The notes beneath the pieces are model-generated. The model saw only the letters and a program-made list of their open reading frames with translations. It had not been told where the DNA came from and did not search any database. From Janibacter indicus (GTDB lineage Bacteria; Actinomycetota; Actinomycetes; Actinomycetales; Dermatophilaceae), in assembly GCF_900176385.1 (NCBI RefSeq), contig NZ_FWXN01000003.1, positions 186,001-250,000 of the forward strand: a stretch of DNA of 64,000 nt, in the 5' to 3' direction. Positions 1 through 64,000 of the stretch are shown in pieces. A program made the position numbers and the translations under genes. The first letter of the stretch is position 1; each line of letters starts with the position of its first letter.

Positions 1-168
1 GTAGGCGCGGTAGCGCACCCCGCCGAAGCCGGGGCCGAGGGTCGTGTCGTCGATCGCGATGACGGCGCGGAGGCCGACGCGGTCGTCGCGGCAGGTGATC
101 GTCTGCTCGCTCGCCCAGGGTGTGGCGATGGCGTCGGACGTCGGGACGGGGTGGGTGACGGTGGTCAT
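1..168 (-). CDS. Glu/Leu/Phe/Val dehydrogenase, N-terminal part (runs off window)
   Basis: Only the first 56 codons are in the window. Reading down from an ATG at 166-168, the peptide contains the stretch AVIAIDDTTLGPGFGGVRY, which matches the dimerisation domain of leucine/valine/phenylalanine dehydrogenases, where an 'IHDTTLGPALGGTR'-like motif precedes the catalytic lysine. The family oxidatively deaminates branched-chain or aromatic amino acids with NAD in the cytoplasm. The catalytic lysine and the Rossmann domain lie outside the window, so substrate cannot be judged. The gene is transcribed leftward, in the same direction as the carbonic anhydrase gene 65 bases upstream. The start lacks a clear ribosome binding site, so it is the most plausible rather than a certain one. 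Confidence 0.75.
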   Translation of the reverse strand, partial: MTTVTHPVPTSDAIATPWASEQTITCRDDRVGLRAVIAIDDTTLGPGFGGVRYRAY

Positions 169-233
169 GAGCCCATGGTGGCACTGCGGCTGTGACCCCC
201 GTCACCGACCCCGGTCGTCGCCGGGCGGAAGAC

Positions 234-749
234 TCAGTAGTGCTGGCTGATCAGGCCGGTGTCGACGTCGTAGACGAACCCGCCCACGGCGGCACGGTCG
301 GCGATGAGCGGGTGCGAGCGCACCGCGGCGACGTCCTGACGAAGGGAGTCCAGCTGGTCGGTGACGACGTGGAAGCCCTGCCACGACGCGTCCTGACCGG
401 CGGACTCGCCGACCTTCTGCCGCAGCTCGACCTCGGTCGAGCTGGTCATCGCGCACCGGGTGTGCGGGATGACGAGGACGCGCTTGACGTTGAGCAGGTG
501 CACACCGAGGACGAGGGCCTCGAGGGCTGCGGCGGTGACGCGGCCACCGGGGTTGCGGAAGATCTTGGCGTCGCCCGGCTTCAGCCCGAGCATCCCCAGC
601 GGGTCGATGCGGCTGTCCATGCAGGTGACGATCGCGACGCCGGCCTGGGCGATGCCGTCGAAGCCGCCGAGGGAGAAGTCGTCGGCGAAGGCGCGGTTGG
701 CCTCGAGCAGGTCGGTGAAGGTGGCATCGTGGCCGGTGGGTGCACTCAT
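234..749 (-). CDS. Beta-carbonic anhydrase
   Basis: A 171-residue protein of the beta-carbonic anhydrase family, which interconverts CO2 and bicarbonate using zinc. The conserved CMDSR motif gives C43, D45 and R47, and the second half-site HTRC gives H96 and C99, so all three zinc ligands and the Asp/Arg dyad are present. Length is typical of the short actinobacterial type (160-180 residues). An AAAGGACT ribosome site sits just upstream of the ATG. It is divergent from the sugar-transporter operon, sharing a 163-base intergenic region. No signal peptide is visible, so it is expected in the cytoplasm. Confidence 0.93.
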   Translation of the reverse strand: MSAPTGHDATFTDLLEANRAFADDFSLGGFDGIAQAGVAIVTCMDSRIDPLGMLGLKPGDAKIFRNPGGRVTAAALEALVLGVHLLNVKRVLVIPHTRCAMTSSTEVELRQKVGESAGQDASWQGFHVVTDQLDSLRQDVAAVRSHPLIADRAAVGGFVYDVDTGLISQHY

Positions 750-803
750 GGGGGAGTCCTTTCGGGGAGTGCTTGCACAGTAGCCCCGCGGGGAAGGCTG
801 CCA

Positions 804-857
804 ATTCGTGACCCCCTATTCGTGACGTGGGGCACAGCGGAGGTGTAGACAGTGTCT
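804..857. promoter_or_regulatory. Direct repeat and palindrome in divergent intergenic region
   Basis: The gap between the carbonic anhydrase and the sugar-binding lipoprotein gene holds two exact copies of ATTCGTGAC (804-812 and 818-826), 14 bases apart start to start, and a perfect palindrome AGACAGTGTCT at 847-857. These could be regulator sites for either divergent gene. No matching regulator gene is nearby, so the role is inferred from position only. Confidence 0.3.
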
Positions 858-912
858 GGGAGGCGGCGTCGGGCTCACGCCCACGTCGTGCCCCGCGGAC
901 GAAAGGAACGAC

Positions 913-2223
913 GTGGAGACACGACGACGACGTCGGATCGCCTTCATGGCCGCCGCGGCGACGGCCGCGAGCCTCGGCCTGGCGGCCTGCGGTGACGACG
1001 GTTCGTCAGGCGGCTCGGCTCGCCTGACCTGGTACATCAACCCCGACGGCGGTGGCTCCGACCCGGCCGGTGGCGGGCAGGCGCAGCTGGCCAAGGAGTG
1101 CTCCGACGCCTCCGACGGCGCCTACGACATCAGCATCCAGCTGCTGCCCAACAGCGCGAGCGACCAACGCCAGCAGCTGCTGCGGCGCCTGGCCTCGCAG
1201 GACAAGGGCGTCGACATCATGTCGATCGACCCGGTCTTCGTCGCCGAGTTCGCCGAGGCCGGCTATCTCGCGCCGGTCCCCGAGGACAAGGTCTCCACCT
1301 TCACCGACGACGTCGTCGACCCGGCGGTCACCAACGCCACGTGGAAGGACGAGCTCGTCGCGGCCCCCTTCTGGGCCAACACCCAGGTCCTCTGGTATCG
1401 CAAGTCGGTGGCGAAGGAGGCCGGCCTCGACATGACCAAGCCGGTCACCTGGGACCAGGTCATCGACGCTGCGAAGAAGACCGACAGCAACATCGGCGTC
1501 CAGGCCTCGCGCTACGAGGGCTACATGGTGTGGATCAACGCCCTCGTCGAGGGCGGCGGCGACCACATCGTCGAAAATCCGGGGGCGGACGGCCCGGAGC
1601 TGAAGTTCGGTCTCGAGTCCGAGGGCGGCAAGAAGGCCGCCGAGATCATCCAGAAGCTCAACGACGACGGCGTCGGCGGGCCGGCGCTGGGCTCGACCGA
1701 CGAGACGTCGACGCTCGACATGTTCCAGAACGAGCAGGCCGGCTTCATGGTCAACTGGCCCTACGTCTACGCGGCGCTCAAGGGCGCCGAGGTCGACTGG
1801 ATCAAGGACCTCGCGTGGACGCGCTACCCGCAGACGACCGAGGGCACCGAGTCCAAGCCTCCGCTCGGCGGGATCGAGATGGGCGTGGCTCAGTCCTCGT
1901 CGAACCAGGAGCAGGCGTGGGAGGCCGTCGAGTGCCTCACCTCGCAGGAGAGCCAGAAGGCCTACATGCTCGGCACCGGCAATCCGGCCGCCCGCAAGGC
2001 GGTCTACGACGACGCCGACATCAAGAAGGACTTCCCGATGGCGGCGCTCATCCGCCAGTCCCTCGACTCCAGCGGTCCGCGGCCGCTCACGCAGTACTAC
2101 GGCGACGTCTCCTCGGGCATCCAGCGCGAGTACAGCCCGCCCGGCTCGGTCACCCCCGACAAGACCCCGGAGCAGACCACGCAGCTGCTCAAGGACGTCC
2201 TGAACGGAGATGCATTGCTGTGA
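913..2223 (+). CDS. ABC sugar-binding lipoprotein (LpqY/family 1 type)
   Basis: A 436-residue extracellular solute-binding protein. It begins with an arginine-rich stretch, a hydrophobic segment and a lipobox LAAC with the lipidated cysteine at residue 26, so it should be anchored outside the membrane. The rest is a family 1 periplasmic-binding fold. It is first in an operon with two permeases and an ATPase, the same order as the mycobacterial lpqY-sugA-sugB-sugC trehalose importer; the similarity makes a disaccharide such as trehalose a reasonable guess, but the substrate is not proven. The GTG start at 913 is preceded by GAAAGGAACGAC. The last codons overlap the next gene by four bases (GTGA), which implies translational coupling. 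Confidence 0.88.
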   Translation: METRRRRRIAFMAAAATAASLGLAACGDDGSSGGSARLTWYINPDGGGSDPAGGGQAQLAKECSDASDGAYDISIQLLPNSASDQRQQLLRRLASQDKGVDIMSIDPVFVAEFAEAGYLAPVPEDKVSTFTDDVVDPAVTNATWKDELVAAPFWANTQVLWYRKSVAKEAGLDMTKPVTWDQVIDAAKKTDSNIGVQASRYEGYMVWINALVEGGGDHIVENPGADGPELKFGLESEGGKKAAEIIQKLNDDGVGGPALGSTDETSTLDMFQNEQAGFMVNWPYVYAALKGAEVDWIKDLAWTRYPQTTEGTESKPPLGGIEMGVAQSSSNQEQAWEAVECLTSQESQKAYMLGTGNPAARKAVYDDADIKKDFPMAALIRQSLDSSGPRPLTQYYGDVSSGIQREYSPPGSVTPDKTPEQTTQLLKDVLNGDALL

Positions 2224-3161
2224 GTGCCTCCACCGACACCACCCCACGGACGAAGGGGGAGAAGCCTCGCCTGTCTGACCGGGCCCGGGCCGAGCAGCGG
2301 CTCGGCTGGAAGCTGGCGATGCCGGCCTTCGTCGTCATGCTCCTCGTCACCGCCTACCCGATCCTCCAGGCGGTGTGGAACAGCTTCTTCGTCTACCGGC
2401 TCACCGACCCGGACAACCGCGAGTTCGTCGGGCTCAACAACTACATCGTCTCCTTCAGCGACTCGGTCTTCTGGAGCGCGATGTGGGCGACGGTGCTCAT
2501 CACCCTGATCACGGTGGTCGTCGAGCTCGTCCTCGGCTTCATCATCGCCCTGGTGATGCACCGGATCGTGCTCCCGCGGCGGACGCTGCGCACGGTCGTG
2601 CTCATCCCGTACTCGATCATCACGGTCGTCTCCGGTTTCACCTGGCTCTTCATGTACCAGACCGACACCGGCTTCGTGAACCGCTGGACGAGCTGGATCC
2701 CCGGGGTGAGCGACAACTACGACTGGTTCGGCAGCTTCTGGCCCTCGATCTTCGTCATCTGCCTCTCGGAGATCTGGAAGACGACCCCCTTCATGTCGCT
2801 GCTGCTCCTCGCCGGTCTGGCTCAGGTCGACACGTCGATGGAGGAGGCCGCCAAGGTCGACGGCGCCTCGTGGATGCAGGTGCTCACCAAGGTGATCCTG
2901 CCGAACATGAAGCCGGCGATCATGGTGGCGCTGCTCTTCCGCACCCTCGACGCCTTCCGCATCTTCGACAACATCTTCATCATGACCGGGGGCGCCAACG
3001 GGACGAACTCGCTCTCCGGGCTCATCTTCAGACAGACCATCGACCGGACCGAGATCGGCCTCGGGTCGGCGCTGTCGGTGATCCTCTTCCTGTGCGTCCT
3101 GGTCATCGCGGCGTTGTTCGTCAAGGGGTTCAAGGTCGACCTGACGCAGGGGAGGAACTGA
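2220..3161 (+). CDS. Sugar ABC transporter permease 1 (SugA/MalF type)
   Basis: A 313-residue inner-membrane permease. Hydrophobic segments begin after a charged N-terminus (first near residues 35-55), and the cytoplasmic EAA loop that contacts the ATPase is present (EEAAKVDGASWMQVLTKV). The GTG start at 2220 overlaps the stop of the lipoprotein gene, and a GGAG lies just upstream. It pairs with the second permease to form the channel for a sugar captured by the lipoprotein. Length and architecture fit MalF/UgpA-type permeases. Confidence 0.9.
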   Translation: MSASTDTTPRTKGEKPRLSDRARAEQRLGWKLAMPAFVVMLLVTAYPILQAVWNSFFVYRLTDPDNREFVGLNNYIVSFSDSVFWSAMWATVLITLITVVVELVLGFIIALVMHRIVLPRRTLRTVVLIPYSIITVVSGFTWLFMYQTDTGFVNRWTSWIPGVSDNYDWFGSFWPSIFVICLSEIWKTTPFMSLLLLAGLAQVDTSMEEAAKVDGASWMQVLTKVILPNMKPAIMVALLFRTLDAFRIFDNIFIMTGGANGTNSLSGLIFRQTIDRTEIGLGSALSVILFLCVLVIAALFVKGFKVDLTQGRN

Positions 3162-3162
3162 C

Positions 3163-4020
3163 ATGGCCAAGGAGTCCGCCAAGGGCACGGGCATCTGGAC
3201 GGTGCTCGCGATCCCGATCATGATCTGGACCGTCCTGCCGTTGCTGTGGATGTTGTCGCTGTCGCTGAAGAGCGCCAAGGACCTCGCCAACCCCGAGGCC
3301 GCGGTCCTGGGCAACTTCTGGCCCAAGGACCCCACCCTCGACAACTACCGGCTGATCTTCAGCGGCGGGGCGAGCGACCTCTTCATGCCGGCGCTGCGCA
3401 ACTCGCTCATCGTCTGCCTGCTCGCGACCTTCATCTCGGTCGTGCTCGCGATGTTCTGCGCCTACGCGATCTCGCGGCTGGAGTTCAAGGGCAAGAAGAT
3501 GATCCTCACGACCGCCCTGGCGGTCAGCTTCTTCCCCGTGGTCGCGATGGTCACGCCGCTGTTCGACGTGTGGAGCCGCGTCGGGCTCTTCGACACCATC
3601 CCCGGTCTGATCACCCCCTACCTCGCGCTGACGCTGCCGTTGTCGATCTGGACCATGTCGGCCTTCTTCCAGCAGATCCCGTGGGAGATGGAGCAGGCCG
3701 CGCAGGTCGACGGCGCCAGCAGTTGGCAGGCCTTCCGCAAGGTGATCATCCCGCTGGCGACCCCGGGCGTCTTCACCACGGCGATCATCACCTTCTTCAC
3801 CGCGTGGAACGACTTCGTCTTCGCGATCTCGCTGACCTCCGACCAGGCGCGCACGGTCCCGGCCGCGCTCGCCTTCTTCACCGGTGCCAGCCAGTTCGAG
3901 CAGCCGACGGGCGCGATCATGGCGGCCTCGGTCGTCGTGACCATCCCCGTCGTCGTCCTCGTGCTGATCTTCCAGCGCCGGATCGTCGCCGGCCTGACCT
4001 CGGGCGCCGTCAAGGGCTGA
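3163..4020 (+). CDS. Sugar ABC transporter permease 2 (SugB/MalG type)
   Basis: A 285-residue permease of the MalG/UgpE class with about six membrane segments and an EAA loop (EQAAQVDGASSWQAFRKV). The ATG lies one base after the stop of permease 1, with GAGGAAC as ribosome site. It should form a heterodimeric channel with permease 1. Only 31 bases separate it from the ATPase gene, so the four genes are one transcription unit. Confidence 0.9.
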   Translation: MAKESAKGTGIWTVLAIPIMIWTVLPLLWMLSLSLKSAKDLANPEAAVLGNFWPKDPTLDNYRLIFSGGASDLFMPALRNSLIVCLLATFISVVLAMFCAYAISRLEFKGKKMILTTALAVSFFPVVAMVTPLFDVWSRVGLFDTIPGLITPYLALTLPLSIWTMSAFFQQIPWEMEQAAQVDGASSWQAFRKVIIPLATPGVFTTAIITFFTAWNDFVFAISLTSDQARTVPAALAFFTGASQFEQPTGAIMAASVVVTIPVVVLVLIFQRRIVAGLTSGAVKG

Positions 4021-4051
4021 CCCCCGCCTTCACAGAACTGGAGTACCTCCC

Positions 4052-5305
4052 ATGGCTGAGATCACCCTCAAGAACATCGTCAAGAAGTACGGCGACGGCT
4101 TCCCCGCGGTCAATGACGTGAGCCTGGACATCAAGGACGGCGAGTTCATGATCTTCGTCGGCCCGTCCGGCTGCGGTAAGTCCACGCTGTTGCGCATGGT
4201 CGTCGGGCTCGAGGACATCACGAGCGGTGAGCTCCTCATCGACGGCTCGCGGGTCAACGACCTGTCGCCCAAGGACCGCAACCTGTCGATGGTCTTCCAG
4301 AACTACGCCCTCTACCCGCACCTGAGCGTCTTCGAGAACATCGCCTTCCCCCTTCGCCTGGCCAAGGGCAAGCACAGCGACCAGGAGATCGACCAGAAGG
4401 TGCGCATGGCCAGCTCGATGCTCGAGCTCGACGACCACCTCGAGCGCAAGCCGGCCAACCTCTCCGGAGGTCAGCGGCAGCGCGTCGCGATGGGGCGGGC
4501 GATCGTGCGCGACGCCGACGCCTTCCTCTTCGACGAGCCGCTGTCCAACCTCGACGCCAAGCTGCGCGGGCAGATGCGTACCGAGATCGCCCGGATGCAG
4601 CGCCGCATGGGCACGACGACGATCTACGTCACCCACGACCAGACCGAGGCGCTGACCCTCGGTGACCGGGTCACGGTGCTCAAGAAGGGCGTGCTCCAGC
4701 AGTGCGCCAGTCCGCGCGAGCTCTACGACCAGCCGGTCAACCTCTTCGTCGCCGGCTTCATCGGCACCCCGCCGATGAACTTCCTGCCGGCCTCGGTCGA
4801 GGGCGACGAGCTCGTCCTGCCCTTCTGCCGCGTGCCCGTGCCCGCGGCCGTGCGGGAGCGGGCGGGCAGCGCCGACCTGCTCATCGTCGGCATCCGCCCG
4901 GAGCACATCAAGGACTCCGACCTCGGTGACGTGCCGGCGGACGGCATCCGCTTCGACGCGCCCGTCGACCAGACGGAGTGGCTGGGCAACGAGCAGTACG
5001 CCTACGTGCCCTTCACCGTCGAGGGGCCGGTCAAGGACAAGCTCGACGAGCTCGACAAGGAGCTCGACGGTGAGGGCATGCGCACCCAGATGGTCATCAA
5101 CCTCGACCCGCGCTCGCGGGTGCGCGAGGGCGACGACGGGCGCTTCGTCTTCGACCCCGCGCTGATGCACGTCTTCGACCCGGAGACCGGTGACTGCCTC
5201 ACCCGTGACGACGCCAAGGCGGCCGAGATCGCCCGTCAGTCGGAGGAGGACCGCCAGCGCGGCCTCGAGCGGGCCCGTGCCCGCGAGGCGGCCAACGCCG
5301 GCTGA
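4052..5305 (+). CDS. Sugar ABC transporter ATPase (UgpC/MsmK/SugC type)
   Basis: A 417-residue ATPase that would power the sugar importer. Walker A GPSGCGKST is at residues 37-45, the Q-loop near 83, signature LSGGQ at 137-141, Walker B FLFDEP at 158-163, and an H-loop histidine in THDQTEA follows. The C-terminal half contains the TOBE/regulatory domain of multiple-sugar ATPases. It is slightly longer than usual because of a charged tail rich in Glu, Arg and Ala. ATPases of this class often serve several sugar importers. The gene closes the operon and converges on the PfkB kinase gene with a 10-base gap. Confidence 0.92.
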   Translation: MAEITLKNIVKKYGDGFPAVNDVSLDIKDGEFMIFVGPSGCGKSTLLRMVVGLEDITSGELLIDGSRVNDLSPKDRNLSMVFQNYALYPHLSVFENIAFPLRLAKGKHSDQEIDQKVRMASSMLELDDHLERKPANLSGGQRQRVAMGRAIVRDADAFLFDEPLSNLDAKLRGQMRTEIARMQRRMGTTTIYVTHDQTEALTLGDRVTVLKKGVLQQCASPRELYDQPVNLFVAGFIGTPPMNFLPASVEGDELVLPFCRVPVPAAVRERAGSADLLIVGIRPEHIKDSDLGDVPADGIRFDAPVDQTEWLGNEQYAYVPFTVEGPVKDKLDELDKELDGEGMRTQMVINLDPRSRVREGDDGRFVFDPALMHVFDPETGDCLTRDDAKAAEIARQSEEDRQRGLERARAREAANAG

Positions 5306-5315
5306 TCCAGCACCG

Positions 5316-6278
5316 CTAGCGAGCCGCGTCGACCCCGAGGTCGGCGCGGCTCGGTGGTTGTGCGCCGGCGCGCGTCACGGTGATCGCCGAGGCCTCGATG
5401 CCGCGCTCGATCGCGGCGGAGACGACCCGGCCCCGCGCCTTGCGCAGTCGTCCCTTGACGTCGCCGCTGCCGAGCAGGCCCGCGTCGAGCAGCCCGGAGA
5501 GCAGCCCGGCCATGAAGGAGTCGCCGGCACCCACGGTGTCGACGACGTCGACGCGCCGGCCGCGCAGCAGGGTCCGGCGGCCCGAAGGGAGGATCGCCAG
5601 GGCTCCCGCGGCGCCCAGGGTGCACACCGCGAGGGAGGGGCCGAGGTCGCACCAGGAGCGCAGCACCTCGGCGATGTCGTTGTGGCCGAGGGGCCGCCCG
5701 AGGAGCCACTCGAGGTCCTCGTCGCTCGCCTTGACGACGTCGCTCACGGCGACCCGGCGCTCGATCTCGGTGCGAGCGGTCTCGGGGTCGGGGAAGAGCG
5801 CCGGGCGGCAGTTGGGGTCGTAGGAGACCGTGTGGGTGCGGGCCGCGCCGGACATCGCCGAGAGCACGTCAACGCACCCCGGTCGCAGCAGCGCCCCGAT
5901 CGACCCGGTGTGCACGTGGCCCGGGACCTGCGGCAGCTCGGGCAGGCGCCACTCGATGTCGAAGTCGTAGGTGGCGGCGCCGCTCTCGTCGAGCGTGGCG
6001 GTCGCGACCGAGGTGTCCGCGGCGCGGTCGCTGCCGGGCACGAGGCCGACGCCGGCCTCGGCGAGGTGCTCGCCGATCGCGGCGCCGTGGGCATCACGAC
6101 CGAAGTGGGTCGCCAGCGTCACCCGGTGGTCGAGCCGGGCGAGGCCGACGGCGACATTGAGCGGGCTACCGCCGACGTGCTCGCTGCGCGTGCCGTCCGC
6201 CCCGACGACGACGTCGACGAGGGACTCGCCGATGACGAGGGTCGGGGCGGGCGGTGTGGAGCGGAGGCGGCCCGGCAT
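5316..6278 (-). CDS. PfkB-family carbohydrate kinase (fructokinase-like)
   Basis: A 320-residue ribokinase/PfkB-family sugar kinase. The N-terminal GGSPLNVAVGLARL motif binds sugar, YDPNCRP at 153-159 is typical of fructokinases, and DTVGAGDSF at 247-255 carries the catalytic base D253 and the anion hole. The start ATG at 6276-6278 lies four bases after the glpX stop, so the two genes form a unit. With fructose-1,6-bisphosphatase upstream and a sugar ABC importer converging on it, a role in phosphorylating an imported sugar is plausible. The exact substrate (fructose or another ketose) cannot be fixed from sequence. Confidence 0.88.
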   Translation of the reverse strand: MPGRLRSTPPAPTLVIGESLVDVVVGADGTRSEHVGGSPLNVAVGLARLDHRVTLATHFGRDAHGAAIGEHLAEAGVGLVPGSDRAADTSVATATLDESGAATYDFDIEWRLPELPQVPGHVHTGSIGALLRPGCVDVLSAMSGAARTHTVSYDPNCRPALFPDPETARTEIERRVAVSDVVKASDEDLEWLLGRPLGHNDIAEVLRSWCDLGPSLAVCTLGAAGALAILPSGRRTLLRGRRVDVVDTVGAGDSFMAGLLSGLLDAGLLGSGDVKGRLRKARGRVVSAAIERGIEASAITVTRAGAQPPSRADLGVDAAR

Positions 6279-6282
6279 CGGA

Positions 6283-7302
6283 TCAGGAGGACAGCTCGGG
6301 GGAGAGGCGCTGGACCTTGGTGAGGTTGTGGTGGGCCTCGACCGTGCGGATCGTGCCGGACTTGCTGCGCATGACGAGCGAGTGGGTGGTGGCGCCCCCG
6401 GCGCGGTAGCGCACGCCGCGCAGCAGCTCGCCGTCGGTGATGCCGGTGGCGACGAAGTAGCAGTTGTCGGTCTGCACGAGGTCCTCGGTCGTGAGGACCT
6501 GGTCGAGGTCGTGGCCGGCGTCGATCGCGTGCTGGCGCTCCTCGTCGTCGCGCGGCCACAGGCGCCCCTGGATGACACCACCCAGGCACTTGATCGCGCA
6601 GGCGGTGATGATGCCCTCGGGGGTGCCGCCCACGCCGAGGAGCAGGTCGATGCCGGTCTCGGGACGGGCGGCCATGATCGCGCCGGCGACGTCGCCGTCG
6701 GAGATGAAGCGGATGCGCGCGCCCGCGGCGCGGACCTCGTCGGCCAGGTCGGCGTGGCGCGGGCGGTCGAGCATGACGACGGTGACGTCCTCGGGCTGCT
6801 GACCCTTGGCCTTGGCGATCCGCTTGATGTTTTCCTTGACCGGGAGGCGGATGTCGACGACGTCGGCAGCCTCCGGGCCGGTGACGAGCTTGTCCATGTA
6901 GAAGACCGCGCTCGGGTCGTACATCGTGCCCCGGTCGGCGACGGCGAGGACGGAGACGGCGTTGGTCATCCCCTTCGCCGTGAGCGTCGTCCCGTCGATG
7001 GGGTCGACCGCGACATCGCACGAGGGGCCGGTACCGTCGCCGACCTCCTCGCCGTTGTAGAGCATCGGGGCCTCGTCCTTCTCGCCCTCGCCGATGATGA
7101 CGACGCCGTTCATCTGCACGCTGGAGATCATCGAGCGCATCGCGTCGACCGCCGCACCGTCGGCGGTGTTCTTGTCACCTCGGCCGACCCAGCGGCCACC
7201 GGCCAGGGCCGCGGCCTCGGTGACCCGCACCAGCTCCATCGCGAGGTTGCGGTCGGGGTGCATCACCCCGGGGCTGGGGGCGGACGTCTGGGCCTGGCTC
7301 AT
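6283..7302 (-). CDS. glpX: Class II fructose-1,6-bisphosphatase
   Basis: A 339-residue GlpX-type phosphatase that converts fructose-1,6-bisphosphate to fructose-6-phosphate, the key gluconeogenic step in actinobacteria, which usually lack the class I enzyme. Metal-binding and catalytic motifs [10 protein letters not shown] (71-80) and DPIDGTT (100-106) are intact. The ATG at 7300-7302 is preceded by GGAGGAG. It is followed by the PfkB kinase gene four bases on, and it is divergent from the DUF4245 gene, a neighbour found beside glpX in many actinobacteria. Confidence 0.96.
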
Positions 7303-7401
7303 GCTTCTCCTCCGGGACGGGCGGCTCGACGGGCCGAGCCTATCTGCCGGGTCGCCGGGAGGTGTCCGGGCGCGCCTGTGGCGCGTGCGACCATGGACGT
7401 C

Positions 7402-8094
7402 ATGAGTTCTGCCCCCGGCGACCAGGCCGAGACCCCCACGACGTCGGCGTCCGAGCGTGAGCCGACCCCGGCGGAGCTCGCGGCCCAGCAGGGCGTCCCG
7501 GCCCGGGGAGCGAGCCACTACGCCAAGGGCACGAGCGCCAACATGATGCGCTCGATGCTCGTCATCGTCGGGATCGGCCTCGCGCTCTTCCTCGTCACCG
7601 CACGCCCCAACAGCGTGACGCCGGAGTCGGTCGACGTCGCCTCCGCCGCCCAGTACCGCGGCGGTCAGGCCGGTCAGCCCTTCGCCTATGCCGAGGGCCT
7701 GCCCGACGGCTGGGTCGCGACCAGTGTCCGCTACGCCCGGTCCAAGGGCGATGTCATGGTGTGGAACGCCGGCTACACGACCCCGGACGCGCAGTACGTC
7801 TCGGTGCAGCAGGCCGTCGACCCCGGCCAGGACTGGGTCGACACCCAGACCAACCAGGGCCGGGTCATCGGGCGCATCGAGACCGACGACGGCACCCGCT
7901 GGGTCCAGCGCGATCGCGAGGGCAAGGTCCAGCGCAGCCTCGTCCACGTCCCCGACGACCGGACCGAGCTGACCACCCTCGTCACCGGGACCGGCTCGTG
8001 GGAGCAGCTCGAGGAGTTCGCCGAGCACCTCACGCCCGCGAAGGTGACGAAGGCGGGGTCGAGCCCGAGCGTCAGCACCTCACCCGCCTCATGA
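7402..8094 (+). CDS. DUF4245 membrane-anchored protein
   Basis: A 230-residue protein. After a polar N-terminus of about 50 residues there is one hydrophobic segment ([15 protein letters not shown]), then an extracytoplasmic domain of about 150 residues. This matches the DUF4245 family of actinobacteria, which has no established function and commonly sits divergent from glpX, as here. An in-frame ATG at 7393 is an alternative start; neither has a convincing ribosome site. The C-terminal serine-rich tail appears disordered. Confidence 0.82.
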
Positions 8095-8132
8095 TGTCCG
8101 GGTGACCCGATAATCCCCGGCGTCCAGGAGTC

Positions 8133-8364
8133 TCAAACCCCGGCCGGGGTACCGCGCCAGGCGTCGACGACGAAGGTGTACAGCTCCAGGCCCTCGCCGA
8201 GTCGGACCACGGGCGGGTCGAGCGCCCGCCACCGGGTCACCGCCACACCGATCCCCTCGGTGCACTCGCGGGCCAGGGCCTGCTCCGGTGACTCGCCGGG
8301 CTCGATGTGCCCGCCCGTCGGCGACGAGCAGCCCCATCGCGACGCGGTGCAGGCGCTCGGTCAC
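8133..8364 (-). pseudogene. Decayed Nudix (MutT-like) hydrolase
   Basis: Read leftward, the start (VTERLHRVAMGLLVADGR) matches the first strands of a MutT-type Nudix protein. A frame change follows, and the second frame reads GGHIEPGESPEQALAREC, the Nudix box, then ELYTFVVDAWRGTPAGV and a stop at 8133-8135. The expected residues between the two parts are missing, pointing to an internal deletion as well as a frameshift. The box reads RECTEGIG, so the metal-binding Glu of the usual EE pair is Gly. The C-terminus also ends early. A non-functional remnant is the best reading. Confidence 0.75.
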
Positions 8365-8371
8365 GGCAGGC

Positions 8372-8605
8372 TCAGCCCTCGTCGGACGTGGCCTCGGACC
8401 CCAGGCTCGCCTCGGCCTTGTCGAGCCAGGCCTCGCAGTGCGCGGCCAGGGCCTCGCCCCGCTCCCACAGGCGCATCGACTCCTCGAGACGGGCCTGGCC
8501 GCCCTCCAGCCGGGCCACGAGCTCGATGAGCTCCTGCCGCGCCTCCTCGTAGGACAAGTCGGCGACGTCGGGCTGCTCCTGCTCGGGCTGCGGGTCGGTG
8601 GCCAT
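8372..8605 (-). CDS. xseB: Exodeoxyribonuclease VII small subunit
   Basis: A 77-residue protein with the XseB motif LSYEEARQELIELVARLEGG and the following LEESMRLWERGEALAAHC helix. It pairs with the large subunit XseA to form exonuclease VII, which degrades single-stranded DNA in both directions during repair. The gene lies 26 bases downstream of xseA on the same strand. The acidic, glutamine-rich N-terminus is a common extension in actinobacteria. The start ATG at 8603-8605 begins MATDPQPEQEQ. Confidence 0.95.
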   Translation of the reverse strand: MATDPQPEQEQPDVADLSYEEARQELIELVARLEGGQARLEESMRLWERGEALAAHCEAWLDKAEASLGSEATSDEG

Positions 8606-8631
8606 GGCGACCACTCTAGGTGGGGGCGGGG

Positions 8632-9864
8632 TCACGAGTCGGTGACCCGGACGGCGAAGTCGCCGTCGGCGACCGTCACCCGCAGCAGGTCGTCGACCCC
8701 GAGGTCGGTGCGGGAGGCGACGACCTCCCCTTCGGGCCGTTGGACGATCGCATAGCCGCGCTCGAGGGTGGAGGCGGGCGAGAGGACCCGCGCCTGCGTC
8801 CGCAGGTGCGAGACCCGGTCGCGCTCGCGGTGCAGCCGGGCCTCGACCCGGCTGTGCGCACGGCGGCGAAGGGAGGTGACCACCTCGCGCTGGGCCCTCA
8901 CGAAGGCGGTGCGGTCGGTGAGCACGGGACGGCTCGTCAGGTGGACCAGGCCGCGGCGTTCGCGCTCGACGAGCCCGGCGAGTGCGGACCGGGCACGACC
9001 GCGCGCCTCGAGCACCCCGGCACGCTCGGCGGCGGCGTCGGGGCAGACGAGCTTGGCCGCGTCGGTGGGCGTCGAGGCGCGCACGTCGGCGACGAGGTCG
9101 AGGATCGGGGTGTCGACGTCGTGCCCGATGGCACTGACGACGGGGGTGCGGGCGTCGGCGACCGCCCGGACCATCGTCTCGTTGCTGAAGGGCAGGAGGT
9201 CCTCGACCGACCCGCCGCCGCGGGTGACGATGATGACGTCGACCTCGTCGATGGCGTCGAGCTCGGCGATGGCCGCGCTGACCTCGGTCACGGCCGTCGG
9301 CCCCTGCACGGCGACCTGACGGATCTCGAAGGGCAGCCCGGGCCACCGGCGGTGAGCATTTTCGACGACATCGCGCTCGGCCGCGCTCGCGCGCCCGCAG
9401 ACGAGCCCGACCCGCCGCGGGAGGAAGGGCAGCGGACGCTTGCGCCACGCCTCGAAGAGCCCCTCGGAGCGCAGGTGCTGCTTGAGGTACTCGATGCGGG
9501 CGAGCAGCTCGCCCACGCCGACCGGCCGGATCTGGCGCACGTCCATCGACAGCGACCCACGCTGGGTCCAATAGCTCGGCTTGGCCTGCACGACGACCCG
9601 GGCGCCCTCGCCGAGCGGGGTCGGCATGGCATCCAGGGCCGTGACCCGGACCATGCACGACAGCGACATGTCGACGTCGGGGTCGCGCAGGGTCAGCCAC
9701 GCGGTGCGCGCGCCCGGGCGGCGGGTCAGCTGGACGACCTGCCCCTCGACCCAGGTCACCGACATGCGGTCGACGTACTCGGCGATCTTCATGCTCAGCA
9801 GGCGCACCGGCCACGGCTGCTCGGCCGTGGTGTCGGCTGCCTTGTCGGGAAGGGGGATGCTCAC
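8632..9864 (-). CDS. xseA: Exodeoxyribonuclease VII large subunit
   Basis: A 410-residue catalytic subunit of exonuclease VII. The N-terminal OB-fold ([24 protein letters not shown]) is followed by the catalytic domain with the conserved [21 protein letters not shown] segment and a long coiled-coil arginine-rich region, then the C-terminal LERGYAIVQ motif. Length is near the family norm. It is in an operon with xseB and divergent from ispH across a short gap. Confidence 0.95.
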
Positions 9865-9943
9865 GGCCCACAGTCAAGCAGCCACCTCGGACGGTCCGGC
9901 TGCGGTCAGGGCGTGTTCAGCCCACTCACCTACCATGGAGGGC

Positions 9944-10996
9944 ATGACCACGAGTGCGACCCCGACCGCCGCCACCGACGCCCCGCAGGACGCCAAGCGC
10001 GTCCTGCTCGCCGCGCCCCGCGGCTACTGCGCCGGCGTCGACCGCGCCGTCGTCACGGTGGAAAAGGCCCTGGAGCTCTACGGCCCGCCCGTCTACGTGC
10101 GCAAGGAGATCGTCCACAACAAGCACGTCGTGACGACCTTGGAGAAGAGGGGCGCGATCTTCGTCGAGGAGACCGACGAGGTGCCCGAGGGCGCAACCGT
10201 CGTCTTCTCCGCCCACGGCGTCGCCCCGATCGTCCACGAGGAGGCCAAGGCCCTCAGCCTCAAGACGATCGACGCGACCTGCCCCCTCGTCACCAAGGTG
10301 CACCGCGAGGCCGTGCGCTTCGCCGACGACGACTTCGACATCCTGCTCATCGGTCACGAGGGGCACGAGGAGGTCGTCGGCACCTCCGGCGAGGCGCCCG
10401 AGCACATCACCCTCGTCGAGGGTCCCGACGACGTCGCCAACGTCGAGGTCCGTGACCCCGACAAGATCGTGTGGCTCTCGCAGACCACCCTGTCGGTCGA
10501 CGAGACGATGGAGACGGTGCGCCGGCTGCGGGACAAGTTCCCCAAGCTGCAGGACCCGCCCTCCGACGACATCTGCTACGCGACGCAGAACCGCCAGCTG
10601 GCCGTCAAGCAGATGGCCAAGGACTGCGACCTGATGATCGTCGTCGGCTCGCGCAACTCCTCCAACTCCGTGCGCCTCGTCGAGGTTGCCATCGAGCACG
10701 GCTCGCGCGACGGGCACCTCGTCGACTACGCCGACGAGATCGACGAGGCCTGGCTCGACGGCGTCCGCACCGTCGGTGTCACCTCCGGCGCCTCCGTCCC
10801 CGAGATCCTCGTGCGCGGCGTCCTCGACTTCCTCGCCGAGCGCGGCTACGGGGAGCCGCAGCCGGTCACGGCCGCCGAGGAGTCGCTTCTCTTCGCCCTG
10901 CCCAAGGAGCTGCGCCGCGACCTCAAGGCCGCCGGCATGAGCGACCAGATGAAGCACGACGCCGGTGCCCTCGGCGACGCGGGTCAGCTGCACTAG
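9944..10996 (+). CDS. ispH: 4-hydroxy-3-methylbut-2-enyl diphosphate reductase
   Basis: A 350-residue IspH (LytB), the last enzyme of the MEP isoprenoid pathway, making IPP and DMAPP. The three iron-sulphur ligands are visible at C29 (RGYCAGV), C113 (DATCPLV) and C211 (DDICYATQ), with the conserved VHNKHVV and [11 protein letters not shown] segments. An in-frame ATG at 9935 is possible; 9944 is favoured as it gives the usual N-terminal length, though the GGAGGG lies very close to it. Transcribed divergently from xseA. Confidence 0.96.
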
Positions 10997-11009
10997 TGAG
11001 CTCGGCCTC

Positions 11010-11041
11010 GGTCTCGAGGCTCCTTCGTCGCACCTCGACCA
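11010..11041. repeat. Short interspersed REP-like repeat (copy 1)
   Basis: A 32-base unit starting GGTCTCGAGG and ending CACCTCGACCA, an imperfect inverted repeat. It lies between the convergent ispH and IclR genes. The same unit in fuller form occurs at 11811-11850 and twice at 15282-15369. This copy lacks about eight central bases relative to the others. Confidence 0.75.
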
Positions 11042-11048
11042 GCGGGGA

Positions 11049-11789
11049 CTACAACCGCTGGCTGATCCTCGTTGCCGTCTCGGCGGCCGCCTGCGCGAGG
11101 CGGGCAGCGCCCCCTTCGTCGACGTCGTCGGTGCGATAGGTGACCGCCACCGCGGCCACGGGGTGATCGTCGCGGTCGAGGACCGCGGCGGCGACCGACG
11201 ACAGGTCAGGTGACACGCTGCCGACCTCGACCGCGTGCCCACGGGCCCGCACGTCGACGAGCAGGCGCCGCAGCGCCGACGGCGTCGTCGGGCCGCCGCC
11301 GACCATGACCGACGCCGACGGGTAGAGCGCGGTGACCTGCCGGCGGGGGAGCGCGGCGAGCATCGCCAGGCCGCTCGCGGTGAGCGTCGCCGGCAGCCGC
11401 ACCCCGACGTCGGTGACGAGCGAAGGGCGCCCGGCCGCGCGTTCCTCGATGACGTAGAGGACGTCGCGACCCGAGAGCACGGCGAGGTGGGCGTTGTGCG
11501 TCGTCGCGTCGACGAGACGCTCGACGAGCGGCCGAGCGAGCCGCTGCAACGGGTCCTGGCGCTGGTAGCCGGCGCCGAGTTCGTGCACCGCCGCCCCGAT
11601 GCCGTAGGTGCGCTCCTCCGCGTAGTGCACGGCGTAGCCCTGCTCCACGAGGACCGCGAGCAGGTGGTAGGTGCTGCTGCGGGGCAGGTCCAGGGCGCGA
11701 GCGATGTGGGCCGCGGGGACGGGTTCGGCGCGGCTGGCCAGGTGGGTCAGCGCGCGCAGGGCGTGACGGGCGGAGGTGGCATTGGGCAC
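11049..11789 (-). CDS. IclR-family transcriptional regulator, probable hut regulator
   Basis: A 246-residue IclR-type regulator: an N-terminal winged helix-turn-helix (HALRALTHLASRAEPVPAAHIARALDLPRSS is the region, about residues 9-40) and a C-terminal ligand-binding domain of about 170 residues with the usual GSVSPDLSSVAAAVLD segment. It is divergent from hutH, and the 146-base gap contains a palindrome that could be its operator. Position implies it controls histidine utilisation, perhaps responding to urocanate; the effector is inferred from the pathway, not from sequence. Confidence 0.88.
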   Translation of the reverse strand: MPNATSARHALRALTHLASRAEPVPAAHIARALDLPRSSTYHLLAVLVEQGYAVHYAEERTYGIGAAVHELGAGYQRQDPLQRLARPLVERLVDATTHNAHLAVLSGRDVLYVIEERAAGRPSLVTDVGVRLPATLTASGLAMLAALPRRQVTALYPSASVMVGGGPTTPSALRRLLVDVRARGHAVEVGSVSPDLSSVAAAVLDRDDHPVAAVAVTYRTDDVDEGGAARLAQAAAETATRISQRL

Positions 11790-11810
11790 GGGGGTCCTGT
11801 TCTCGGGTGG

Positions 11811-11850
11811 GGTCTCGAGGCTCGTCGCAGAGCTCCTCGCACCTCGACCA
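11811..11850. repeat. REP-like repeat (copy 2)
   Basis: A 40-base imperfect palindrome beginning GGTCTCGAGGCTCGTCGCAG and ending CGCACCTCGACCA. It lies in the iclR-hutH intergenic region on the iclR side of the candidate operator. Same family as copies at 11010-11041 and 15282-15369. Confidence 0.8.
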
Positions 11851-11864
11851 ACGTTGGCGTGGTG

Positions 11865-11882
11865 TGTCTCGTATCCGAGACA
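11865..11882. promoter_or_regulatory. Palindromic operator candidate for the hut regulator
   Basis: Perfect inverted repeat TGTCTCG-TATC-CGAGACA, seven-base arms with a four-base spacer, centred about 63 bases before the hutH start. IclR-family operators are typically short palindromes of this size, and the regulator gene is immediately divergent. A GTGGAGG lies further downstream. Assignment rests on position and symmetry. Confidence 0.6.
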
Positions 11883-11935
11883 GTATTGCCTGTGGAGGTC
11901 CTGCGCGGGGCGGCGCCGGGGAGTTGCATGGACCC

Positions 11936-13489
11936 ATGAGCACCGACACCACCACCGTCGTCCTCGGCGACCGGCCCCTCACCATCGACGAGGTCGTCGC
12001 CGTCGCCCGCCAGCACGCCCCCGTCGAGATCAGCGACGCTGCCTGGGGGCGCGTCCGCCAGGCCCGCACCGTCATCGAGGGCCTGGCCGAGGACACCGTG
12101 GCGCACTACGGCGTCTCCACCGGGTTCGGCGCACTCGCCACCACCCACATCCCGCACGACAAGCGCACCCAGCTGCAGCGCTCGCTCGTGCGCAGCCACG
12201 CCGCGGGCATGGGCGAGGCGGTCGAGGAGGAGGTCGTGCGCGCCCTGATGCTGCTGCGCGTGCAGACCCTGGCGACCGGTCGCACCGGCGTCCGCGAGGA
12301 GACCCTGCGTCTCTACCTCGCGCTGCTCCAGCGCGGGATCACGCCGGTCGTCCACGAGTACGGCTCGCTCGGGTGCTCCGGCGACCTCGCCCCGCTCAGC
12401 CACTGCGCGCTCGTCCTCATGGGTGAGGGTGACGTCGTCGTCGACGGCACCCGGCAGCCCGCCGCCGATGCCCTGGCCGCCGCCGACCTGGCGCCCGTCG
12501 AGCTGCACGAGAAGGAGGGCCTGGCCCTCATCAACGGCACCGACGGCATGCTCGGCATGCTCTGCCTGGCGATCCACGACCTGCGCCGGCTGCTCACGAC
12601 GGCCGACATCGCCACCGCGATGAGCGTCGAGGGCCTGCTCGGCACCGACGACGTCTTCGCCGCCGACCTGCAGGCGCTGCGCCCGCAGCCGGGCCAGGCC
12701 CTCTCAGCCGCCAACATGCGAGCGGTCCTCTCCGACAGCCCGATCCGCGACAGCCACCGCGACCCCGCCGCCTGCACCCGGGTCCAGGACGCCTACTCAC
12801 TGCGCTGCGCGCCGCAGGTCCACGGCGGCGCGCGCGACACCGTCGAGCACGCCGCGACGATCGCTGGTCACGAGCTCGCCTCGGCCATCGACAACCCCGT
12901 CGTCACCCTCGACGGGCGGGTGGAGTCCAACGGCAACTTCCACGGGGCGCCCGTGGCCTACGTCCTCGACTTCCTCGCGATCGTCGCCGCCGACGTCGCG
13001 AGCATGAGCGAGCGGCGCACCGACCGCTTCCTCGACGTCAAGCGCTCGAATGGCCTTCCTCCCTTTCTTGCCGATGACCCCGGCACCGACTCCGGCCTGA
13101 TGATCGCCCAGTACACGGCCGCCGGCATGGTCTCGGAGATGAAGCGCCTCGCAGCACCCGCGAGCGTCGACTCGATCCCGAGCAGCGCCATGCAGGAGGA
13201 CCACGTGTCGATGGGGTGGGCCGGCGCGCGCAAACTGCGCCGCAGTGTCGACGCGCTCGCGCGGGTCGTTGCCATCGAGCTGCACACCGCCGCGCGGGGG
13301 ATCGCGTTGCGGGCCCCCCTTCGTCCCGCACCGGCCACCGCCGCCGTCGTCGACGCCCTCGCCGAGCACGGGGAGAGCGGGCCCGGCCCGGACCGCTTCA
13401 CCTCGCCCGACCTCACCGCTGCCCACCTCGCCGTCATCGACGGGTCGGTCCTCGCGGCCGCCCAGTCCGTCACCGGCCCGCTGAAGTAG
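11936..13489 (+). CDS. hutH: Histidine ammonia-lyase
   Basis: A 517-residue enzyme that removes ammonia from L-histidine to give urocanate, the first step of histidine breakdown. The prosthetic MIO group forms from a tripeptide in [13 protein letters not shown]; here it is C147-S148-G149 rather than the more common Ala-Ser-Gly. The substrate-binding NGTDGML and [14 protein letters not shown] motifs are present. It is the first gene of hutH-hutU-hutG-hutI, downstream of a palindromic operator candidate and divergent from an IclR regulator. Length is typical (500-520). Confidence 0.96.
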
Positions 13490-13502
13490 AAGGAGCCCCA
13501 CC

Positions 13503-15191
13503 ATGGACGGAGCTCGTCCCGTGCGTGCCCCCCGAGGCACCGACCTGACCGCCCGCAGCTGGCAGACCGAGGCGCCGTTGCGCATGCTCATGAACAACCT
13601 TGACCCCGAGGTCGCCGAGCGCCCCGACGACCTCGTCGTCTACGGCGGCACCGGCCGCGCCGCGCGGTCGTGGGAGGCCTTCGACGCGATCGTCGCGACC
13701 CTCACCGACCTCGCCGACGACGAGACCCTCCTCGTGCAGTCCGGCAAGCCGGTCGGCGTGCTGCGGACCAACCCGTGGGCGCCGCGCGTGCTCCTCGCCA
13801 ACTCCAACCTCGTCGGCGACTGGGCCACGTGGCCGGAGTTCCGCAAGCTCGAGGCCGAGGGCCTGATGATGTACGGCCAGATGACCGCCGGGTCGTGGAT
13901 CTACATCGCGACCCAGGGGATCCTCCAGGGCACCTACGAGACCTTCGCCGCGGTGGGGCGCAAGCGGTTTGGTGGCACGCTCGCCGGCACCCTGACGCTC
14001 ACCGGTGGCTGCGGCGGCATGGGTGGCGCGCAGCCGCTCGCCGTCACCCTCAACGGTGGTGCCTGCCTCATCGTCGATGTCGACGAGACCCGGCTGCGCC
14101 GGCGCCAGTCCAAGCGCTACCTCGACGAGGTCGAGACCGATCTCGAGGTCGCCCTGGCCAAGGTCATGGCGGCGAAGGGGGAGCGCCACGCCCTGTCCGT
14201 CGGTCTCGTCGGCAATGCCGCCGAGATCTTCCCCGAGATCCTGCGCCGCCACCGGGCCGGCGAGGTCGAGGTCGATGTCGTCACCGACCAGACGAGCGCC
14301 CACGACCCGCTGAGCTACCTGCCGGCGGAGGTCGCGCTCGACGAGTGGCAGCGCGAGTCCGAGGCCGACCCGGAAGGCTTCACCAAGAAGTCGCGCGAGT
14401 CGATGGCCGCGCAGGTGCAGGCGATGGTCGAGTTCCAGGACGAGGGCGCCGAGGTCTTCGACTACGGCAACAGCATCCGCGACGAGGCCCGGCACGCCGG
14501 GTACACGCGGGCCTTCGGGTTCCCCGGCTTCGTCCCGGCCTACATCCGGCCGCTCTTCTGCGAGGGGCTCGGGCCCTTCCGCTGGGTGGCGCTGTCGGGT
14601 GACCCCGAGGACATCGCCGTCACCGACGCGGCGCTCAAGGAGCTCTTCCCGGACAACGAGCACCTGCACCGCTGGCTCGACGCGGCCGGCGAGCTCGTCG
14701 AGTTCGAGGGTCTGCCCGCGCGCATTTGCTGGCTCGGCTACGGCGAGCGGCACAAGGCGGGTCTGCTCTTCAACGAGCTCGTGCGCGAGGGCAAGGTCAA
14801 GGCGCCGATCGTCATCGGCCGTGACCACCTCGATTCCGGCTCGGTCGCCTCGCCCTACCGCGAGACCGAGTCGATGCTCGACGGCTCCGACGCCATCGCC
14901 GACTGGCCGCTGCTCAACGCCCTCACCGCGACAAGCTCCGGCGCGACCTGGGTGTCGATCCACCACGGTGGTGGCGTCGGCATCGGCCGCTCGATTCACG
15001 CCGGCCAGGTCGGCGTCGCCGACGGCACCGACCTCGCCGCGCAGAAGCTCGACCGACTGCTCACCAACGACCCCGGCATGGGCGTGCTGCGGCACGTCGA
15101 CGCCGGCTACTCGCGAGCCGCCGAGGTCGCCGCCGAGCGCGGGGTCCGTGTGCCGATGGAGCCGGTCGTCCGGGACGGGCAGGAGGCGTGA
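13503..15191 (+). CDS. hutU: Urocanate hydratase
   Basis: A 562-residue NAD-dependent urocanase converting urocanate to imidazolonepropionate. Characteristic segments are GTGRAARSW near the N-terminus, [33 protein letters not shown] in the NAD-binding region and [19 protein letters not shown] near the end. The ATG follows AAGGAGCCCCACC, and the gene starts 13 bases after hutH. The stop overlaps the GTG of hutG by three bases. Confidence 0.97.
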
Positions 15192-16210
15192 GCGTGGCCC
15201 CCTTCGCCTGGAGCGGACGCAGCGACGGTGACGGGCCCGAGCACCGGCGGTTCTGGCACACGGTCGAGGAGGCGGGGTCGGGGTCTCGAGGCTCGGCCGC
15301 GGACGGCCTCGCACCTCGACCAGCGTTGCTGTCTCGAGGGTGGTCGCAGAGCTCCTCCCGCCTCGACCAACGTGGGGCGGACGCCGCGCTCGTCGGCTTC
15401 GCGAGCGACGAGGGGGTGCGCCGCAACCACGGTCGGGTCGGCGCCGCCGAGGGGCCCGGCGCCCTGCGTGCGGCGCTCGCCTCGCTCGCCGTGCACGAGG
15501 ACCTCGCGGTCGTCGACCACGGGGACGTCGCGGTCACCGACGGCGATCTCGAAGGGGGCCAGCGTCGCCTCGGCGAGGTGGTCGCCGCCGCCCGCGAGAG
15601 CGCCGACCTGACCGTCGTCCTCGGGGGTGGGCACGAGACCGCCTACGGCAGCCACCTCGGGCTCGGGCCGCGTCCGCGTCTCGGCGTGCTCAACCTCGAT
15701 GCGCACTTCGACCTGCGGGCGGCCGAGCGGCCGACGTCGGGCACGCCCTTCCGGCAGATCGCGGCCGACCGCCACGAGGCGGGCGTCGACTTCGACTACG
15801 CCGTCGTCGGCATCTCGCGCACGAGCAACACGAGCACGCTCTTCGACACCGCCGACGAGCTCGGCGTGCGGTGGCTGCTCGACGACGACAGCCAGGAGCC
15901 CGGCGCGCCGGTGCGCTTCGTCGAGGACTTCCTCGCCGGGGTCGACGCGGTCTACCTGACGATCGACCTCGACGTGCTGCCGGCCGCCGTGGCGCCCGGC
16001 GTGAGCGCGCCTGCGGCACTGGGGGTTCCCCCCTTCGTCGTCCAGGCGGTGTGCGACGCGGTCGTCGCCTCCGGCAAGCTCGTCCACCTCGACGTCACCG
16101 AGCTCAACCCGCGGCTCGACGTCGACCAGCGGACCGCGCGGGTCGCCGCCCGGCTGATCCACCGGATCATCACCCGCCACGCCAGCACCCCACGCCAGCA
16201 GGAGGCCTGA
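15188..16210 (+). CDS. hutG: Formimidoylglutamase with an in-frame repeat insertion
   Basis: A 340-residue arginase-family enzyme that would hydrolyse N-formimino-L-glutamate to glutamate and formamide, the last hut step. Metal ligands are in [17 protein letters not shown] and TIDLDVL. The GTG start overlaps the hutU stop and has CAGGAGGC upstream. Residues about 32-61 do not belong to the family: they are encoded by two tandem REP-like units (15282-15369) inserted without breaking the frame, between the conserved W-GR start and the [17 protein letters not shown] motif. The enzyme may still fold, since the insertion precedes the core, but activity is uncertain. Confidence 0.9.
15282..15369. 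repeat. Two tandem REP-like units inside hutG (copies 3 and 4)
   Basis: Unit 15282-15322 begins GGTCTCGAGGCTCG and ends CACCTCGACCA; unit 15331-15369 begins GTCTCGAGGGTGGTCGCAGA and ends CCTCGACCA. Both match the intergenic units at 11010 and 11811. They lie wholly inside the hutG reading frame and are translated as about 30 residues rich in Ser, Arg and Leu. Confidence 0.85.
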
Positions 16211-16212
16211 GC

Positions 16213-17373
16213 ATGTCGACCCTCGTGACCAACATCGGTGAGCTCGTCACCTGCGACGGCACGGGCGAAGGGGGCGTCGGTACCCGCGCCGACCACGCGC
16301 TCGTCGTCGACGCCGGGCACATCGCGTGGGTGGGGCCGGCCGCGTCGGCGCCTGCGGCTGACGCGGTCATCGACGTCGAAGGGCGTTGTGTCACACCGGG
16401 TTTCGTCGACAGTCACGCCCATCTCGTCTTCGCGGGCGACCGGTCCGCGGAGTTCGCCGCGCGGATGGCCGGGCAGGCCTACGACGGCGGGGGCATCGGG
16501 GTGTCGGTCGCCGCGACCCGGCAGGCGAGCGACGAGTGGCTGCGCGCCGCGCTCGAGGCACGTGTCGCCGAGATGCGCGCGCTGGGCACGACGACCGTCG
16601 AGGTGAAGTCCGGCTATGGGCTCACCGTCGCCGACGAGGAGCGGGCGCTGCGGCTCGCCGCCGAGGTCACCGACGAGGTGACCTATCTCGGCGCGCACGT
16701 CGTGCCCGCCGAGGCCCGCGAGGACCGCGCCGGATACGTCTCGCTCGTCACGGGTGAGATGCTCGCCGCCTGCGCGCCGCACGCTCGGTGGGTCGACGTC
16801 TTCTGCGAGCCGCACTCGCCGCACGCGTTCACCGGGGAGGAGGCCCGCGAGGTGCTGGTCGCCGGGCGCGACGCCGGGCTCGGCCTGCGGGTCCACGGCA
16901 ACCAGCTCGGCCACGGGCCGGGTGTGCAGCTCGCCTGCGAGCTCGGCGCGGCGAGCGTCGACCACTGCACCTACCTCTCGGACGCCGACGTCGACGGCCT
17001 CGTGCAGTCGGCCGGGACGACGACGGCGACGCTGCTGCCGGGGGTGGAGTTCTCGACCCGGTCGCCGTGGCCGGACGCGCGGGCGCTGCTCGACGCGGGG
17101 GTGTCCATCGCGCTCGCGAGCGACTGCAACCCGGGTACCTGCTACTCGAGCTCGATGCCCTTCGTCATCGCGCTCGCCGTGCGCGAGATGGGGCTGACCC
17201 CGAGCGAGGCGGTCGTCGCGGCGACCCGCGGTGGTGCCCGCGCGCTGCACCGCGAGGACATCGGCCGGATCGAGGTGGGCGCGCGGGCGGATCTCGCGGT
17301 TCTGGAGGCCCCCAACCACCTGCACCTGAGCTACCGCGCCGGGGTGCCGATCGCCCGGACGCTGGAAGTCTGA
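16213..17373 (+). CDS. hutI: Imidazolonepropionase
   Basis: A 386-residue amidohydrolase that opens imidazolonepropionate to formiminoglutamate. Metal ligands H68 and H70 lie in DSHAHLVF, with [15 protein letters not shown] and [12 protein letters not shown] further on, all hallmarks of HutI. The ATG follows the hutG stop by two bases, with CAGGAGGCCTGAGC upstream. It closes the operon, and two palindromes follow the stop codon. Confidence 0.96.
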
Positions 17374-17381
17374 GGGACTGC

Positions 17382-17432
17382 GCATTTCCCCAGGGAAATG
17401 CGGAGGGCCGCTGTCATTTCCCTAGGGAAATG
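17382..17432. terminator. Twin palindromes, probable bidirectional terminator
   Basis: Two near-identical palindromes, GCATTTCCCCAGGGAAATGC (17382-17401) and CATTTCCCTAGGGAAATG (17415-17432), lie between the convergent hutI and rmuC units. The second is perfectly symmetrical. There is no T tract, so they may be terminators of the GC/loop type seen in actinobacteria, or a paired repeat element. Confidence 0.55.
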
Positions 17433-17450
17433 CGGGCGAAGGGGAGGAGC

Positions 17451-17501
17451 TCAGTCCCGGCCCCAGGGCGTCACCCAGTCCGGGGTCGTGGGTGGCGTCA
17501 T
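17451..17501 (-). CDS. Possible 16-residue peptide coupled to rmuC
   Basis: Directly after rmuC, an ATG overlaps the rmuC stop (ATGA), preceded by GAGGAGGCGTC, an excellent ribosome site. It encodes MTPPTTPDWVTPWGRD and stops just before the twin palindromes. The ribosome site could be accidental, since it also encodes the Glu-Glu near the rmuC C-terminus. No function can be proposed. Confidence 0.3.
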   Translation of the reverse strand: MTPPTTPDWVTPWGRD

Positions 17502-18706
17502 GACGCCTCCTCCTGATCCGTGCTGGTCCTGCGACCACCCTCCGACCGGCGCGGCGGCATGTCGACGTCCAGCTCGGGGCGGACGTCGGGCGCCGCGACG
17601 GCGTCGAGCAGCTCAGGCGCGGTGAGTGGGCGCGGGGCCACCGACACCGGCTCGACCTCGGCCAAGCCGTCGGTCGCGAGACCGAGCTCGTGCATGCGGC
17701 GGGCACTGACGAGCACCCGGCTCTCGAGCGACCCGACGAGCCGGTTGTAGTCGTCGACGGATCGCTGCAGCGAGCGGCCCATGCGGGTCGCGTGCTCCCC
17801 GAGCGTCGCCAGTCGGGCATAAAGCTCACGGCCGACCGACAGCAGCTCGCGGGCTTCGCTCGTCACCGTGTCCTGCTGCCACGCGAAGGCGACGGTGCGC
17901 AGGAGCGCGAGCAGGGTGCTCGGGGAGACGAGCACGACCCGCGCCGCCATGGCCTCCTCGTGCAGGCCGGGCACCCGCGCGAGGGCAGCCGCCAGCGTCG
18001 CGTCGGAGGGGACGAAGCACACGACCATCTCGGGCGAGGGGTCGAAGGCGGTCCAGTAGGCCTTGCCCGCCAGGGTGTCGACGTGCGCGCGCAGCGCTGC
18101 CGCGTGTCCCTCGAGCAGGCGGTCACGCTCACCGGGGTCGATGTAGTCGGCCTGCGCCTGCAGCCAGTGCGACATCGGCGCCTTGGCGTCGATGACGAGG
18201 TGCTTGCCGCCGGGCAGGTGCACCACGACGTCGGGGCGCACCGCACGGTCGTCGCGCGCGACGCCCTGGGCCTGCTCCTCGAAGTCCGTGCGCGCGAGCA
18301 TCCCCGACACCTCGAGCACCCGTCGCAGCTGGACTTCGCCCCATGCCCCGCGCACCGACGAGATGCGCAGGGACGAGGCGAGCGACGAGGCCTCGTGGCC
18401 GACCCGGGTCGTCGTCTGCTCGACGCGACCCAGCGCTTCGCGCACCGACGCGAACTGGTCGACCCGGTCGCGCTCGAGCTCGTCGACCTTGCGCGAGACC
18501 CGCTGCAGCACCTCGCCCATGGGGGCGAGAGCCGCAGCCGTGCGGGAGTCGTCATCGTGGACCGCTGCGATCTCGTCGATCCGCTCGCGCAGCCCGTCGC
18601 GCTCTGCTCGCAGGCCGGCCACCTCTGCGCGCCCGGTCAGCCACACGAGCAGACCGCCGACGACGAGGCCGAGGAGCAGTCCCGTGATGAGGGTCGTGAT
18701 GTCCAT
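17498..18706 (-). CDS. rmuC: DNA recombination protein RmuC
   Basis: A 402-residue RmuC-family protein. An N-terminal membrane anchor (ITGLLLGLVVGGLLVWL) is followed by a coiled-coil-prone region (residues about 25-110) and the conserved domain with RGAWGEVQLRRVLE, RPDVVVHLPGGKHLVIDAK and the WQQDTVTSEARELL segment. RmuC limits inversions at inverted repeats and has a predicted PD-(D/E)XK-like core. The ATG at 18704-18706 gives the anchor first. A proline/arginine-rich tail ends the protein. Confidence 0.93.
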   Translation of the reverse strand: MDITTLITGLLLGLVVGGLLVWLTGRAEVAGLRAERDGLRERIDEIAAVHDDDSRTAAALAPMGEVLQRVSRKVDELERDRVDQFASVREALGRVEQTTTRVGHEASSLASSLRISSVRGAWGEVQLRRVLEVSGMLARTDFEEQAQGVARDDRAVRPDVVVHLPGGKHLVIDAKAPMSHWLQAQADYIDPGERDRLLEGHAAALRAHVDTLAGKAYWTAFDPSPEMVVCFVPSDATLAAALARVPGLHEEAMAARVVLVSPSTLLALLRTVAFAWQQDTVTSEARELLSVGRELYARLATLGEHATRMGRSLQRSVDDYNRLVGSLESRVLVSARRMHELGLATDGLAEVEPVSVAPRPLTAPELLDAVAAPDVRPELDVDMPPRRSEGGRRTSTDQEEAS

Positions 18707-18759
18707 GGCCCCAGCCAACCAGCGACCCCTGACAGCCGTGGGACGTCGGCTGCAGCCGA

Positions 18760-20550
18760 TCAGAAGGGCGGCGCGCCCTCCTCGGCCGCGTTGGTCCCCG
18801 CCAGCGGGGACGAGTCCTGCGTGACGGCCGCGTTGGTCCCCACGGGTGGGGACGAAGAGGAGGCGGGGCTCCCTTCGTCGGGCTCGTCGGTCCCCGTCAG
18901 CGGGGACGACGCATCCTCCCCTTCGTCCACCGCGTGCACCGGGAAGGTGAAGGCGACGACCCCGCCGGGCGTGACCCACTCGGTCGAGCCGTCCTCGCGC
19001 AGCCGGTGGCTCCAGCGTGTGGAGTGCTTGACCCGGTGGTGGTGCCGGCACAGGTCCGAGAGGTTGGCCGGGCTCGTCTCGCCCTGCGGCCAGGGGGTCG
19101 CATGATCGACGTCGGCGGCCCAGCCGAGCCGCCGCGACTCGACGGGGCGCTCGCAGCCCCACATGCGACAGGTGCCGTCACGCGTGGCGACGAACTCGCG
19201 CTGCGCCCGCGGGATCGCGTAGCTCGACGTCGACGTCTCGAGCAGGGTGCCGGTGCGCGCATCGAGCATCGCGCGCCCGACCCGGGTGTCGAGACGCGCG
19301 ACGATCGCCGCGACGACGTCGGGCGGGACGAAGCCGACGCCCGGGATCGTCGTCCCGGACACCCACCGGTCGCCACCACCGACCCGCACCTGGGTCGTCA
19401 CGTCGTCGCTCATCCACTCCTCGCCGAGGACGTCGACCTGGTCGGGCCCCTCGCCGGTGACGAGCCGCAGGTGAGCGTGCTGGGGCTCGGCACAGGTCAG
19501 GCCCTCCTCGAGCATGTCCTCGAAGAGCACGTCCCGCTCACCGCGGCACACCGGGCAGCTCGGGTCGACGACGGGTGCGAAGGTCAGCCGGGAGACCGCA
19601 GACGCGATGACCGGCACCCCGAGCCGCACCTCGGCGGTGACCTCGCTGCCGCAGAGCACGAGGTCGGCCAGACCCATCGCCCGGGCCGTGCCGATCGGCA
19701 TATCGGGGTCGTCGGCGCGCCACCGCTGACCGGCGGCGTCGACCGCCGCCTTGATCGCCGCGCCCACCTCGCTCGGCAGCACCGCCGTAAGCCAGGTCGT
19801 GCCGACGGCACCGGCCTCGGTGCGCACGTCGAGCTTGGCGGCGCGGTTGGCGTCGGCCCGGGCCTGCATGAGGTCGGGCTCGAGGCGCGTGATGAGGCGC
19901 CGGCAGGTCTTGGCGACCTCGTGTGGCTCCATGTCGATGATCCGGATCGAGCCCGGCGCCCCGCGACGCTCGCCGAGCAGGTGCTCGACGATGGCCGCGG
20001 TCGTCTCGGGCGCGGTGTCGCTCGTGTGCTTGTGCACCTGCTCGAGGGCCCGGCGCCCGAGCCGGCCCTCGGCGACGAGTCCCGCCAGCGCGGCCAGGTC
20101 GGTCGCGGCTCGGGAGGCGACGGCGCACCGTCGGCTCGCCTCGGTGGGACCGATGCCGGTGGCGACGGCCACCGCGTCGGGAGCCATCTCGGCGACTGTG
20201 CCCTCCGGCAACCGCACCTCGCGGTAGCGCCCGTCCGGCCCGCGCTCCTCGCCCCGGCGCCCGACCTCGGCGACGAGCACGAGCTCGAGGCCGTCGACGG
20301 CTCGCCGCACCGCCTCGGTCGCGACGAGCGCCCGCTCCAGCTGCCCGTCGTCGAGGCCGGGAGCGCCACGCAGCGCTCGGTCGCGGGCCGTCGTCACCGC
20401 CCCCAGCACTCCGTCGAGCCACCGATCCGGGTCCGGATCACCTGGACCAGTCCGCGACCTCGCCTCGCCGAGCGCCTCGGCCTTCACCGTGCCCATCTGC
20501 ATGACCGTCACGTCATCCCCCTTCGTCATCGTCGACGACCCATGACCCAT
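18760..20550 (-). CDS. 13E12-type HNH endonuclease-domain protein
   Basis: A protein of about 596 residues with a DUF222 (13E12 repeat) N-terminal region and a C-terminal HNH nuclease domain: ADVDHATPW, then NLSDLCRHHHRVKH. A CxxC pair (CPVC and later cysteines) may bind zinc. Such genes are multi-copy in actinobacteria and have no firmly established role. The start is uncertain; ATG at 20550 (MGHGSSTMTK) avoids overlap with the divergent Nudix gene. The last 50 residues are encoded by three REP-like hairpin units and read as repeated SSPLTGTD/SSPPVGTN/SSPLAGTN, so this tail is probably an acquired extension. Confidence 0.85.
   Translation of the reverse strand: MGHGSSTMTKGDDVTVMQMGTVKAEALGEARSRTGPGDPDPDRWLDGVLGAVTTARDRALRGAPGLDDGQLERALVATEAVRRAVDGLELVLVAEVGRRGEERGPDGRYREVRLPEGTVAEMAPDAVAVATGIGPTEASRRCAVASRAATDLAALAGLVAEGRLGRRALEQVHKHTSDTAPETTAAIVEHLLGERRGAPGSIRIIDMEPHEVAKTCRRLITRLEPDLMQARADANRAAKLDVRTEAGAVGTTWLTAVLPSEVGAAIKAAVDAAGQRWRADDPDMPIGTARAMGLADLVLCGSEVTAEVRLGVPVIASAVSRLTFAPVVDPSCPVCRGERDVLFEDMLEEGLTCAEPQHAHLRLVTGEGPDQVDVLGEEWMSDDVTTQVRVGGGDRWVSGTTIPGVGFVPPDVVAAIVARLDTRVGRAMLDARTGTLLETSTSSYAIPRAQREFVATRDGTCRMWGCERPVESRRLGWAADVDHATPWPQGETSPANLSDLCRHHHRVKHSTRWSHRLREDGSTEWVTPGGVVAFTFPVHAVDEGEDASSPLTGTDEPDEGSPASSSSPPVGTNAAVTQDSSPLAGTNAAEEGAPPF
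18791..18909. repeat. Three GGTCCCC...GGGGAC hairpin units in HNH gene 3' end
   Basis: Units at 18791-18813, 18833-18855 and 18887-18909 share the form (T)TGGTCCCC-N5-GGGGACGA, with conserved stems and a variable loop. They are spaced irregularly and lie inside the coding region of the HNH gene, where on the minus strand each reads SSP-x-x-GT. A REP-type element colonising a coding 3' end is the likely explanation. Confidence 0.8.
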
Positions 20551-20614
20551 GCTCTCGTCGACCACCGACAACGCTGCGGGCGAAGGGAGATCGCCCCCGG
20601 GTAGCCTCGTGGCC

Positions 20615-21169
20615 ATGACGAGCCAGGAGCCCACCGAGGACGAGGTCAAGGCCGCGACGACCCGGCCCAACCTCGCGACGGAGGCCGGCCGGCTCGCCTT
20701 CATCAAGGTGCTCAACGCCCGCCTGCCCAAGAAGCGCCTCATCGCCCAGGGGCTGCTGCGCAGCGAGGACGGGCGCATCGCCCTGTGCGAGCTGGTCTAC
20801 AAGCGCGACCAGGACCTGCCCGGCGGCATCGTCGACCCGGGGGAGTCACCGGCCGACTGCGTCGTCCGTGAGGTCCGCGAGGAGCTGGGCCTCGAGGTCA
20901 CCGTCCGCGGCATGCTCGCGGTCAACTGGCTGCCGCCCTATCGCGGGTGGGACGACGCGCTGCTGTGCCTCTTCGACCTCGGGACGGTGCCGGAGTCCTT
21001 CCTCGACGACGCGGTCCTGCAGGCCCGCGAGATCAAGGCGGTCCACTGGGTCGACGTCGCCACAGTCGGCGAGCGGGTCGCGCCCTACACCGCTGCGATG
21101 ATCGCCGAGGCGGTCGCGGCCGACGCCACGCTCTACCTCGAGAACTCCACCGATCGAGTCGACCCGTGA
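20615..21169 (+). CDS. Nudix hydrolase
   Basis: A 184-residue Nudix protein with a complete box: G71, E77 and the R85-E86-V-R-E89-E90-L-G run, so the metal site is intact, unlike the decayed Nudix gene at 8.2 kb. It would cleave a nucleoside diphosphate linked to another moiety; the substrate is unknown. ATG at 20615 (MTSQEPTEDE) is preferred to an upstream ATG overlapping the divergent HNH gene. The stop overlaps the GTG of the next gene. Confidence 0.9.
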   Translation: MTSQEPTEDEVKAATTRPNLATEAGRLAFIKVLNARLPKKRLIAQGLLRSEDGRIALCELVYKRDQDLPGGIVDPGESPADCVVREVREELGLEVTVRGMLAVNWLPPYRGWDDALLCLFDLGTVPESFLDDAVLQAREIKAVHWVDVATVGERVAPYTAAMIAEAVAADATLYLENSTDRVDP

Positions 21170-21477
21170 GCGACCCCCTCGACGACCTCGAGCTGCCCCG
21201 CCGCCAGCCGACGAGCCGGACCCTCCTGTGGTCGCTGTGGGGTCGCGAGACGGTCAAGGACCTCGTGCTGCTGCTGGCCGCGCTGCCCGCTGCCTGCACC
21301 CTCCTCCTCGTCCCCGTCGTCGCCACCTCGGGTGGCTCGTGGCCGCGCCTGCTCGGTCTGCTCGTGCTCTTCGTCGCGCTCTGGCGGCTCGTGCGGGTGC
21401 TGCTGCGGCGCTGGGTCGCCGCCGGCGACGCCCGCGGCAGGGCCGACGAGGCCGGGGTTCCCCCTTCGCGCGGTTAG
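21166..21477 (+). CDS. Small membrane protein, DUF6343-like
   Basis: A 103-residue protein with a GTG start overlapping the Nudix stop. A polar N-terminus with PRRQPTSRTLLWSLWGRE precedes two hydrophobic segments (about residues 32-55 and 58-76) and an arginine-rich C-terminus. The layout suggests a two-helix membrane protein with both ends inside. No function is recognised. Confidence 0.7.
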   Translation: MSDPLDDLELPRRQPTSRTLLWSLWGRETVKDLVLLLAALPAACTLLLVPVVATSGGSWPRLLGLLVLFVALWRLVRVLLRRWVAAGDARGRADEAGVPPSRG

Positions 21478-21489
21478 ACTCCTGTCCCC

Positions 21490-22575
21490 GTGGCACTCTC
21501 CATCGGAATCGTCGGTCTCCCCAACGTCGGCAAGTCGACGATGTTCAACGCACTGACCAAGAACAACGTTCTCGCCGCGAACTACCCCTTCGCGACCATC
21601 GAGCCCAATGTCGGCGTCGTCCCGCTGCCGGACGCGCGGCTGGGCCGGCTCGCCGAGATCTTCGGCAGCGAGAAGATCCTGCCCGCGACGGTCTCCTTCG
21701 TCGACATCGCCGGCATCGTCCGTGGTGCGAGCGAAGGGGAGGGGCTGGGCAACAAGTTCCTCGCCAACATCCGTGAGTCCGACGCGATCTGCCAGGTGGT
21801 GCGCGCCTTCGTCGACGACGACGTGACGCATGTCGACGGCAAGATCGACCCCGCCTCCGACATGGAGACCATCAACACCGAGCTCGTGCTCGCCGACCTG
21901 CAGACCCTCGAGTCCGCGATCCCGCGGATGGAGAAGGAGGTCGAGGGCAAGAAGACCGACAAGGACGTCCTCGACACGGCGCTCGCCGCCCGCGGAGTCC
22001 TCGAGGCCGGCGACACCCTCTTCGCGAAGGGGGCCGCGGCCGGGGTCGACATGACCATCGCCTCCCAGCTCGGGCTGCTCACGACCAAGCCCTTCCTCTA
22101 CGTCTTCAACGTCGACGAGGACCAGCTGACCGACACCGACCTGCAGGCCCAGTGGCAGGCGCTCGTCGAGCCGGCCGAGGCGATCTTCTTGAACGCCAAG
22201 CTCGAGTCCGAGGTCGCCGAGCTCGACGACGAGGACGCCCGCGAGCTGCTCGAGGGTGTCGGCATCGACGAGCCGGGCCTGGACCAGCTGGCGCGCAAGG
22301 GCTTCAACACCCTCGGTCTGCAGACCTACCTCACCGCCGGCCCCAAGGAGTCGCGCGCGTGGACGATCCACAAGGGCGACACCGCGCCCAAGGCCGCCGG
22401 CGTCATCCACACCGACTTCGAGCGCGGCTTCATCAAGGCCGAGGTCGTCTCCTTCGAGGACCTCGACACGCTCGGCTCGATGGCCGAGGCGAAGGCCGCC
22501 GGCAAGGTGCGCATGGAGGGCAAGGACTACGTCATGGCTGATGGTGACGTGGTGGAGTTCCGCTTCAACGTGTGA
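21490..22575 (+). CDS. ychF: Obg-like ATPase YchF
   Basis: A 361-residue YchF/OLA1 P-loop protein that binds ATP rather than GTP and associates with ribosomes. G1 motif GLPNVGKST is at residues 9-17, the G3 DIAGIVRGASEGEGLGNKFL loop follows, and the C-terminal TGS-like domain ends [11 protein letters not shown]. The GTG start lies 12 bases after the preceding gene. The last 27 codons belong to an 81-bp sequence repeated at 31125-31205, so the 3' end of this gene was apparently supplied by the island that follows, with one residue changed (Ala-Asp here, Val-Asp in the far copy). Confidence 0.96.
   Translation: MALSIGIVGLPNVGKSTMFNALTKNNVLAANYPFATIEPNVGVVPLPDARLGRLAEIFGSEKILPATVSFVDIAGIVRGASEGEGLGNKFLANIRESDAICQVVRAFVDDDVTHVDGKIDPASDMETINTELVLADLQTLESAIPRMEKEVEGKKTDKDVLDTALAARGVLEAGDTLFAKGAAAGVDMTIASQLGLLTTKPFLYVFNVDEDQLTDTDLQAQWQALVEPAEAIFLNAKLESEVAELDDEDARELLEGVGIDEPGLDQLARKGFNTLGLQTYLTAGPKESRAWTIHKGDTAPKAAGVIHTDFERGFIKAEVVSFEDLDTLGSMAEAKAAGKVRMEGKDYVMADGDVVEFRFNV
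22495..22575 (+). repeat. Left direct repeat (attL candidate), ychF 3' end
   Basis: An 81-base segment covering the ychF 3' end and its stop codon. It matches 31125-31205 at 79 of 81 positions; the only differences are CT versus TC at 22538-22539. Outside the repeat the two contexts diverge at once on both sides. This is the pattern left by site-specific integration into the 3' end of a housekeeping gene. Confidence 0.88.
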
Positions 22576-22578
22576 AGC

Positions 22579-22784
22579 CGCAGGTCAGCGGCGGGTTAGG
22601 CCTTCAAGTCGGTTCCTGTCCTCGGTGCGGCGTGGCGATCGTCAAGGCGCGGCCACGTCGGCCGGGGCGACGCAACGGGTGGTGCTCGTCGTCCCGTCCT
22701 AGGCGGCATCGGAGGAGTGAGCCGAATCAGGCCGCCATCGAGGAGTATCTAGATGAGTGTGCCAGCGCGACATGCGCTTGGTGA
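22579..22784 (+). other. Zinc-ribbon-like reading frame at island left end
   Basis: A short open frame running from just after the ychF stop reads VGSCPRCGVAIVKARPRR and then a single further Cys in NGWCSSSRP. The CPRC pair resembles one knuckle of a zinc ribbon, with the second knuckle incomplete. No start codon or ribosome site stands out. It may be a degraded fragment of an element-encoded protein. Function unknown. Confidence 0.25.
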
Positions 22785-23387
22785 CCGATCTGCACCGTCC
22801 TGACCGAGGTCGACGTACTGATAGCCCCGAGCACCTATTACGCAGCCCAGACCCGAGCGCCGTCGGCCCGTTCGATCGGCGATGCCACGGTCGACGCGCT
22901 GAGCACAGCGACCTACGAGGCCAACGTCGGTGTCTACGTGGACAGAAGGGTCTGGAACGCCCTGCGTCGGCAGGGGCCACTAGATCGCACGCTGCACCAT
23001 CGAACGACGCATGCGAGCTCTGGGCCTGGCCGGCGCCGTACGCGGCAAGGTCAAGAAGCCCCACGATCGCGGCACGCGACGGGCAACCCGACACCCGCCC
23101 GACCTGCTCGAGTCCGCCTTCACCGCGACAGCCCCGATCGGGCGGTGACCTGCCGACAACGCCTCCGCATCCCTCTTCGGCCTCTACAAGACCGAGCTGC
23201 CCCCCCACCCCCCGGGGGTACCCGCGACGCTGTCCAACCGGCCACCGTCGAATGGGGCGACCGGTTCAACCACACCCGGCTCCAAGTTTGGTGCGACTAC
23301 CGACCCCTAGCCGAGTACGCGACCCTGCAACGCCTCACCCGCACGACCTGGCCGAGAACCCTAGGAGGAGAACTCAGCCTCCACTGA
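22785..23387 (+). pseudogene. IS3-family transposase (OrfB) remnant
   Basis: Scattered frames match an IS3-group OrfB: ICTVLTEVDVLIAPSTYYAA from about 22790, VGVYVDRRVWNALRRQG, then after a frameshift CTIERRMRALGLAGAVRGK and DLLESAFTATAP. The catalytic DDE core is missing; from about 23153 the sequence resumes with NASASLFGLYKTEL and, in another frame, TVEWGDRFNHTRL, typical of the OrfB C-terminus. At least two frameshifts, stops and a large internal deletion make it inactive. Confidence 0.75.
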
Positions 23388-23647
23388 AACCTGGGGCGGG
23401 TTCGCTGAGAGGGCCTTCACGCCCGACGGGCCGGCCAACCAACAGCGACCTGAACCCACCGAGCCTCCTTCAGACGGTGGCCCGGCCCCCTGTGCGCGCC
23501 TGCCATGCACGGGAGGCGGGCCCGTCCCCTTCTCCGCCTATGCTGATAGCCCGAAGAAGGCGCTGGCTCTAACTGACTAGAGCAAGACGGGGTGGTGACT
23601 GGAACTGTGCGACACGTCCTCGGCTATCGGCTACGTTCGACGCACAA
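23388..23647. other. Non-coding stretch before the defence gene
   Basis: About 260 bases between the IS3 remnant and the large ATPase gene. GAAACCTGGGGCGGGTT near 23388 resembles an IS end. A TACGTT at 23632-23637 could be a -10 element placing the transcript start only a few bases before the ATG at 23648, and no ribosome site is seen, so a near-leaderless message is possible. Nothing else was recognised. Confidence 0.35.
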
Positions 23648-26600
23648 ATGACTTCGCCGGCAGACATCCGTCCGAGTAGGGACGGCGACCAGTTCCACTA
23701 CACGTGGGCAGCGCGCCAGGCGCTACGTCTGTTGGACAGCTCCACCGGATTGCACGCTCTTTACGTGGAAGCGGTCGATCCAAGCGAGCACCGAACGAGG
23801 GCTGAGCCAGACCCGAGCAACAACGTCGCATGGCCTAGGTCCGAGGACCGTTCCTCGGCAAGTACGGGTGACGAGGTGATCGACCTCGCCGAGTACTGGG
23901 GCTCCAGTGACATCGACGACGCTGACCAAGTCATCTACCGACAGTTCAAGCACTCGACCGCGCGCGCGGACGAGCCTTGGACATTCTCATACCTGACTAA
24001 GACCCTCGCCGGCTTCGCAAAAAAATTCCGCTCGCTTCTGGTCGACCATCCGGAGGCTCTGCGCCGAATCCGGTTCGAGTTCATTACCAACCGCCCGGTC
24101 AGTGAATCAGCCCTAGCGATACTCGATGACCTAAGAAAGGGCCGGGCGTCCACCGCCGCTGACCCGGTCCGCCAGAGGCTGGCTGAATTTCTGGACGACG
24201 CCCACATCGCTGACCTCGCCAACGCCCTAGAGATCGACCGTCGGGCCCCCGCACTACTGAGGCAGCGTCAGCTCTTGGAGACCCAGGTTGCTGGGCTGCT
24301 CCCTGGCGCACCAGGGGACCAAGCGCTATTGCTGAAAGAGATGATCTCCAGCCGGGCGACGTCTATCTCGGGCGCCCAGCCCGCGGTCTTCCGCGAAGAC
24401 GTTTTGGCTGCACTAAAGACCTCAGATGATCAACTCCTGCCTGCCCCGAACCTCGTCCATAGTCCTGCCACTCCTCTCACCAGACGCCAGTTCACCCAGA
24501 TCGCCGACTTCGTATGCGCCGCTCAAGGAAGGCCCGTCGTGATTCACGGCCCGGGCGGAGTGGGCAAGAGCCTCTTGTCGATGGCGCTCCTTGACGTGGG
24601 TCCGACCGGCAGCGAAGCAGTTGTCTACGACTGCTTCGGGAATGGCTCGTACAGGCGTCCAAGTGGAGCGCGTCATCAGGCCAAACAAGCCCTTGTGCAA
24701 CTGTCTAACGAGCTCGCTTCGCGAGCCCTGTGCGACCCGCTAGTCCCGTCGGCCACTGCAGACGACACGGACTACGCGCGCGCCTTCCTCCGACGGCTCG
24801 AGAACGCCGCCACGACTCTCGCATCCACGTCACCAGACGCTCTCGTTATTCTGGTGATCGACGCGGCCGACAACGCCGCGATGATGGCGGCCGAGGTAGG
24901 GGACCGCCCATTCGTCACAGGACTGCTGCGCGAACAACTCCCCCCAAACGTAAGGCTGGTCGTCACGTGTCGCACCGAGAGGCGCGACCGACTGGACCTA
25001 CCGCCGGACCACCTGGACATTCCGCTTGAGGGTTTCGACCCAGATGAGACCCACGCACACTTGGAGCAAGCCTTCCCGGGCGTCGCCGCGGCAGACGCCG
25101 CCGAGTTCCACTCGCGCACGAGCCATAACCCACGGGTCCAAGCCACCGTGCTTCAGGCGACTGGCACCATCCAAGAAGCGCTGGACTGGCTGTCCCCCAA
25201 TCCTGTTTCAGCCGCCGCTGCCCTCGACTCAATTATCGAACGTCAGATAGCCGAGGTGCGCGACACCCACCACAGCGGCGCTGCCGAGATCGACCAGATC
25301 TGCATCGGTCTTGCAGCACTGCGACCGATGATCCCCATCCGCGTCCTCGCCGAACTGTCAGGTATCGAGGAGTCCTTGGTTCTCAGTTTCGTCACAGACT
25401 TGGGCCGGCCGCTGCTGATCGACAGCGGGACGGTCCAGTTCCGAGACGAACCCACCGAGACCTGGTTCCGTGAGCGCTACCGCCCCGCGGGCGCAAAGCT
25501 GGATGAGTTCCTAGCGCGACTCACGCCGATCGCTGACAGCGACGCCTACGTCGCTGCGTCACTCCCCGCCCTCCTCTTTGAGGCGAACCGCTTCGATGAC
25601 CTGGTGAAACTCGCCCTCTCAGACAGGGCATTACCCGACAACACACTTTCCCCAGACCGACGCAATGAGCTGCAGCGGCGAGAGATCTCACAGCAGAGGA
25701 CGCAGTTCGCGCTCAGTGCCGCTCTGCGCGGAGACCACGACTTCGCCGCGACTCAACTCGCCCTACGTCTCGGCGAGCTCACCGCGGGAAGGGCCAGGCG
25801 ACTCAAACTCGTCCGCGACAATACGGACCTCGCTGCCCGATTCCTCGACGCCCATGTATTGGAGCAACTTGTCGCAACGCGCGCTATCACGGGCAAGTGG
25901 CCGAGCTCCAACCTTCTGTACGAAGGCGCTCTACTTGCTGGCGCACCAGGTCAATCCGACCAAGCAAGGAACCGCCTCCGAAGCGCTGCAACCTGGGTCC
26001 GGACCTGGACCCAGCAAGCTGCAAGAGACGACGAACGCTCGAACGTGAGCGACCAGGACGTCCTGCAGATCGCCTGGGGGTTGCTAAACACCGACGGCGC
26101 CACTGCATGTATCGACTACCTTCTCCGCTGGAAGCCGCGAACACTCGCGTTCGACGTCGGCGTGCTCGTGGCGCGGCGTCTCGCTGACGCTGGCCGCGTG
26201 GCCGACCTGGAGTTACTAGCCCTGAATGCCCGAGGGAAGCACGCGAAGTTCGCCATCGCCCAGGTATGCGCCGAGCGAAACCTGGTCATGACACCAGAGA
26301 TCGTCAAGCACCTGCTCAAGCCTGCGTTGAAAAGGTCAAAGGCAGTCCGGCCGAGCCGACGAGCCGACGAGCAGTGGGGTTCGCCCTTGAACGAGCTTGT
26401 GCACGAGGGCCTGACCGCCATCGTCTGGCTACTTACCCGAGCTCTGGCCTTGCAGGCAATCTCGAAAGACGAAGCCCTCCGCGTCCTAAACTTCTACCTA
26501 CCCGAAAACATGGGTCACCGAACCGGCGAGTGGCACCATCGCGACCTATGGTCGCCGATTTTGGGGTTCGCGCTAAGAACCAGGCTGGAAGGGCGCGACC

Positions 26601-29600
26601 TCGTCGCCACTGAGATTGAGGGCCCAAAGGTCACCCAAGCCCGAGAACGCGAGCGCTACGAATCATCGAGGTCGCTGCGCGCCTACCGAGCCAACGTCGA
26701 GCCCCTAGTGGGGTGGGCGAACCTGTGGACAGCGCTGCAACTCGAGCCCAGCCAGGCGATGCTGTCTGAGTTCCGCGACAAGGCGACCACGTTCTTGAGC
26801 CGCGAAGGCAGGCACCGGTTCCACGATGAAGAGACCGATCAAGTCTACTTGAACATCACAACTTCAGTGATCGTCAGCGTTCTGGCGCAACACCCCACAA
26901 TTGTCGAGAGCGCCAATATCACCGCATTCTGTGAACGTAACCGACAAAGCCTTTGGCGCTCGACGATGATCCTGCTCGTCCAGCGAGCGGCTGCGTCGGA
27001 CGAGCTGAGCGGTGTGACGGCCGAGCTTGCTAGGCAGGTGCACGATGAGCTGCTGGTGGCCCGAGAGGACGCACACGAGAAGGCCAAGGACCTGGTGTCG
27101 CTCGCGCGGGCCACCTATGCCGCATCGCAAGATGAGGCCGAGGTGCATTTCCAAGCAGCGCTGGACATTGCCAACGCGATCGGTGACGACGCCTGGTCAC
27201 GATTCGCCGCGTTCCTCGACATCGCTCAGTTCGCGGGCGAGACCAGCGATGAGGAATCCGGTCGCGCGTACCGATTGGGACAAATTTCGGAGAATCTAGA
27301 GGAGTATCTTGGCGATTCCCTCGACCACGCACGAGTCGTCCGGGTCGCCGCCGGGCTGAGCGTCTCCGAAACGCTCGCTTTGGTCTCACGCTGGCGTGAC
27401 CGGCGAGTCGCTCCATTCACCCGTCTAGTCGAGCCGTTCTGCTCCGAACCGGTCAGCCTCCTCCAAGAGGACCCGGCTCTCGCCCTCGCCCTCCTGCCGT
27501 TCTGCGATCGTCACGCCGACGTCGTCACGCTCGCCGACGTACTTGAGTCGTCGACCTTGCCGCCAGAACCGGTCATCGTGGCGCTGCTCCGACAGTGGCG
27601 CGCTACACCTCCCCGAGGAGACGCCCTCGACCTTGCGCTCGGCCGTCTCGGAATCCCGAGGCGCACCATCGAAGACATCGACCCAACCCTCCTAACGGAC
27701 TGGACGACCGCGCTCGACGCGACTGCAGCCCCGGCCGTCGATGCGCCTTCCACGCCCTTGAATTTCACGGATATCGACTTCAGTTCGGTCGAGGGCTGGG
27801 TTGCTGCACTGGACCGAGCACAACTAAGCCGGGACCGACATGCCCTCTTCGACCATGTGGAGTCGATTGGGTACCGGGCGCCGGTCCTTGAGGCGTTCGG
27901 CAGTTGCCCGGCTGTGGACGTATGGCACCTCGCGGAATTCCTAGAGCATCTGGAGTCCGCTTCCCTGTCGATGGGGGCACAAAGCGCCCTCGATGGCGCA
28001 CTGACAGCCTTACTCGGCCGGTTGGGCTCCGACTACCTCTTGGTGCCCTATCGTTCCCTCGACGTCGCGAGGCTTCGAGCGATCACCGGGCATGCCACCG
28101 ACTACGGCCTGGTGGCCAGCCGAGCGGTAGCGGACAAGCCGTCGTTCGAGCCAGAAGAGGCGTTCGCACTGGCTGCAAAGCTGACTTCGCGCCTGACTCG
28201 TGCGCAGCGCCTCATCATCTTCGACGCAGCGGCTGACCTGTTCAACGACACCGCGCCCGCGGACTCCTGCGATGGCAACCACCCCGCCGGCTTGACCGCG
28301 GACTGCGACGACGTGACAGCGGTTGCCTGCCTGGTTTGGACTGCGCTCGGCGACCCCGCCGCTGCGACACGATGGCGCGCAGCCCATGCAGTCCATCTTC
28401 TGCTTTCGGTCGAGGCGCCGAGGCTTGCCGAGCGGTTGTGCGAAGTCGCGCTTGGCACAGTCGATACGACTGCCTTCAGAGACAGGAGGCTGCCGTTCTA
28501 CGACAGGCACGCAACCCAGTGGCTTCTCCTTGCTCTCTCGCGCGCATCGCTTGAGGCAAGCTCGCTGCCCAGCGTGGCAAAGTTTGCGCCGCTGTTCAGG
28601 CAAGTGTTGGAGGGCTCCCCACACGCGGTGATGAGCCCACTTGCTCGCGACGTCGTCCTTCGCCTGCGCGGTGCAGAGATCACACCGTACGAGCTAGTGG
28701 ACTGGCAATCGGGCATCGAGTCAGTAGGTCGGCCCGTAGGAGTGATGCGGCGACCAAGGTGGCGCCGGAACGCCGTCAGATCGTTTGCTGAGTTGAACGA
28801 GCTAGTCCAACGCAACGACGGCACTGGCTCCCTCGATGTCGCTGCCGACGATGGGGGCCCGGAGGACGACCTCGACCCGCTCGAAGACGCACTGGACGAG
28901 GGGGAGGGCGCATTTAGCTTCTTCTTCGACTTCCGGTCCTACTGGTGCGAAGCCCTCGCCACAGCGTTCGGCTTGACCGACACTTCGATCGAGAAGCTCG
29001 TCAACGAGGTGCTCGTCGACCGGTGGCAGGTCACGTCCCGCGGTCGATCTAAAGATGACCCCAGACACGAACTGCGGCTATACCCACGGGATTCCTACTC
29101 ACAAAAGTCCGAGTGGCCGTTGGAAGAGGACCTCGACTTCTACTTGGCCGTCCAAGGGCTATACGAGGTCGCTGGCAATCTCCTCAACCTTCTTCCGGTC
29201 GCCCAGACCTTCGACGAAGACGAGGTGACAGGAGAAACCGAGTACTCACGCTTCTTGGCGCATCACGTCCCCACGCGTGTCGACGGAAGGTGGCTGTCCG
29301 ACCGAGCGGACTCGGTGCCCTCACATTCGACGGTCCCTCGGCAGTCGGGGGCACTCAGTGGGATGCGCTCTGACTGGGCTACCTGGCGGTTCGAGGTCAA
29401 CGCCACAATGTTCCGTGAGGAGCTGCAGCCCAAGCCAGGCCGACTTTCGGTTTCCGCGTACAGGTCAACCCAGGATCGCGGCCGCAACGAGACGGTCCAC
29501 GTGACCAGCGCCCTAGTGGCGCCAACCAGCGCCCGATCCCTTCTGAGAGCGTTGCAGACTGCTCCGGAATTCAGGGCCTTTCGCCTCCCGAATGCGTCCG

Positions 29601-30082
29601 ACCGTGAGTTCTCATCGATGATCGCCGGGTTTGAGCTCAACGGGTGGATCGAAGAACACGGCTACTCAGAAGGTCTGGACTCGATGGACCCACTCGCTCG
29701 CGGTATACATTTTCCTCCCCAGCGACCCTCTTCGGCCGTGCGGGCACTTGCAGAACTCAGCCCCGACCCAGACATGCGCATCTGGCGAAACGCAGACGGG
29801 CACGTCGTCTTCACCTCGCATGTCTGGGACGAGTCCGACGGCGGCAGAGGCGTCCATGGCAGCTCCGGATACCAGCTGCTGATCGAACGGTCGAGTCTCT
29901 CCGCCCTCCTTCAGATGCTCGACCGATGGCTCATCGTGGAGGTGCAGATCAAGCGGCACGTCGACACAAGCGAGCGCCGCTTATACGGCGTTGAGACCGA
30001 CGACCATGAGTGGATGCCCTACCTCGAGCCCTACACGAAGTACTTCTTGATTGACGGTGAAGGATACATTCATGACCAGTGA
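23648..30082 (+). CDS. Giant DUF4297/Cap4-like nuclease-STAND ATPase, probable Avs-type defence protein
   Basis: A 2144-residue protein. Residues about 10-145 resemble the DUF4297/Cap4 dsDNA nuclease domain: GDQFHYTWAARQALRLL, then E41, D79 (VIDL) and Q99-F-K101, a PD-(D/E)XK-like arrangement with Gln in place of the usual Glu, then WTFSYLTKTLAGF. A STAND NTPase follows: P-loop GPGGVGKS at 301-308, YDCFGNGSYR at 327-336, Walker B ALVILVIDAAD ending at 408 and VVTCRTERR at about 438-446. The remaining 1600 residues are helix-rich with no recognised motif, as in Avs sensors that bind phage terminase or portal protein. An acidic linker lies near residue 1740. The layout recalls DUF4297-STAND (AVAST type III-like) proteins; the subtype is not assigned. 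Confidence 0.8.
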   Translation: MTSPADIRPSRDGDQFHYTWAARQALRLLDSSTGLHALYVEAVDPSEHRTRAEPDPSNNVAWPRSEDRSSASTGDEVIDLAEYWGSSDIDDADQVIYRQFKHSTARADEPWTFSYLTKTLAGFAKKFRSLLVDHPEALRRIRFEFITNRPVSESALAILDDLRKGRASTAADPVRQRLAEFLDDAHIADLANALEIDRRAPALLRQRQLLETQVAGLLPGAPGDQALLLKEMISSRATSISGAQPAVFREDVLAALKTSDDQLLPAPNLVHSPATPLTRRQFTQIADFVCAAQGRPVVIHGPGGVGKSLLSMALLDVGPTGSEAVVYDCFGNGSYRRPSGARHQAKQALVQLSNELASRALCDPLVPSATADDTDYARAFLRRLENAATTLASTSPDALVILVIDAADNAAMMAAEVGDRPFVTGLLREQLPPNVRLVVTCRTERRDRLDLPPDHLDIPLEGFDPDETHAHLEQAFPGVAAADAAEFHSRTSHNPRVQATVLQATGTIQEALDWLSPNPVSAAAALDSIIERQIAEVRDTHHSGAAEIDQICIGLAALRPMIPIRVLAELSGIEESLVLSFVTDLGRPLLIDSGTVQFRDEPTETWFRERYRPAGAKLDEFLARLTPIADSDAYVAASLPALLFEANRFDDLVKLALSDRALPDNTLSPDRRNELQRREISQQRTQFALSAALRGDHDFAATQLALRLGELTAGRARRLKLVRDNTDLAARFLDAHVLEQLVATRAITGKWPSSNLLYEGALLAGAPGQSDQARNRLRSAATWVRTWTQQAARDDERSNVSDQDVLQIAWGLLNTDGATACIDYLLRWKPRTLAFDVGVLVARRLADAGRVADLELLALNARGKHAKFAIAQVCAERNLVMTPEIVKHLLKPALKRSKAVRPSRRADEQWGSPLNELVHEGLTAIVWLLTRALALQAISKDEALRVLNFYLPENMGHRTGEWHHRDLWSPILGFALRTRLEGRDLVATEIEGPKVTQARERERYESSRSLRAYRANVEPLVGWANLWTALQLEPSQAMLSEFRDKATTFLSREGRHRFHDEETDQVYLNITTSVIVSVLAQHPTIVESANITAFCERNRQSLWRSTMILLVQRAAASDELSGVTAELARQVHDELLVAREDAHEKAKDLVSLARATYAASQDEAEVHFQAALDIANAIGDDAWSRFAAFLDIAQFAGETSDEESGRAYRLGQISENLEEYLGDSLDHARVVRVAAGLSVSETLALVSRWRDRRVAPFTRLVEPFCSEPVSLLQEDPALALALLPFCDRHADVVTLADVLESSTLPPEPVIVALLRQWRATPPRGDALDLALGRLGIPRRTIEDIDPTLLTDWTTALDATAAPAVDAPSTPLNFTDIDFSSVEGWVAALDRAQLSRDRHALFDHVESIGYRAPVLEAFGSCPAVDVWHLAEFLEHLESASLSMGAQSALDGALTALLGRLGSDYLLVPYRSLDVARLRAITGHATDYGLVASRAVADKPSFEPEEAFALAAKLTSRLTRAQRLIIFDAAADLFNDTAPADSCDGNHPAGLTADCDDVTAVACLVWTALGDPAAATRWRAAHAVHLLLSVEAPRLAERLCEVALGTVDTTAFRDRRLPFYDRHATQWLLLALSRASLEASSLPSVAKFAPLFRQVLEGSPHAVMSPLARDVVLRLRGAEITPYELVDWQSGIESVGRPVGVMRRPRWRRNAVRSFAELNELVQRNDGTGSLDVAADDGGPEDDLDPLEDALDEGEGAFSFFFDFRSYWCEALATAFGLTDTSIEKLVNEVLVDRWQVTSRGRSKDDPRHELRLYPRDSYSQKSEWPLEEDLDFYLAVQGLYEVAGNLLNLLPVAQTFDEDEVTGETEYSRFLAHHVPTRVDGRWLSDRADSVPSHSTVPRQSGALSGMRSDWATWRFEVNATMFREELQPKPGRLSVSAYRSTQDRGRNETVHVTSALVAPTSARSLLRALQTAPEFRAFRLPNASDREFSSMIAGFELNGWIEEHGYSEGLDSMDPLARGIHFPPQRPSSAVRALAELSPDPDMRIWRNADGHVVFTSHVWDESDGGRGVHGSSGYQLLIERSSLSALLQMLDRWLIVEVQIKRHVDTSERRLYGVETDDHEWMPYLEPYTKYFLIDGEGYIHDQ

Positions 30083-30869
30083 GAACGACCCTGTCCTTGA
30101 GCTCGGAATGAGCCTCGCCGACGCCCTCGACACAAGCGACATCATCGGACGATGGATGGCTCACCATCTCGCAGACCTCATCACCCGGTCCGAGGCTGAC
30201 CCTAACGATCAAGACCTTTCGACTGAGACGCGCGAGGTCATCTTGAAATTTTGGGAACACAAGGCTGGTGGACGATTCAAAAGAACGCCTTTAGATCATG
30301 TGCAGCCCGTCTTCGCCGCCCTTGCACGGCTTGAGCCCGATCCGCCACCATGGGCACACTTCCGGGCACTCTCCCCCGACGGTCTGCCCTCGACCGACGA
30401 CTTGGCACGCTCCTCCCTTCTCGCAGCCGCGTGCGATATGGACCGAGACTTCGGGCGCCTCGTGCGGCTGGCCGTCGCCCTCGCCGGCAAAGAGGCGCTA
30501 GATCGTGAAGAACCTTGGGTTGTTGCGGCAACGGCAGTTGCCGAAACGGAGGTAGACCACGCGCTGCAACAATTTCAGAAGTGGATCCATGCCAACCGCC
30601 GACACGCAGCGCTGCGGCACGACCTCGTTCCCCCCTGCGAGCTGCTCGAGCAAAGCAGTGAAGTGGCGAAGCACGCAAACTCGACCAGTGCGGATAAACA
30701 CGGGCAACCGAGCTCAGATGATGAAGTGCTCAGCGTAGCTCTCAAGGCGATGATCTCTCAGTGCACGAAACTGCTCGAGCGCATGGATCACCTGATCGCT
30801 GCGCCCGACCCAGTGCCTGGGCCAATGACTTCAGTGGCCGTTGACGACACGAGCGAGGGCCGGGTGTAG
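30072..30869 (+). CDS. Partner protein of the STAND ATPase, function unknown
   Basis: A 265-residue protein whose ATG at 30072 overlaps the end of the giant ATPase gene by 11 bases, with GAAGGA nine bases upstream, so the two are translationally coupled. It has no signal peptide or membrane segment. Notable segments are DIIGRWMAHHLADLI near residue 25 and REVILKFWEHKAGG near 60, then a helical middle and a polar, low-complexity region around residues 200-225 before a C-terminal helix. I do not recognise the family. Strict coupling suggests a subunit, regulator or accessory factor of the defence protein. Confidence 0.7.
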   Translation: MTSENDPVLELGMSLADALDTSDIIGRWMAHHLADLITRSEADPNDQDLSTETREVILKFWEHKAGGRFKRTPLDHVQPVFAALARLEPDPPPWAHFRALSPDGLPSTDDLARSSLLAAACDMDRDFGRLVRLAVALAGKEALDREEPWVVAATAVAETEVDHALQQFQKWIHANRRHAALRHDLVPPCELLEQSSEVAKHANSTSADKHGQPSSDDEVLSVALKAMISQCTKLLERMDHLIAAPDPVPGPMTSVAVDDTSEGRV

Positions 30870-31124
30870 TCGGTGCACTGAAACCGGATCTCACAAGGAC
30901 CCAACAAGGCTCAATCAGTCCATCGACGAAACGCCGCAGGAGCGCAGCTCAATCTTCGCTCATGCGAACGAGGCGTCCTGATGACCGATGCCTGGTCGGT
31001 CGAGGGCAGACCAGTCTCCCGCCCTCAAGTAACCGGCCGAGGGGACTGTCAGAGTGTGCTCGGCGTGAGCCGTCCTCCTCGGTCGCGTTGGTGACCAGGT
31101 ATCCCGTTGTGGGCGGCGTGCAGC
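30870..31124. other. Island right-end non-coding stretch
   Basis: About 255 bases between the partner gene and the right repeat. No convincing coding frame, RNA gene or transposase fragment was found. Base composition is intermediate between island and host. Confidence 0.4.
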
Positions 31125-31205
31125 GCCGCCGGCAAGGTGCGCATGGAGGGCAAGGACTACGTCATGGTCGATGGTGACGTGGTGGAGTTCCGCTTCAACG
31201 TGTGA
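31125..31205 (+). repeat. Right direct repeat (attR candidate), orphan ychF 3' end
   Basis: An 81-base copy of the ychF 3' end with its stop codon, detached from any ychF body; 79 of 81 bases match 22495-22575. It is probably the original chromosomal end of ychF, displaced when the island inserted. Confidence 0.88.
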
Positions 31206-31367
31206 GCTGACCCCACCCTGTGGATGCCCGTCGACCATCGTGGTCGGCGGGGCCCTCGCCTTCTCTCGGAGCATGCGGCTGTTGACGCGAACCCGACAGA
31301 ATTGGACCGGAATGGTCGGGCGGGCGTCATGTCATCGGAACGAGAGTGGATGGCGAAGGGAGCCACC

Positions 31368-32234
31368 ATGATCCAGATCCTCAATCGGCTGATCGATGAG
31401 ATCGAGCGCCGCGTCGGCGAGGACATCGACATCGATGCGCTCGCCGCGTCGATGGGCACGACGGGCTATCACGCGCGTCGCATGTTCTCGTCGTTGGCGG
31501 GCATGCCTGTCTCCGAGTACGTGCGCCGGCGGCGGATGACTGTCGCGGCGGCGGATGTGGTCGGTGGTGAGGACCTGCTGACGATCGCCGTGCGGTACGG
31601 GTACGGATCCGTCGAGGCCCTCGGGCGCGCGTTCCGTTCCGTGCATGGCGTGAGCCATGGCGACGTTCGTCGTGATGGCGGCCCCCTTCGCACTCAACCC
31701 ACCCTCAGGTTCCGCCTGACCGTCGAAGGGAGCGTCCCCATGGATGCCCGGATCATCGAACGACCCGCTTTCCGCTTGATCGGCCACGCCGCGCGTGTGC
31801 CGCTGGTCCACATTGGGGTCAACCCGCACATCCAGCAGCACATCGCGTCATTGCCGGCCGCGGAGCACCAGCGCCTCAAGGATCTCGGCAATTCGGATCC
31901 GAGCGGGATCCTCCAGGTGAGCGCTGACGTCGACCCCGACTATCGCGAGGGGAGCGATCTGACCTACCTGCACGGTGTCGCGGTCGAGGGCGACATCGAG
32001 ATGCCGGGTGACCTCGACGTGATCGATCTCGAAGCGGGCGAGTGGGTCGTGTTCCGTACCTCGGGTCCGCACCCGGCGGCATTGCAGGAGGCGTACGCGG
32101 CCTCGGCATCGGAGTGGTTCCCGTCGAACCCGTGGCGGCTGCGTCCGGGGCCATCGATCGTGGCGGTTCTCGAGCACGCCGAGGACTTCAGCACGGCGAC
32201 GTGCGAGTTGTGGTTCCCGATCGAACGCGGCTGA
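31368..32234 (+). CDS. AraC-family regulator with GyrI-like effector domain
   Basis: A 288-residue protein. Residues about 1-110 form a two-helix-turn-helix AraC/XylS DNA-binding domain (IDALAASMGTTGYHARRMFS, then LTIAVRYGYGSVEALGRAF), and residues about 125-288 form a GyrI-like/SOUL small-molecule-binding domain starting DARIIERPAFRLIGHAARV. This Rob/BmrR-like layout is typical of regulators that sense lipophilic drugs and activate efflux. ATG at 31368 has AAGGGAGCCACC upstream; earlier in-frame starts lack one. It contains or adjoins three copies of the CGAAGGG heptamer, so it is host rather than island sequence. Confidence 0.88.
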   Translation: MIQILNRLIDEIERRVGEDIDIDALAASMGTTGYHARRMFSSLAGMPVSEYVRRRRMTVAAADVVGGEDLLTIAVRYGYGSVEALGRAFRSVHGVSHGDVRRDGGPLRTQPTLRFRLTVEGSVPMDARIIERPAFRLIGHAARVPLVHIGVNPHIQQHIASLPAAEHQRLKDLGNSDPSGILQVSADVDPDYREGSDLTYLHGVAVEGDIEMPGDLDVIDLEAGEWVVFRTSGPHPAALQEAYAASASEWFPSNPWRLRPGPSIVAVLEHAEDFSTATCELWFPIERG

Positions 32235-32289
32235 GTCGTGGCACCCGAAGCGGACAGTCCTTGCTCGTCCCCGCAGCCCCTGCCCGGGT

Positions 32290-32901
32290 CTACACGATCG
32301 GTTGATCGCGGGGCGCACGCGCCGCGAAGTACTCCTCGATCCGCTCCTCGTCCCACTGGTGCGCCTCGCGCAGTCCCTCGGCGAGCATCGCGAGGTAGGC
32401 CGGTCGGGGAGCGGTGTGCGGCACCGTGTCCATGCCGTGCGGTGCGGTGAAGGTGAGCATCGGCAGCCCCTCGTGCTCGCCCACCCGCACGATCGTCTCG
32501 TACCTGCCCGGTCCCGCGCTGTGGCGCTCGCCGGGCAGTCCTGTGCGCAGCACCTCCTCGAGCGGGTCGTCCTCGATCGCCGATCGGCGCATCTCCTGGT
32601 TGGCCACGTCGACGAACTGACCGATCGTCAGCAGGTAGGCCCGGGCCGCGGTCTCGCCGGGGGTGTCGTGGTCGTAGAAGGCGACCCCTCCGCCCCAGGT
32701 CTTCGACTCACCGGCGAAGTACAGGCTCCCCGGAAGGGTCACCGCGTGATCGGCCGTCGGCAAGGTCCGATCGCGCGCCCCGGCATAGGTCCTCGTCGAT
32801 CCGGGCGGCGTGCCACCGGCGAGGTAGCAGCCAAGACGGCGGCGGGACATGTTGGAGCCATAGCTGACGTACCAGAGGTGCGAAGGGAGCATCCCTCCCA
32901 T
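32290..32901 (-). CDS. Gamma-glutamylcyclotransferase-fold protein
   Basis: A protein of about 203 residues starting LWYVSYGSNMSRRRLGCYLAGG, the YGSN signature of the gamma-glutamylcyclotransferase (AIG2-like) fold. Actinobacterial relatives are often mislabelled histone deacetylase. The middle holds SLYFAGESKTWGGGVAFYD and GQFVDVANQEM. Substrate is unknown. Starts at 32901 or 32892 are both possible. It is divergent from the gene at 32983. Confidence 0.75.
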   Translation of the reverse strand: MGGMLPSHLWYVSYGSNMSRRRLGCYLAGGTPPGSTRTYAGARDRTLPTADHAVTLPGSLYFAGESKTWGGGVAFYDHDTPGETAARAYLLTIGQFVDVANQEMRRSAIEDDPLEEVLRTGLPGERHSAGPGRYETIVRVGEHEGLPMLTFTAPHGMDTVPHTAPRPAYLAMLAEGLREAHQWDEERIEEYFAARAPRDQPIV

Positions 32902-32982
32902 TATCGTCCGCGGCCTCCGACCGGAGACACCGGCCCCGCGATCGCACTCGACCGTCACGCGCTCTGCGGCACAATCGAGCCC

Positions 32983-33822
32983 GTGCCGCACCTGCTGGAC
33001 ATCGGATCCCGGAAGTTCTGGACGCTCACCGGTAGATCCGTCGACCTCGGCGGCGCCGAGAGCTGGCTCGACGGCCCCGTGAGCGGCTCGCCTCGGGTGG
33101 CCTCCGACTGGCTGGCAGCCGAGGCCGAGCGCCACGGCGGCTCGGTGGCCGACGCGGACCCGATTGCCGGTCTGCTGCCGTCGATGTCGCTCCTCGACGG
33201 CCCGGGCTTCGACGCGACCCGGCTGCACCCGGCGGTGCGTGACTTCTACGAGCACACGGCCTCGTGGCAGATGGAGGTCTGGTCGTCCTGGTCCCCGCTC
33301 TTCTGGCCGGGCGGGGAGCTCGTCGCCCGGCTGTGGGGGAGGAGGGTCGAGCAGCTGGCCCTGCCGATGCGCCCGCTCGACGTCGCCCACGGCATGGACA
33401 GCGTCGTGACCCCGATCCTCGACGGGCAGGGCGAGCAGGTCGCCGCCGCGTGGACCCGCGCCCTGCGCGCCACCGGCCGCACCGTCTTCAGCGGGGCCTA
33501 CGCGACGCGGACCCTCCCCGGGGCCGACCGCCCGAGCGTGCACGTGACCTTTCCCCTCGAGTCGGGCAACCTCCAGGTCTTCCTGCGGCCCTCCATCGTC
33601 GACGGCGGTGGCTTCCTCCTCGAGTCGCTCGGTGGGCGGTTTGGCGAGGACGGCGCCTACGTCGTCGTCCGTGGGCCACGCAGCCACGCGGCCAAGGTGC
33701 CGTTGCGGGAGACCTTCCACATGTACCTCGACCCGCAGGGGGTGCTGCGCACCGATCACGTGCTGCGCATGTGGGACCGTCCCGCCCTTCGCCTGCACTA
33801 CAAGCTGGAGCCAGCGGCATGA
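32983..33822 (+). CDS. Conserved protein of unknown function, coupled to CrtA-like gene
   Basis: A 279-residue soluble protein from a GTG start (VPHLLDIGSRKFWTLTG). It contains aromatic-rich DFYEHTASWQMEVWSSWSPLFWPGG and a C-terminal part with TFHMYLDPQGVLRTDHVLRMW. No signal peptide, and I do not recognise the family. It overlaps the next gene by four bases (ATGA), so the pair is probably co-translated and may share a pathway. Confidence 0.7.
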   Translation: MPHLLDIGSRKFWTLTGRSVDLGGAESWLDGPVSGSPRVASDWLAAEAERHGGSVADADPIAGLLPSMSLLDGPGFDATRLHPAVRDFYEHTASWQMEVWSSWSPLFWPGGELVARLWGRRVEQLALPMRPLDVAHGMDSVVTPILDGQGEQVAAAWTRALRATGRTVFSGAYATRTLPGADRPSVHVTFPLESGNLQVFLRPSIVDGGGFLLESLGGRFGEDGAYVVVRGPRSHAAKVPLRETFHMYLDPQGVLRTDHVLRMWDRPALRLHYKLEPAA

Positions 33823-34529
33823 TCCACAGCTTCCACCTGGCGCAGGTGCCCGCCCGCGTCGGAGCGGCAGTACTTCTGCGGCCGCCCACCCCGGCAACCG
33901 TCCTCGGTCTCGACCACCTCGAGTGCCTCTCCCTCATGCGGCTCGGGGCGCCCGTCGTCTCGCCCGAGCGGCTCCAGCTGACCCGACTGGCGGTCTTCGC
34001 CCAGTGGCGCGACGAGGATGCTCTCGTCCGCTTCCTCGAGCGTGACCCGCTGGGTCAGCGGCTCGAGACCGGCTGGCACGTGCGGCTGGAGTTCGTGCGG
34101 CGCTGGTCGACGATCGCGGCCTTCGACGGGCTGCCCGCCCGCACCGGCACCCTCGAGCAGGACGAGCCCGTCGTGGCGATCACGCTCGCCCGCATGAAGA
34201 TCCCCGAGATCCCGCGGTTCCTCCACCACGGCCGCCCGGTCGAGCGTCTCGTCCGCGACCACCCGGGGGTGACGCTGGCCGCGGCGGCGCTGCGCCCGCC
34301 GCGGACGATCTCGACGTTTTCGATCTGGCGCAGCGTGCGCGAGATGGTCGAGCTGGTCCACGGCCGCTCCGAGGTGCCCGAGCCGGACCGGCACTCGGCA
34401 GCGATGCGCGAGCGGGAGCGGCGCGACTTCCACCACGAGTTCGCGACCTATCGATTCCGTCCGCTGTCCGAGCACGGCTCGTGGCTGGGGCGGTCGGACC
34501 TCGTGCCCTGGTCGGACCCGGCCAGCTGA
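33819..34529 (+). CDS. Spheroidene monooxygenase (CrtA)-like protein
   Basis: A 236-residue protein resembling CrtA-type spheroidene monooxygenases: an N-terminal HLAQVPARVG stretch, FAQWRDEDALVRFLER, and MKIPEIPRFLHHGRPVERLVRDHPG with TISTFSIWRSVREM towards the end. Proteins of this kind are widespread in actinobacteria lacking spheroidene, and no carotenoid genes are nearby, so a real role in carotenoid oxidation is doubtful. The start overlaps the upstream stop. Confidence 0.7.
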   Translation: MIHSFHLAQVPARVGAAVLLRPPTPATVLGLDHLECLSLMRLGAPVVSPERLQLTRLAVFAQWRDEDALVRFLERDPLGQRLETGWHVRLEFVRRWSTIAAFDGLPARTGTLEQDEPVVAITLARMKIPEIPRFLHHGRPVERLVRDHPGVTLAAAALRPPRTISTFSIWRSVREMVELVHGRSEVPEPDRHSAAMRERERRDFHHEFATYRFRPLSEHGSWLGRSDLVPWSDPAS

Positions 34530-34623
34530 GCCGGTCGCCGACCTCGAGCCGCGCGGTCGTTCCGTGGAAGAAGGGACCCTGCTCCGCCGACGCCGTCGGC
34601 CCCTGCTCCGTCGTCTCGTCCAT
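34530..34623 (-). pseudogene. N-terminal remnant of rifampin ADP-ribosyltransferase (arr)
   Basis: Read leftward from ATG 34621-34623, the peptide GPFFHGTTARLEVGDRL matches the start of Arr enzymes (GPFYHGTKANLAIGDLL in known members). The match ends abruptly at the stop codon of the CrtA-like gene, leaving about 30 residues. The catalytic core is absent, so this fragment cannot inactivate rifamycins. A deletion that joined the CrtA-like gene to the arr start is the simplest history. Confidence 0.65.
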
Positions 34624-34657
34624 GGCCTCACGCCAGGTCCGCCGGTAGCGTCAGGTC

Positions 34658-35758
34658 ATGGACCGCCGGACAGCCCCCCGCGCCGCCACGCTCGTCGCGG
34701 CGGTGGCCCTGCTCGTCGGGTGCTCGGGGGAGGCGACGGACCGCGGCACCTCCGGGTCCGGCACGACGACGCCGGGCACACCCCCTTCGTCATCGTCCGG
34801 CAGCGCACCGACCGACGTCGTCACCGACCTCGACGCCCCGTGGTCCATCACGATCGACGACGAGACGACGCTCGTCAGCGAGCGCGACTCCGGCCGCGTC
34901 CTCGAGCTCACCGACGACGGCGGCACCCGGGAGGTCGGGGCCGTCGAGGGCGTCTCCGCGGGCGGCGAAGGGGGCCTGCTCGGCCTCGCCGTGCACGACG
35001 ACTACCTCTACACCTACTTCACGAGCGCCGACGACAACCGCGTCGTGCGCCACGAGCTGACCGGCGAGCCGGGCTCGCTCGGGCTCGGCGACGCCGAGAC
35101 GATCCTCGAGGGGATCCCGTCGGCGAGCTTCCACAACGGTGGCCGGATCGCCTTCGGGCCCGACGACATGCTCTACGTGACGACCGGTGACGCCGGCGAG
35201 ACCGACCGCGCCCAGGACCCCGAGAGCCTCGCCGGCAAGATCCTGCGGCTGACGCCCGAGGGCGAGGTGCCCGAGGACAATCCCTTCGACGACTCGCTCG
35301 TCTGGACCCTCGGCCACCGCAACCCGCAGGGCATCGCCTGGGACGACGACGGGACGATGTATGCCAGCGAGTTCGGCCAGGACACGTGGGACGAGCTCAA
35401 CGTCATCGAGGCCGGCGACAACTACGGCTGGCCGACCGTCGAGGGCACCGCCGACGACGACCGGTTCACCGACCCCGTGCAGCAGTGGTCGCCCGACGAC
35501 GCGAGCCCGAGCGGCATCGCGATCGACGACGGCAGCATCTGGATCGCCAACCTGCGCGGCGAGCGGCTGCGCGAGGTGCCCCTCGACGACGTGACGACGT
35601 CCACCGAGCACCTCGTCGGCGAGCACGGGCGGCTGCGAGACGTGGCCGTCGCGACCGACGGCTCGCTGTGGGTGCTCACCAACAACACCGACGGTCGCGG
35701 CGATCCCGGCGATGGCGACGACCGCATCCTGCGCGTGGACGTCGTCAGGAAGGCCTGA
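34658..35758 (+). CDS. PQQ-dependent sugar dehydrogenase-like lipoprotein
   Basis: A 366-residue lipoprotein: signal segment TLVAAVALLVGC with the lipidated cysteine at 22, a Ser/Thr/Gly-rich linker to about residue 50, then a six-bladed beta-propeller of the glucose/sorbosone dehydrogenase family. Typical segments are GLLGLAVH, FHNGGRIAFGPDDMLYVTTGD, GHRNPQGIAW and the AGDNYGWPTVEG motif. Such proteins oxidise aldoses using PQQ outside the membrane, though many homologues lack a proven substrate. Its end overlaps the convergent gene by 14 bases. Confidence 0.88.
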   Translation: MDRRTAPRAATLVAAVALLVGCSGEATDRGTSGSGTTTPGTPPSSSSGSAPTDVVTDLDAPWSITIDDETTLVSERDSGRVLELTDDGGTREVGAVEGVSAGGEGGLLGLAVHDDYLYTYFTSADDNRVVRHELTGEPGSLGLGDAETILEGIPSASFHNGGRIAFGPDDMLYVTTGDAGETDRAQDPESLAGKILRLTPEGEVPEDNPFDDSLVWTLGHRNPQGIAWDDDGTMYASEFGQDTWDELNVIEAGDNYGWPTVEGTADDDRFTDPVQQWSPDDASPSGIAIDDGSIWIANLRGERLREVPLDDVTTSTEHLVGEHGRLRDVAVATDGSLWVLTNNTDGRGDPGDGDDRILRVDVVRKA

Positions 35759-36359
35759 CGCCGCCGTAGCGGTGGTGCGCCGCGGCGAGGAGCTCGTAGA
35801 GGCGCCGCCGCCCACCGACGTACCCGGCTTCGAGGACGTACCCACCGGGCCCGAGGAGCCCGTAGCGGGGCGGGCGCCGACCCGCGGCCACCATGGCGCG
35901 GTCCCTGGCCTCGATCGCCGCCGGAGTCAGCACGTAGGTCACCGAGCGGGGGGCGAAGTGGTAGTAGGGGCCGGTCACCCTCTCGAAGCCGACGCGCTCG
36001 ATGCCGGTCCACGGCACGTGGGAGCGGATGACGCCACCCGACGCCGTGGCCAGCCCCCCGTGGGTGACGACGAGGGCCTCACGGCGGTGGAGCCGCACCG
36101 CGATGACCACCGGCAGGAGGGCGCAGGCCACGACGGCGATGGTGCTGGCCCAGGTCACCGGATGCGCGAGCACCACGCCCATCCGGTCGCGGCGCAGTCC
36201 GTCGGCGACGGCGAAGACGAGCCAGGCGAGCAGCCCCGCTCCGACGAGCAGACCCAGCACGAGGAGGCCGATCGCGTAGCCGCGCGAGCGCGCGACACGC
36301 ACCTGCCCGCCCGCGTCGAGCACGGCGATCGCCTGGTGCAGGGGTGGCGGGCCGCTCAT
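35745..36359 (-). CDS. Membrane protein with PH-like C-terminal domain
   Basis: A 204-residue protein with two hydrophobic segments (about residues 29-50 and 70-90) followed by a domain starting RREALVVTHGGLATASGGV and including the VPWTGIERVGF segment, which looks like a bacterial PH/YdbT-type domain. A role is not known. The ATG overlaps the stop of the upstream hydrolase gene (ATGA). Confidence 0.7.
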   Translation of the reverse strand: MSGPPPLHQAIAVLDAGGQVRVARSRGYAIGLLVLGLLVGAGLLAWLVFAVADGLRRDRMGVVLAHPVTWASTIAVVACALLPVVIAVRLHRREALVVTHGGLATASGGVIRSHVPWTGIERVGFERVTGPYYHFAPRSVTYVLTPAAIEARDRAMVAAGRRPPRYGLLGPGGYVLEAGYVGGRRRLYELLAAAHHRYGGVRPS

Positions 36360-37138
36360 CGCACGGTCCTCTCGACGTCGGCCATGAGCACCGCGGGCCA
36401 GCGGTCGACCTCGGCCCGGGTGCTCGCCACCTGCAGGGTCGCGCGGGGGAGCAGGTCGAGCAGGGCCCCGGCCGTCGACAGCGGGTGCGCCGGGTCGTCC
36501 GTCCAGGCGAGGATCGTCGTCGGCAGGTCGATCGAGCGCAGTGCCTTGCGGTCGGGCAGGTCGCTGCGGGCGGCTCCGCGGAAGACCCACGGCAGCAGGT
36601 CGGTCCGCACGTCGGGCACGGTGTCGGGTGCCCCGGCGGTCGCCGGCGGCGCCGGCGCCGCTGCCTGGGCTCGCAGCAGCAGCTCGAGACCATGGGCCTC
36701 GACAGCCTCGGCGGAGCGCTCGTAGTCGTGCGCCTTGGCCGCGCGGGTCTCCCAGGCCGTCGGCGGAACCATGAGAGTCAGCCCGCTGAAGCGCCCGGGG
36801 TCGAGCAGCGCCGCGTGCAGCAAGGTCGCGCAGCCCATCGACGGCCCGACCCCGTGCACGCGCTCGCCCGGGAACCACACGTCGAGCAGGGCGAGCAGAT
36901 CCTGGGCGAGCCGGGGCCACCGGTAGTCGTCGGCCACCGGCCGGCCCGTCGACCGACCGTGCCCGCGGGCGTCGTAGCGCAGCAGCCGGGTACCGCTCAG
37001 GCCGCGACCGAGGTCGAGGTCGAGGACCCGGTCGCGCTCCAGGCTGGAGGTCAGGCCGTGGAGCTGGACGACGGGGTGGCCCCCTTCGTCGCTGTACTCC
37101 AGCCTCAGCCGCGCACCGGGGACGTCGACGCTGGTCAC
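36356..37138 (-). CDS. Alpha/beta-fold hydrolase
   Basis: A 260-residue alpha/beta hydrolase. Oxyanion segment QLHGLTSS, DARGHGRS, nucleophile elbow GPSMG and acid-loop AWTDDPAHP are visible. The expected late catalytic His is not obvious; the equivalent stretch reads STRAEVDRWP. The GTG at 37138 (VTSVDVPGARL) is chosen because GAGGAGGT sits six bases upstream; longer frames would include that site in the coding region. Substrate unknown. Confidence 0.8.
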   Translation of the reverse strand: MTSVDVPGARLRLEYSDEGGHPVVQLHGLTSSLERDRVLDLDLGRGLSGTRLLRYDARGHGRSTGRPVADDYRWPRLAQDLLALLDVWFPGERVHGVGPSMGCATLLHAALLDPGRFSGLTLMVPPTAWETRAAKAHDYERSAEAVEAHGLELLLRAQAAAPAPPATAGAPDTVPDVRTDLLPWVFRGAARSDLPDRKALRSIDLPTTILAWTDDPAHPLSTAGALLDLLPRATLQVASTRAEVDRWPAVLMADVERTVR

Positions 37139-37191
37139 GGGTACCTCCTCGCCCGGCACGCGGGCGGCACCGTGCGGCTACGGTAACCGCC

Positions 37192-38958
37192 ATGAGGCTG
37201 TCCAACGTCGCCCACCTGCGGCTGCCCTTCGGGAGGCTCTTGGGCTACGACGTCACCGCCCACGGCACAGGACGCGCCCTGCCGCTCTCCTTCGACCAGC
37301 GTCGCCACGTCGGCGGTGGCGACCGGCCCGGCTCGTGGATGGCGATCTGCTTCACCCTGCCCGTCCCCGTTGCGCGCCAGCGGCTCTCGGCCGCCTGGCT
37401 CGCCGTCATCGCGCGACACGGCACGTTGCGGTCGGGCTTCGCGCCCGGTCCCGACGGGGTGCCCGTGCTCGAGGAGCTCGAGGTCACGCCGGGGCAGTGG
37501 GTCGAGCACCCCGTCGCCTCGGGGCAGGCGGTCAACGACTGCGTCCGGGACGTGCTCGACGCGACGTGCACCCCCTTCGCCACTCCCTCGCACCGACTCC
37601 TGGTCCTCGAGACCGCGCAACGTCCCACGGTGGTCATCGGCGCCGATCACGCCCACGTCGACATGTGGTCGATGCTCGTCGTCATCCGCGACCTCCTCGC
37701 GGCGCTCGACCTCACCGACGGCGAGAGCATCCCCGAGCTGACGCTCGTTCCTCCCTTCGCCGACCACACCGCGGCCCTGTCCGACCGTGACCCCGCTCCC
37801 GACGACGTCCGCCGGCGGTGGGCCGAGGTGCTCGCCGCCAGCGGTGACGTCATGCCCCGCTTCCCGCTGCCGCTCGGGGAGCCGGTGCCGCACGCCGAGC
37901 GCGTCGAGCTGCGCGACGTGCTCGACGTCGACGACGCGGCCGCGCTCGCCGCACAGGCCCGCGGTGACGGTGTCTCGATCCTGACCACCGTCGTCGCCGC
38001 GATGACCGCCGTCACCCGCGACCTCGCCGACTCACCGCTGCGCGCCGTCTTCCCCGTCCACTCGCGATACGACGCGAGGTGGCACGACTCGGTCGGGTGG
38101 TTCATCGCCAACTCGGTCCTCGAGTCGTCCGACCCTGACCCGCAGGCCTGCGCCGCCGCCGTCAGAGAAGCGGTGCACCTCGGTTCGTGGCCGCTCGACG
38201 ACGTCATGCGTCGGTGGGGCGGCATGCCGGAGGCACCCGGCATGTTCGCCGTCTCCTGGCTCGACCTGCGGCGGCTGCCGGTACGGGTCGACGCGGCGGG
38301 TCTGGACGCCCAGTACGTCGGGGCGACGATCCGCTCCGACGGGGTGATGCTGTGGTTCATCCTCGACGAGGCCGGCCTTCACCTGCGCTGCCGATACCCC
38401 GACACCGACGAGGCCCGACGGCACGTCGGCGGCTGGCTCGACGCCCTCGCGCTCGATCTGAGGGCTCGGGCAGCCGAGTCCGTCGGCGGGGTCCTCGAGC
38501 TCGGGGAGCGTCGCTACCGCGTCCGCCGAGCGGTGCGCACCGATGTCGCGTCGATCGTCGCCCTGCTCGCCGACGACGAGCTCGGCGCCACCCGCGAGGG
38601 CACCGACCTCGCCCACTACGAGCGGGTCTTCGACGCGATCAGCCGTGACCGCGCGCAGTACCTCGCCGTCGTGCAGGACGAGCAGGACCGCGTCGTCGCG
38701 ACGATGCAGTTGTCGATCGTGCCGGGACTCTCGCGCAACGGCGCGACCAGGCTGCAGGTCGAGGGAGTGCGCGTCGCCGGGAGCGAGCGGTCCATGGGAC
38801 TCGGTGCCGCGATGCTCTCGTGGGCCCACGACCACGGACGTGCCCGGGGCGCGACCCTCTCTCAGCTGACGACCGACCGGGTGCGCAGGCGGGCACACGC
38901 CTTCTACGACCGTCTCGGCTACGAGGCCAGCCACGTGGGGTTCAAGCGACCACTCTGA
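37192..38958 (+). CDS. Condensation-domain-like protein fused to GNAT acetyltransferase
   Basis: A 588-residue protein of two parts. Residues about 1-430 resemble an NRPS/PapA-type condensation domain: H153-A-H155-V-D157-M-W-S stands where the HHxxxDG motif is expected, with FPVHSRYDARWHDSVGWFIAN later. Residues about 440-588 form a GNAT N-acetyltransferase with the acetyl-CoA loop region ERSMGLGAAML and a C-terminal RAHAFYDRLGYEASHVGFK. It stands alone with no NRPS modules or carrier protein nearby. An acyl- or acetyl-transfer pair acting on one substrate is conceivable. Confidence 0.75.
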   Translation: MRLSNVAHLRLPFGRLLGYDVTAHGTGRALPLSFDQRRHVGGGDRPGSWMAICFTLPVPVARQRLSAAWLAVIARHGTLRSGFAPGPDGVPVLEELEVTPGQWVEHPVASGQAVNDCVRDVLDATCTPFATPSHRLLVLETAQRPTVVIGADHAHVDMWSMLVVIRDLLAALDLTDGESIPELTLVPPFADHTAALSDRDPAPDDVRRRWAEVLAASGDVMPRFPLPLGEPVPHAERVELRDVLDVDDAAALAAQARGDGVSILTTVVAAMTAVTRDLADSPLRAVFPVHSRYDARWHDSVGWFIANSVLESSDPDPQACAAAVREAVHLGSWPLDDVMRRWGGMPEAPGMFAVSWLDLRRLPVRVDAAGLDAQYVGATIRSDGVMLWFILDEAGLHLRCRYPDTDEARRHVGGWLDALALDLRARAAESVGGVLELGERRYRVRRAVRTDVASIVALLADDELGATREGTDLAHYERVFDAISRDRAQYLAVVQDEQDRVVATMQLSIVPGLSRNGATRLQVEGVRVAGSERSMGLGAAMLSWAHDHGRARGATLSQLTTDRVRRRAHAFYDRLGYEASHVGFKRPL

Positions 38959-39000
38959 CCCCTGTGGAATGCCCTGCCACCTCCCGAGGTTGACCCGATC

Positions 39001-39924
39001 ATGCGCGCCATCACCTACGACCAGTACGGCACCACCGACGAGCTGCACCTGAGCGACCTGCCGGTCCCCAAGGTCGGCCCGAGCGAGGTCCGCATCCGGG
39101 TCACCCGGGCCGGGGTCAACCCCGTCGACTGGAAGGCCATGTCCGGCGGTCTCGACCCGATGCTCTCCGCCGACTTCCCGGTCATCCCCGGCTGGGACGT
39201 CGCCGGTGTCATCGACGCCGTCGGCCCGGACAGCCCCGAGTTCAGTCCCGGCGACCGGGTCGCCGCCTACGCCCGCAAGCAGGTCCTGTCGGCCGGCACC
39301 TTCGCCGAGTACGTCACGGTCCGCGTCGATGACGTGGCAGCCGTCCCCGACGAGGTCACCGACGACGTCGCTGCGGCTCTCCCGCTCGCCGGGCTCACCG
39401 CCCTTCGAGTCCTCGAGACGCTGGCCGTGACGAAGGGGGACACCCTCCTGGTCCACGCCGCCTCCGGTGGCGTCGGCTTCGCCGCCGCCCAGCTGGCGAT
39501 CGCCGCCGGGGCTTCGGTCGTCGGCACCGCGTCGACGGCCAACCACGACAAGCTGCGCGACATCGGCGTGACGCCGGTGGAGTACGGCGACGGGCTCGAG
39601 GAGCGGCTGCGCGAGGTGGCGCCCGAGGGCTTCGACGCGGTCGCCGACTTCGTCGGTGGCGTCCTCGACGTCAGCCGCGCGATGCTGCGCGACGGCGGAC
39701 GCCTCGCGTCGATCACCGACCCCACCGTCGAGGAGCACGGCGGCCGTTGGGTGTGGGTGCGACCTGACGGCGCACGCCTGGCCGACCTGCTCGACGAGGT
39801 CGCCGCCGGCCGACTACGGGTCGACGTCGACCGGACCTTCGCCCTCGAGGACGTGCCGCAGGCCTTCGCGGCCAGCCAGTCCGGCGCCGCCCGCGGCAAG
39901 CTCGTCATCGAGGTCGCCGACTAG
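39001..39924 (+). CDS. NADP-dependent oxidoreductase, zinc-free MDR type
   Basis: A 307-residue quinone oxidoreductase-like MDR protein. The GroES-like N-terminal part has VTRAGVNPVDWKAMSG and PVIPGWDVAGVID; the nucleotide-binding part has LVHAASGGVGFAAAQLA. No catalytic zinc ligands are present, as in quinone/enone reductases. Expected to reduce quinones or enones with NADPH in the cytoplasm; substrate unknown. Confidence 0.9.
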   Translation: MRAITYDQYGTTDELHLSDLPVPKVGPSEVRIRVTRAGVNPVDWKAMSGGLDPMLSADFPVIPGWDVAGVIDAVGPDSPEFSPGDRVAAYARKQVLSAGTFAEYVTVRVDDVAAVPDEVTDDVAAALPLAGLTALRVLETLAVTKGDTLLVHAASGGVGFAAAQLAIAAGASVVGTASTANHDKLRDIGVTPVEYGDGLEERLREVAPEGFDAVADFVGGVLDVSRAMLRDGGRLASITDPTVEEHGGRWVWVRPDGARLADLLDEVAAGRLRVDVDRTFALEDVPQAFAASQSGAARGKLVIEVAD

Positions 39925-39933
39925 GGTGCGACC

Positions 39934-40308
39934 ATGCCGCCGATGACCATCCGCCACAGCCGCCCCATGGCGATCACCTTCGTCGTCCTGGGCGTGCTCA
40001 TCGCGCTCGTGTCCTTGCTCACCTCCGCCTGGGTGACCGTCGCGGCGGGCGCCGTGCTCGCGATCCTGGGCATCCTCCAGCTGATCAACCCCGCGGTGCG
40101 GATCGACCCGCACGAGGTGCGCATGTGCAACCCGCTCGGCATGACCCTGCGGCGGCTGCCGATCAGGGAGCCCCGTGACCTCGTGGTCGACGGCAAGCAG
40201 CTGCTGCACGTGCCCACCGGCAAGCGGGTCGCCTCGCTCGGCTTCGGCATGCGCCAGCCCGACGTCGAGGCGCTGCGGCAGGTCGTGCCCGTCGTCCCGC
40301 GTGACTGA
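39934..40308 (+). CDS. Small membrane protein
   Basis: A 124-residue protein with two hydrophobic segments (about residues 12-32 and 36-52) and a soluble C-terminal half with VRIDPHEVRMCNPLGMTLRRLPIREP, similar in style to PH-like domains. An in-frame ATG at 39943 is an alternative start. It overlaps the next gene by eight bases. Function unknown. Confidence 0.65.
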   Translation: MPPMTIRHSRPMAITFVVLGVLIALVSLLTSAWVTVAAGAVLAILGILQLINPAVRIDPHEVRMCNPLGMTLRRLPIREPRDLVVDGKQLLHVPTGKRVASLGFGMRQPDVEALRQVVPVVPRD

Positions 40309-40804
40309 GCCCGCCGACCGGCGCGAGCTGCGACGGCGCCAGTACCTGTCGCTGGGGCTGGGCGAGCTCGTGGCGGCGGGCGTCTTCGGCGGCGTGGCCA
40401 CCTGGTACGGCGCCGACCTGGGTGCGGATGGCCGCCTGGCGGTCCTCGGCGCCGTGGGCCCGCTCGTCCTCGTGCTCGTCGCCGCCGGCGTCTACTGGCT
40501 GCTCGCCCGACGCTGGGTCGGCGTGACGCCCATGCCACGCGCGCTCGCCCTGACCTACGTCGGTCTCGGGGTGCTCGCCGCGCTGCTCCTCGCCGGTGGA
40601 CTCGTCGTGACCCTCGTCGCGGCCCCCTCCACCGGGTGGCTCGTCCTGCTGCTCCTCGTCTGGGCCTTCGGGGTCGTCGAGCTGGTCAACTACTCGCTGC
40701 GCCGGTTGGCCTTCCCTGTCGCCAGGTGGTGGTCGGGTGTGGCGCAGGGGCGCACCCCGCAGCTGGCCCGCGATGTCCGAGCAGGCCTGGGCGAGCGCCC
40801 CTAG
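40301..40804 (+). CDS. Multi-pass membrane protein, unknown
   Basis: A 167-residue protein with four hydrophobic segments (about residues 17-37, 43-65, 78-105, 107-130) between basic loops. The GTG at 40301 overlaps the previous stop, suggesting coupling with the small membrane protein upstream. I do not recognise a family. Confidence 0.6.
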   Translation: MTEPADRRELRRRQYLSLGLGELVAAGVFGGVATWYGADLGADGRLAVLGAVGPLVLVLVAAGVYWLLARRWVGVTPMPRALALTYVGLGVLAALLLAGGLVVTLVAAPSTGWLVLLLLVWAFGVVELVNYSLRRLAFPVARWWSGVAQGRTPQLARDVRAGLGERP

Positions 40805-40814
40805 AGTGGCGGGC

Positions 40815-41254
40815 ATGGACGAGACCAAGGTCGTCACCGCATCCACCACCATCGCCGCCGCACCCGAGGCGGTCTTCGAGGAGATCGCCGACCCCGCCCG
40901 CCAGCTCGCGTGGGACGGCAACGACAACCTCGCTCGTTCGGCCGAGGGCCAGCGGGTGCACGCCGTCGGCGACGTCTTCGTCACGACGACGACCGGGGGC
41001 AACGACCGCTACAACCACGTCGTCGACTTCGAGGAGGGACGTCGCATCGCCTGGCGCCCGGCGGCGCAGGGGGAGACCCCCTTCGGCCACCAGTGGGGGT
41101 GGGAGCTCACCCGACCGACGACGGCGGCACCGAGGTGACCCACACCTACGACTGGCGCGAGCTGACCGACGAGTCGCGCTACGAGCGAGCCCGCAACACG
41201 ACGGAGGGCAACCTGCGCGCCTCCCTCGACCGGCTCGCCGCGCTCTTCGGCTGA
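40815..41254 (+). pseudogene. SRPBCC-family protein, frameshifted
   Basis: The first frame encodes a START/SRPBCC-like N-terminus (TTIAAAPEAVFEEIADPARQ) to GHQWGWELT at about 41110, then runs into a stop. The continuation TDDGGTEVTHTYDWREL through LDRLAALFG lies in the next frame, ending 41254. One missing C in the run at 41110-41114 would restore a protein of about 145 residues. Either a real one-base deletion or a sequencing error. The family binds hydrophobic ligands. Confidence 0.75.
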
Positions 41255-41282
41255 CGCGTCGCACCGGCTGAGGGTCACTCGG

Positions 41283-41606
41283 TCAGTGCCCGCCGCCGAG
41301 CTCGAGCAGCAGCACACCGACCATGATCAGGCCGATCCCGGCGACCATCCGCCGGGTGAGGGCCTCCCCGAAGAGCACGCGCGAGCCGATGGCCGTCAGC
41401 GCGACCCCGGCCGCGGCCCACGTCCCGTAGGCGACGCCGAGCGGCATGCCGTGCGCGAGACTCGTCGACAGCCCGACGAAGGCCGTGACGTAGCCCAGCG
41501 CGACGGCGGCGTACCACCGAGGGCCGCCATGGACCGCCATGCGCAGCGAGAGCGTCCCCGCGACCTCGGCCGCCACGGCGACGACGAGCCACGCCCATGC
41601 CGTCAT
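41283..41606 (-). CDS. SMR-family transporter subunit B
   Basis: A 107-residue small multidrug resistance protein with four membrane helices. The essential glutamate is E14 (VAVAAEVAGTLSL), and the GMPLGVAYGTWAAAGVALT loop/helix 3 motif is typical. It overlaps the preceding SMR gene by four bases (ATGA). Paired SMR genes usually encode hetero-oligomeric drug or guanidinium exporters with opposite topologies. Confidence 0.9.
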   Translation of the reverse strand: MTAWAWLVVAVAAEVAGTLSLRMAVHGGPRWYAAVALGYVTAFVGLSTSLAHGMPLGVAYGTWAAAGVALTAIGSRVLFGEALTRRMVAGIGLIMVGVLLLELGGGH

Positions 41607-41941
41607 GGCGACGCCTCCGGCTCGTGCGGGGCGCCTGTCTCCACGAGCAGGACGCCCCCGATGACGAGGACGACGCCCAGTCCCATGAGCGGGGTGAAGG
41701 TCTCGTCGAGCAGCAGGGTCGACAGGAGCGTCGTCAGGGCGACACCGCAGGCCGACCAGATCCCGTAGGCGATGCCCAAGGGCATGCCTCGTCGGAGCGC
41801 GACGGCGAGCAGGCCGAAGGACGCGACGTAGCCGGCGACGACGACGGCGTAGAGCACGGGCCGGTCGAGGGCCGCCTTGAGGCTCAGTGTGGCCGCGACC
41901 TCGCAGACGATGGCGGCGGCGAGCAGCAGCCAGGTCGTCAT
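41603..41941 (-). CDS. SMR-family transporter subunit A
   Basis: A 112-residue SMR protein with E14 in AAAIVCEVAATLSL and the GMPLGIAYGIWSACGVALTT segment. First of an overlapping pair with 41283-41606. No guanidine-type riboswitch is apparent in the short gap upstream, which is only 22 bases to the divergent DinB-like gene, so the trigger for expression is unknown. Confidence 0.9.
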   Translation of the reverse strand: MTTWLLLAAAIVCEVAATLSLKAALDRPVLYAVVVAGYVASFGLLAVALRRGMPLGIAYGIWSACGVALTTLLSTLLLDETFTPLMGLGVVLVIGGVLLVETGAPHEPEASP

Positions 41942-41963
41942 GCCCCGAGCCTAGGCTGGATGC

Positions 41964-42488
41964 ATGAGCACCGCGCCGCCCGCCGACCACGACTCCCGGG
42001 ACTGGACCTTCGTCGTCGACGACGGGTGCGACGAGTGCGGCTACACCCCGCACGACCCGGCCGCGACGAGTGACCGGCTCCTCGCCGCGGTGCCCCGCTG
42101 GGCCGCGGCACTGCAACGCCCGGGGGCGAGCGAGCGGCCTGCCCCGGGGGTGTGGTCGCCCCTCGAGTACGCCTGCCACGCGCGTGACCTGGTCCGGGTC
42201 CTCGGCGATCGGGTGAGCGCCGTGCTCGCCCGGGAGGGCGCCCCCTTCGCGGACTACGACGGGGAGGCTGAGGCCGTGCGCCAGGAGTTCTGGGCCAGTG
42301 ACCCGCGCGTCGTGGCCCGACAGGTCGCCGAGGAGACCGAGCGCACCGTCGCCGTCCTCGACGGGGTGCGAGGTGACGCGTGGGAGCGCGCAGGCACCCG
42401 TGGGGACGGCGCGCCCTTCACGATCGCCGGCCTGTGCCGCTACCTGCTCCACGACGTGGAGCACCACCTGCACGACGTCGCGGCCTGA
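41964..42488 (+). CDS. DinB/mycothiol-transferase-like protein
   Basis: A 174-residue protein of the DinB four-helix-bundle superfamily. Metal-ligand histidines are seen in YACHARDLVRV and in LLHDVEHHLHDV near the C-terminus. In actinobacteria such proteins are often thiol (mycothiol) transferases acting in detoxification. A Cys-rich DDGCDECGYTPHD motif near the N-terminus is characteristic of this subgroup. Divergent from the SMR pair. Confidence 0.82.
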   Translation: MSTAPPADHDSRDWTFVVDDGCDECGYTPHDPAATSDRLLAAVPRWAAALQRPGASERPAPGVWSPLEYACHARDLVRVLGDRVSAVLAREGAPFADYDGEAEAVRQEFWASDPRVVARQVAEETERTVAVLDGVRGDAWERAGTRGDGAPFTIAGLCRYLLHDVEHHLHDVAA

Positions 42489-42507
42489 GCGAGGGTGCCG
42501 GGTGCTC

Positions 42508-42637
42508 AGCTCGGCTGGTCGGCCTGGCACTGCGCGATGGCCAGACCGATGCCCTCCTCGAGGATCGTGAAGTCGGCCTCGGTGAGGTAGCCGATGGACC
42601 GGGCCGTCCGGCCCTCCGGGTTGTGGTGAAGGTCTGG
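42508..42637 (-). pseudogene. Orphan C-terminal coding fragment behind thiD
   Basis: Immediately after the thiD stop and in the same frame, 43 further codons read PDLHHNPEGRTARSIGYLTE and ADFTILEEGIGLAIAQCQ before a TGA at about 42508. Codon choice is strongly host-like, but there is no start codon. It looks like the tail of a lost gene; I do not recognise the family. Read-through from thiD is an alternative. Confidence 0.4.
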
Positions 42638-43477
42638 TCAGGGGATGGTCTGGCTCCATCGGGCGAGTTCGTGGAAGTGGTGCACCGGCCCGGCCCCCGA
42701 CCCGACGTCGAGCGACTCGCCGTGGCGCAGTGCCTCGGTGAGCCAGCCGCGTGCCTCGCGGACCGCCGGCAGCCACCCGTCGTGGCGCGGGCGAAGGGCG
42801 GCGATCGCCGAGCTGAGCGTGCACCCGGTGCCGTGGGTGGCGGTCGTCGCGATCCGCGGTCCGCGCAGCTCGCTCGTGCCGCGCTCGTCGTGCCACACGT
42901 CGACCGACTCGGTGCCGTCGAGGTGGCCGCCCTTGAGCAGGACGCGACGTGCGCCCAGTGCCCGGAGCGCGGTGGCCTGCTCGGGCAGCTCGGCGGCGGA
43001 CCCGGCCGGCGGCTGGTCGAGGAGCACTCCGGCCTCGGGCACATTGGGCGTGATGACATCCGCGCGGGGGAGCAGGGCCCGCACGGCGTCGACCGCGTCG
43101 GGCGAGAGCAGCCGCGAGCCGGAGGTCGAGACCATCACCGGGTCGAGGACGACCGGTGTCGCGGCCAGTGGGCCGCTCGCCAGCAGTTCGTGGACGTTCG
43201 CGACGAGCGCGGCGGAAGCGAGCATCCCGACCTTGACGACGTCGATGCGCACGTCGGCGACGAGTGTCTCGACCTGGGCGCGCACGACGTCGACGGGCAC
43301 CTCGTGCACGTGCGTCACGCCACGGGTCGACTGCGCCGTGAGGGCGGTGATGACGCACGTGCCGTAGGCGCCCAGGGCGCTGAAGGTCTTGAGGTCCGCC
43401 TGGACCCCGGCGCCGCCCGAAGGGTCCGACCCGGCGATCGAGAGGGCGACCGGAGGGCGGGGCAGAGGGGCAGCCAT
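42638..43477 (-). CDS. thiD: Hydroxymethylpyrimidine/phosphomethylpyrimidine kinase
   Basis: A 279-residue ThiD that phosphorylates HMP and HMP-P in thiamine synthesis. The N-terminal ALSIAGSDPSGGAGVQADLK motif, QSTRGVTHVHEV and the C-terminal ATTATHGTGCTLSSAIA anion hole are diagnostic. The ATG at 43475-43477 is divergent from thiC; the TPP riboswitch lies only on the thiC side, so thiD is not obviously under it. Confidence 0.95.
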   Translation of the reverse strand: MAAPLPRPPVALSIAGSDPSGGAGVQADLKTFSALGAYGTCVITALTAQSTRGVTHVHEVPVDVVRAQVETLVADVRIDVVKVGMLASAALVANVHELLASGPLAATPVVLDPVMVSTSGSRLLSPDAVDAVRALLPRADVITPNVPEAGVLLDQPPAGSAAELPEQATALRALGARRVLLKGGHLDGTESVDVWHDERGTSELRGPRIATTATHGTGCTLSSAIAALRPRHDGWLPAVREARGWLTEALRHGESLDVGSGAGPVHHFHELARWSQTIP

Positions 43478-43514
43478 GCCGTCACCGTAGCCATGTGGTT
43501 GTATCGAGGCACCC

Positions 43515-46732
<3,218 letters not shown>

Positions 46733-46736
<4 letters not shown>

Positions 46737-47545
46737 TCGGCGCTCCCCGCACCCGCGGCCTCGGCGCCGAGATCGCCGCAGCCGTGGACGCGATGCGCGC
46801 CGCCGCACCCCTCGTCCACGGGGCGACCGGCTCGGTGACCCGCGCGCTCGTCGCCGACGGGCTCCTGGCCGCGGGTGCCCGCCCGATGCTCACCGAGAGC
46901 GAGCAGGAGGCCCCGACGCTCGTCACCGTCGCCGACGCGCTGCTCGTCAACCTCGGCTCGCTGAGCGGCGACGGCATGGCCGGCCTGCTCCCGACGGCCC
47001 GGGCCGCCGTCGAGCACGGGGTCCCCTGGGTCCTCGACCCGACGGCGGTCGGTCTGGCCCCCGTGCGCACGCCACTGGCCCACGAGCTGCTCGCCCTCGG
47101 CCCGACGGTCCTGCGCGGCAACGCCTCCGAGGTCATCACCCTCTCCGGGGGGACCGGCCGCGGTCGTGGGGCCGACAGCACGCTCGGCCCCGACGCCGCG
47201 GCCGAGGCCGCGCGAGCGCTCGCGCGCAGCAGCGGCTGTGTCGTCGCCGTCTCGGGCCCGGTCGACCTCGTCACCGACGGTCGGCAGGTGGTCCGCATCG
47301 CCTCGGGCTCGCCCCGCCTGACCAAGGTCACCGGCACCGGCTGCCTCCTCGGGGCCCTGACGGCCGCCCACCTGCCGGGGGCGCCCCCCTTCGTCGCGGC
47401 GGTCGCGGCCACCGCGCTGCTCACGGTCGCCTCCGACCGGGTGGGCACGATGGGGCCGGGCAGCTTCAAGGTGGCGCTCGTCGACGCCCTCGACGCGGTG
47501 ACGGGCGACGAGGTCGCGGCGGAGGTGGACCTGTCATGGACCTGA
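46733..47545 (+). CDS. thiM: Hydroxyethylthiazole kinase
   Basis: A 270-residue ThiM that salvages hydroxyethylthiazole. Motifs VLDPTAVG, RGNASEVITL and the catalytic LTKVTGTGCLLGA are intact. The GTG start overlaps the transporter stop, and its end overlaps thiE by 10 bases. Together with the transporter it points to salvage of thiazole or thiamine fragments. Confidence 0.95.
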
Positions 47546-48186
47546 TCGACTGGCGTCTCTACCTCGTCACCTCCGGCGACGGCCCGGCGACCGTGCGGGC
47601 CGCGGCTGCGGCGGCCGCGGCCGGTGCCGGCGTCGTCCAGGTGCGGGCCAAGCACCTGCTCGCCGGCGACCTGCTCGACCTCGTCCTCGACGTCGCGTCC
47701 GCCGTGGCCGACTCCGCGCCGGGCACCCGCGTGCTCGTCAACGACCGGGCCGACGTCGCCCATGCCGCCCGCCGACGAGGCGCCCCGGTCCACGGCGTGC
47801 ACCTCGGTCAGGCCGACCTGCAGGTCGCCGAGGCACGCGCCCTCCTCGGGGCCGACGCGCTCGTCGGGCTGACCGCCGGCACCCTCGAGCACGTCCGCGA
47901 GGCCGACGCCCGCACCGGCGCGCACCGCCCGGACTACCTGGGGAGCGGACCCCTCCGACCCACCCCGACCAAGGACGTCGGCCGGCCGCCCGTGGGGCTG
48001 GCGGGCTACCCCCTTCGGGCCGCGGCGACACAGCTGCCCGTCATCGCCATCGGGGACGTCACGCTCGCCGATGTCGCGCCGCTCTCCCGCACGGGCATCG
48101 CCGGCGTCGCGGTCGTCCGCGAGATCATGGGCGCGGCCGACCCGGGGGCCGCCGCCGCCGCCTGCCTCAGCGCGTGGGTGCGCTGA
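47536..48186 (+). CDS. thiE: Thiamine-phosphate synthase
   Basis: A 216-residue ThiE joining HMP-PP and thiazole phosphate. QVRAKHL, LVNDRADVAHAA, GVHLGQADL and DYLGSGPLRPTPTK are diagnostic. It starts inside the thiM end. Its 3' end overlaps the convergent MFS gene by 20 bases. Confidence 0.95.
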   Translation: MDLIDWRLYLVTSGDGPATVRAAAAAAAAGAGVVQVRAKHLLAGDLLDLVLDVASAVADSAPGTRVLVNDRADVAHAARRRGAPVHGVHLGQADLQVAEARALLGADALVGLTAGTLEHVREADARTGAHRPDYLGSGPLRPTPTKDVGRPPVGLAGYPLRAAATQLPVIAIGDVTLADVAPLSRTGIAGVAVVREIMGAADPGAAAAACLSAWVR

Positions 48187-49390
48187 GGCCGATCTCGTCG
48201 TCGACGAAGACCGGACGGGCCACGCGCAGGCCGGCCACGGCGATGCCGACCCCGGTCGCCATGAGCAGGCACAGCACGAGGGTCCACCCGCCGGTCAGCT
48301 CGTGGAGCACGCCGACGAGGAAGGGGCCGATGCCGGCGAGCAGGTAGCCGACCGGCTGGACGAAGCCCGACAGCTGAGCGGTGACGTGCGGGTCGCGGCT
48401 GCGGGCGGTGATGAGCGAGATCGCCATGGGGAAGGCGAAGCCGGACAGCCCGAGCAGGACCGCCCACAGCCACGGCAGGGTCGTCGGCGCGAGCAGCAGC
48501 CCGAGGTAGCCCGCGATGGCGAGCGCCCCGAAGCCGAGCATCCACGCGGACAGGTCGCGGCTGCGGGCGATGACGGTCGGCATGAGCAGGCCGCCCCCGA
48601 TGCCCAGGGCCGCGAGGACCGAGGTGTAGACGCCGGCGGTGCCGGCGGACAGCCCCGCGTCACGATAGATCTGGGGCAGCCAGCCGAACTGCACGTAGGC
48701 ATTGGTCGACTGCACGCCGAAGAGCACCGTGAGGGCGATCGCCGTGGGGGAGTGCCAGATGCGCGAGGTGGGATTTTCGCCGGCGGCACGTCGGTGCACC
48801 CGGTCGCGCAGCGCGATGATCGTCCACGGCACGAGGGCGAGCAGGGCGACGACGCCCCACATGCCGAGCGCGCCGCGCCAGGCACCCGGCGCCACCGCCG
48901 CGACCGGTGCGGCGAGGAGCGGGCCGAGGGTGCCGCCGACGGTCAGCCCCATCGAGTAGATGGTCATCAGGCGCACCCCGCCGTCGCTCGAGTGCGCCTT
49001 GATCCACGCCGGGACGAGGACATTGCCCAGCCCCATGCCGGCCAGGCCGAGCGCGGTGAGCACGAGGAAGACCCCGGCGGAGTCGGTGAGCACCCGGGCC
49101 AGCAGGGTGACGACGACCGCGGCGACGCCGAGCGTGATGCCCGCGGAGACACCGACGCGGCGGGCGAGCGCGACGGCCCCGCCGCCCGCGACCGCGAAGG
49201 CGAACCCCGGCAGCGCGGTGACCACGCCCGCGAGGGTCGGCCCGATGGCCAGGGCCGTGCGCACCTCCTCGAGCAGCGGTCCGACCGAGGTGGCCCCGGG
49301 GCGCAGGTTGATCGAGATGAGCGCCACCGCCAGGACCGCGAGGACCGGGCCGAAGGGGGGAGTCCGTCGCGTCGTCTCGTGGCCGGTCAC
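48167..49390 (-). CDS. MFS transporter, CynX/NimT-like
   Basis: A 407-residue, 12-helix major facilitator. ISINLRPGATSVGPLL near the N-terminus is typical of the CynX/NimT family (cyanate or nitroimidazole transport annotations). Substrate cannot be told. It is convergent with thiE and divergent from the deoxycytidylate deaminase gene. Confidence 0.85.
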   Translation of the reverse strand: MTGHETTRRTPPFGPVLAVLAVALISINLRPGATSVGPLLEEVRTALAIGPTLAGVVTALPGFAFAVAGGGAVALARRVGVSAGITLGVAAVVVTLLARVLTDSAGVFLVLTALGLAGMGLGNVLVPAWIKAHSSDGGVRLMTIYSMGLTVGGTLGPLLAAPVAAVAPGAWRGALGMWGVVALLALVPWTIIALRDRVHRRAAGENPTSRIWHSPTAIALTVLFGVQSTNAYVQFGWLPQIYRDAGLSAGTAGVYTSVLAALGIGGGLLMPTVIARSRDLSAWMLGFGALAIAGYLGLLLAPTTLPWLWAVLLGLSGFAFPMAISLITARSRDPHVTAQLSGFVQPVGYLLAGIGPFLVGVLHELTGGWTLVLCLLMATGVGIAVAGLRVARPVFVDDEIGLSAPTR

Positions 49391-49434
49391 CCCAGCGGTC
49401 TATCACGCGGGGCCGCAGTGCCTAGGATCGGTCC

Positions 49435-49887
49435 GTGCCCGACGAGACCACCACCCCGAGCGTGCCGACCTGGGACGACTACTTCCTCGGCATCGCGAGC
49501 GCCGTCGCCGCCCGCGCCAAGTGCACGCGCCGACGGGTCGGCGCCGTGCTGACGATCGAGCACCGGATCATCGCGACGGGCTACAACGGCGCGGCGCCGG
49601 GGGAGCCGGACTGCCTCGAGGGTGCGTGCCCGCGAGGCCGCCTCGACTACGACGCCGTCCCGGGCCTGGGCGACTACGACCGCCCGGGCACCGAGGGCTT
49701 CTGCATCGCGATCCACGCCGAGGTCAACGCCCTGCTCTTCGCCACGCGCGACACCAAGGGCGCGACTGCCTACATCACGGACCCGCCGTGCCCCGGCTGC
49801 CGCAAGGCGCTCGCCGCGGCCGGCATCGTCCGGGCGGTGTGGCCCGACGGAAGCCACGATCGTGCCGGCCTGACGAACTGGGGCTGA
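49435..49887 (+). CDS. Deoxycytidylate deaminase-like protein
   Basis: A 150-residue zinc deaminase of the dCMP/ComEB group. Zinc ligands and catalytic base lie in HAEVNA (H94, E96) and PCPGC (C119, C122), and the GYNGAAPGEPDC loop with further Cys matches dCMP deaminases. It would convert dCMP to dUMP for dTMP synthesis. GTG start at 49435. Confidence 0.85.
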   Translation: MPDETTTPSVPTWDDYFLGIASAVAARAKCTRRRVGAVLTIEHRIIATGYNGAAPGEPDCLEGACPRGRLDYDAVPGLGDYDRPGTEGFCIAIHAEVNALLFATRDTKGATAYITDPPCPGCRKALAAAGIVRAVWPDGSHDRAGLTNWG

Positions 49888-49928
49888 TCTCTCCTACCGC
49901 GCTGCCCCTTCCATGGGGACAATGGGGC

Positions 49929-50843
49929 ATGAGCACTGACGCGAGCACCCACGACACCCCGACGCCCTCGGACGCCGTGGTGGCTGCCCTCGACGGCAGC
50001 CACCGTGACGACGCCGTCATCGACTGGGCGGCTGCCGAGGCCACCGCCCTCGCGGCGCCGCTGCACCTCGTGCACGCCGTCGACCTCGGCACCCCGTTGT
50101 CCGCCTACGGCGAGCTGCTCACCAGCCCCGAGATCGTCGAGCGGGTCGAGCAGGAGTCGACCAAGGTCGTCACGGAGGCGCGCGATCGGGTCACCGCGGC
50201 CCACCCCGACCTGGCCGTGACGACGGCGCTGCCGACCGGGTCGCCGTCGGGCGCGCTGCTGCACGCCGCCGAGGGAGCGCGTGTGCTCGTCGTCGGCTCC
50301 GCCCGCAAGAACAAGGCCGAGCGGGTCGTCCTCGGCACCACCTCGCTCAGCGTCGTCGCGCACACCCCGTGCCCGGTGGTCCTCGTGCCCGAGGACGTCG
50401 GGACCACGGGGGACGGTCGCGTCGTCGTCGGCATCGACGGCAGCCGCAACAGCCGGCTGGCCTTCCGCCACGCCCTCGACGCGGCCAGGGTCCGGGGCCA
50501 CAACGTCACCACCGTGACCTCGTGGAACGTCGAGGTCGAGAACGGCGTCGTCGTCACCGAGCCCGGCAGCCCCGAGTGGCAGACTGTCGAGCAGCGCTAC
50601 CGCGACATGGCCGAGCGGACCATCGCCGAGGACCGGGCAGCGCACCCCGACATCGACGTCACCGTCGAGGTGCTGCACGGTCGCGCCGCCGACTCCCTCG
50701 TCAAGATCGCCGATGGGGCCGACCTGCTGCTCGTCGGCTCGCGCGGTCGCGGCGGGTTTCGCGGGCTGCTGCTCGGGTCGGTGACCCAGCGGGTGCTCGC
50801 CCTGGCCACCTGCCCGGTCGCGGTGCTCCACCAGCAGAGCTGA
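49929..50843 (+). CDS. Universal stress protein, two UspA domains
   Basis: A 304-residue protein with tandem Usp domains (about residues 14-155 and 160-303). The second carries the ATP-binding G2xG9xG(S/T)-type stretch GSRGRGGFRGLLLGSVTQRV; the first has GSARKNKAERVVLGTTSLSV, a looser version. Such two-domain proteins act in hypoxia or stationary-phase survival in actinobacteria. ATG at 49929 follows a GGGG run. Confidence 0.92.
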   Translation: MSTDASTHDTPTPSDAVVAALDGSHRDDAVIDWAAAEATALAAPLHLVHAVDLGTPLSAYGELLTSPEIVERVEQESTKVVTEARDRVTAAHPDLAVTTALPTGSPSGALLHAAEGARVLVVGSARKNKAERVVLGTTSLSVVAHTPCPVVLVPEDVGTTGDGRVVVGIDGSRNSRLAFRHALDAARVRGHNVTTVTSWNVEVENGVVVTEPGSPEWQTVEQRYRDMAERTIAEDRAAHPDIDVTVEVLHGRAADSLVKIADGADLLLVGSRGRGGFRGLLLGSVTQRVLALATCPVAVLHQQS

Positions 50844-50874
50844 GATCCGGCCCGCCCGGGCCCGGCAGGCCGGA

Positions 50875-51570
50875 TCAGCGCTGGTGCCGGGTCTGGAAGT
50901 CGCGGATCGCGGCCCAGCCCTCGTCGTGGTCCTGGGGCCGGTGGTCGGCGCCGGGGAGGACGAGGTGGGTCGCCCCCTTCGCCGCCAGTGCCTGCGCGAC
51001 CTCGGTGTACATCGGTCGGTCGTCGCCGGTGACGACGAGGGTCGGCACCAGCCGCGGGGTGTCGGTGCGCAGAGCGACCTCCCACGGGGCCGGGGTGGCG
51101 CGCATCCGCTCGGCGAGCGCCGAGCAGGTCTCGGTGTCGAGGTCGAGCGGGCCGTGCTTCATGCCCGCGGCGAAGCGGTCGAGGAACTCGCGGCCGTCGA
51201 CCTCGGGGTCGTCGGCGACGGCGAAGACCGGGGCCATCGCGCTGATGTGCGCCTCGACGTGCCGGCCACCGCGCGCGACGTCGAAGCACGAGGGCTCGAC
51301 GAGCACGAGGCTGCGGAGCAGGTCGGGGCGACGCTGGGCGGCGAGCATGGCGGTCACCGCTCCGTAGGAGTGGCCGACGACGTGGCCGCGCCCGCCGAGC
51401 GCCTCGACGACCCGGTCGGCGTCGCGCTCGGGCTGGTCTGCGGCACAGGTGCGCTCGAGGAAGACGTGGTCGGGGTCGGCCGCGGCCGCCTGCAGCGGCC
51501 AGGCGCGCGCGCCGCTGCGGCCTCGGCCGTGGATGAAGACCGTGCGGACGGTCGGGGTGTGCCAGCCCAT
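50875..51570 (-). CDS. Alpha/beta-fold hydrolase
   Basis: A 231-residue alpha/beta hydrolase with FIHGRGRSG at the oxyanion site, nucleophile S68 in GHSYG, acid in VVTGDDRP and H210 in GADHRPQ, so a full triad is visible, unlike the hydrolase at 36.4 kb. Substrate unknown. It lies two bases downstream of the pirin gene, so the two are co-transcribed. Confidence 0.85.
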   Translation of the reverse strand: MGWHTPTVRTVFIHGRGRSGARAWPLQAAAADPDHVFLERTCAADQPERDADRVVEALGGRGHVVGHSYGAVTAMLAAQRRPDLLRSLVLVEPSCFDVARGGRHVEAHISAMAPVFAVADDPEVDGREFLDRFAAGMKHGPLDLDTETCSALAERMRATPAPWEVALRTDTPRLVPTLVVTGDDRPMYTEVAQALAAKGATHLVLPGADHRPQDHDEGWAAIRDFQTRHQR

Positions 51571-51572
51571 GG

Positions 51573-52502
51573 TCAGCCTCGCGCGCGCAGTCGTCCGCCG
51601 GGCAGCGCTGGCGCGGGCAGCGCGGCCGGCTGCCCCTCGGGGAAGGGCCCGAAGCGCTCCTCGCCCTCGGGCACGCCCTCGCCGATCTCGCGCATCCAGC
51701 GCTCGCGCGCGGCGACGACGTCGTCGTGGCTGCGGCCGACGAAGTTCCACCACATGACGATCTGCTCGCCGAGCGGCTCGCCGCCGATGAGGACGAGTCG
51801 GGCCCCGGCACGCGAGGTCAGGGTGAAGCGCTCGCGCCCGGTGCCGACGTAGCCGAGCTCGCCCGGCTCGAGGGCGGTGCCGTCGATGCTCACGTCGCCG
51901 TCGTCGAGCAGCACCGCGTGCTCGTGGCCCGAGGGCACCTCGACGACCGTCTCGGCGTCGGCGTCGAGGAGGATCTCGGCCCCGGTGAGGGCGCCGTGGG
52001 TGATGACCGGCGAGCGCACGTCGAAGAGCTCGCCGAGGAAGACCCGGGCGATGCCGCCGGGGACGTAGGTCGGCTCGGGGACGTGGTGGTCGAAGGCCGG
52101 GTCGGAGTCGACGGCGTGGCCGGGCAGGGCGAACCACAGCTGCACCCCGTGCAGCACCGTCGTCGCCGGCGTGGAGAACTCGGAGTGGCTCACGCCGCGC
52201 CCGGCGGTCATGAGGTTGAGCTCGCCGGGCCGCACCATGGCGTGCGCTCCCGTGGAGTCGCGGTGCTCGATCTCGCCGGTGAAGAGCCACGAGACCGTGG
52301 CCAGCGCGGTGTGCGGGTGGCGCGGCACCTCCATGCCGCCGGTCGCCGCGACGTCGTCCGGTCCGTAGTGGTCGAGGAAGCACCACCCGCCCACCAGCGA
52401 GCGGGCACGGGAGGGGAGGGTGCGTCGCACCGTCATGGCCCGGGGGCCGCCGAGCGGTACCTCGCGGGGCTGCAGGATCTGCACGTCATCCACCACTCCC
52501 AC
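51573..52502 (-). CDS. Pirin-family protein
   Basis: A protein of about 309 residues with two cupin-type halves; GWCFLDHYGPDD and RHPHTALATVSWLFTGEIEHRD carry the pirin metal-binding histidines, and RGVSHSE follows. Bacterial pirins can have quercetinase-like dioxygenase activity or regulate metabolism. A GTG near 52502 is preferred since longer frames would overlap the divergent malQ gene. Confidence 0.85.
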   Translation of the reverse strand: MGVVDDVQILQPREVPLGGPRAMTVRRTLPSRARSLVGGWCFLDHYGPDDVAATGGMEVPRHPHTALATVSWLFTGEIEHRDSTGAHAMVRPGELNLMTAGRGVSHSEFSTPATTVLHGVQLWFALPGHAVDSDPAFDHHVPEPTYVPGGIARVFLGELFDVRSPVITHGALTGAEILLDADAETVVEVPSGHEHAVLLDDGDVSIDGTALEPGELGYVGTGRERFTLTSRAGARLVLIGGEPLGEQIVMWWNFVGRSHDDVVAARERWMREIGEGVPEGEERFGPFPEGQPAALPAPALPGGRLRARG

Positions 52503-52557
52503 GCTACCCCCGAGATCCCGGTGGACAGCAGCCGTGGACCTCGGCAAGGGTGGCCCC

Positions 52558-54672
52558 GTGACCTCGACGACGGACTCGCTGCGTTCCCTCGCCGCCGCCA
52601 AGGGCGTCGACACCGACTGGTGGGACTGGCGCGGCGAGCACCGTCAGGTGCCGGAGGCTGCGCTGCGGGCCGTGCTCACGGCCATGGGCGAGGACGTCGC
52701 CGACGAGGCGGCCGTGCACGCCGCCCTCGAGCGGGTCCGGACCGCACCGTGGCGCCGCACGCTGCCCCCGACCGTCGTCCAGCGTGAGGGCGACCCCCTT
52801 CGCCTCCTCGTGCACGTGCCGCACGGCAGCGCGGTGGGCGTCCACGTCGAGCTCGAAGGGGGGCACCGCCGTGACCTGCAGCAGCTCGAGCACGTCGTCG
52901 AGCCGCACGACGTCGACGGCACGGTGGTGGGCGAGGCCGCCTTCGAGGTCCCGGGCGACCTGCCCCTGGGCTGGCACGAGGTCGTCGCGGAGGTCGAGGC
53001 CGGACCGCTGTCCGAAGGGAGCGAGCGGGCCGTGCTCGTCACCGTGCCCCAGCGTCTGGAGCTGCCCGCCGTCGTGCAGGAGCAGCCGCGGGCCGGGCTG
53101 CTGACGCAGCTGTACCAGGTGCGGGGTTCCGGCAGCCAGGGCATCGGTGACCTCGGCGACCTCGGCACCCTTGGCGAGTGGGCCGCCCGCGAGCATGACG
53201 CGCACTTCGTCCTCGTCAACCCGCTGCACGCCGCCGAGCCCGTCGCGCCGATGGAGCCCTCGCCCTACCTGCCGACCTCGCGTCGCTTCCTCAACGCCGT
53301 CTACGTCGACCTGCGCGACCTGCCCGGCGCCGACCGCCTCCCCGAGCCGGCGCGCGCCGAGATCGACGCCCTCGCCGACCGCGCTCGCGAGCTCAACCGG
53401 CTCGATCGGATCGACCGGGACGCCGTGTGGGCGCTCAAGCAGCAGGCCCTGCGCACCGCCTTCCGCCACCTCGGTGCCGGGCAGGCCGACGAGGTGGCCG
53501 CGCTGCACGCCGGGGAGGGGCAGGCGCTCGTCGACTATGCGACCTGGTGCTCGCTGGCGGCCGAGCACGGCAGCCTCTGGGAGAGCACCTGGCCGCCGCA
53601 GCTGCACGACCCCACCTCGCCCATGGTGCTCGCCCACCGCGAGGCGCACCGCGAGGAGGTCTCCTTCCACGTGTGGCTCCAGTGGGTCGCCCGCACCCAG
53701 CTGGCGCGAGCGCAGGAGCGGCTGCGGGCCGCGGGCATGGGCATCGGCGTGGTGACGGACCTCGCCGTGGGCATCCACCCCGAGGGTGCCGACGCGTGGG
53801 CCCTCGGTGACGCGCTCGCCCGGGGCGTCGACGTCGGCGCACCGCCCGACCAGTTCAACCAGCTCGGGCAGAACTGGTCGCAGCCGCCCTGGCGGCCCGA
53901 CCGGCTCGCCGAGCTCGGCTACGCGCCCTTCCGCGAGATGCTGCGGGCCGTCCTCTCCGGGGCCGGGGGGCTGCGGGTCGACCACGTCATCGGGCTCTTC
54001 CGCCTGTGGTGGGTCCCCGAGGGGCACGCCCCGGGGGAGGGGGCCTATGTGCGCTACGACCACGAGGCCCTCGTCGGGATCCTCGCCCTCGAGGCTCACC
54101 GCGCCGGGGCCGTCGTCATCGGCGAGGACCTCGGCGTCGTCGAGCCGTGGGTGCGCGAGCACCTCCTCGAGCGCGGGGTGCTCGGCACGAGCGTCGCGTG
54201 GTTCGAGTGGGGCGACGACGGACGCCCGCTGCCGCCCGAGGCCTACCGCGAGCTGTGCCTGGCGACCGTCACGACCCACGACCTGCCGCCGAGCGCCGGC
54301 TACCTCGACCTCGAGCACGTTGCGATCCGCGAGCGCCTCGGCCTGCTCACCCGCCCGGTGGAGGAGGAGCGCGCCGCCGAGGAGGCGAGCGTGCGGGCGG
54401 TGCGCGAGTCGCTGCACGAGCGGGGGCTGCTGGCGCAGGTCGATGCGGAGCCGGCCGACGTGGTGGCGGCGCTGCACGCGTGGCTGGGGCTCACCCCTTC
54501 GCGTCTGCGGGGCATCGCCCTCACCGATCTCGTCGGCGACGTGCGGGCGATCAACCAGCCCGGCACCGACGAGGAGTACCCCAACTGGCGGCTGCCGCTC
54601 GCCGGCCCCGACCGTCGTCCGGTCAGCCTCGACGACATCGTCGCGGGGGCCATCGGAGCCCGTCGCGACTGA
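52558..54672 (+). CDS. malQ: 4-alpha-glucanotransferase (amylomaltase)
   Basis: A 704-residue GH77 enzyme that transfers alpha-1,4-glucan segments in maltodextrin and glycogen metabolism. GSGSQGIGDLGDL, LRVDHVIGLFRLWW (about residue 475), GEDLGVVEPW (about 521) and TTHDLPPSAGY (about 573) are the family hallmarks including catalytic acids. The N-terminal 150 residues form the extra domain of the long, actinobacterial and E. coli-like type. GTG start at 52558. Confidence 0.95.
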   Translation: MTSTTDSLRSLAAAKGVDTDWWDWRGEHRQVPEAALRAVLTAMGEDVADEAAVHAALERVRTAPWRRTLPPTVVQREGDPLRLLVHVPHGSAVGVHVELEGGHRRDLQQLEHVVEPHDVDGTVVGEAAFEVPGDLPLGWHEVVAEVEAGPLSEGSERAVLVTVPQRLELPAVVQEQPRAGLLTQLYQVRGSGSQGIGDLGDLGTLGEWAAREHDAHFVLVNPLHAAEPVAPMEPSPYLPTSRRFLNAVYVDLRDLPGADRLPEPARAEIDALADRARELNRLDRIDRDAVWALKQQALRTAFRHLGAGQADEVAALHAGEGQALVDYATWCSLAAEHGSLWESTWPPQLHDPTSPMVLAHREAHREEVSFHVWLQWVARTQLARAQERLRAAGMGIGVVTDLAVGIHPEGADAWALGDALARGVDVGAPPDQFNQLGQNWSQPPWRPDRLAELGYAPFREMLRAVLSGAGGLRVDHVIGLFRLWWVPEGHAPGEGAYVRYDHEALVGILALEAHRAGAVVIGEDLGVVEPWVREHLLERGVLGTSVAWFEWGDDGRPLPPEAYRELCLATVTTHDLPPSAGYLDLEHVAIRERLGLLTRPVEEERAAEEASVRAVRESLHERGLLAQVDAEPADVVAALHAWLGLTPSRLRGIALTDLVGDVRAINQPGTDEEYPNWRLPLAGPDRRPVSLDDIVAGAIGARRD

Positions 54673-54961
54673 GACCTCTCCGCCGCGTCCGCCCGCCGCG
54701 ATATCGGCGGTGTCACGGGGCCGTCACCGCAAGGTTTCCCGATCGTGAGGGTTAACCCTGCATCTCCTTTGAGGGGTGCCGGGTCGGTCACCGAAGAGTC
54801 ACAGTTGTGTCTCAGGGCACACGGGTCCATGGTGCGATCGGGCCCCGTGGTTTTTGATGTCACGAGCAGTCGCGGACCGCGCTGCGCCCAGGGGTGGACC
54901 CGGACGATCGGGAACGCCGATAGACCCGCCGTTCCCGGCGGCATGACGTAGGAGGACATCC
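54673..54961. promoter_or_regulatory. Leader region of the oligopeptide transporter operon
   Basis: About 290 bases without a gene. It contains a ribosome site TAGGAGGACATCC before the next ATG and a T-rich GTGGTTTTTGATGTCACG around 54847. GAGGGTTAACCCTGC at 54747 includes the palindrome GGGTTAACCC, a possible regulator site. No RNA gene was recognised. Confidence 0.45.
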
Positions 54962-56614
54962 ATGCGAGTGAAGTCTCGCGCGATGGCAATCGCCAGCATC
55001 TCCGCGGCCGCGCTTTTCGCGACCGCGTGCGGCGGTGGCAGCGACGACAGCGACGGCGGCTCGGGCGGCGAGGGCGGCACCATCACCGCTTCCGGCTGCA
55101 ACCCGGAGAACCCGCTCGTCGCAGGTAACACCGCTGAGACCTGTGGCGGCGACGTCCTCGACGTGCTGACCGCCAAGCTGGTCCACTACAACCCCGAGAC
55201 CGCCGAGCCCGAGAACGACATCGCCGAGTCCATCGAGACCGACGACAACCAGAACTTCACGGTCAAGCTCAAGAAGGGCTACAAGTTCCACAACGGCGAC
55301 GATGTCCTCGCCAAGAACTTCGTCGACGCGTGGAACTACACCGCCTACGGCGTCAACGGCCAGCAGGGCAGCTACTTCTTCGAGCCGATCGAGGGCTTCG
55401 AGGACCTGCAGTGCACCGGTGAGGACGAGGACAAGCCCTGCGAGGGCAAGGGCAAGCCCAAGGCCGAGGAGCTGACCGGCCTCAAGGTCGTCGACGACCT
55501 GACCTTCACCATCAAGACCAGCGAAAAGGTCTCCAACCTCCCGCTGCGTCTGGGCTACACGGCCTTCGCCCCGCAGCCCGACGCCTTCTTCGACGACCCG
55601 GAGGCCTTCGGCGACAAGCCGATCGCGGCCGGCCCGTACAAGCTGGACTCCTGGGAGAAGAACCAGGCCATCACCCTGAGCAAGTTCGAGGACTACTCGG
55701 GTGAGTACGGCGGCAACGCCGACGAGATCATCTTCCAGAACTACGAGGACTCCGACGCCGCCTACGTGGCGCTCCAGTCCGGCGACCTCGACGTCGTCCG
55801 CGAGATCCCCGCGAGCGCGCTGGTCGACAACAAGTTCAAGGACGACCTCGGTGAGGGCCAGTTCCTGGAGAAGGAGAACTCCACCCTCCAGTTCATCGGC
55901 ATGAACTACCACGTCGACAAGAAGCTCGAGAACGTCAAGGTCCGCCAGGCCATCTCGATGGCCATCGACCGCAAGACGATCGTCAAGCAGATCTTCAACG
56001 ACGCCTACACCCCCGCCACCGGGTGGGTCTCCCCGGTCGTCGACGGCTACAAGGAGGGCGCGTGCGGTGAGTACTGCGAGTTCAACCCCGAGAAGGCCAA
56101 GCAGCTGCTCGAGGAGGGCGGCGGCTACGACGGCAAGCTGACCCTCACCTACAACGGTGACGCCAGCCACAAGGGCTGGACCGAGGCGGTCTGCAACTCC
56201 ATCAACAAGACCCTCGGCATCGACTGCGTCGCGACCCCCACGGTCGACTTCGCGACCATGCTGACCAAGCTGGGCGAGAACGAGCTCAAGGGCATGTTCC
56301 GCATGGGCTGGGTCATGGACTACCCGTCGATCGAGAACTACCTCGCGCCGATCTACGGCAAGGGTGCGTCCTCGAACTACTACAACTACGCCAACGACGA
56401 CTTCCAGAAGACGATGCGTGAGGCCGGCGCCGCCGAGACCCCGGAGGAGGCCAACAAGCTCTACCAGGAGGCCGAGGGCCTGATCGCCGAGGAGTTCACG
56501 ACGATCCCGACCTGGTACGGCAAGACCATCATCGGTTGGTCGGAGAACGTCTCCGACGTCCAGGCGACGCCCTTCGGCAACCCGGACCTCGCCGCGATGA
56601 AGGTCAAGAACTGA
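54962..56614 (+). CDS. Oligopeptide-binding lipoprotein (OppA type)
   Basis: A 550-residue family 5 solute-binding protein. Signal segment with lipobox ATAC places lipidation at C23, followed by a Gly/Asp/Ser linker. The body has FTVKLKKGYKFHNGDDVLAKNF and VRQAISMAIDRKTIV, typical of peptide-binding proteins. First of an operon with two permeases and two ATPases. Unusually rich in Lys codons AAG and very regular codon use, suggesting high expression. Confidence 0.92.
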   Translation: MRVKSRAMAIASISAAALFATACGGGSDDSDGGSGGEGGTITASGCNPENPLVAGNTAETCGGDVLDVLTAKLVHYNPETAEPENDIAESIETDDNQNFTVKLKKGYKFHNGDDVLAKNFVDAWNYTAYGVNGQQGSYFFEPIEGFEDLQCTGEDEDKPCEGKGKPKAEELTGLKVVDDLTFTIKTSEKVSNLPLRLGYTAFAPQPDAFFDDPEAFGDKPIAAGPYKLDSWEKNQAITLSKFEDYSGEYGGNADEIIFQNYEDSDAAYVALQSGDLDVVREIPASALVDNKFKDDLGEGQFLEKENSTLQFIGMNYHVDKKLENVKVRQAISMAIDRKTIVKQIFNDAYTPATGWVSPVVDGYKEGACGEYCEFNPEKAKQLLEEGGGYDGKLTLTYNGDASHKGWTEAVCNSINKTLGIDCVATPTVDFATMLTKLGENELKGMFRMGWVMDYPSIENYLAPIYGKGASSNYYNYANDDFQKTMREAGAAETPEEANKLYQEAEGLIAEEFTTIPTWYGKTIIGWSENVSDVQATPFGNPDLAAMKVKN

Positions 56615-56790
56615 TCCTCGTCGAGGGTTGACTTTCCGCACGACGCCGGCCGGCCATCCGCTCCCGTGATGGCCGGTCGGCGTCGTGCCGAGCCCGCGGC
56701 GTCGACCGCCGCCTGCGGCCCCAACGATTGAGTTAGTCTCTCCCGGCACCCCGGGCAGAGGTGCGTCCGACTTCCCTGAGGAGGTGCAAC

Positions 56791-57720
56791 GTGGGCAAGT
56801 ACATCGTCCGACGATTGCTCCAGATGATCCCGGTGATCATCTTCTCCACGTTCCTGATCTACGCCATGGTCTTCGCCATGCCGGGTGACCCCACGGCAGG
56901 CAAGTGTGGTGAGCGGCCCTGTCCGCCGGCCTACATCGCCGAGTTCAACGAGAAGTACCACCTGAACGACCCGCTGCTCGTCCAGTACTACGAGTACGCG
57001 AAGAACGTCGTGCAGGGGGACCTCGGCGAGAACCAGTTCGGCAACCCCGTGGCCGAGGAGCTCGGCGAGCGCTTCCAGGTCACCGCCAGGCTCGGCCTCA
57101 TGGCCCTGGTCTTCGAGGGCGTCCTGGGCATCGCTGCCGGTGTCCTCGCCGGTCTGCGCAAGGGCGGCTTCATCGACAACCTCGTGCTGGTCAGCACCCT
57201 CTTCGTCATCTCGGTCCCGGTCTTCGTCATCGGTACCGTCCTGCAGTACACCTTCGGCCTCAACCTCGAGCTGCTGCCGTCATTGGCCAGCGGCACCGAC
57301 CCCAGCTTCGTGTCGCTGATCATGCCCGCGATCGTCCTCGGCTCGACCTCGCTGGCCTACATCGCCCGCCTGATGCGGACCAACATCGCCGAGAACGTCC
57401 GCTCGGACTACGTGCGGACCGCCAAGGCCAAGGGCTTGAGCTCACGCCGGATCATCGGCATCCACACCCTGCGCAACTCGATGATCCCCGTCGTGACCTT
57501 CATGGGTTATGACTTCGGTGCTCTGCTCGGCGGCGCGATCGTCACCGAGGGCATCTTCAACATCCAGGGTGTCGGCGGCTACATCTTCCAAGGCATCCGC
57601 AACCGCGATGGCATCGCCGTGGTCGGCGCGGTCACGGCACTGGTCATCGTCTACCTGCTCGTGAACCTGCTCGTGGACCTGCTCTACGGCGCCCTCGACC
57701 CGAGGATCAGCAATGACTGA
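56791..57720 (+). CDS. Oligopeptide ABC permease (OppB type)
   Basis: A 309-residue permease with six membrane segments; VRRLLQMIPVIIFSTFLIYAM opens it and the EAA-like loop YVRTAKAKGLSSRRIIGIHTLRN is clear. The GTG at 56791 is chosen since GAGGAGGTGCAAC precedes it. It overlaps the next gene by eight bases. Confidence 0.92.
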   Translation: MGKYIVRRLLQMIPVIIFSTFLIYAMVFAMPGDPTAGKCGERPCPPAYIAEFNEKYHLNDPLLVQYYEYAKNVVQGDLGENQFGNPVAEELGERFQVTARLGLMALVFEGVLGIAAGVLAGLRKGGFIDNLVLVSTLFVISVPVFVIGTVLQYTFGLNLELLPSLASGTDPSFVSLIMPAIVLGSTSLAYIARLMRTNIAENVRSDYVRTAKAKGLSSRRIIGIHTLRNSMIPVVTFMGYDFGALLGGAIVTEGIFNIQGVGGYIFQGIRNRDGIAVVGAVTALVIVYLLVNLLVDLLYGALDPRISND

Positions 57721-58717
57721 CGACAACGCGACGCGCGACGTCGCCCCCGAAGCCCGCCCCGGCAACGACGAGATGGGCGCGACCACCACCCGCGAGGCGG
57801 CGGTCGCCGCCGACGTGACCCAGGAGAGCGGTCAGGCGAGGTCGCTGACCTCCGACGCCTTCGCGTCGCTGCGGCGCAACCCGCTCTTCTGGATCTCGAG
57901 CGTCCTCATCCTCGTCTTCGTGCTCATGGCGGTGTGGCCCTCGCTCTTCACGCCCTACGACCTGAAGTTCAACGACCTGAGCCGAGCCCACGAGGGCCCG
58001 AGCGGCGAGCACTGGTTCGGTACCGACACCCAGGGCCAGGACATCTACACCCGCAGCGTCTACGGAGCCCGGGCCTCGATCCTCGTCGGGGTGCTCGCGG
58101 CGACCGGCGTGCTGCTGCTGGGTTCCTTCCTCGGGCTCATCGCCGGCTACGTCGGCGGCATCGTCGACACCCTGATCAGCCGCCTCGGCGACATCTTCTT
58201 CGCCATCCCCCTCCTCCTGGCCGGCATCATCTTCCTGTCTGCGGTCCGCGAACGGCCCAGCATCCTCGGGCTGAAGACCGACAGCTACTTCGGCGTCGTG
58301 ATCCAGGTCGTGCTCGTCTTCATGATCTTCGGCTGGCCGAGCCTCATGCGCCTCATGCGCTCCTCGGTCATCCAGGTCAAGCCCAACGACTACGTCCAGG
58401 CCGCCCGGGCCCTCGGTGCCTCGCCGATGCGGATCATCCGCCGGCACGTGCTGCCCAATGCCATGGCACCCGCGATCGTCGTCTCGACGATCAACCTCGG
58501 CGCCTACATCACCGCGGAGGCGACGCTGTCCTTCCTCGGCATCGGGCTGGTGCCGCCGACGGTGTCGTGGGGTGTCATGATCAGCGACGCGCTGGTGCCT
58601 CTGCGGAGCTATCCGCACATCCTCTTCTTCCCCGCCCTCTTCCTCAGCCTGGCGGTCCTGGCCTTCATCATGCTCGGCGACGCTGTGCGTGATGCCTTCG
58701 ACCCCAAGAGCCGCTGA
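57713..58717 (+). CDS. Oligopeptide ABC permease (OppC type)
   Basis: A 334-residue permease with a polar N-terminal extension of about 50 residues before LRRNPLFWISSVLILVFVL, GTDTQGQDIYTRSVYGAR and the EAA loop YVQAARALGASPMRIIRRHV. It forms the channel with the OppB-type permease, and lies 19 bases before the first ATPase gene. Confidence 0.92.
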   Translation: MTDDNATRDVAPEARPGNDEMGATTTREAAVAADVTQESGQARSLTSDAFASLRRNPLFWISSVLILVFVLMAVWPSLFTPYDLKFNDLSRAHEGPSGEHWFGTDTQGQDIYTRSVYGARASILVGVLAATGVLLLGSFLGLIAGYVGGIVDTLISRLGDIFFAIPLLLAGIIFLSAVRERPSILGLKTDSYFGVVIQVVLVFMIFGWPSLMRLMRSSVIQVKPNDYVQAARALGASPMRIIRRHVLPNAMAPAIVVSTINLGAYITAEATLSFLGIGLVPPTVSWGVMISDALVPLRSYPHILFFPALFLSLAVLAFIMLGDAVRDAFDPKSR

Positions 58718-58736
58718 GAGACAGGTGAGTGAGTAC

Positions 58737-59744
58737 ATGAGCACCACGACGACTCCGTCGGGCTCCGAGCACCTGCTCGAGGTCGACGACCTCTACGTCG
58801 AGTTCCGCACCCGCGAGGGCGTGGCCAAGGCGATCAACGGCGTCAACTTCACCCTCGACGAGGGCGAGACGCTGGCGATCCTCGGTGAGTCCGGCTCCGG
58901 CAAGTCGGTGACCGCCCAGGCGATCATGGGCATCCTCGACATGCCGCCCGCCGTCATCCCCGGCGGCCGGATCCTCTACAAGGGCAACGACATCCTCACG
59001 ATGCCCGAGGCCCAGCGGCGTGCCATGCGCGGCCCGGAGATCTCGATGGTCTTCCAAGACGCGCTGAGCTCGCTCAACCCGGTCTTCCCGGTCGGCTGGC
59101 AGATCGCCGAGATGTTCCGGGTCCACCAGGGCATGAGCCGGTCCAAGGCCTACGCCGAGGCCGTGCGTCTGATGGAGCGGGTCAACATCCCCGCGGCCAA
59201 GGAGCGCGTCAAGGCCTACCCGCACCAGTTCTCGGGCGGTATGCGCCAGCGCATCATGATCGCGATGGCGATCGCCCTCAACCCCAAGGTCCTCATCGCC
59301 GACGAGCCGACGACGGCCCTCGACGTGACGGTCCAGGCCCAGATCATGGCCCTTCTGCAGGAGCTGCAGGAGGAGTACAAGATGGGCCTGATCCTCATCA
59401 CCCACGACCTGGGTGTCGTCGCCGACGTCGCCGACCGGATCGCCGTGATGTACGCCGGCCGGATCGTCGAGCGGGCGGACGTCGACGAGATCTACGCGCA
59501 CCCGGGCCACCCCTACACCAAGGGGCTGCTCGAGTCGATCCCGCGACTGGACCAGAAGGGGCAGACGCTGTCGGCCATCGGTGGCCTGCCGCCCAACCTC
59601 ACCCGGATCCCGCAGGGCTGCGCCTTCAACCCGCGCTGCGTCATGGCCCAGGACATCTGCCGTACCGAGCGGCCCGAGCTGCTCGACATCGGTCCGCGCC
59701 GTCAGTCGGCGTGCCACTTCAGCCAGGAGGTGCTCGATGCCTGA
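58737..59744 (+). CDS. Oligopeptide ABC ATPase (OppD type)
   Basis: A 335-residue ATPase: Walker A GESGSGKS, signature [14 protein letters not shown], Walker [14 protein letters not shown]-loop THDLG. The C-terminal oligopeptide-specific region has a Cys cluster ([20 protein letters not shown]) that in relatives binds an iron-sulphur cluster. It overlaps the next gene by eight bases. Confidence 0.94.
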
Positions 59745-60876
59745 GGTGATCCTCAAGGCCCAGGGCCTGAAGAAGCACTACCCGATCAAGGGTGGCGTGC
59801 TCCGTACGACCGTCGGCCACGTCAAGGCCGTCGACGGTGTCGACTTCGAGCTGCACAAGGGCGAGACCCTCGGCATCGTCGGTGAGTCCGGCTGCGGCAA
59901 GTCCACGCTCGGCCGGCTGCTCATGCGGCTCGAGGAGCCGACCGAGGGCACCGTCGACTTCGACGGGGTTGACATGTACGCCCAGTCCGGCGGCGCGATG
60001 CGCAAGCTGCGGCGTGACATCCAGATCGTCTTCCAGGACCCCTACACATCGCTCAACCCGCGGCGCACGGTCGGCGAGATCATCGCCGAGCCCCTGGAGA
60101 TCCACACCGACGTCGTGCCCAAGGGCGGGCGCAAGCGCCGGGTGCAGGAGCTGCTCGAGCTCGTCGGTCTCAACCCCGAGCACATCAACCGCTACCCGCA
60201 CCAGTTCTCCGGTGGCCAGCGCCAGCGCATCGGCATCGCCCGCGGCATCGCGCTCAACCCCAAGGTGCTCATCTGCGACGAGCCGGTCTCCGCGCTCGAC
60301 GTGTCGGTGCAGGCGCAGGTCATCAACCTCATGGAAAAGCTCCAGAACGAGCTCGGCCTGTCCTACATCTTCATCGCCCACGACCTGTCCGTGGTCCGCC
60401 ACATCTCCGACCGGGTCGGCGTGATGTACCTCGGCCGCATGGTCGAGATCGGCAACGAGGACGACATCTACTCGCGTCCGACGCACCCCTACACCCAGGC
60501 GCTGCTGTCGGCCGTGCCGGTGCCGGACCCGACCCTGCGCGGCAAGCGCGACCAGATCGTCCTCTCCGGTGACGTCCCGTCGCCGGCCAACCCGCCGGCG
60601 GGCTGCCACTTCCACACCCGCTGCTGGAAGGCGCAGGACATCTGCCGGACCGAGACCCCGCAGCTCGAGCTGCGCGCGGACGGCGCGGGGACGCACCCCT
60701 CCCGCTGCCACTTCGCGGAGCCGCGGCTCGTCGTCGAGACCACCGACGTCACGGACGACCACGGTCTCTTCGAGGGTCAGGGCCTCACGGACCGGGCCGA
60801 TGCGGCCGCCGCGGGTCAGGCAGGTGGCGCCGCCGCCGGCGGTGCCTCGGCCGACACCTCGACCGCCGGCGCCTGA
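59737..60876 (+). CDS. Oligopeptide ABC ATPase (OppF type)
   Basis: A 379-residue ATPase with [34 protein letters not shown] and the Cys cluster [18 protein letters not shown]. The final 40 residues are Ala/Gly rich and probably disordered, longer than usual. Last gene of the operon; an IS110-type element follows after about 230 bases. Confidence 0.94.
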
Positions 60877-60879
60877 CAG

Positions 60880-61107
60880 TGATGATGGTGTAGGCGAGTC
60901 CCGCAGCGGTCGTCCTGACTCGGCGCCTGACTGACTTCGGGTCTTCAACGGGATCTGTCGGTCGTTCCGCTGCGGGACTCGTGTGCACTCACCGGACGAG
61001 GGTGTGTGACCTCATAGGAGCCTGTGCCAGCAGGCACCCATCACTGTCTTGTCCGCTCGCTCGGCTGGTGCGTGCCGCCCCTGACCAGTCGAAGGAGAAG
61101 GACGACG
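60880..61107 (+). ncRNA. IS110 left end, candidate bridge RNA region
   Basis: The 230 bases before the IS110-type transposase. A perfect 15-base inverted repeat, CGAGTCCCGCAGCGG (60895-60909) and its complement (60967-60981), encloses a 57-base loop, and GCCTGTGCCAGCAGGCA at about 61019-61035 forms a further hairpin. In IS110-group elements the non-coding left end encodes a structured bridge RNA that guides recombination. The arrangement fits, but the element boundary and loops are not determined. Confidence 0.4.
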
Positions 61108-61983
61108 ATGACCACCATCGCATCAGACAGCTCGAGAGACCAGATCGAGATCGCCGCAGGTGTCGACACCCACCAAGACACCCACACTGTCGCCGCGGTC
61201 GATGCGGCCGGCCGGCTACTGGGCCACTCCACGTTCCCAGCCACTGGGGCGGGCTACCACGCCCTGCTGGCCTGGCTACACGACCTCGGGGTGGTTCTGG
61301 TCGTCGGGATCGAGGGCACCGGCGCCTATGGCGCCGGCCTGGCCCGCTACCTGAGCAGTCAGGGCATCGAGATGGTCGAGGTGGACCGGCCCGACCGCAG
61401 GACCCGACGCAGCGCTGGCAAGTCAGACCCCATCGATGCCGAGGCCGCAGCCCGCGCCGCCCTGGCCCAGGTACGCACTGGCACGCCCAAGGCCCGCGAA
61501 GGGAAGGTCGAGGCCTTGCGCAACCTACGCGTGGCACGCCGCAGCGCAGTCGACCAGCGCGCGGACTGCCAACGACGAATCAAGACCCTGATCGTGACCG
61601 CACCAGAAGAGCTACGCGCCCGGCTGCGTGTCCTGAGCGACCGAGAGCTGCTGACCACCTGCGCCGCTCTGCGGCCCGACACCGAGCGCGTCAGCGACCC
61701 CGAACAGGCAACCAAGGTGGCCCTGCGCAACCTGGCCCGCCGACACGCTGCCCTCGTAGCGGACATCGCCGAGCTCGACGCGCTCATCGAGCCACTGGTC
61801 GCCGCGATCAACCCGGATCTGCTCCAGCTGAACGGAGTCGGCGCCGACACCGCCGGACAGCTGCTGGTCACTGCCGGCGAGAACGCTGACCGGCTCCGCT
61901 CCGAGGGCGCGTTCGCGATGCTGTGCGGCGTCGCACCGATCCCCGCCTCGTCCGGCAAGATCCACCGCCACCGCCTCAACCGC

Positions 61984-62190
61984 GGCCCGCTGACGCGGCT
62001 TGCCCAACGGCATCGGCTCGGCCTGCACCAACCCCGCCCGAACCAGATGCCGACGAGCTGTGGAGTGAGCACATCCAGCCGCCCTGGCTGCGGCACCAAT
62101 CGATCCTTCCCGTTCGAAGGCAGCCACCATCACAGCAACTACCTCCGCAGAGACCTCAACACGACGCCGCTTTTGGCTCGAAATGACCAT
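61984..62190 (-). pseudogene. N-terminal fragment of another transposase
   Basis: Opposite strand to the IS110 gene, about 68 codons starting MVISSQKRRRVEVSAEVVAV and including GSIGAAARAAGCAHSTARRH, a helix-turn-helix typical of transposase N-termini (IS30/IS481-like). The rest is missing at the junction with IS110 at about 61984. This marks a deletion between two insertion sequences. Confidence 0.6.
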
Positions 62191-62232
62191 GGTCCTCGCA
62201 ACTCCTCAGATCGAGGTGTTGCGAGGACCATG
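62188..62232. terminator. Perfect 15-bp inverted repeat between convergent units
   Basis: CATGGTCCTCGCAAC at 62188-62202 and its exact complement at 62218-62232, with a 15-base loop. It overlaps the start of the transposase fragment. It may be an IS end pair (two abutting inverted repeats) or act as a terminator hairpin ahead of the convergent ATPase gene end. No T tract is present. Confidence 0.45.
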
Positions 62233-62275
62233 TGAACCGAAGCGGCGGCTCCCCCCTTCGTGCGTCTGCCGGAGG

Positions 62276-63430
62276 TCAGGCGAAGGGGATCTCGTCGACG
62301 ATCCGCTCGGCCTCGGCATCGGCGGCCAGCTGCGCGCCGGCCTCGTCGACCTGAGCGGCCACCGCGTGCGGCTGGAGCTCGCCCGAGGCGATCTGCTCGG
62401 CCCAGTGGCAGGCGACCTTGTGCTCCGCGCCGGCGCCGTCGATCTCCACCAGCCTCAGCTGCGGACGCTCGGTGTCGCAGTGGGTCTCCTGGCGCCACGG
62501 GCAGCGGGTGTGGAAGCGGCACCCCGCGGGAGGCGCGGCCGGCGAGGGCAGGTCGCCGGTCAGCAGGATCTGCTCGCGGGTGTCCTCGACGACCGGGTCC
62601 GGCACGGGCACCGCCGAGAGCAGGGCCCGGGTGTAGGGGTGCAGGGGAGCGGCGTAGAGGCCGTCGGCGGGCGCCTCCTCGACGATGCCGCCGAGGTACA
62701 TCACGCCGACGCGGTCGGAGATGTGCCGCACGACCGCGAGGTCGTGGGCGATGACGAGATAGGTCAGGCCGTACTCGGCCTGCAGGTCCGACATGAGGTT
62801 GATGACCTGCGCCTGCACCGAGACGTCGAGCGCGGAGACCGGTTCGTCGGCGACGACGAGCTCGGGGTTGACGCTCAACGCCCGGGCGATGCCGATGCGC
62901 TGGCGCTGACCGCCGGAGAACTCGTGGGGGTACTTCTTCAGCGCGGCCGGCGGGAGCCCGACGTCGGCGAGCAGCTGGCGCAGGCGGGGCTCGGCCTCCT
63001 TGGCGTCCCTGACGATGCCGTGGGCCTTCATCCCCTCGACGAGCAGGGCCTCGACGCTCTGGCGGGGGTCGAGGCTGCCCATGGGGTCCTGGAAGACCAT
63101 CTGCAGGTCCTTGCGCCGCCGGCGCAGGTCCTCGCCCGTCAGCGTGGAGATCGGCTCGCCGCCGAAGGTGACCGTGCCGTCGGTCGCCGGCTCGAGGTGG
63201 AGGATCGCGCGGCCGAGCGTGGACTTGCCGCAGCCGGACTCGCCGACGAGGCCGTAGGTCTCGCCGCGTCGGATCTGCAGGTCGACGCCGTCGACGGCGT
63301 AGACGTGCCCGACGACCTTGTCGAAGATGACGCCCTTGGTGATCGGGTAGTGGACCTTGAGGCCGCGGACGTCGACGAGGACGTCGGCGTCGCTCTCCGT
63401 GGCGGTCGGCTCGGGGCTCGTGGTGGTCAT
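62276..63430 (-). CDS. Second oligopeptide ABC ATPase (OppF type)
   Basis: A 384-residue ATPase: [41 protein letters not shown], and the Cys cluster [19 protein letters not shown]. It is a paralogue of the gene at 59737, diverged enough to be a separate system. Its ATG overlaps the stop of the upstream OppD-type gene. Transcribed towards the IS110 remnant. Confidence 0.94.
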
Positions 63431-64000
63431 CGGACCTCCTCGGTCGTCGCGGCCTCGGCGGGCGAGGGGTCGCCCGCGAGGGGGTTGAAGCAGCGCAGGG
63501 CACGCGAGCCCCCGAGGGCCAGGTCGGGGGTGGCCTCGCGGCAGTGGTCGGTGGCGCTGGCGCAGCGTGGCGCGAAGGCGCACGAGCTGGTCCACGGGAG
63601 GTTGTCGGCCACCGACCCCGGCACGGGGTTGAGACGCGCGCCGCGCTCCCCGTCGAGGCTCGGCACGCTCGCGAGCAGGCCACCGGTGTAGGGGTGGCGC
63701 GGCTGCGCGAAGAGGTCGTGCCGCTCCGCCCGCTCGACGAGTCGGCCGCCGTAGAGGACGTTGATCTCGTCGCACAGCCCGGCGACGACGCCGAGGTCGT
63801 GGGTGATCATGATCAGGGCCGTGCCGGTCTCCTCGACGAGCTCGCGCAGCAGGGCGAGGATCTGGGCCTGGATCGTCACGTCGAGCGCCGTGGTCGGCTC
63901 GTCGGCGATGAGCAGCCGGGGCTCGCAGGCCAGGGCCATGGCGATGAGCGCGCGCTGGCGCATGCCGCCGGAGAGCTGGTGCGGGTAGTCCTTGAGTCGA
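63427..64000 (-). CDS. Second oligopeptide ABC ATPase (OppD type), partial
   Basis: The C-terminal 191 residues of an OppD-type ATPase; it runs off the window end. The frame opens [20 protein letters not shown] (signature motif), with [12 protein letters not shown] and THDLGVVAG next and a Cys cluster [14 protein letters not shown] near the end. Permeases and binding protein of this second system are expected beyond the window. Confidence 0.93.

What the first reader, a model, noticed from the sequence alone, without database searches (positions are those of the whole stretch)
23648..30869. Two-gene Avs-like defence module with DUF4297/Cap4-type nuclease and a coupled partner
A 2144-residue protein combines an N-terminal nuclease-like domain (E41, D79, Q99-F-K101) with a STAND P-loop (GPGGVGKS, 301-308) and about 1600 residues of unassigned helical sensor. 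A 265-residue protein of unknown family overlaps its end by 11 bases. Known Avs proteins recognise phage terminase or portal and then cut DNA. The actinobacterial origin, the QxK variant and the obligately coupled downstream partner could define an undescribed subtype.
Basis: partly seen in the sequence, partly recalled or inferred. Interest (0 to 1): 0.88.

Follow-up and report, generated by a model that had tools for sequence, protein, structure and literature searches.

The report
Actinobacterial Avs3 anti-phage gene pair
The two overlapping genes are a distant actinobacterial version of a known bacterial immune system, Avs3, that senses a phage protein and then cuts DNA; the pair is not a new subtype, although the job of its small second protein is still an open question.

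Summary
In detail: the 2144-residue frame (23648-30082), the 265-residue frame (30072-30869), the 11-base overlap and the named residues are there. The large protein is Avs3a (PADLOC E=0; full-length alignment to solved SeAvs3, 8dgc, E=2.4e-277). The 'unknown' partner is Avs3b, second gene of the same AVAST type 3 system (PADLOC 5.5e-24). The 'QxK variant' is the Avs3 norm (Q 85/85, K 84/85 aligned Avs3a). Both proteins fall below NCBIfam's curated cut-offs: a divergent member. In the tree, 26 of 28 actinobacterial rows form one clade holding the window. Avs3b is recognisable in 76 of 80 loci (best 80 of 275); in the other four the contig ends. Divergent Avs3a relatives without Avs3b exist. 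Avs3b is predicted all-helical and matched no solved fold. The pair lies on a low-GC island of about 8.6 kb at the 3' end of ychF, bounded by an 81-bp direct repeat; a sibling genome shows a nearly empty site. Most likely mechanism: sensing of a phage packaging protein such as TerL, STAND assembly, Cap4-like DNA cutting; Avs3b an accessory subunit (inferred).

The parts
23648..30082 (+). avs3a: 2144-aa Cap4-like nuclease + STAND NTPase + sensor/C-terminal region
   Evidence: PADLOC Avs3a E=0, 1370 bits; NCBIfam NF041816 1465.6 bits against a cut-off of 2800; PDB 8dgc SeAvs3 E=2.4e-277
23648..24082 (+). N-terminal nuclease segment (residues 1-145); E41 at 23768-23770, D79 at 23882-23884, Q99-F-K101 at 23942-23950
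   Evidence: residues 1-145 alone match SeAvs3 E=9.9e-23; residue counts. Pfam Cap4 profile PF14130 itself not matched
24530..25075 (+). STAND/NACHT NTPase core (residues 295-476); P-loop GPGGVGKS 301-308 at 24548-24571; D405 and D408 (Walker-B-like: recalled label)
   Evidence: NACHT 1.2e-5, AAA_16 3.2e-7, NPHP3_N 8.4e-6; K307, D405, D408 85/85
25076..30079 (+). rest of Avs3a (residues 477-2144): sensor repeats and C-terminal region
   Evidence: aligned to SeAvs3 to residue 1678 and again 1742-2142; identity profile
30072..30869 (+). avs3b: 265-aa all-helical (predicted) partner, ATG 11 bases inside the end of avs3a
   Evidence: PADLOC Avs3b 5.5e-24; NCBIfam NF041817 77.7 bits against a cut-off of 200; AlphaFold2 model mean pLDDT 82.8
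22495..22575 (+). 3' end of ychF = left copy of an 81-bp direct repeat (att-like); 23-bp core 22550-22572
   Evidence: ychF by PF06071
31125..31205 (+). right copy of the 81-bp repeat (98%); 23-bp core 31180-31202
   Evidence: up to 2 mismatches the core occurs only twice in the whole genome
22576..31205 (.). 8.6-kb island carrying avs3ab; GC 0.63 over 24001-32000 against 0.71-0.75 in the stretches next to it
   Evidence: composition; nearly empty site in sibling L123
22785..23034 (.). relic of a repeated IS3-type element, by likeness to related copies in two sibling genomes
   Evidence: the ORFs over the related stretches in L156 and L157 match rve + HTH_21; no Pfam match in the window ORFs themselves

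Best explanation
This is an AVAST type 3 (Avs3) anti-phage system of an actinobacterial lineage. Avs3a is an NLR-like sensor. Its C-terminal two-thirds bind an essential phage packaging protein (most likely the large terminase subunit, TerL) made during infection. Binding lets the STAND domain assemble (a tetramer in SeAvs3), which pairs the N-terminal Cap4-like nuclease domains and switches on double-strand DNA cutting of phage and host, aborting the infection. Avs3b is translationally coupled to Avs3a and most likely acts as a dedicated accessory subunit that tunes or stabilises Avs3a, not as the core sensor or cutter. Shown here: homology of both proteins, conserved catalytic and P-loop residues, overlapping genes, island setting. 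Inferred: TerL as ligand, assembly, cutting, translational coupling, and everything about Avs3b's role.
For: Full-length similarity to SeAvs3 and PADLOC/NCBIfam Avs3a and Avs3b. E41, D79, Q99, K307, D405 and D408 in 85/85 and K101 in 84/85. The mechanism of SeAvs3 (viral protein binds the sensor, tetramerisation, nuclease dimers) is stated in passages that I saw of PMC11291478 and, in part, PMC12198126; sensing of TerL, portal or Ksap1 by Avs1-4 is stated in a passage of PMC12931631. Which of these SeAvs3 binds (TerL) is recalled. Avs3b in 76 of 80 loci, start inside the end of Avs3a in 67 of 73 with my start rule, co-divergence r=0.89 in 78 loci. No PDB chain matches the Avs3b profile below E 0.03, so the SeAvs3 entry seems to hold no Avs3b chain, which fits an accessory rather than essential structural role.
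Against: Both proteins are far below NCBIfam's curated cut-offs (1465.6 of 2800; 77.7 of 200). The middle sensor is weakly conserved towards the Klebsiella Avs3a (0.16-0.22 identity over residues 841-1560), so ligand identity cannot be carried over safely. The Pfam Cap4 profile does not match. Recognition of actinophage TerL is untested. The co-divergence is expected of any two adjacent co-inherited genes.
Confidence: 0.82

Rival explanations
1. The actinobacterial clade is a functional subtype: same nuclease and STAND parts, but the sensor has been retuned to a different phage protein (portal, capsid or an actinophage-specific protein).
For: Identity to the Klebsiella Avs3a is 0.16-0.22 over residues 841-1560 against 0.38-0.47 over 241-840; 26 of 28 actinobacterial rows form one clade (FastTree support 100).
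Against: The sensor still aligns with SeAvs3 over nearly its whole length, and sensor identity is also low within the actinobacterial rows (0.21-0.32 over 841-1440), as expected of a fast-evolving recognition surface for one ligand.
Confidence: 0.12
2. The pair is an inactive or decaying island gene set.
For: The left part of the island holds a decayed IS-like relic; promoter-like and terminator-like sites are not above shuffles.
Against: Both long frames are intact and every checked catalytic and P-loop residue is kept. The sigma-70 scan does not cover other promoter types.
Confidence: 0.05
3. Avs3b is essential for signalling (for example an obligate cofactor for assembly), so the pair only works together.
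For: Avs3b in 76 of 80 loci, the other four ending at contig edges; in 394 genomes of the class Avs3b occurs in exactly the six that hold a long Avs3a match.
Against: Avs3a relatives without Avs3b exist (L027, L029, L149, L150, L152, viral L153), and SeAvs3 seems to have been solved without it (no Avs3b-like chain in the PDB). In 3 of the 76 loci (L050, L090, L108) only short or split pieces of Avs3b were found.
Confidence: 0.3

Closest known systems
AVAST type 3 / Avs3 (SeAvs3, PDB 8dgc; PADLOC PDLC02167 Avs3a and PDLC02168 Avs3b; NCBIfam NF041816, NF041817)
   Same: Gene order, overlap, N-terminal nuclease with E, D, Q-x-K, STAND P-loop, sensor over nearly full length, Avs3b partner
   Different: 30% identity to the Klebsiella member, below NCBIfam cut-offs, extra residues against SeAvs3 within about 43-75 and 1679-1741, actinobacterial clade
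Brevibacterium permense homologue (L031)
   Same: 69% identity in the best segment, matched over residues 1-2144, same 11-base overlap; closest row in the tree
   Different: Different host; the exact 23-bp ychF core is not in its fetched locus
HerA-DUF4297 and CBASS Cap4 nucleases
   Same: Same PD-(D/E)XK nuclease class as the SeAvs3 nuclease domain, by the Dali comparison reported in PMC11291478 (passage seen)
   Different: No Avs-type sensor (recalled); PF14130 does not match the window protein
Partnerless Avs3a-like proteins of plasmids (Janthinobacterium L027, Agrobacterium L149 and L150, Cupriavidus L029, Tistrella L152)
   Same: Match the N-terminal and C-terminal thirds of the Avs3a profile, and all but L150 the middle third
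   Different: No Avs3b found in the fetched stretch; more divergent

Membership tests
AVAST type 3 (Avs3) | Avs3a-like protein over its full length | tested here: met
   PADLOC 1370 bits, best stretch 7-1677 plus a second; 8dgc over 6-1678 and 1742-2142
AVAST type 3 (Avs3) | Avs3b encoded directly downstream | tested here: met
   PADLOC Avs3b 5.5e-24, 11-base overlap
AVAST type 3 (Avs3) | Curated NCBIfam equivalog cut-off for Avs3a and Avs3b | tested here: not met
   1465.6 against 2800 bits and 77.7 against 200 bits. These models are typed 'equivalog', so I file the pair as a divergent member of the system and not as an equivalog of the NCBIfam proteins
AVAST type 3 (Avs3) | Cap4-like PD-(D/E)XK nuclease residues | tested here: met
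   E41, D79, Q99, K101 aligned with SeAvs3 and conserved in 84-85 of 85
AVAST type 3 (Avs3) | STAND NTPase with P-loop | tested here: met
   NPHP3_N 26.5 bits against a cut-off of 24.8 (met); NACHT 25.7 against 26.7 and AAA_16 31.5 against 32.6 (just missed); K307 85/85
AVAST type 3 (Avs3) | Activation by phage TerL and DNA cutting | not testable with these tools
   Needs expression and phage assays
Pfam PF14130 Cap4 nuclease | Match to the Pfam profile | tested here: not met
   No match at E up to 1, none in the own genome (no control rang either, so that search alone is weak)
A new Avs subtype | Architecture or partner not covered by models of described Avs types | tested here: not met
   Both genes are covered by existing Avs3a/Avs3b models

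The most novel reading that the evidence does not exclude
Avs3b is a dedicated regulatory subunit that docks on defined parts of Avs3a, and a divergent group of Avs3a relatives does without it (lost or never gained). The parts of Avs3a that differ between partner-bearing and partnerless deep relatives (about residues 401-550, 701-950 and 1901-2050), together with weak residual co-divergence at 401-550 and 1701-1950, would mark the docking surfaces. Avs3 would then be a two-component receptor with a licensing or locking protein that the solved SeAvs3 structure lacks.
Probability: 0.25. Interest if true: 0.5.

Novelty: new member of a known kind. Interest (0 to 1): 0.3.

Why it matters
It places Avs3 in a well-supported actinobacterial clade, where it could be tested against actinophages, and turns 'a partner of unknown family' into a sharp question: why is Avs3b kept next to nearly every Avs3a in the sampled main group, which spans nine phylum-level groups, yet missing from a divergent group and apparently absent from the solved structure? 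It also documents the 3' end of ychF as an insertion site that carries such a system.

Tried and rejected
Rejected: 'undescribed subtype', 'QxK variant' and 'partner of unknown family'. Rejected after test: my own idea that partnerless relatives share only the nuclease/NTPase half; segment profiles show that they match the C-terminal third too. Rejected: free-standing Avs3b in two plasmids; in Qipengyuania L147 and Fibrella L148 it lies directly behind C-terminal remnants of Avs3a. Led nowhere: Foldseek of the Avs3b model against PDB and BFVD (best E 0.53 and 0.60); Pfam on 70 Avs3b proteins (six families, one member each, best E 0.0021); Avs3b profile against PDB (best E 0.031, ribosome recycling factor); tblastn of Avs3a against 50,697 phage records (no match); promoter/terminator scan; PADLOC on ten cargo proteins of sibling ychF sites (only a MerR-like protein matching mad1). 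Weak: residual co-divergence over 75 loci (partial r at most 0.29, no significance test, also positive at 1101-1350, near zero or negative at 701-950) and the segment contrast (three deep partner-bearing against five partnerless proteins, not independent; other segments go the opposite way). The placement of L152 beside L026 and the join of L029 with L150 are flagged as long-branch joins, and the trees are midpoint-rooted. Genus of the host was not identified. The papers that first described Avs3 are not in the library (two DOIs tried), so their content is recalled where used; a full-text search for Avs3b in this open-licence library found no paper, which does not show that nothing is in print.
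Full report
Observation. The window's frame 23648-30082 (+) encodes 2144 residues and the ATG frame 30072-30869 encodes 265 residues; the second start lies 11 bases inside the end of the first gene.

Identity of the large protein. PADLOC names it Avs3a (E=0, 1370 bits), NCBIfam gives Avs3a at 1465.6 bits (curated cut-off 2800), and among PDB sequences the only match up to E=1 is SeAvs3, 8dgc (E=2.4e-277, residues 6-1678 and 1742-2142). Residues 1-145 alone match SeAvs3 at 9.9e-23, with E, D and Q-x-K aligned. Pfam finds only the NTPase (NPHP3_N above its cut-off, AAA_16 and NACHT just below); its Cap4 profile PF14130 does not match. The link between the SeAvs3, Cap4 and DUF4297 nucleases rests on a Dali comparison reported in PMC11291478 (passage seen).

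Identity of the partner. The 265-residue protein is Avs3b (PADLOC 5.5e-24; NCBIfam 77.7 bits, cut-off 200), and all 70 Avs3b proteins of alignment A3 match the same PADLOC model. The two-gene arrangement is therefore the described AVAST type 3 layout; a Klebsiella plasmid is annotated so in its record, also with an overlap. A search for the word Avs3b found no paper in the library, so I found no published function for it there.

Is the Q-x-K a variant? No. In 85 aligned Avs3a proteins E41, D79, Q99, K307, D405 and D408 are 85/85 and K101 is 84/85 (R in L108). The 85 are the window, L018 and L019, eight plasmid rows and 74 of the 80 genome contigs rows; dropped before the count were nine frames under 1700 residues (L020, L024, L030, L059, L078, L080, L093, L106, L107) and the duplicate stretches L015-L017.

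How widespread, and is the partner obligate? In 394 genomes of the class, protein P0001 matched 10: six with long matches, one fragment (G207, no partner found) and three short NTPase-like matches. The Avs3b profile, searched in 394 genomes of the class, matched exactly the six with long matches. A scan of the GTDB species genomes gave 275 relatives, of which the tool kept 80. Of these 80 loci, 76 have an Avs3b match; in the other four (L078, L080, L081, L104) the contig ends 2-938 bases after the Avs3a frame, which in L078, L080 and L081 is itself cut short. In 3 of the 76 (L050, L090, L108) only short or split pieces of Avs3b were found. For the remaining 73, with a start-choice rule of my own, 67 starts lie inside the end of Avs3a, one lies 4 bases after it, and five follow split or cut Avs3a frames. 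Of the 18 plasmid records found I fetched 14: seven have Avs3b (L021-L026, L028) and seven do not (L027, L029, L030, L149-L152), two of the latter (L030, L151) being interrupted by insertion sequences. All seven match the N-terminal and C-terminal thirds of the Avs3a profile (in L030 and L151 in separate frames), and all but L150 the middle third. Of two viral contigs found, L153 is of the partnerless kind and L154 has the partner. In a 36-row tree four of the five partnerless rows form one supported clade; the fifth, L152, joins L026; the program flags this join and that of L029 with L150 as long-branch joins, and the root is only a midpoint. The partner is thus near-universal in the main Avs3 group, in a sample that favours close relatives, and absent from divergent relatives; whether it was lost there or never gained is open. 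Two plasmids that match Avs3b but not Avs3a in the record searches carry C-terminal remnants of Avs3a right before it.

Phylogeny. In a FastTree tree of 85 Avs3a proteins, 26 actinobacterial rows (23 named, the window, two Rhodococcus plasmids) form one clade (support 100), and the window is sister to Brevibacterium permense (70% over 2047 columns). Two further actinobacterial rows, L018 and L019 from genomes of the same class, lie outside it, in the deep group with L026; both have Avs3b. Identity of the window to 54 rows outside the actinobacterial and deep groups is highest in the nuclease and NTPase parts (0.37 over 1-120, 0.40-0.44 over 241-720) and low in the mid-sensor (0.14-0.24 over 841-1560).

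What Avs3b might do. AlphaFold2 with 70 sequences gives an all-helical model (mean pLDDT 82.8, pTM 0.71). Foldseek finds no convincing relative in the PDB (best E 0.53) or BFVD (best E 0.60). The Avs3b profile matches no PDB chain below E 0.03, so the SeAvs3 entry seems to hold none. Avs3a and Avs3b distances correlate at r=0.89 over 78 loci (largest of 999 permutations 0.12), but adjacent co-inherited genes would do so anyway. Segment profiles of Avs3a score higher in the three deep partner-bearing proteins than in the five partnerless ones at 401-550, 701-950 and 1901-2050; they score lower at 101-250 and, apart from L152, at 501-650. Over 75 loci residual co-divergence is weakly positive at 401-550 (0.19), 1101-1350 (0.15-0.17) and 1701-1950 (0.28-0.29), and not at 701-950 (-0.05, -0.09) or 1901-2050 (0.03). 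I take this only as a pointer to possible docking surfaces.

Setting. GC is 0.63 over 24001-32000 against 0.71-0.75 over 4001-22000 and 32001-46000; other parts of the window are also lower (0.65 at 2001-4000, 0.66-0.70 over 54001-62000), so GC alone proves nothing. An 81-bp direct repeat (98%), the 3' end of ychF, bounds 22495-31205, and its 23-bp core occurs only twice in the genome. Of 13 sibling stretches compared, L123 has the ychF end followed after 32 bases by the sequence homologous to window 32287 onward: a nearly empty site. Window 31206-32286, with an AraC/GyrI-like gene, is also missing there, so a second insertion or a longer one is possible. In nine other siblings 0.5-8.4 kb of different DNA lies between the two; of ten proteins scanned there, seven match Pfam (luciferase-like, pyridine nucleotide-disulphide oxidoreductase, MerR, two Band_7, Na/H exchanger, short-chain dehydrogenase) and three do not. 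Some of this may be old gene order and not insertion. L125, L127 and L130 have extra 21-23-bp copies of the ychF end. Three viral contigs hold the core: L142 and L144 within the ychF 3' end, with a capsid and a portal gene further along, and L143 without ychF similarity, 23 bases after a tyrosine-integrase gene. This fits integrase-driven insertion at ychF; I recognised no integrase on the island itself. Pfam on 18 and PADLOC on 10 neighbouring ORFs show no second defence system (an RmuC matches the DRT-associated RmuC model and a NUDIX protein matches PDC-S07 in part).

Mechanism. From SeAvs3 and Avs1-4 (passages in PMC11291478, PMC12198126 and PMC12931631): a viral protein binds the sensor, the STAND part assembles, nuclease domains pair and DNA is cut. 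For this locus, homology and residue conservation are shown; ligand, assembly, cutting and Avs3b's role are inferred.

Verdict. A real, intact and divergent member of a known system. Its interest lies in its lineage and in open questions about Avs3b, not in a new kind.

Noticed in passing
window 22495-22575 and 31125-31205; L125, L127, L130; L142, L143, L144: The 3' end of ychF looks like an integrase attachment site: 81-bp repeat around the Avs3 island, extra 21-23-bp copies downstream of ychF in three siblings, and a viral contig (L143) with the bare 23-bp core next to a tyrosine integrase.
   Followed up: partly
L027, L029, L149, L150, L152, L153: Divergent Avs3a-like proteins, on proteobacterial plasmids and one viral contig, without Avs3b.
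   Followed up: partly
L147 11646-12681; L148 10770-12621: Avs3b genes behind truncated C-terminal remnants of Avs3a on Qipengyuania and Fibrella plasmids.
   Followed up: yes
L018, L019: Two actinobacterial Avs3a genes with Avs3b that fall outside the main actinobacterial clade, in a deep group with a Rhizobium plasmid protein.
   Followed up: no
window 31206-32286: A stretch with an AraC/GyrI-like gene that is also absent from the sibling site L123; perhaps a separate insertion.
   Followed up: no
window 43507-43614: TPP riboswitch (60 bits).
   Followed up: no
window 22785-23034: Relic of a repeated IS3-type element at the left of the island.
   Followed up: partly
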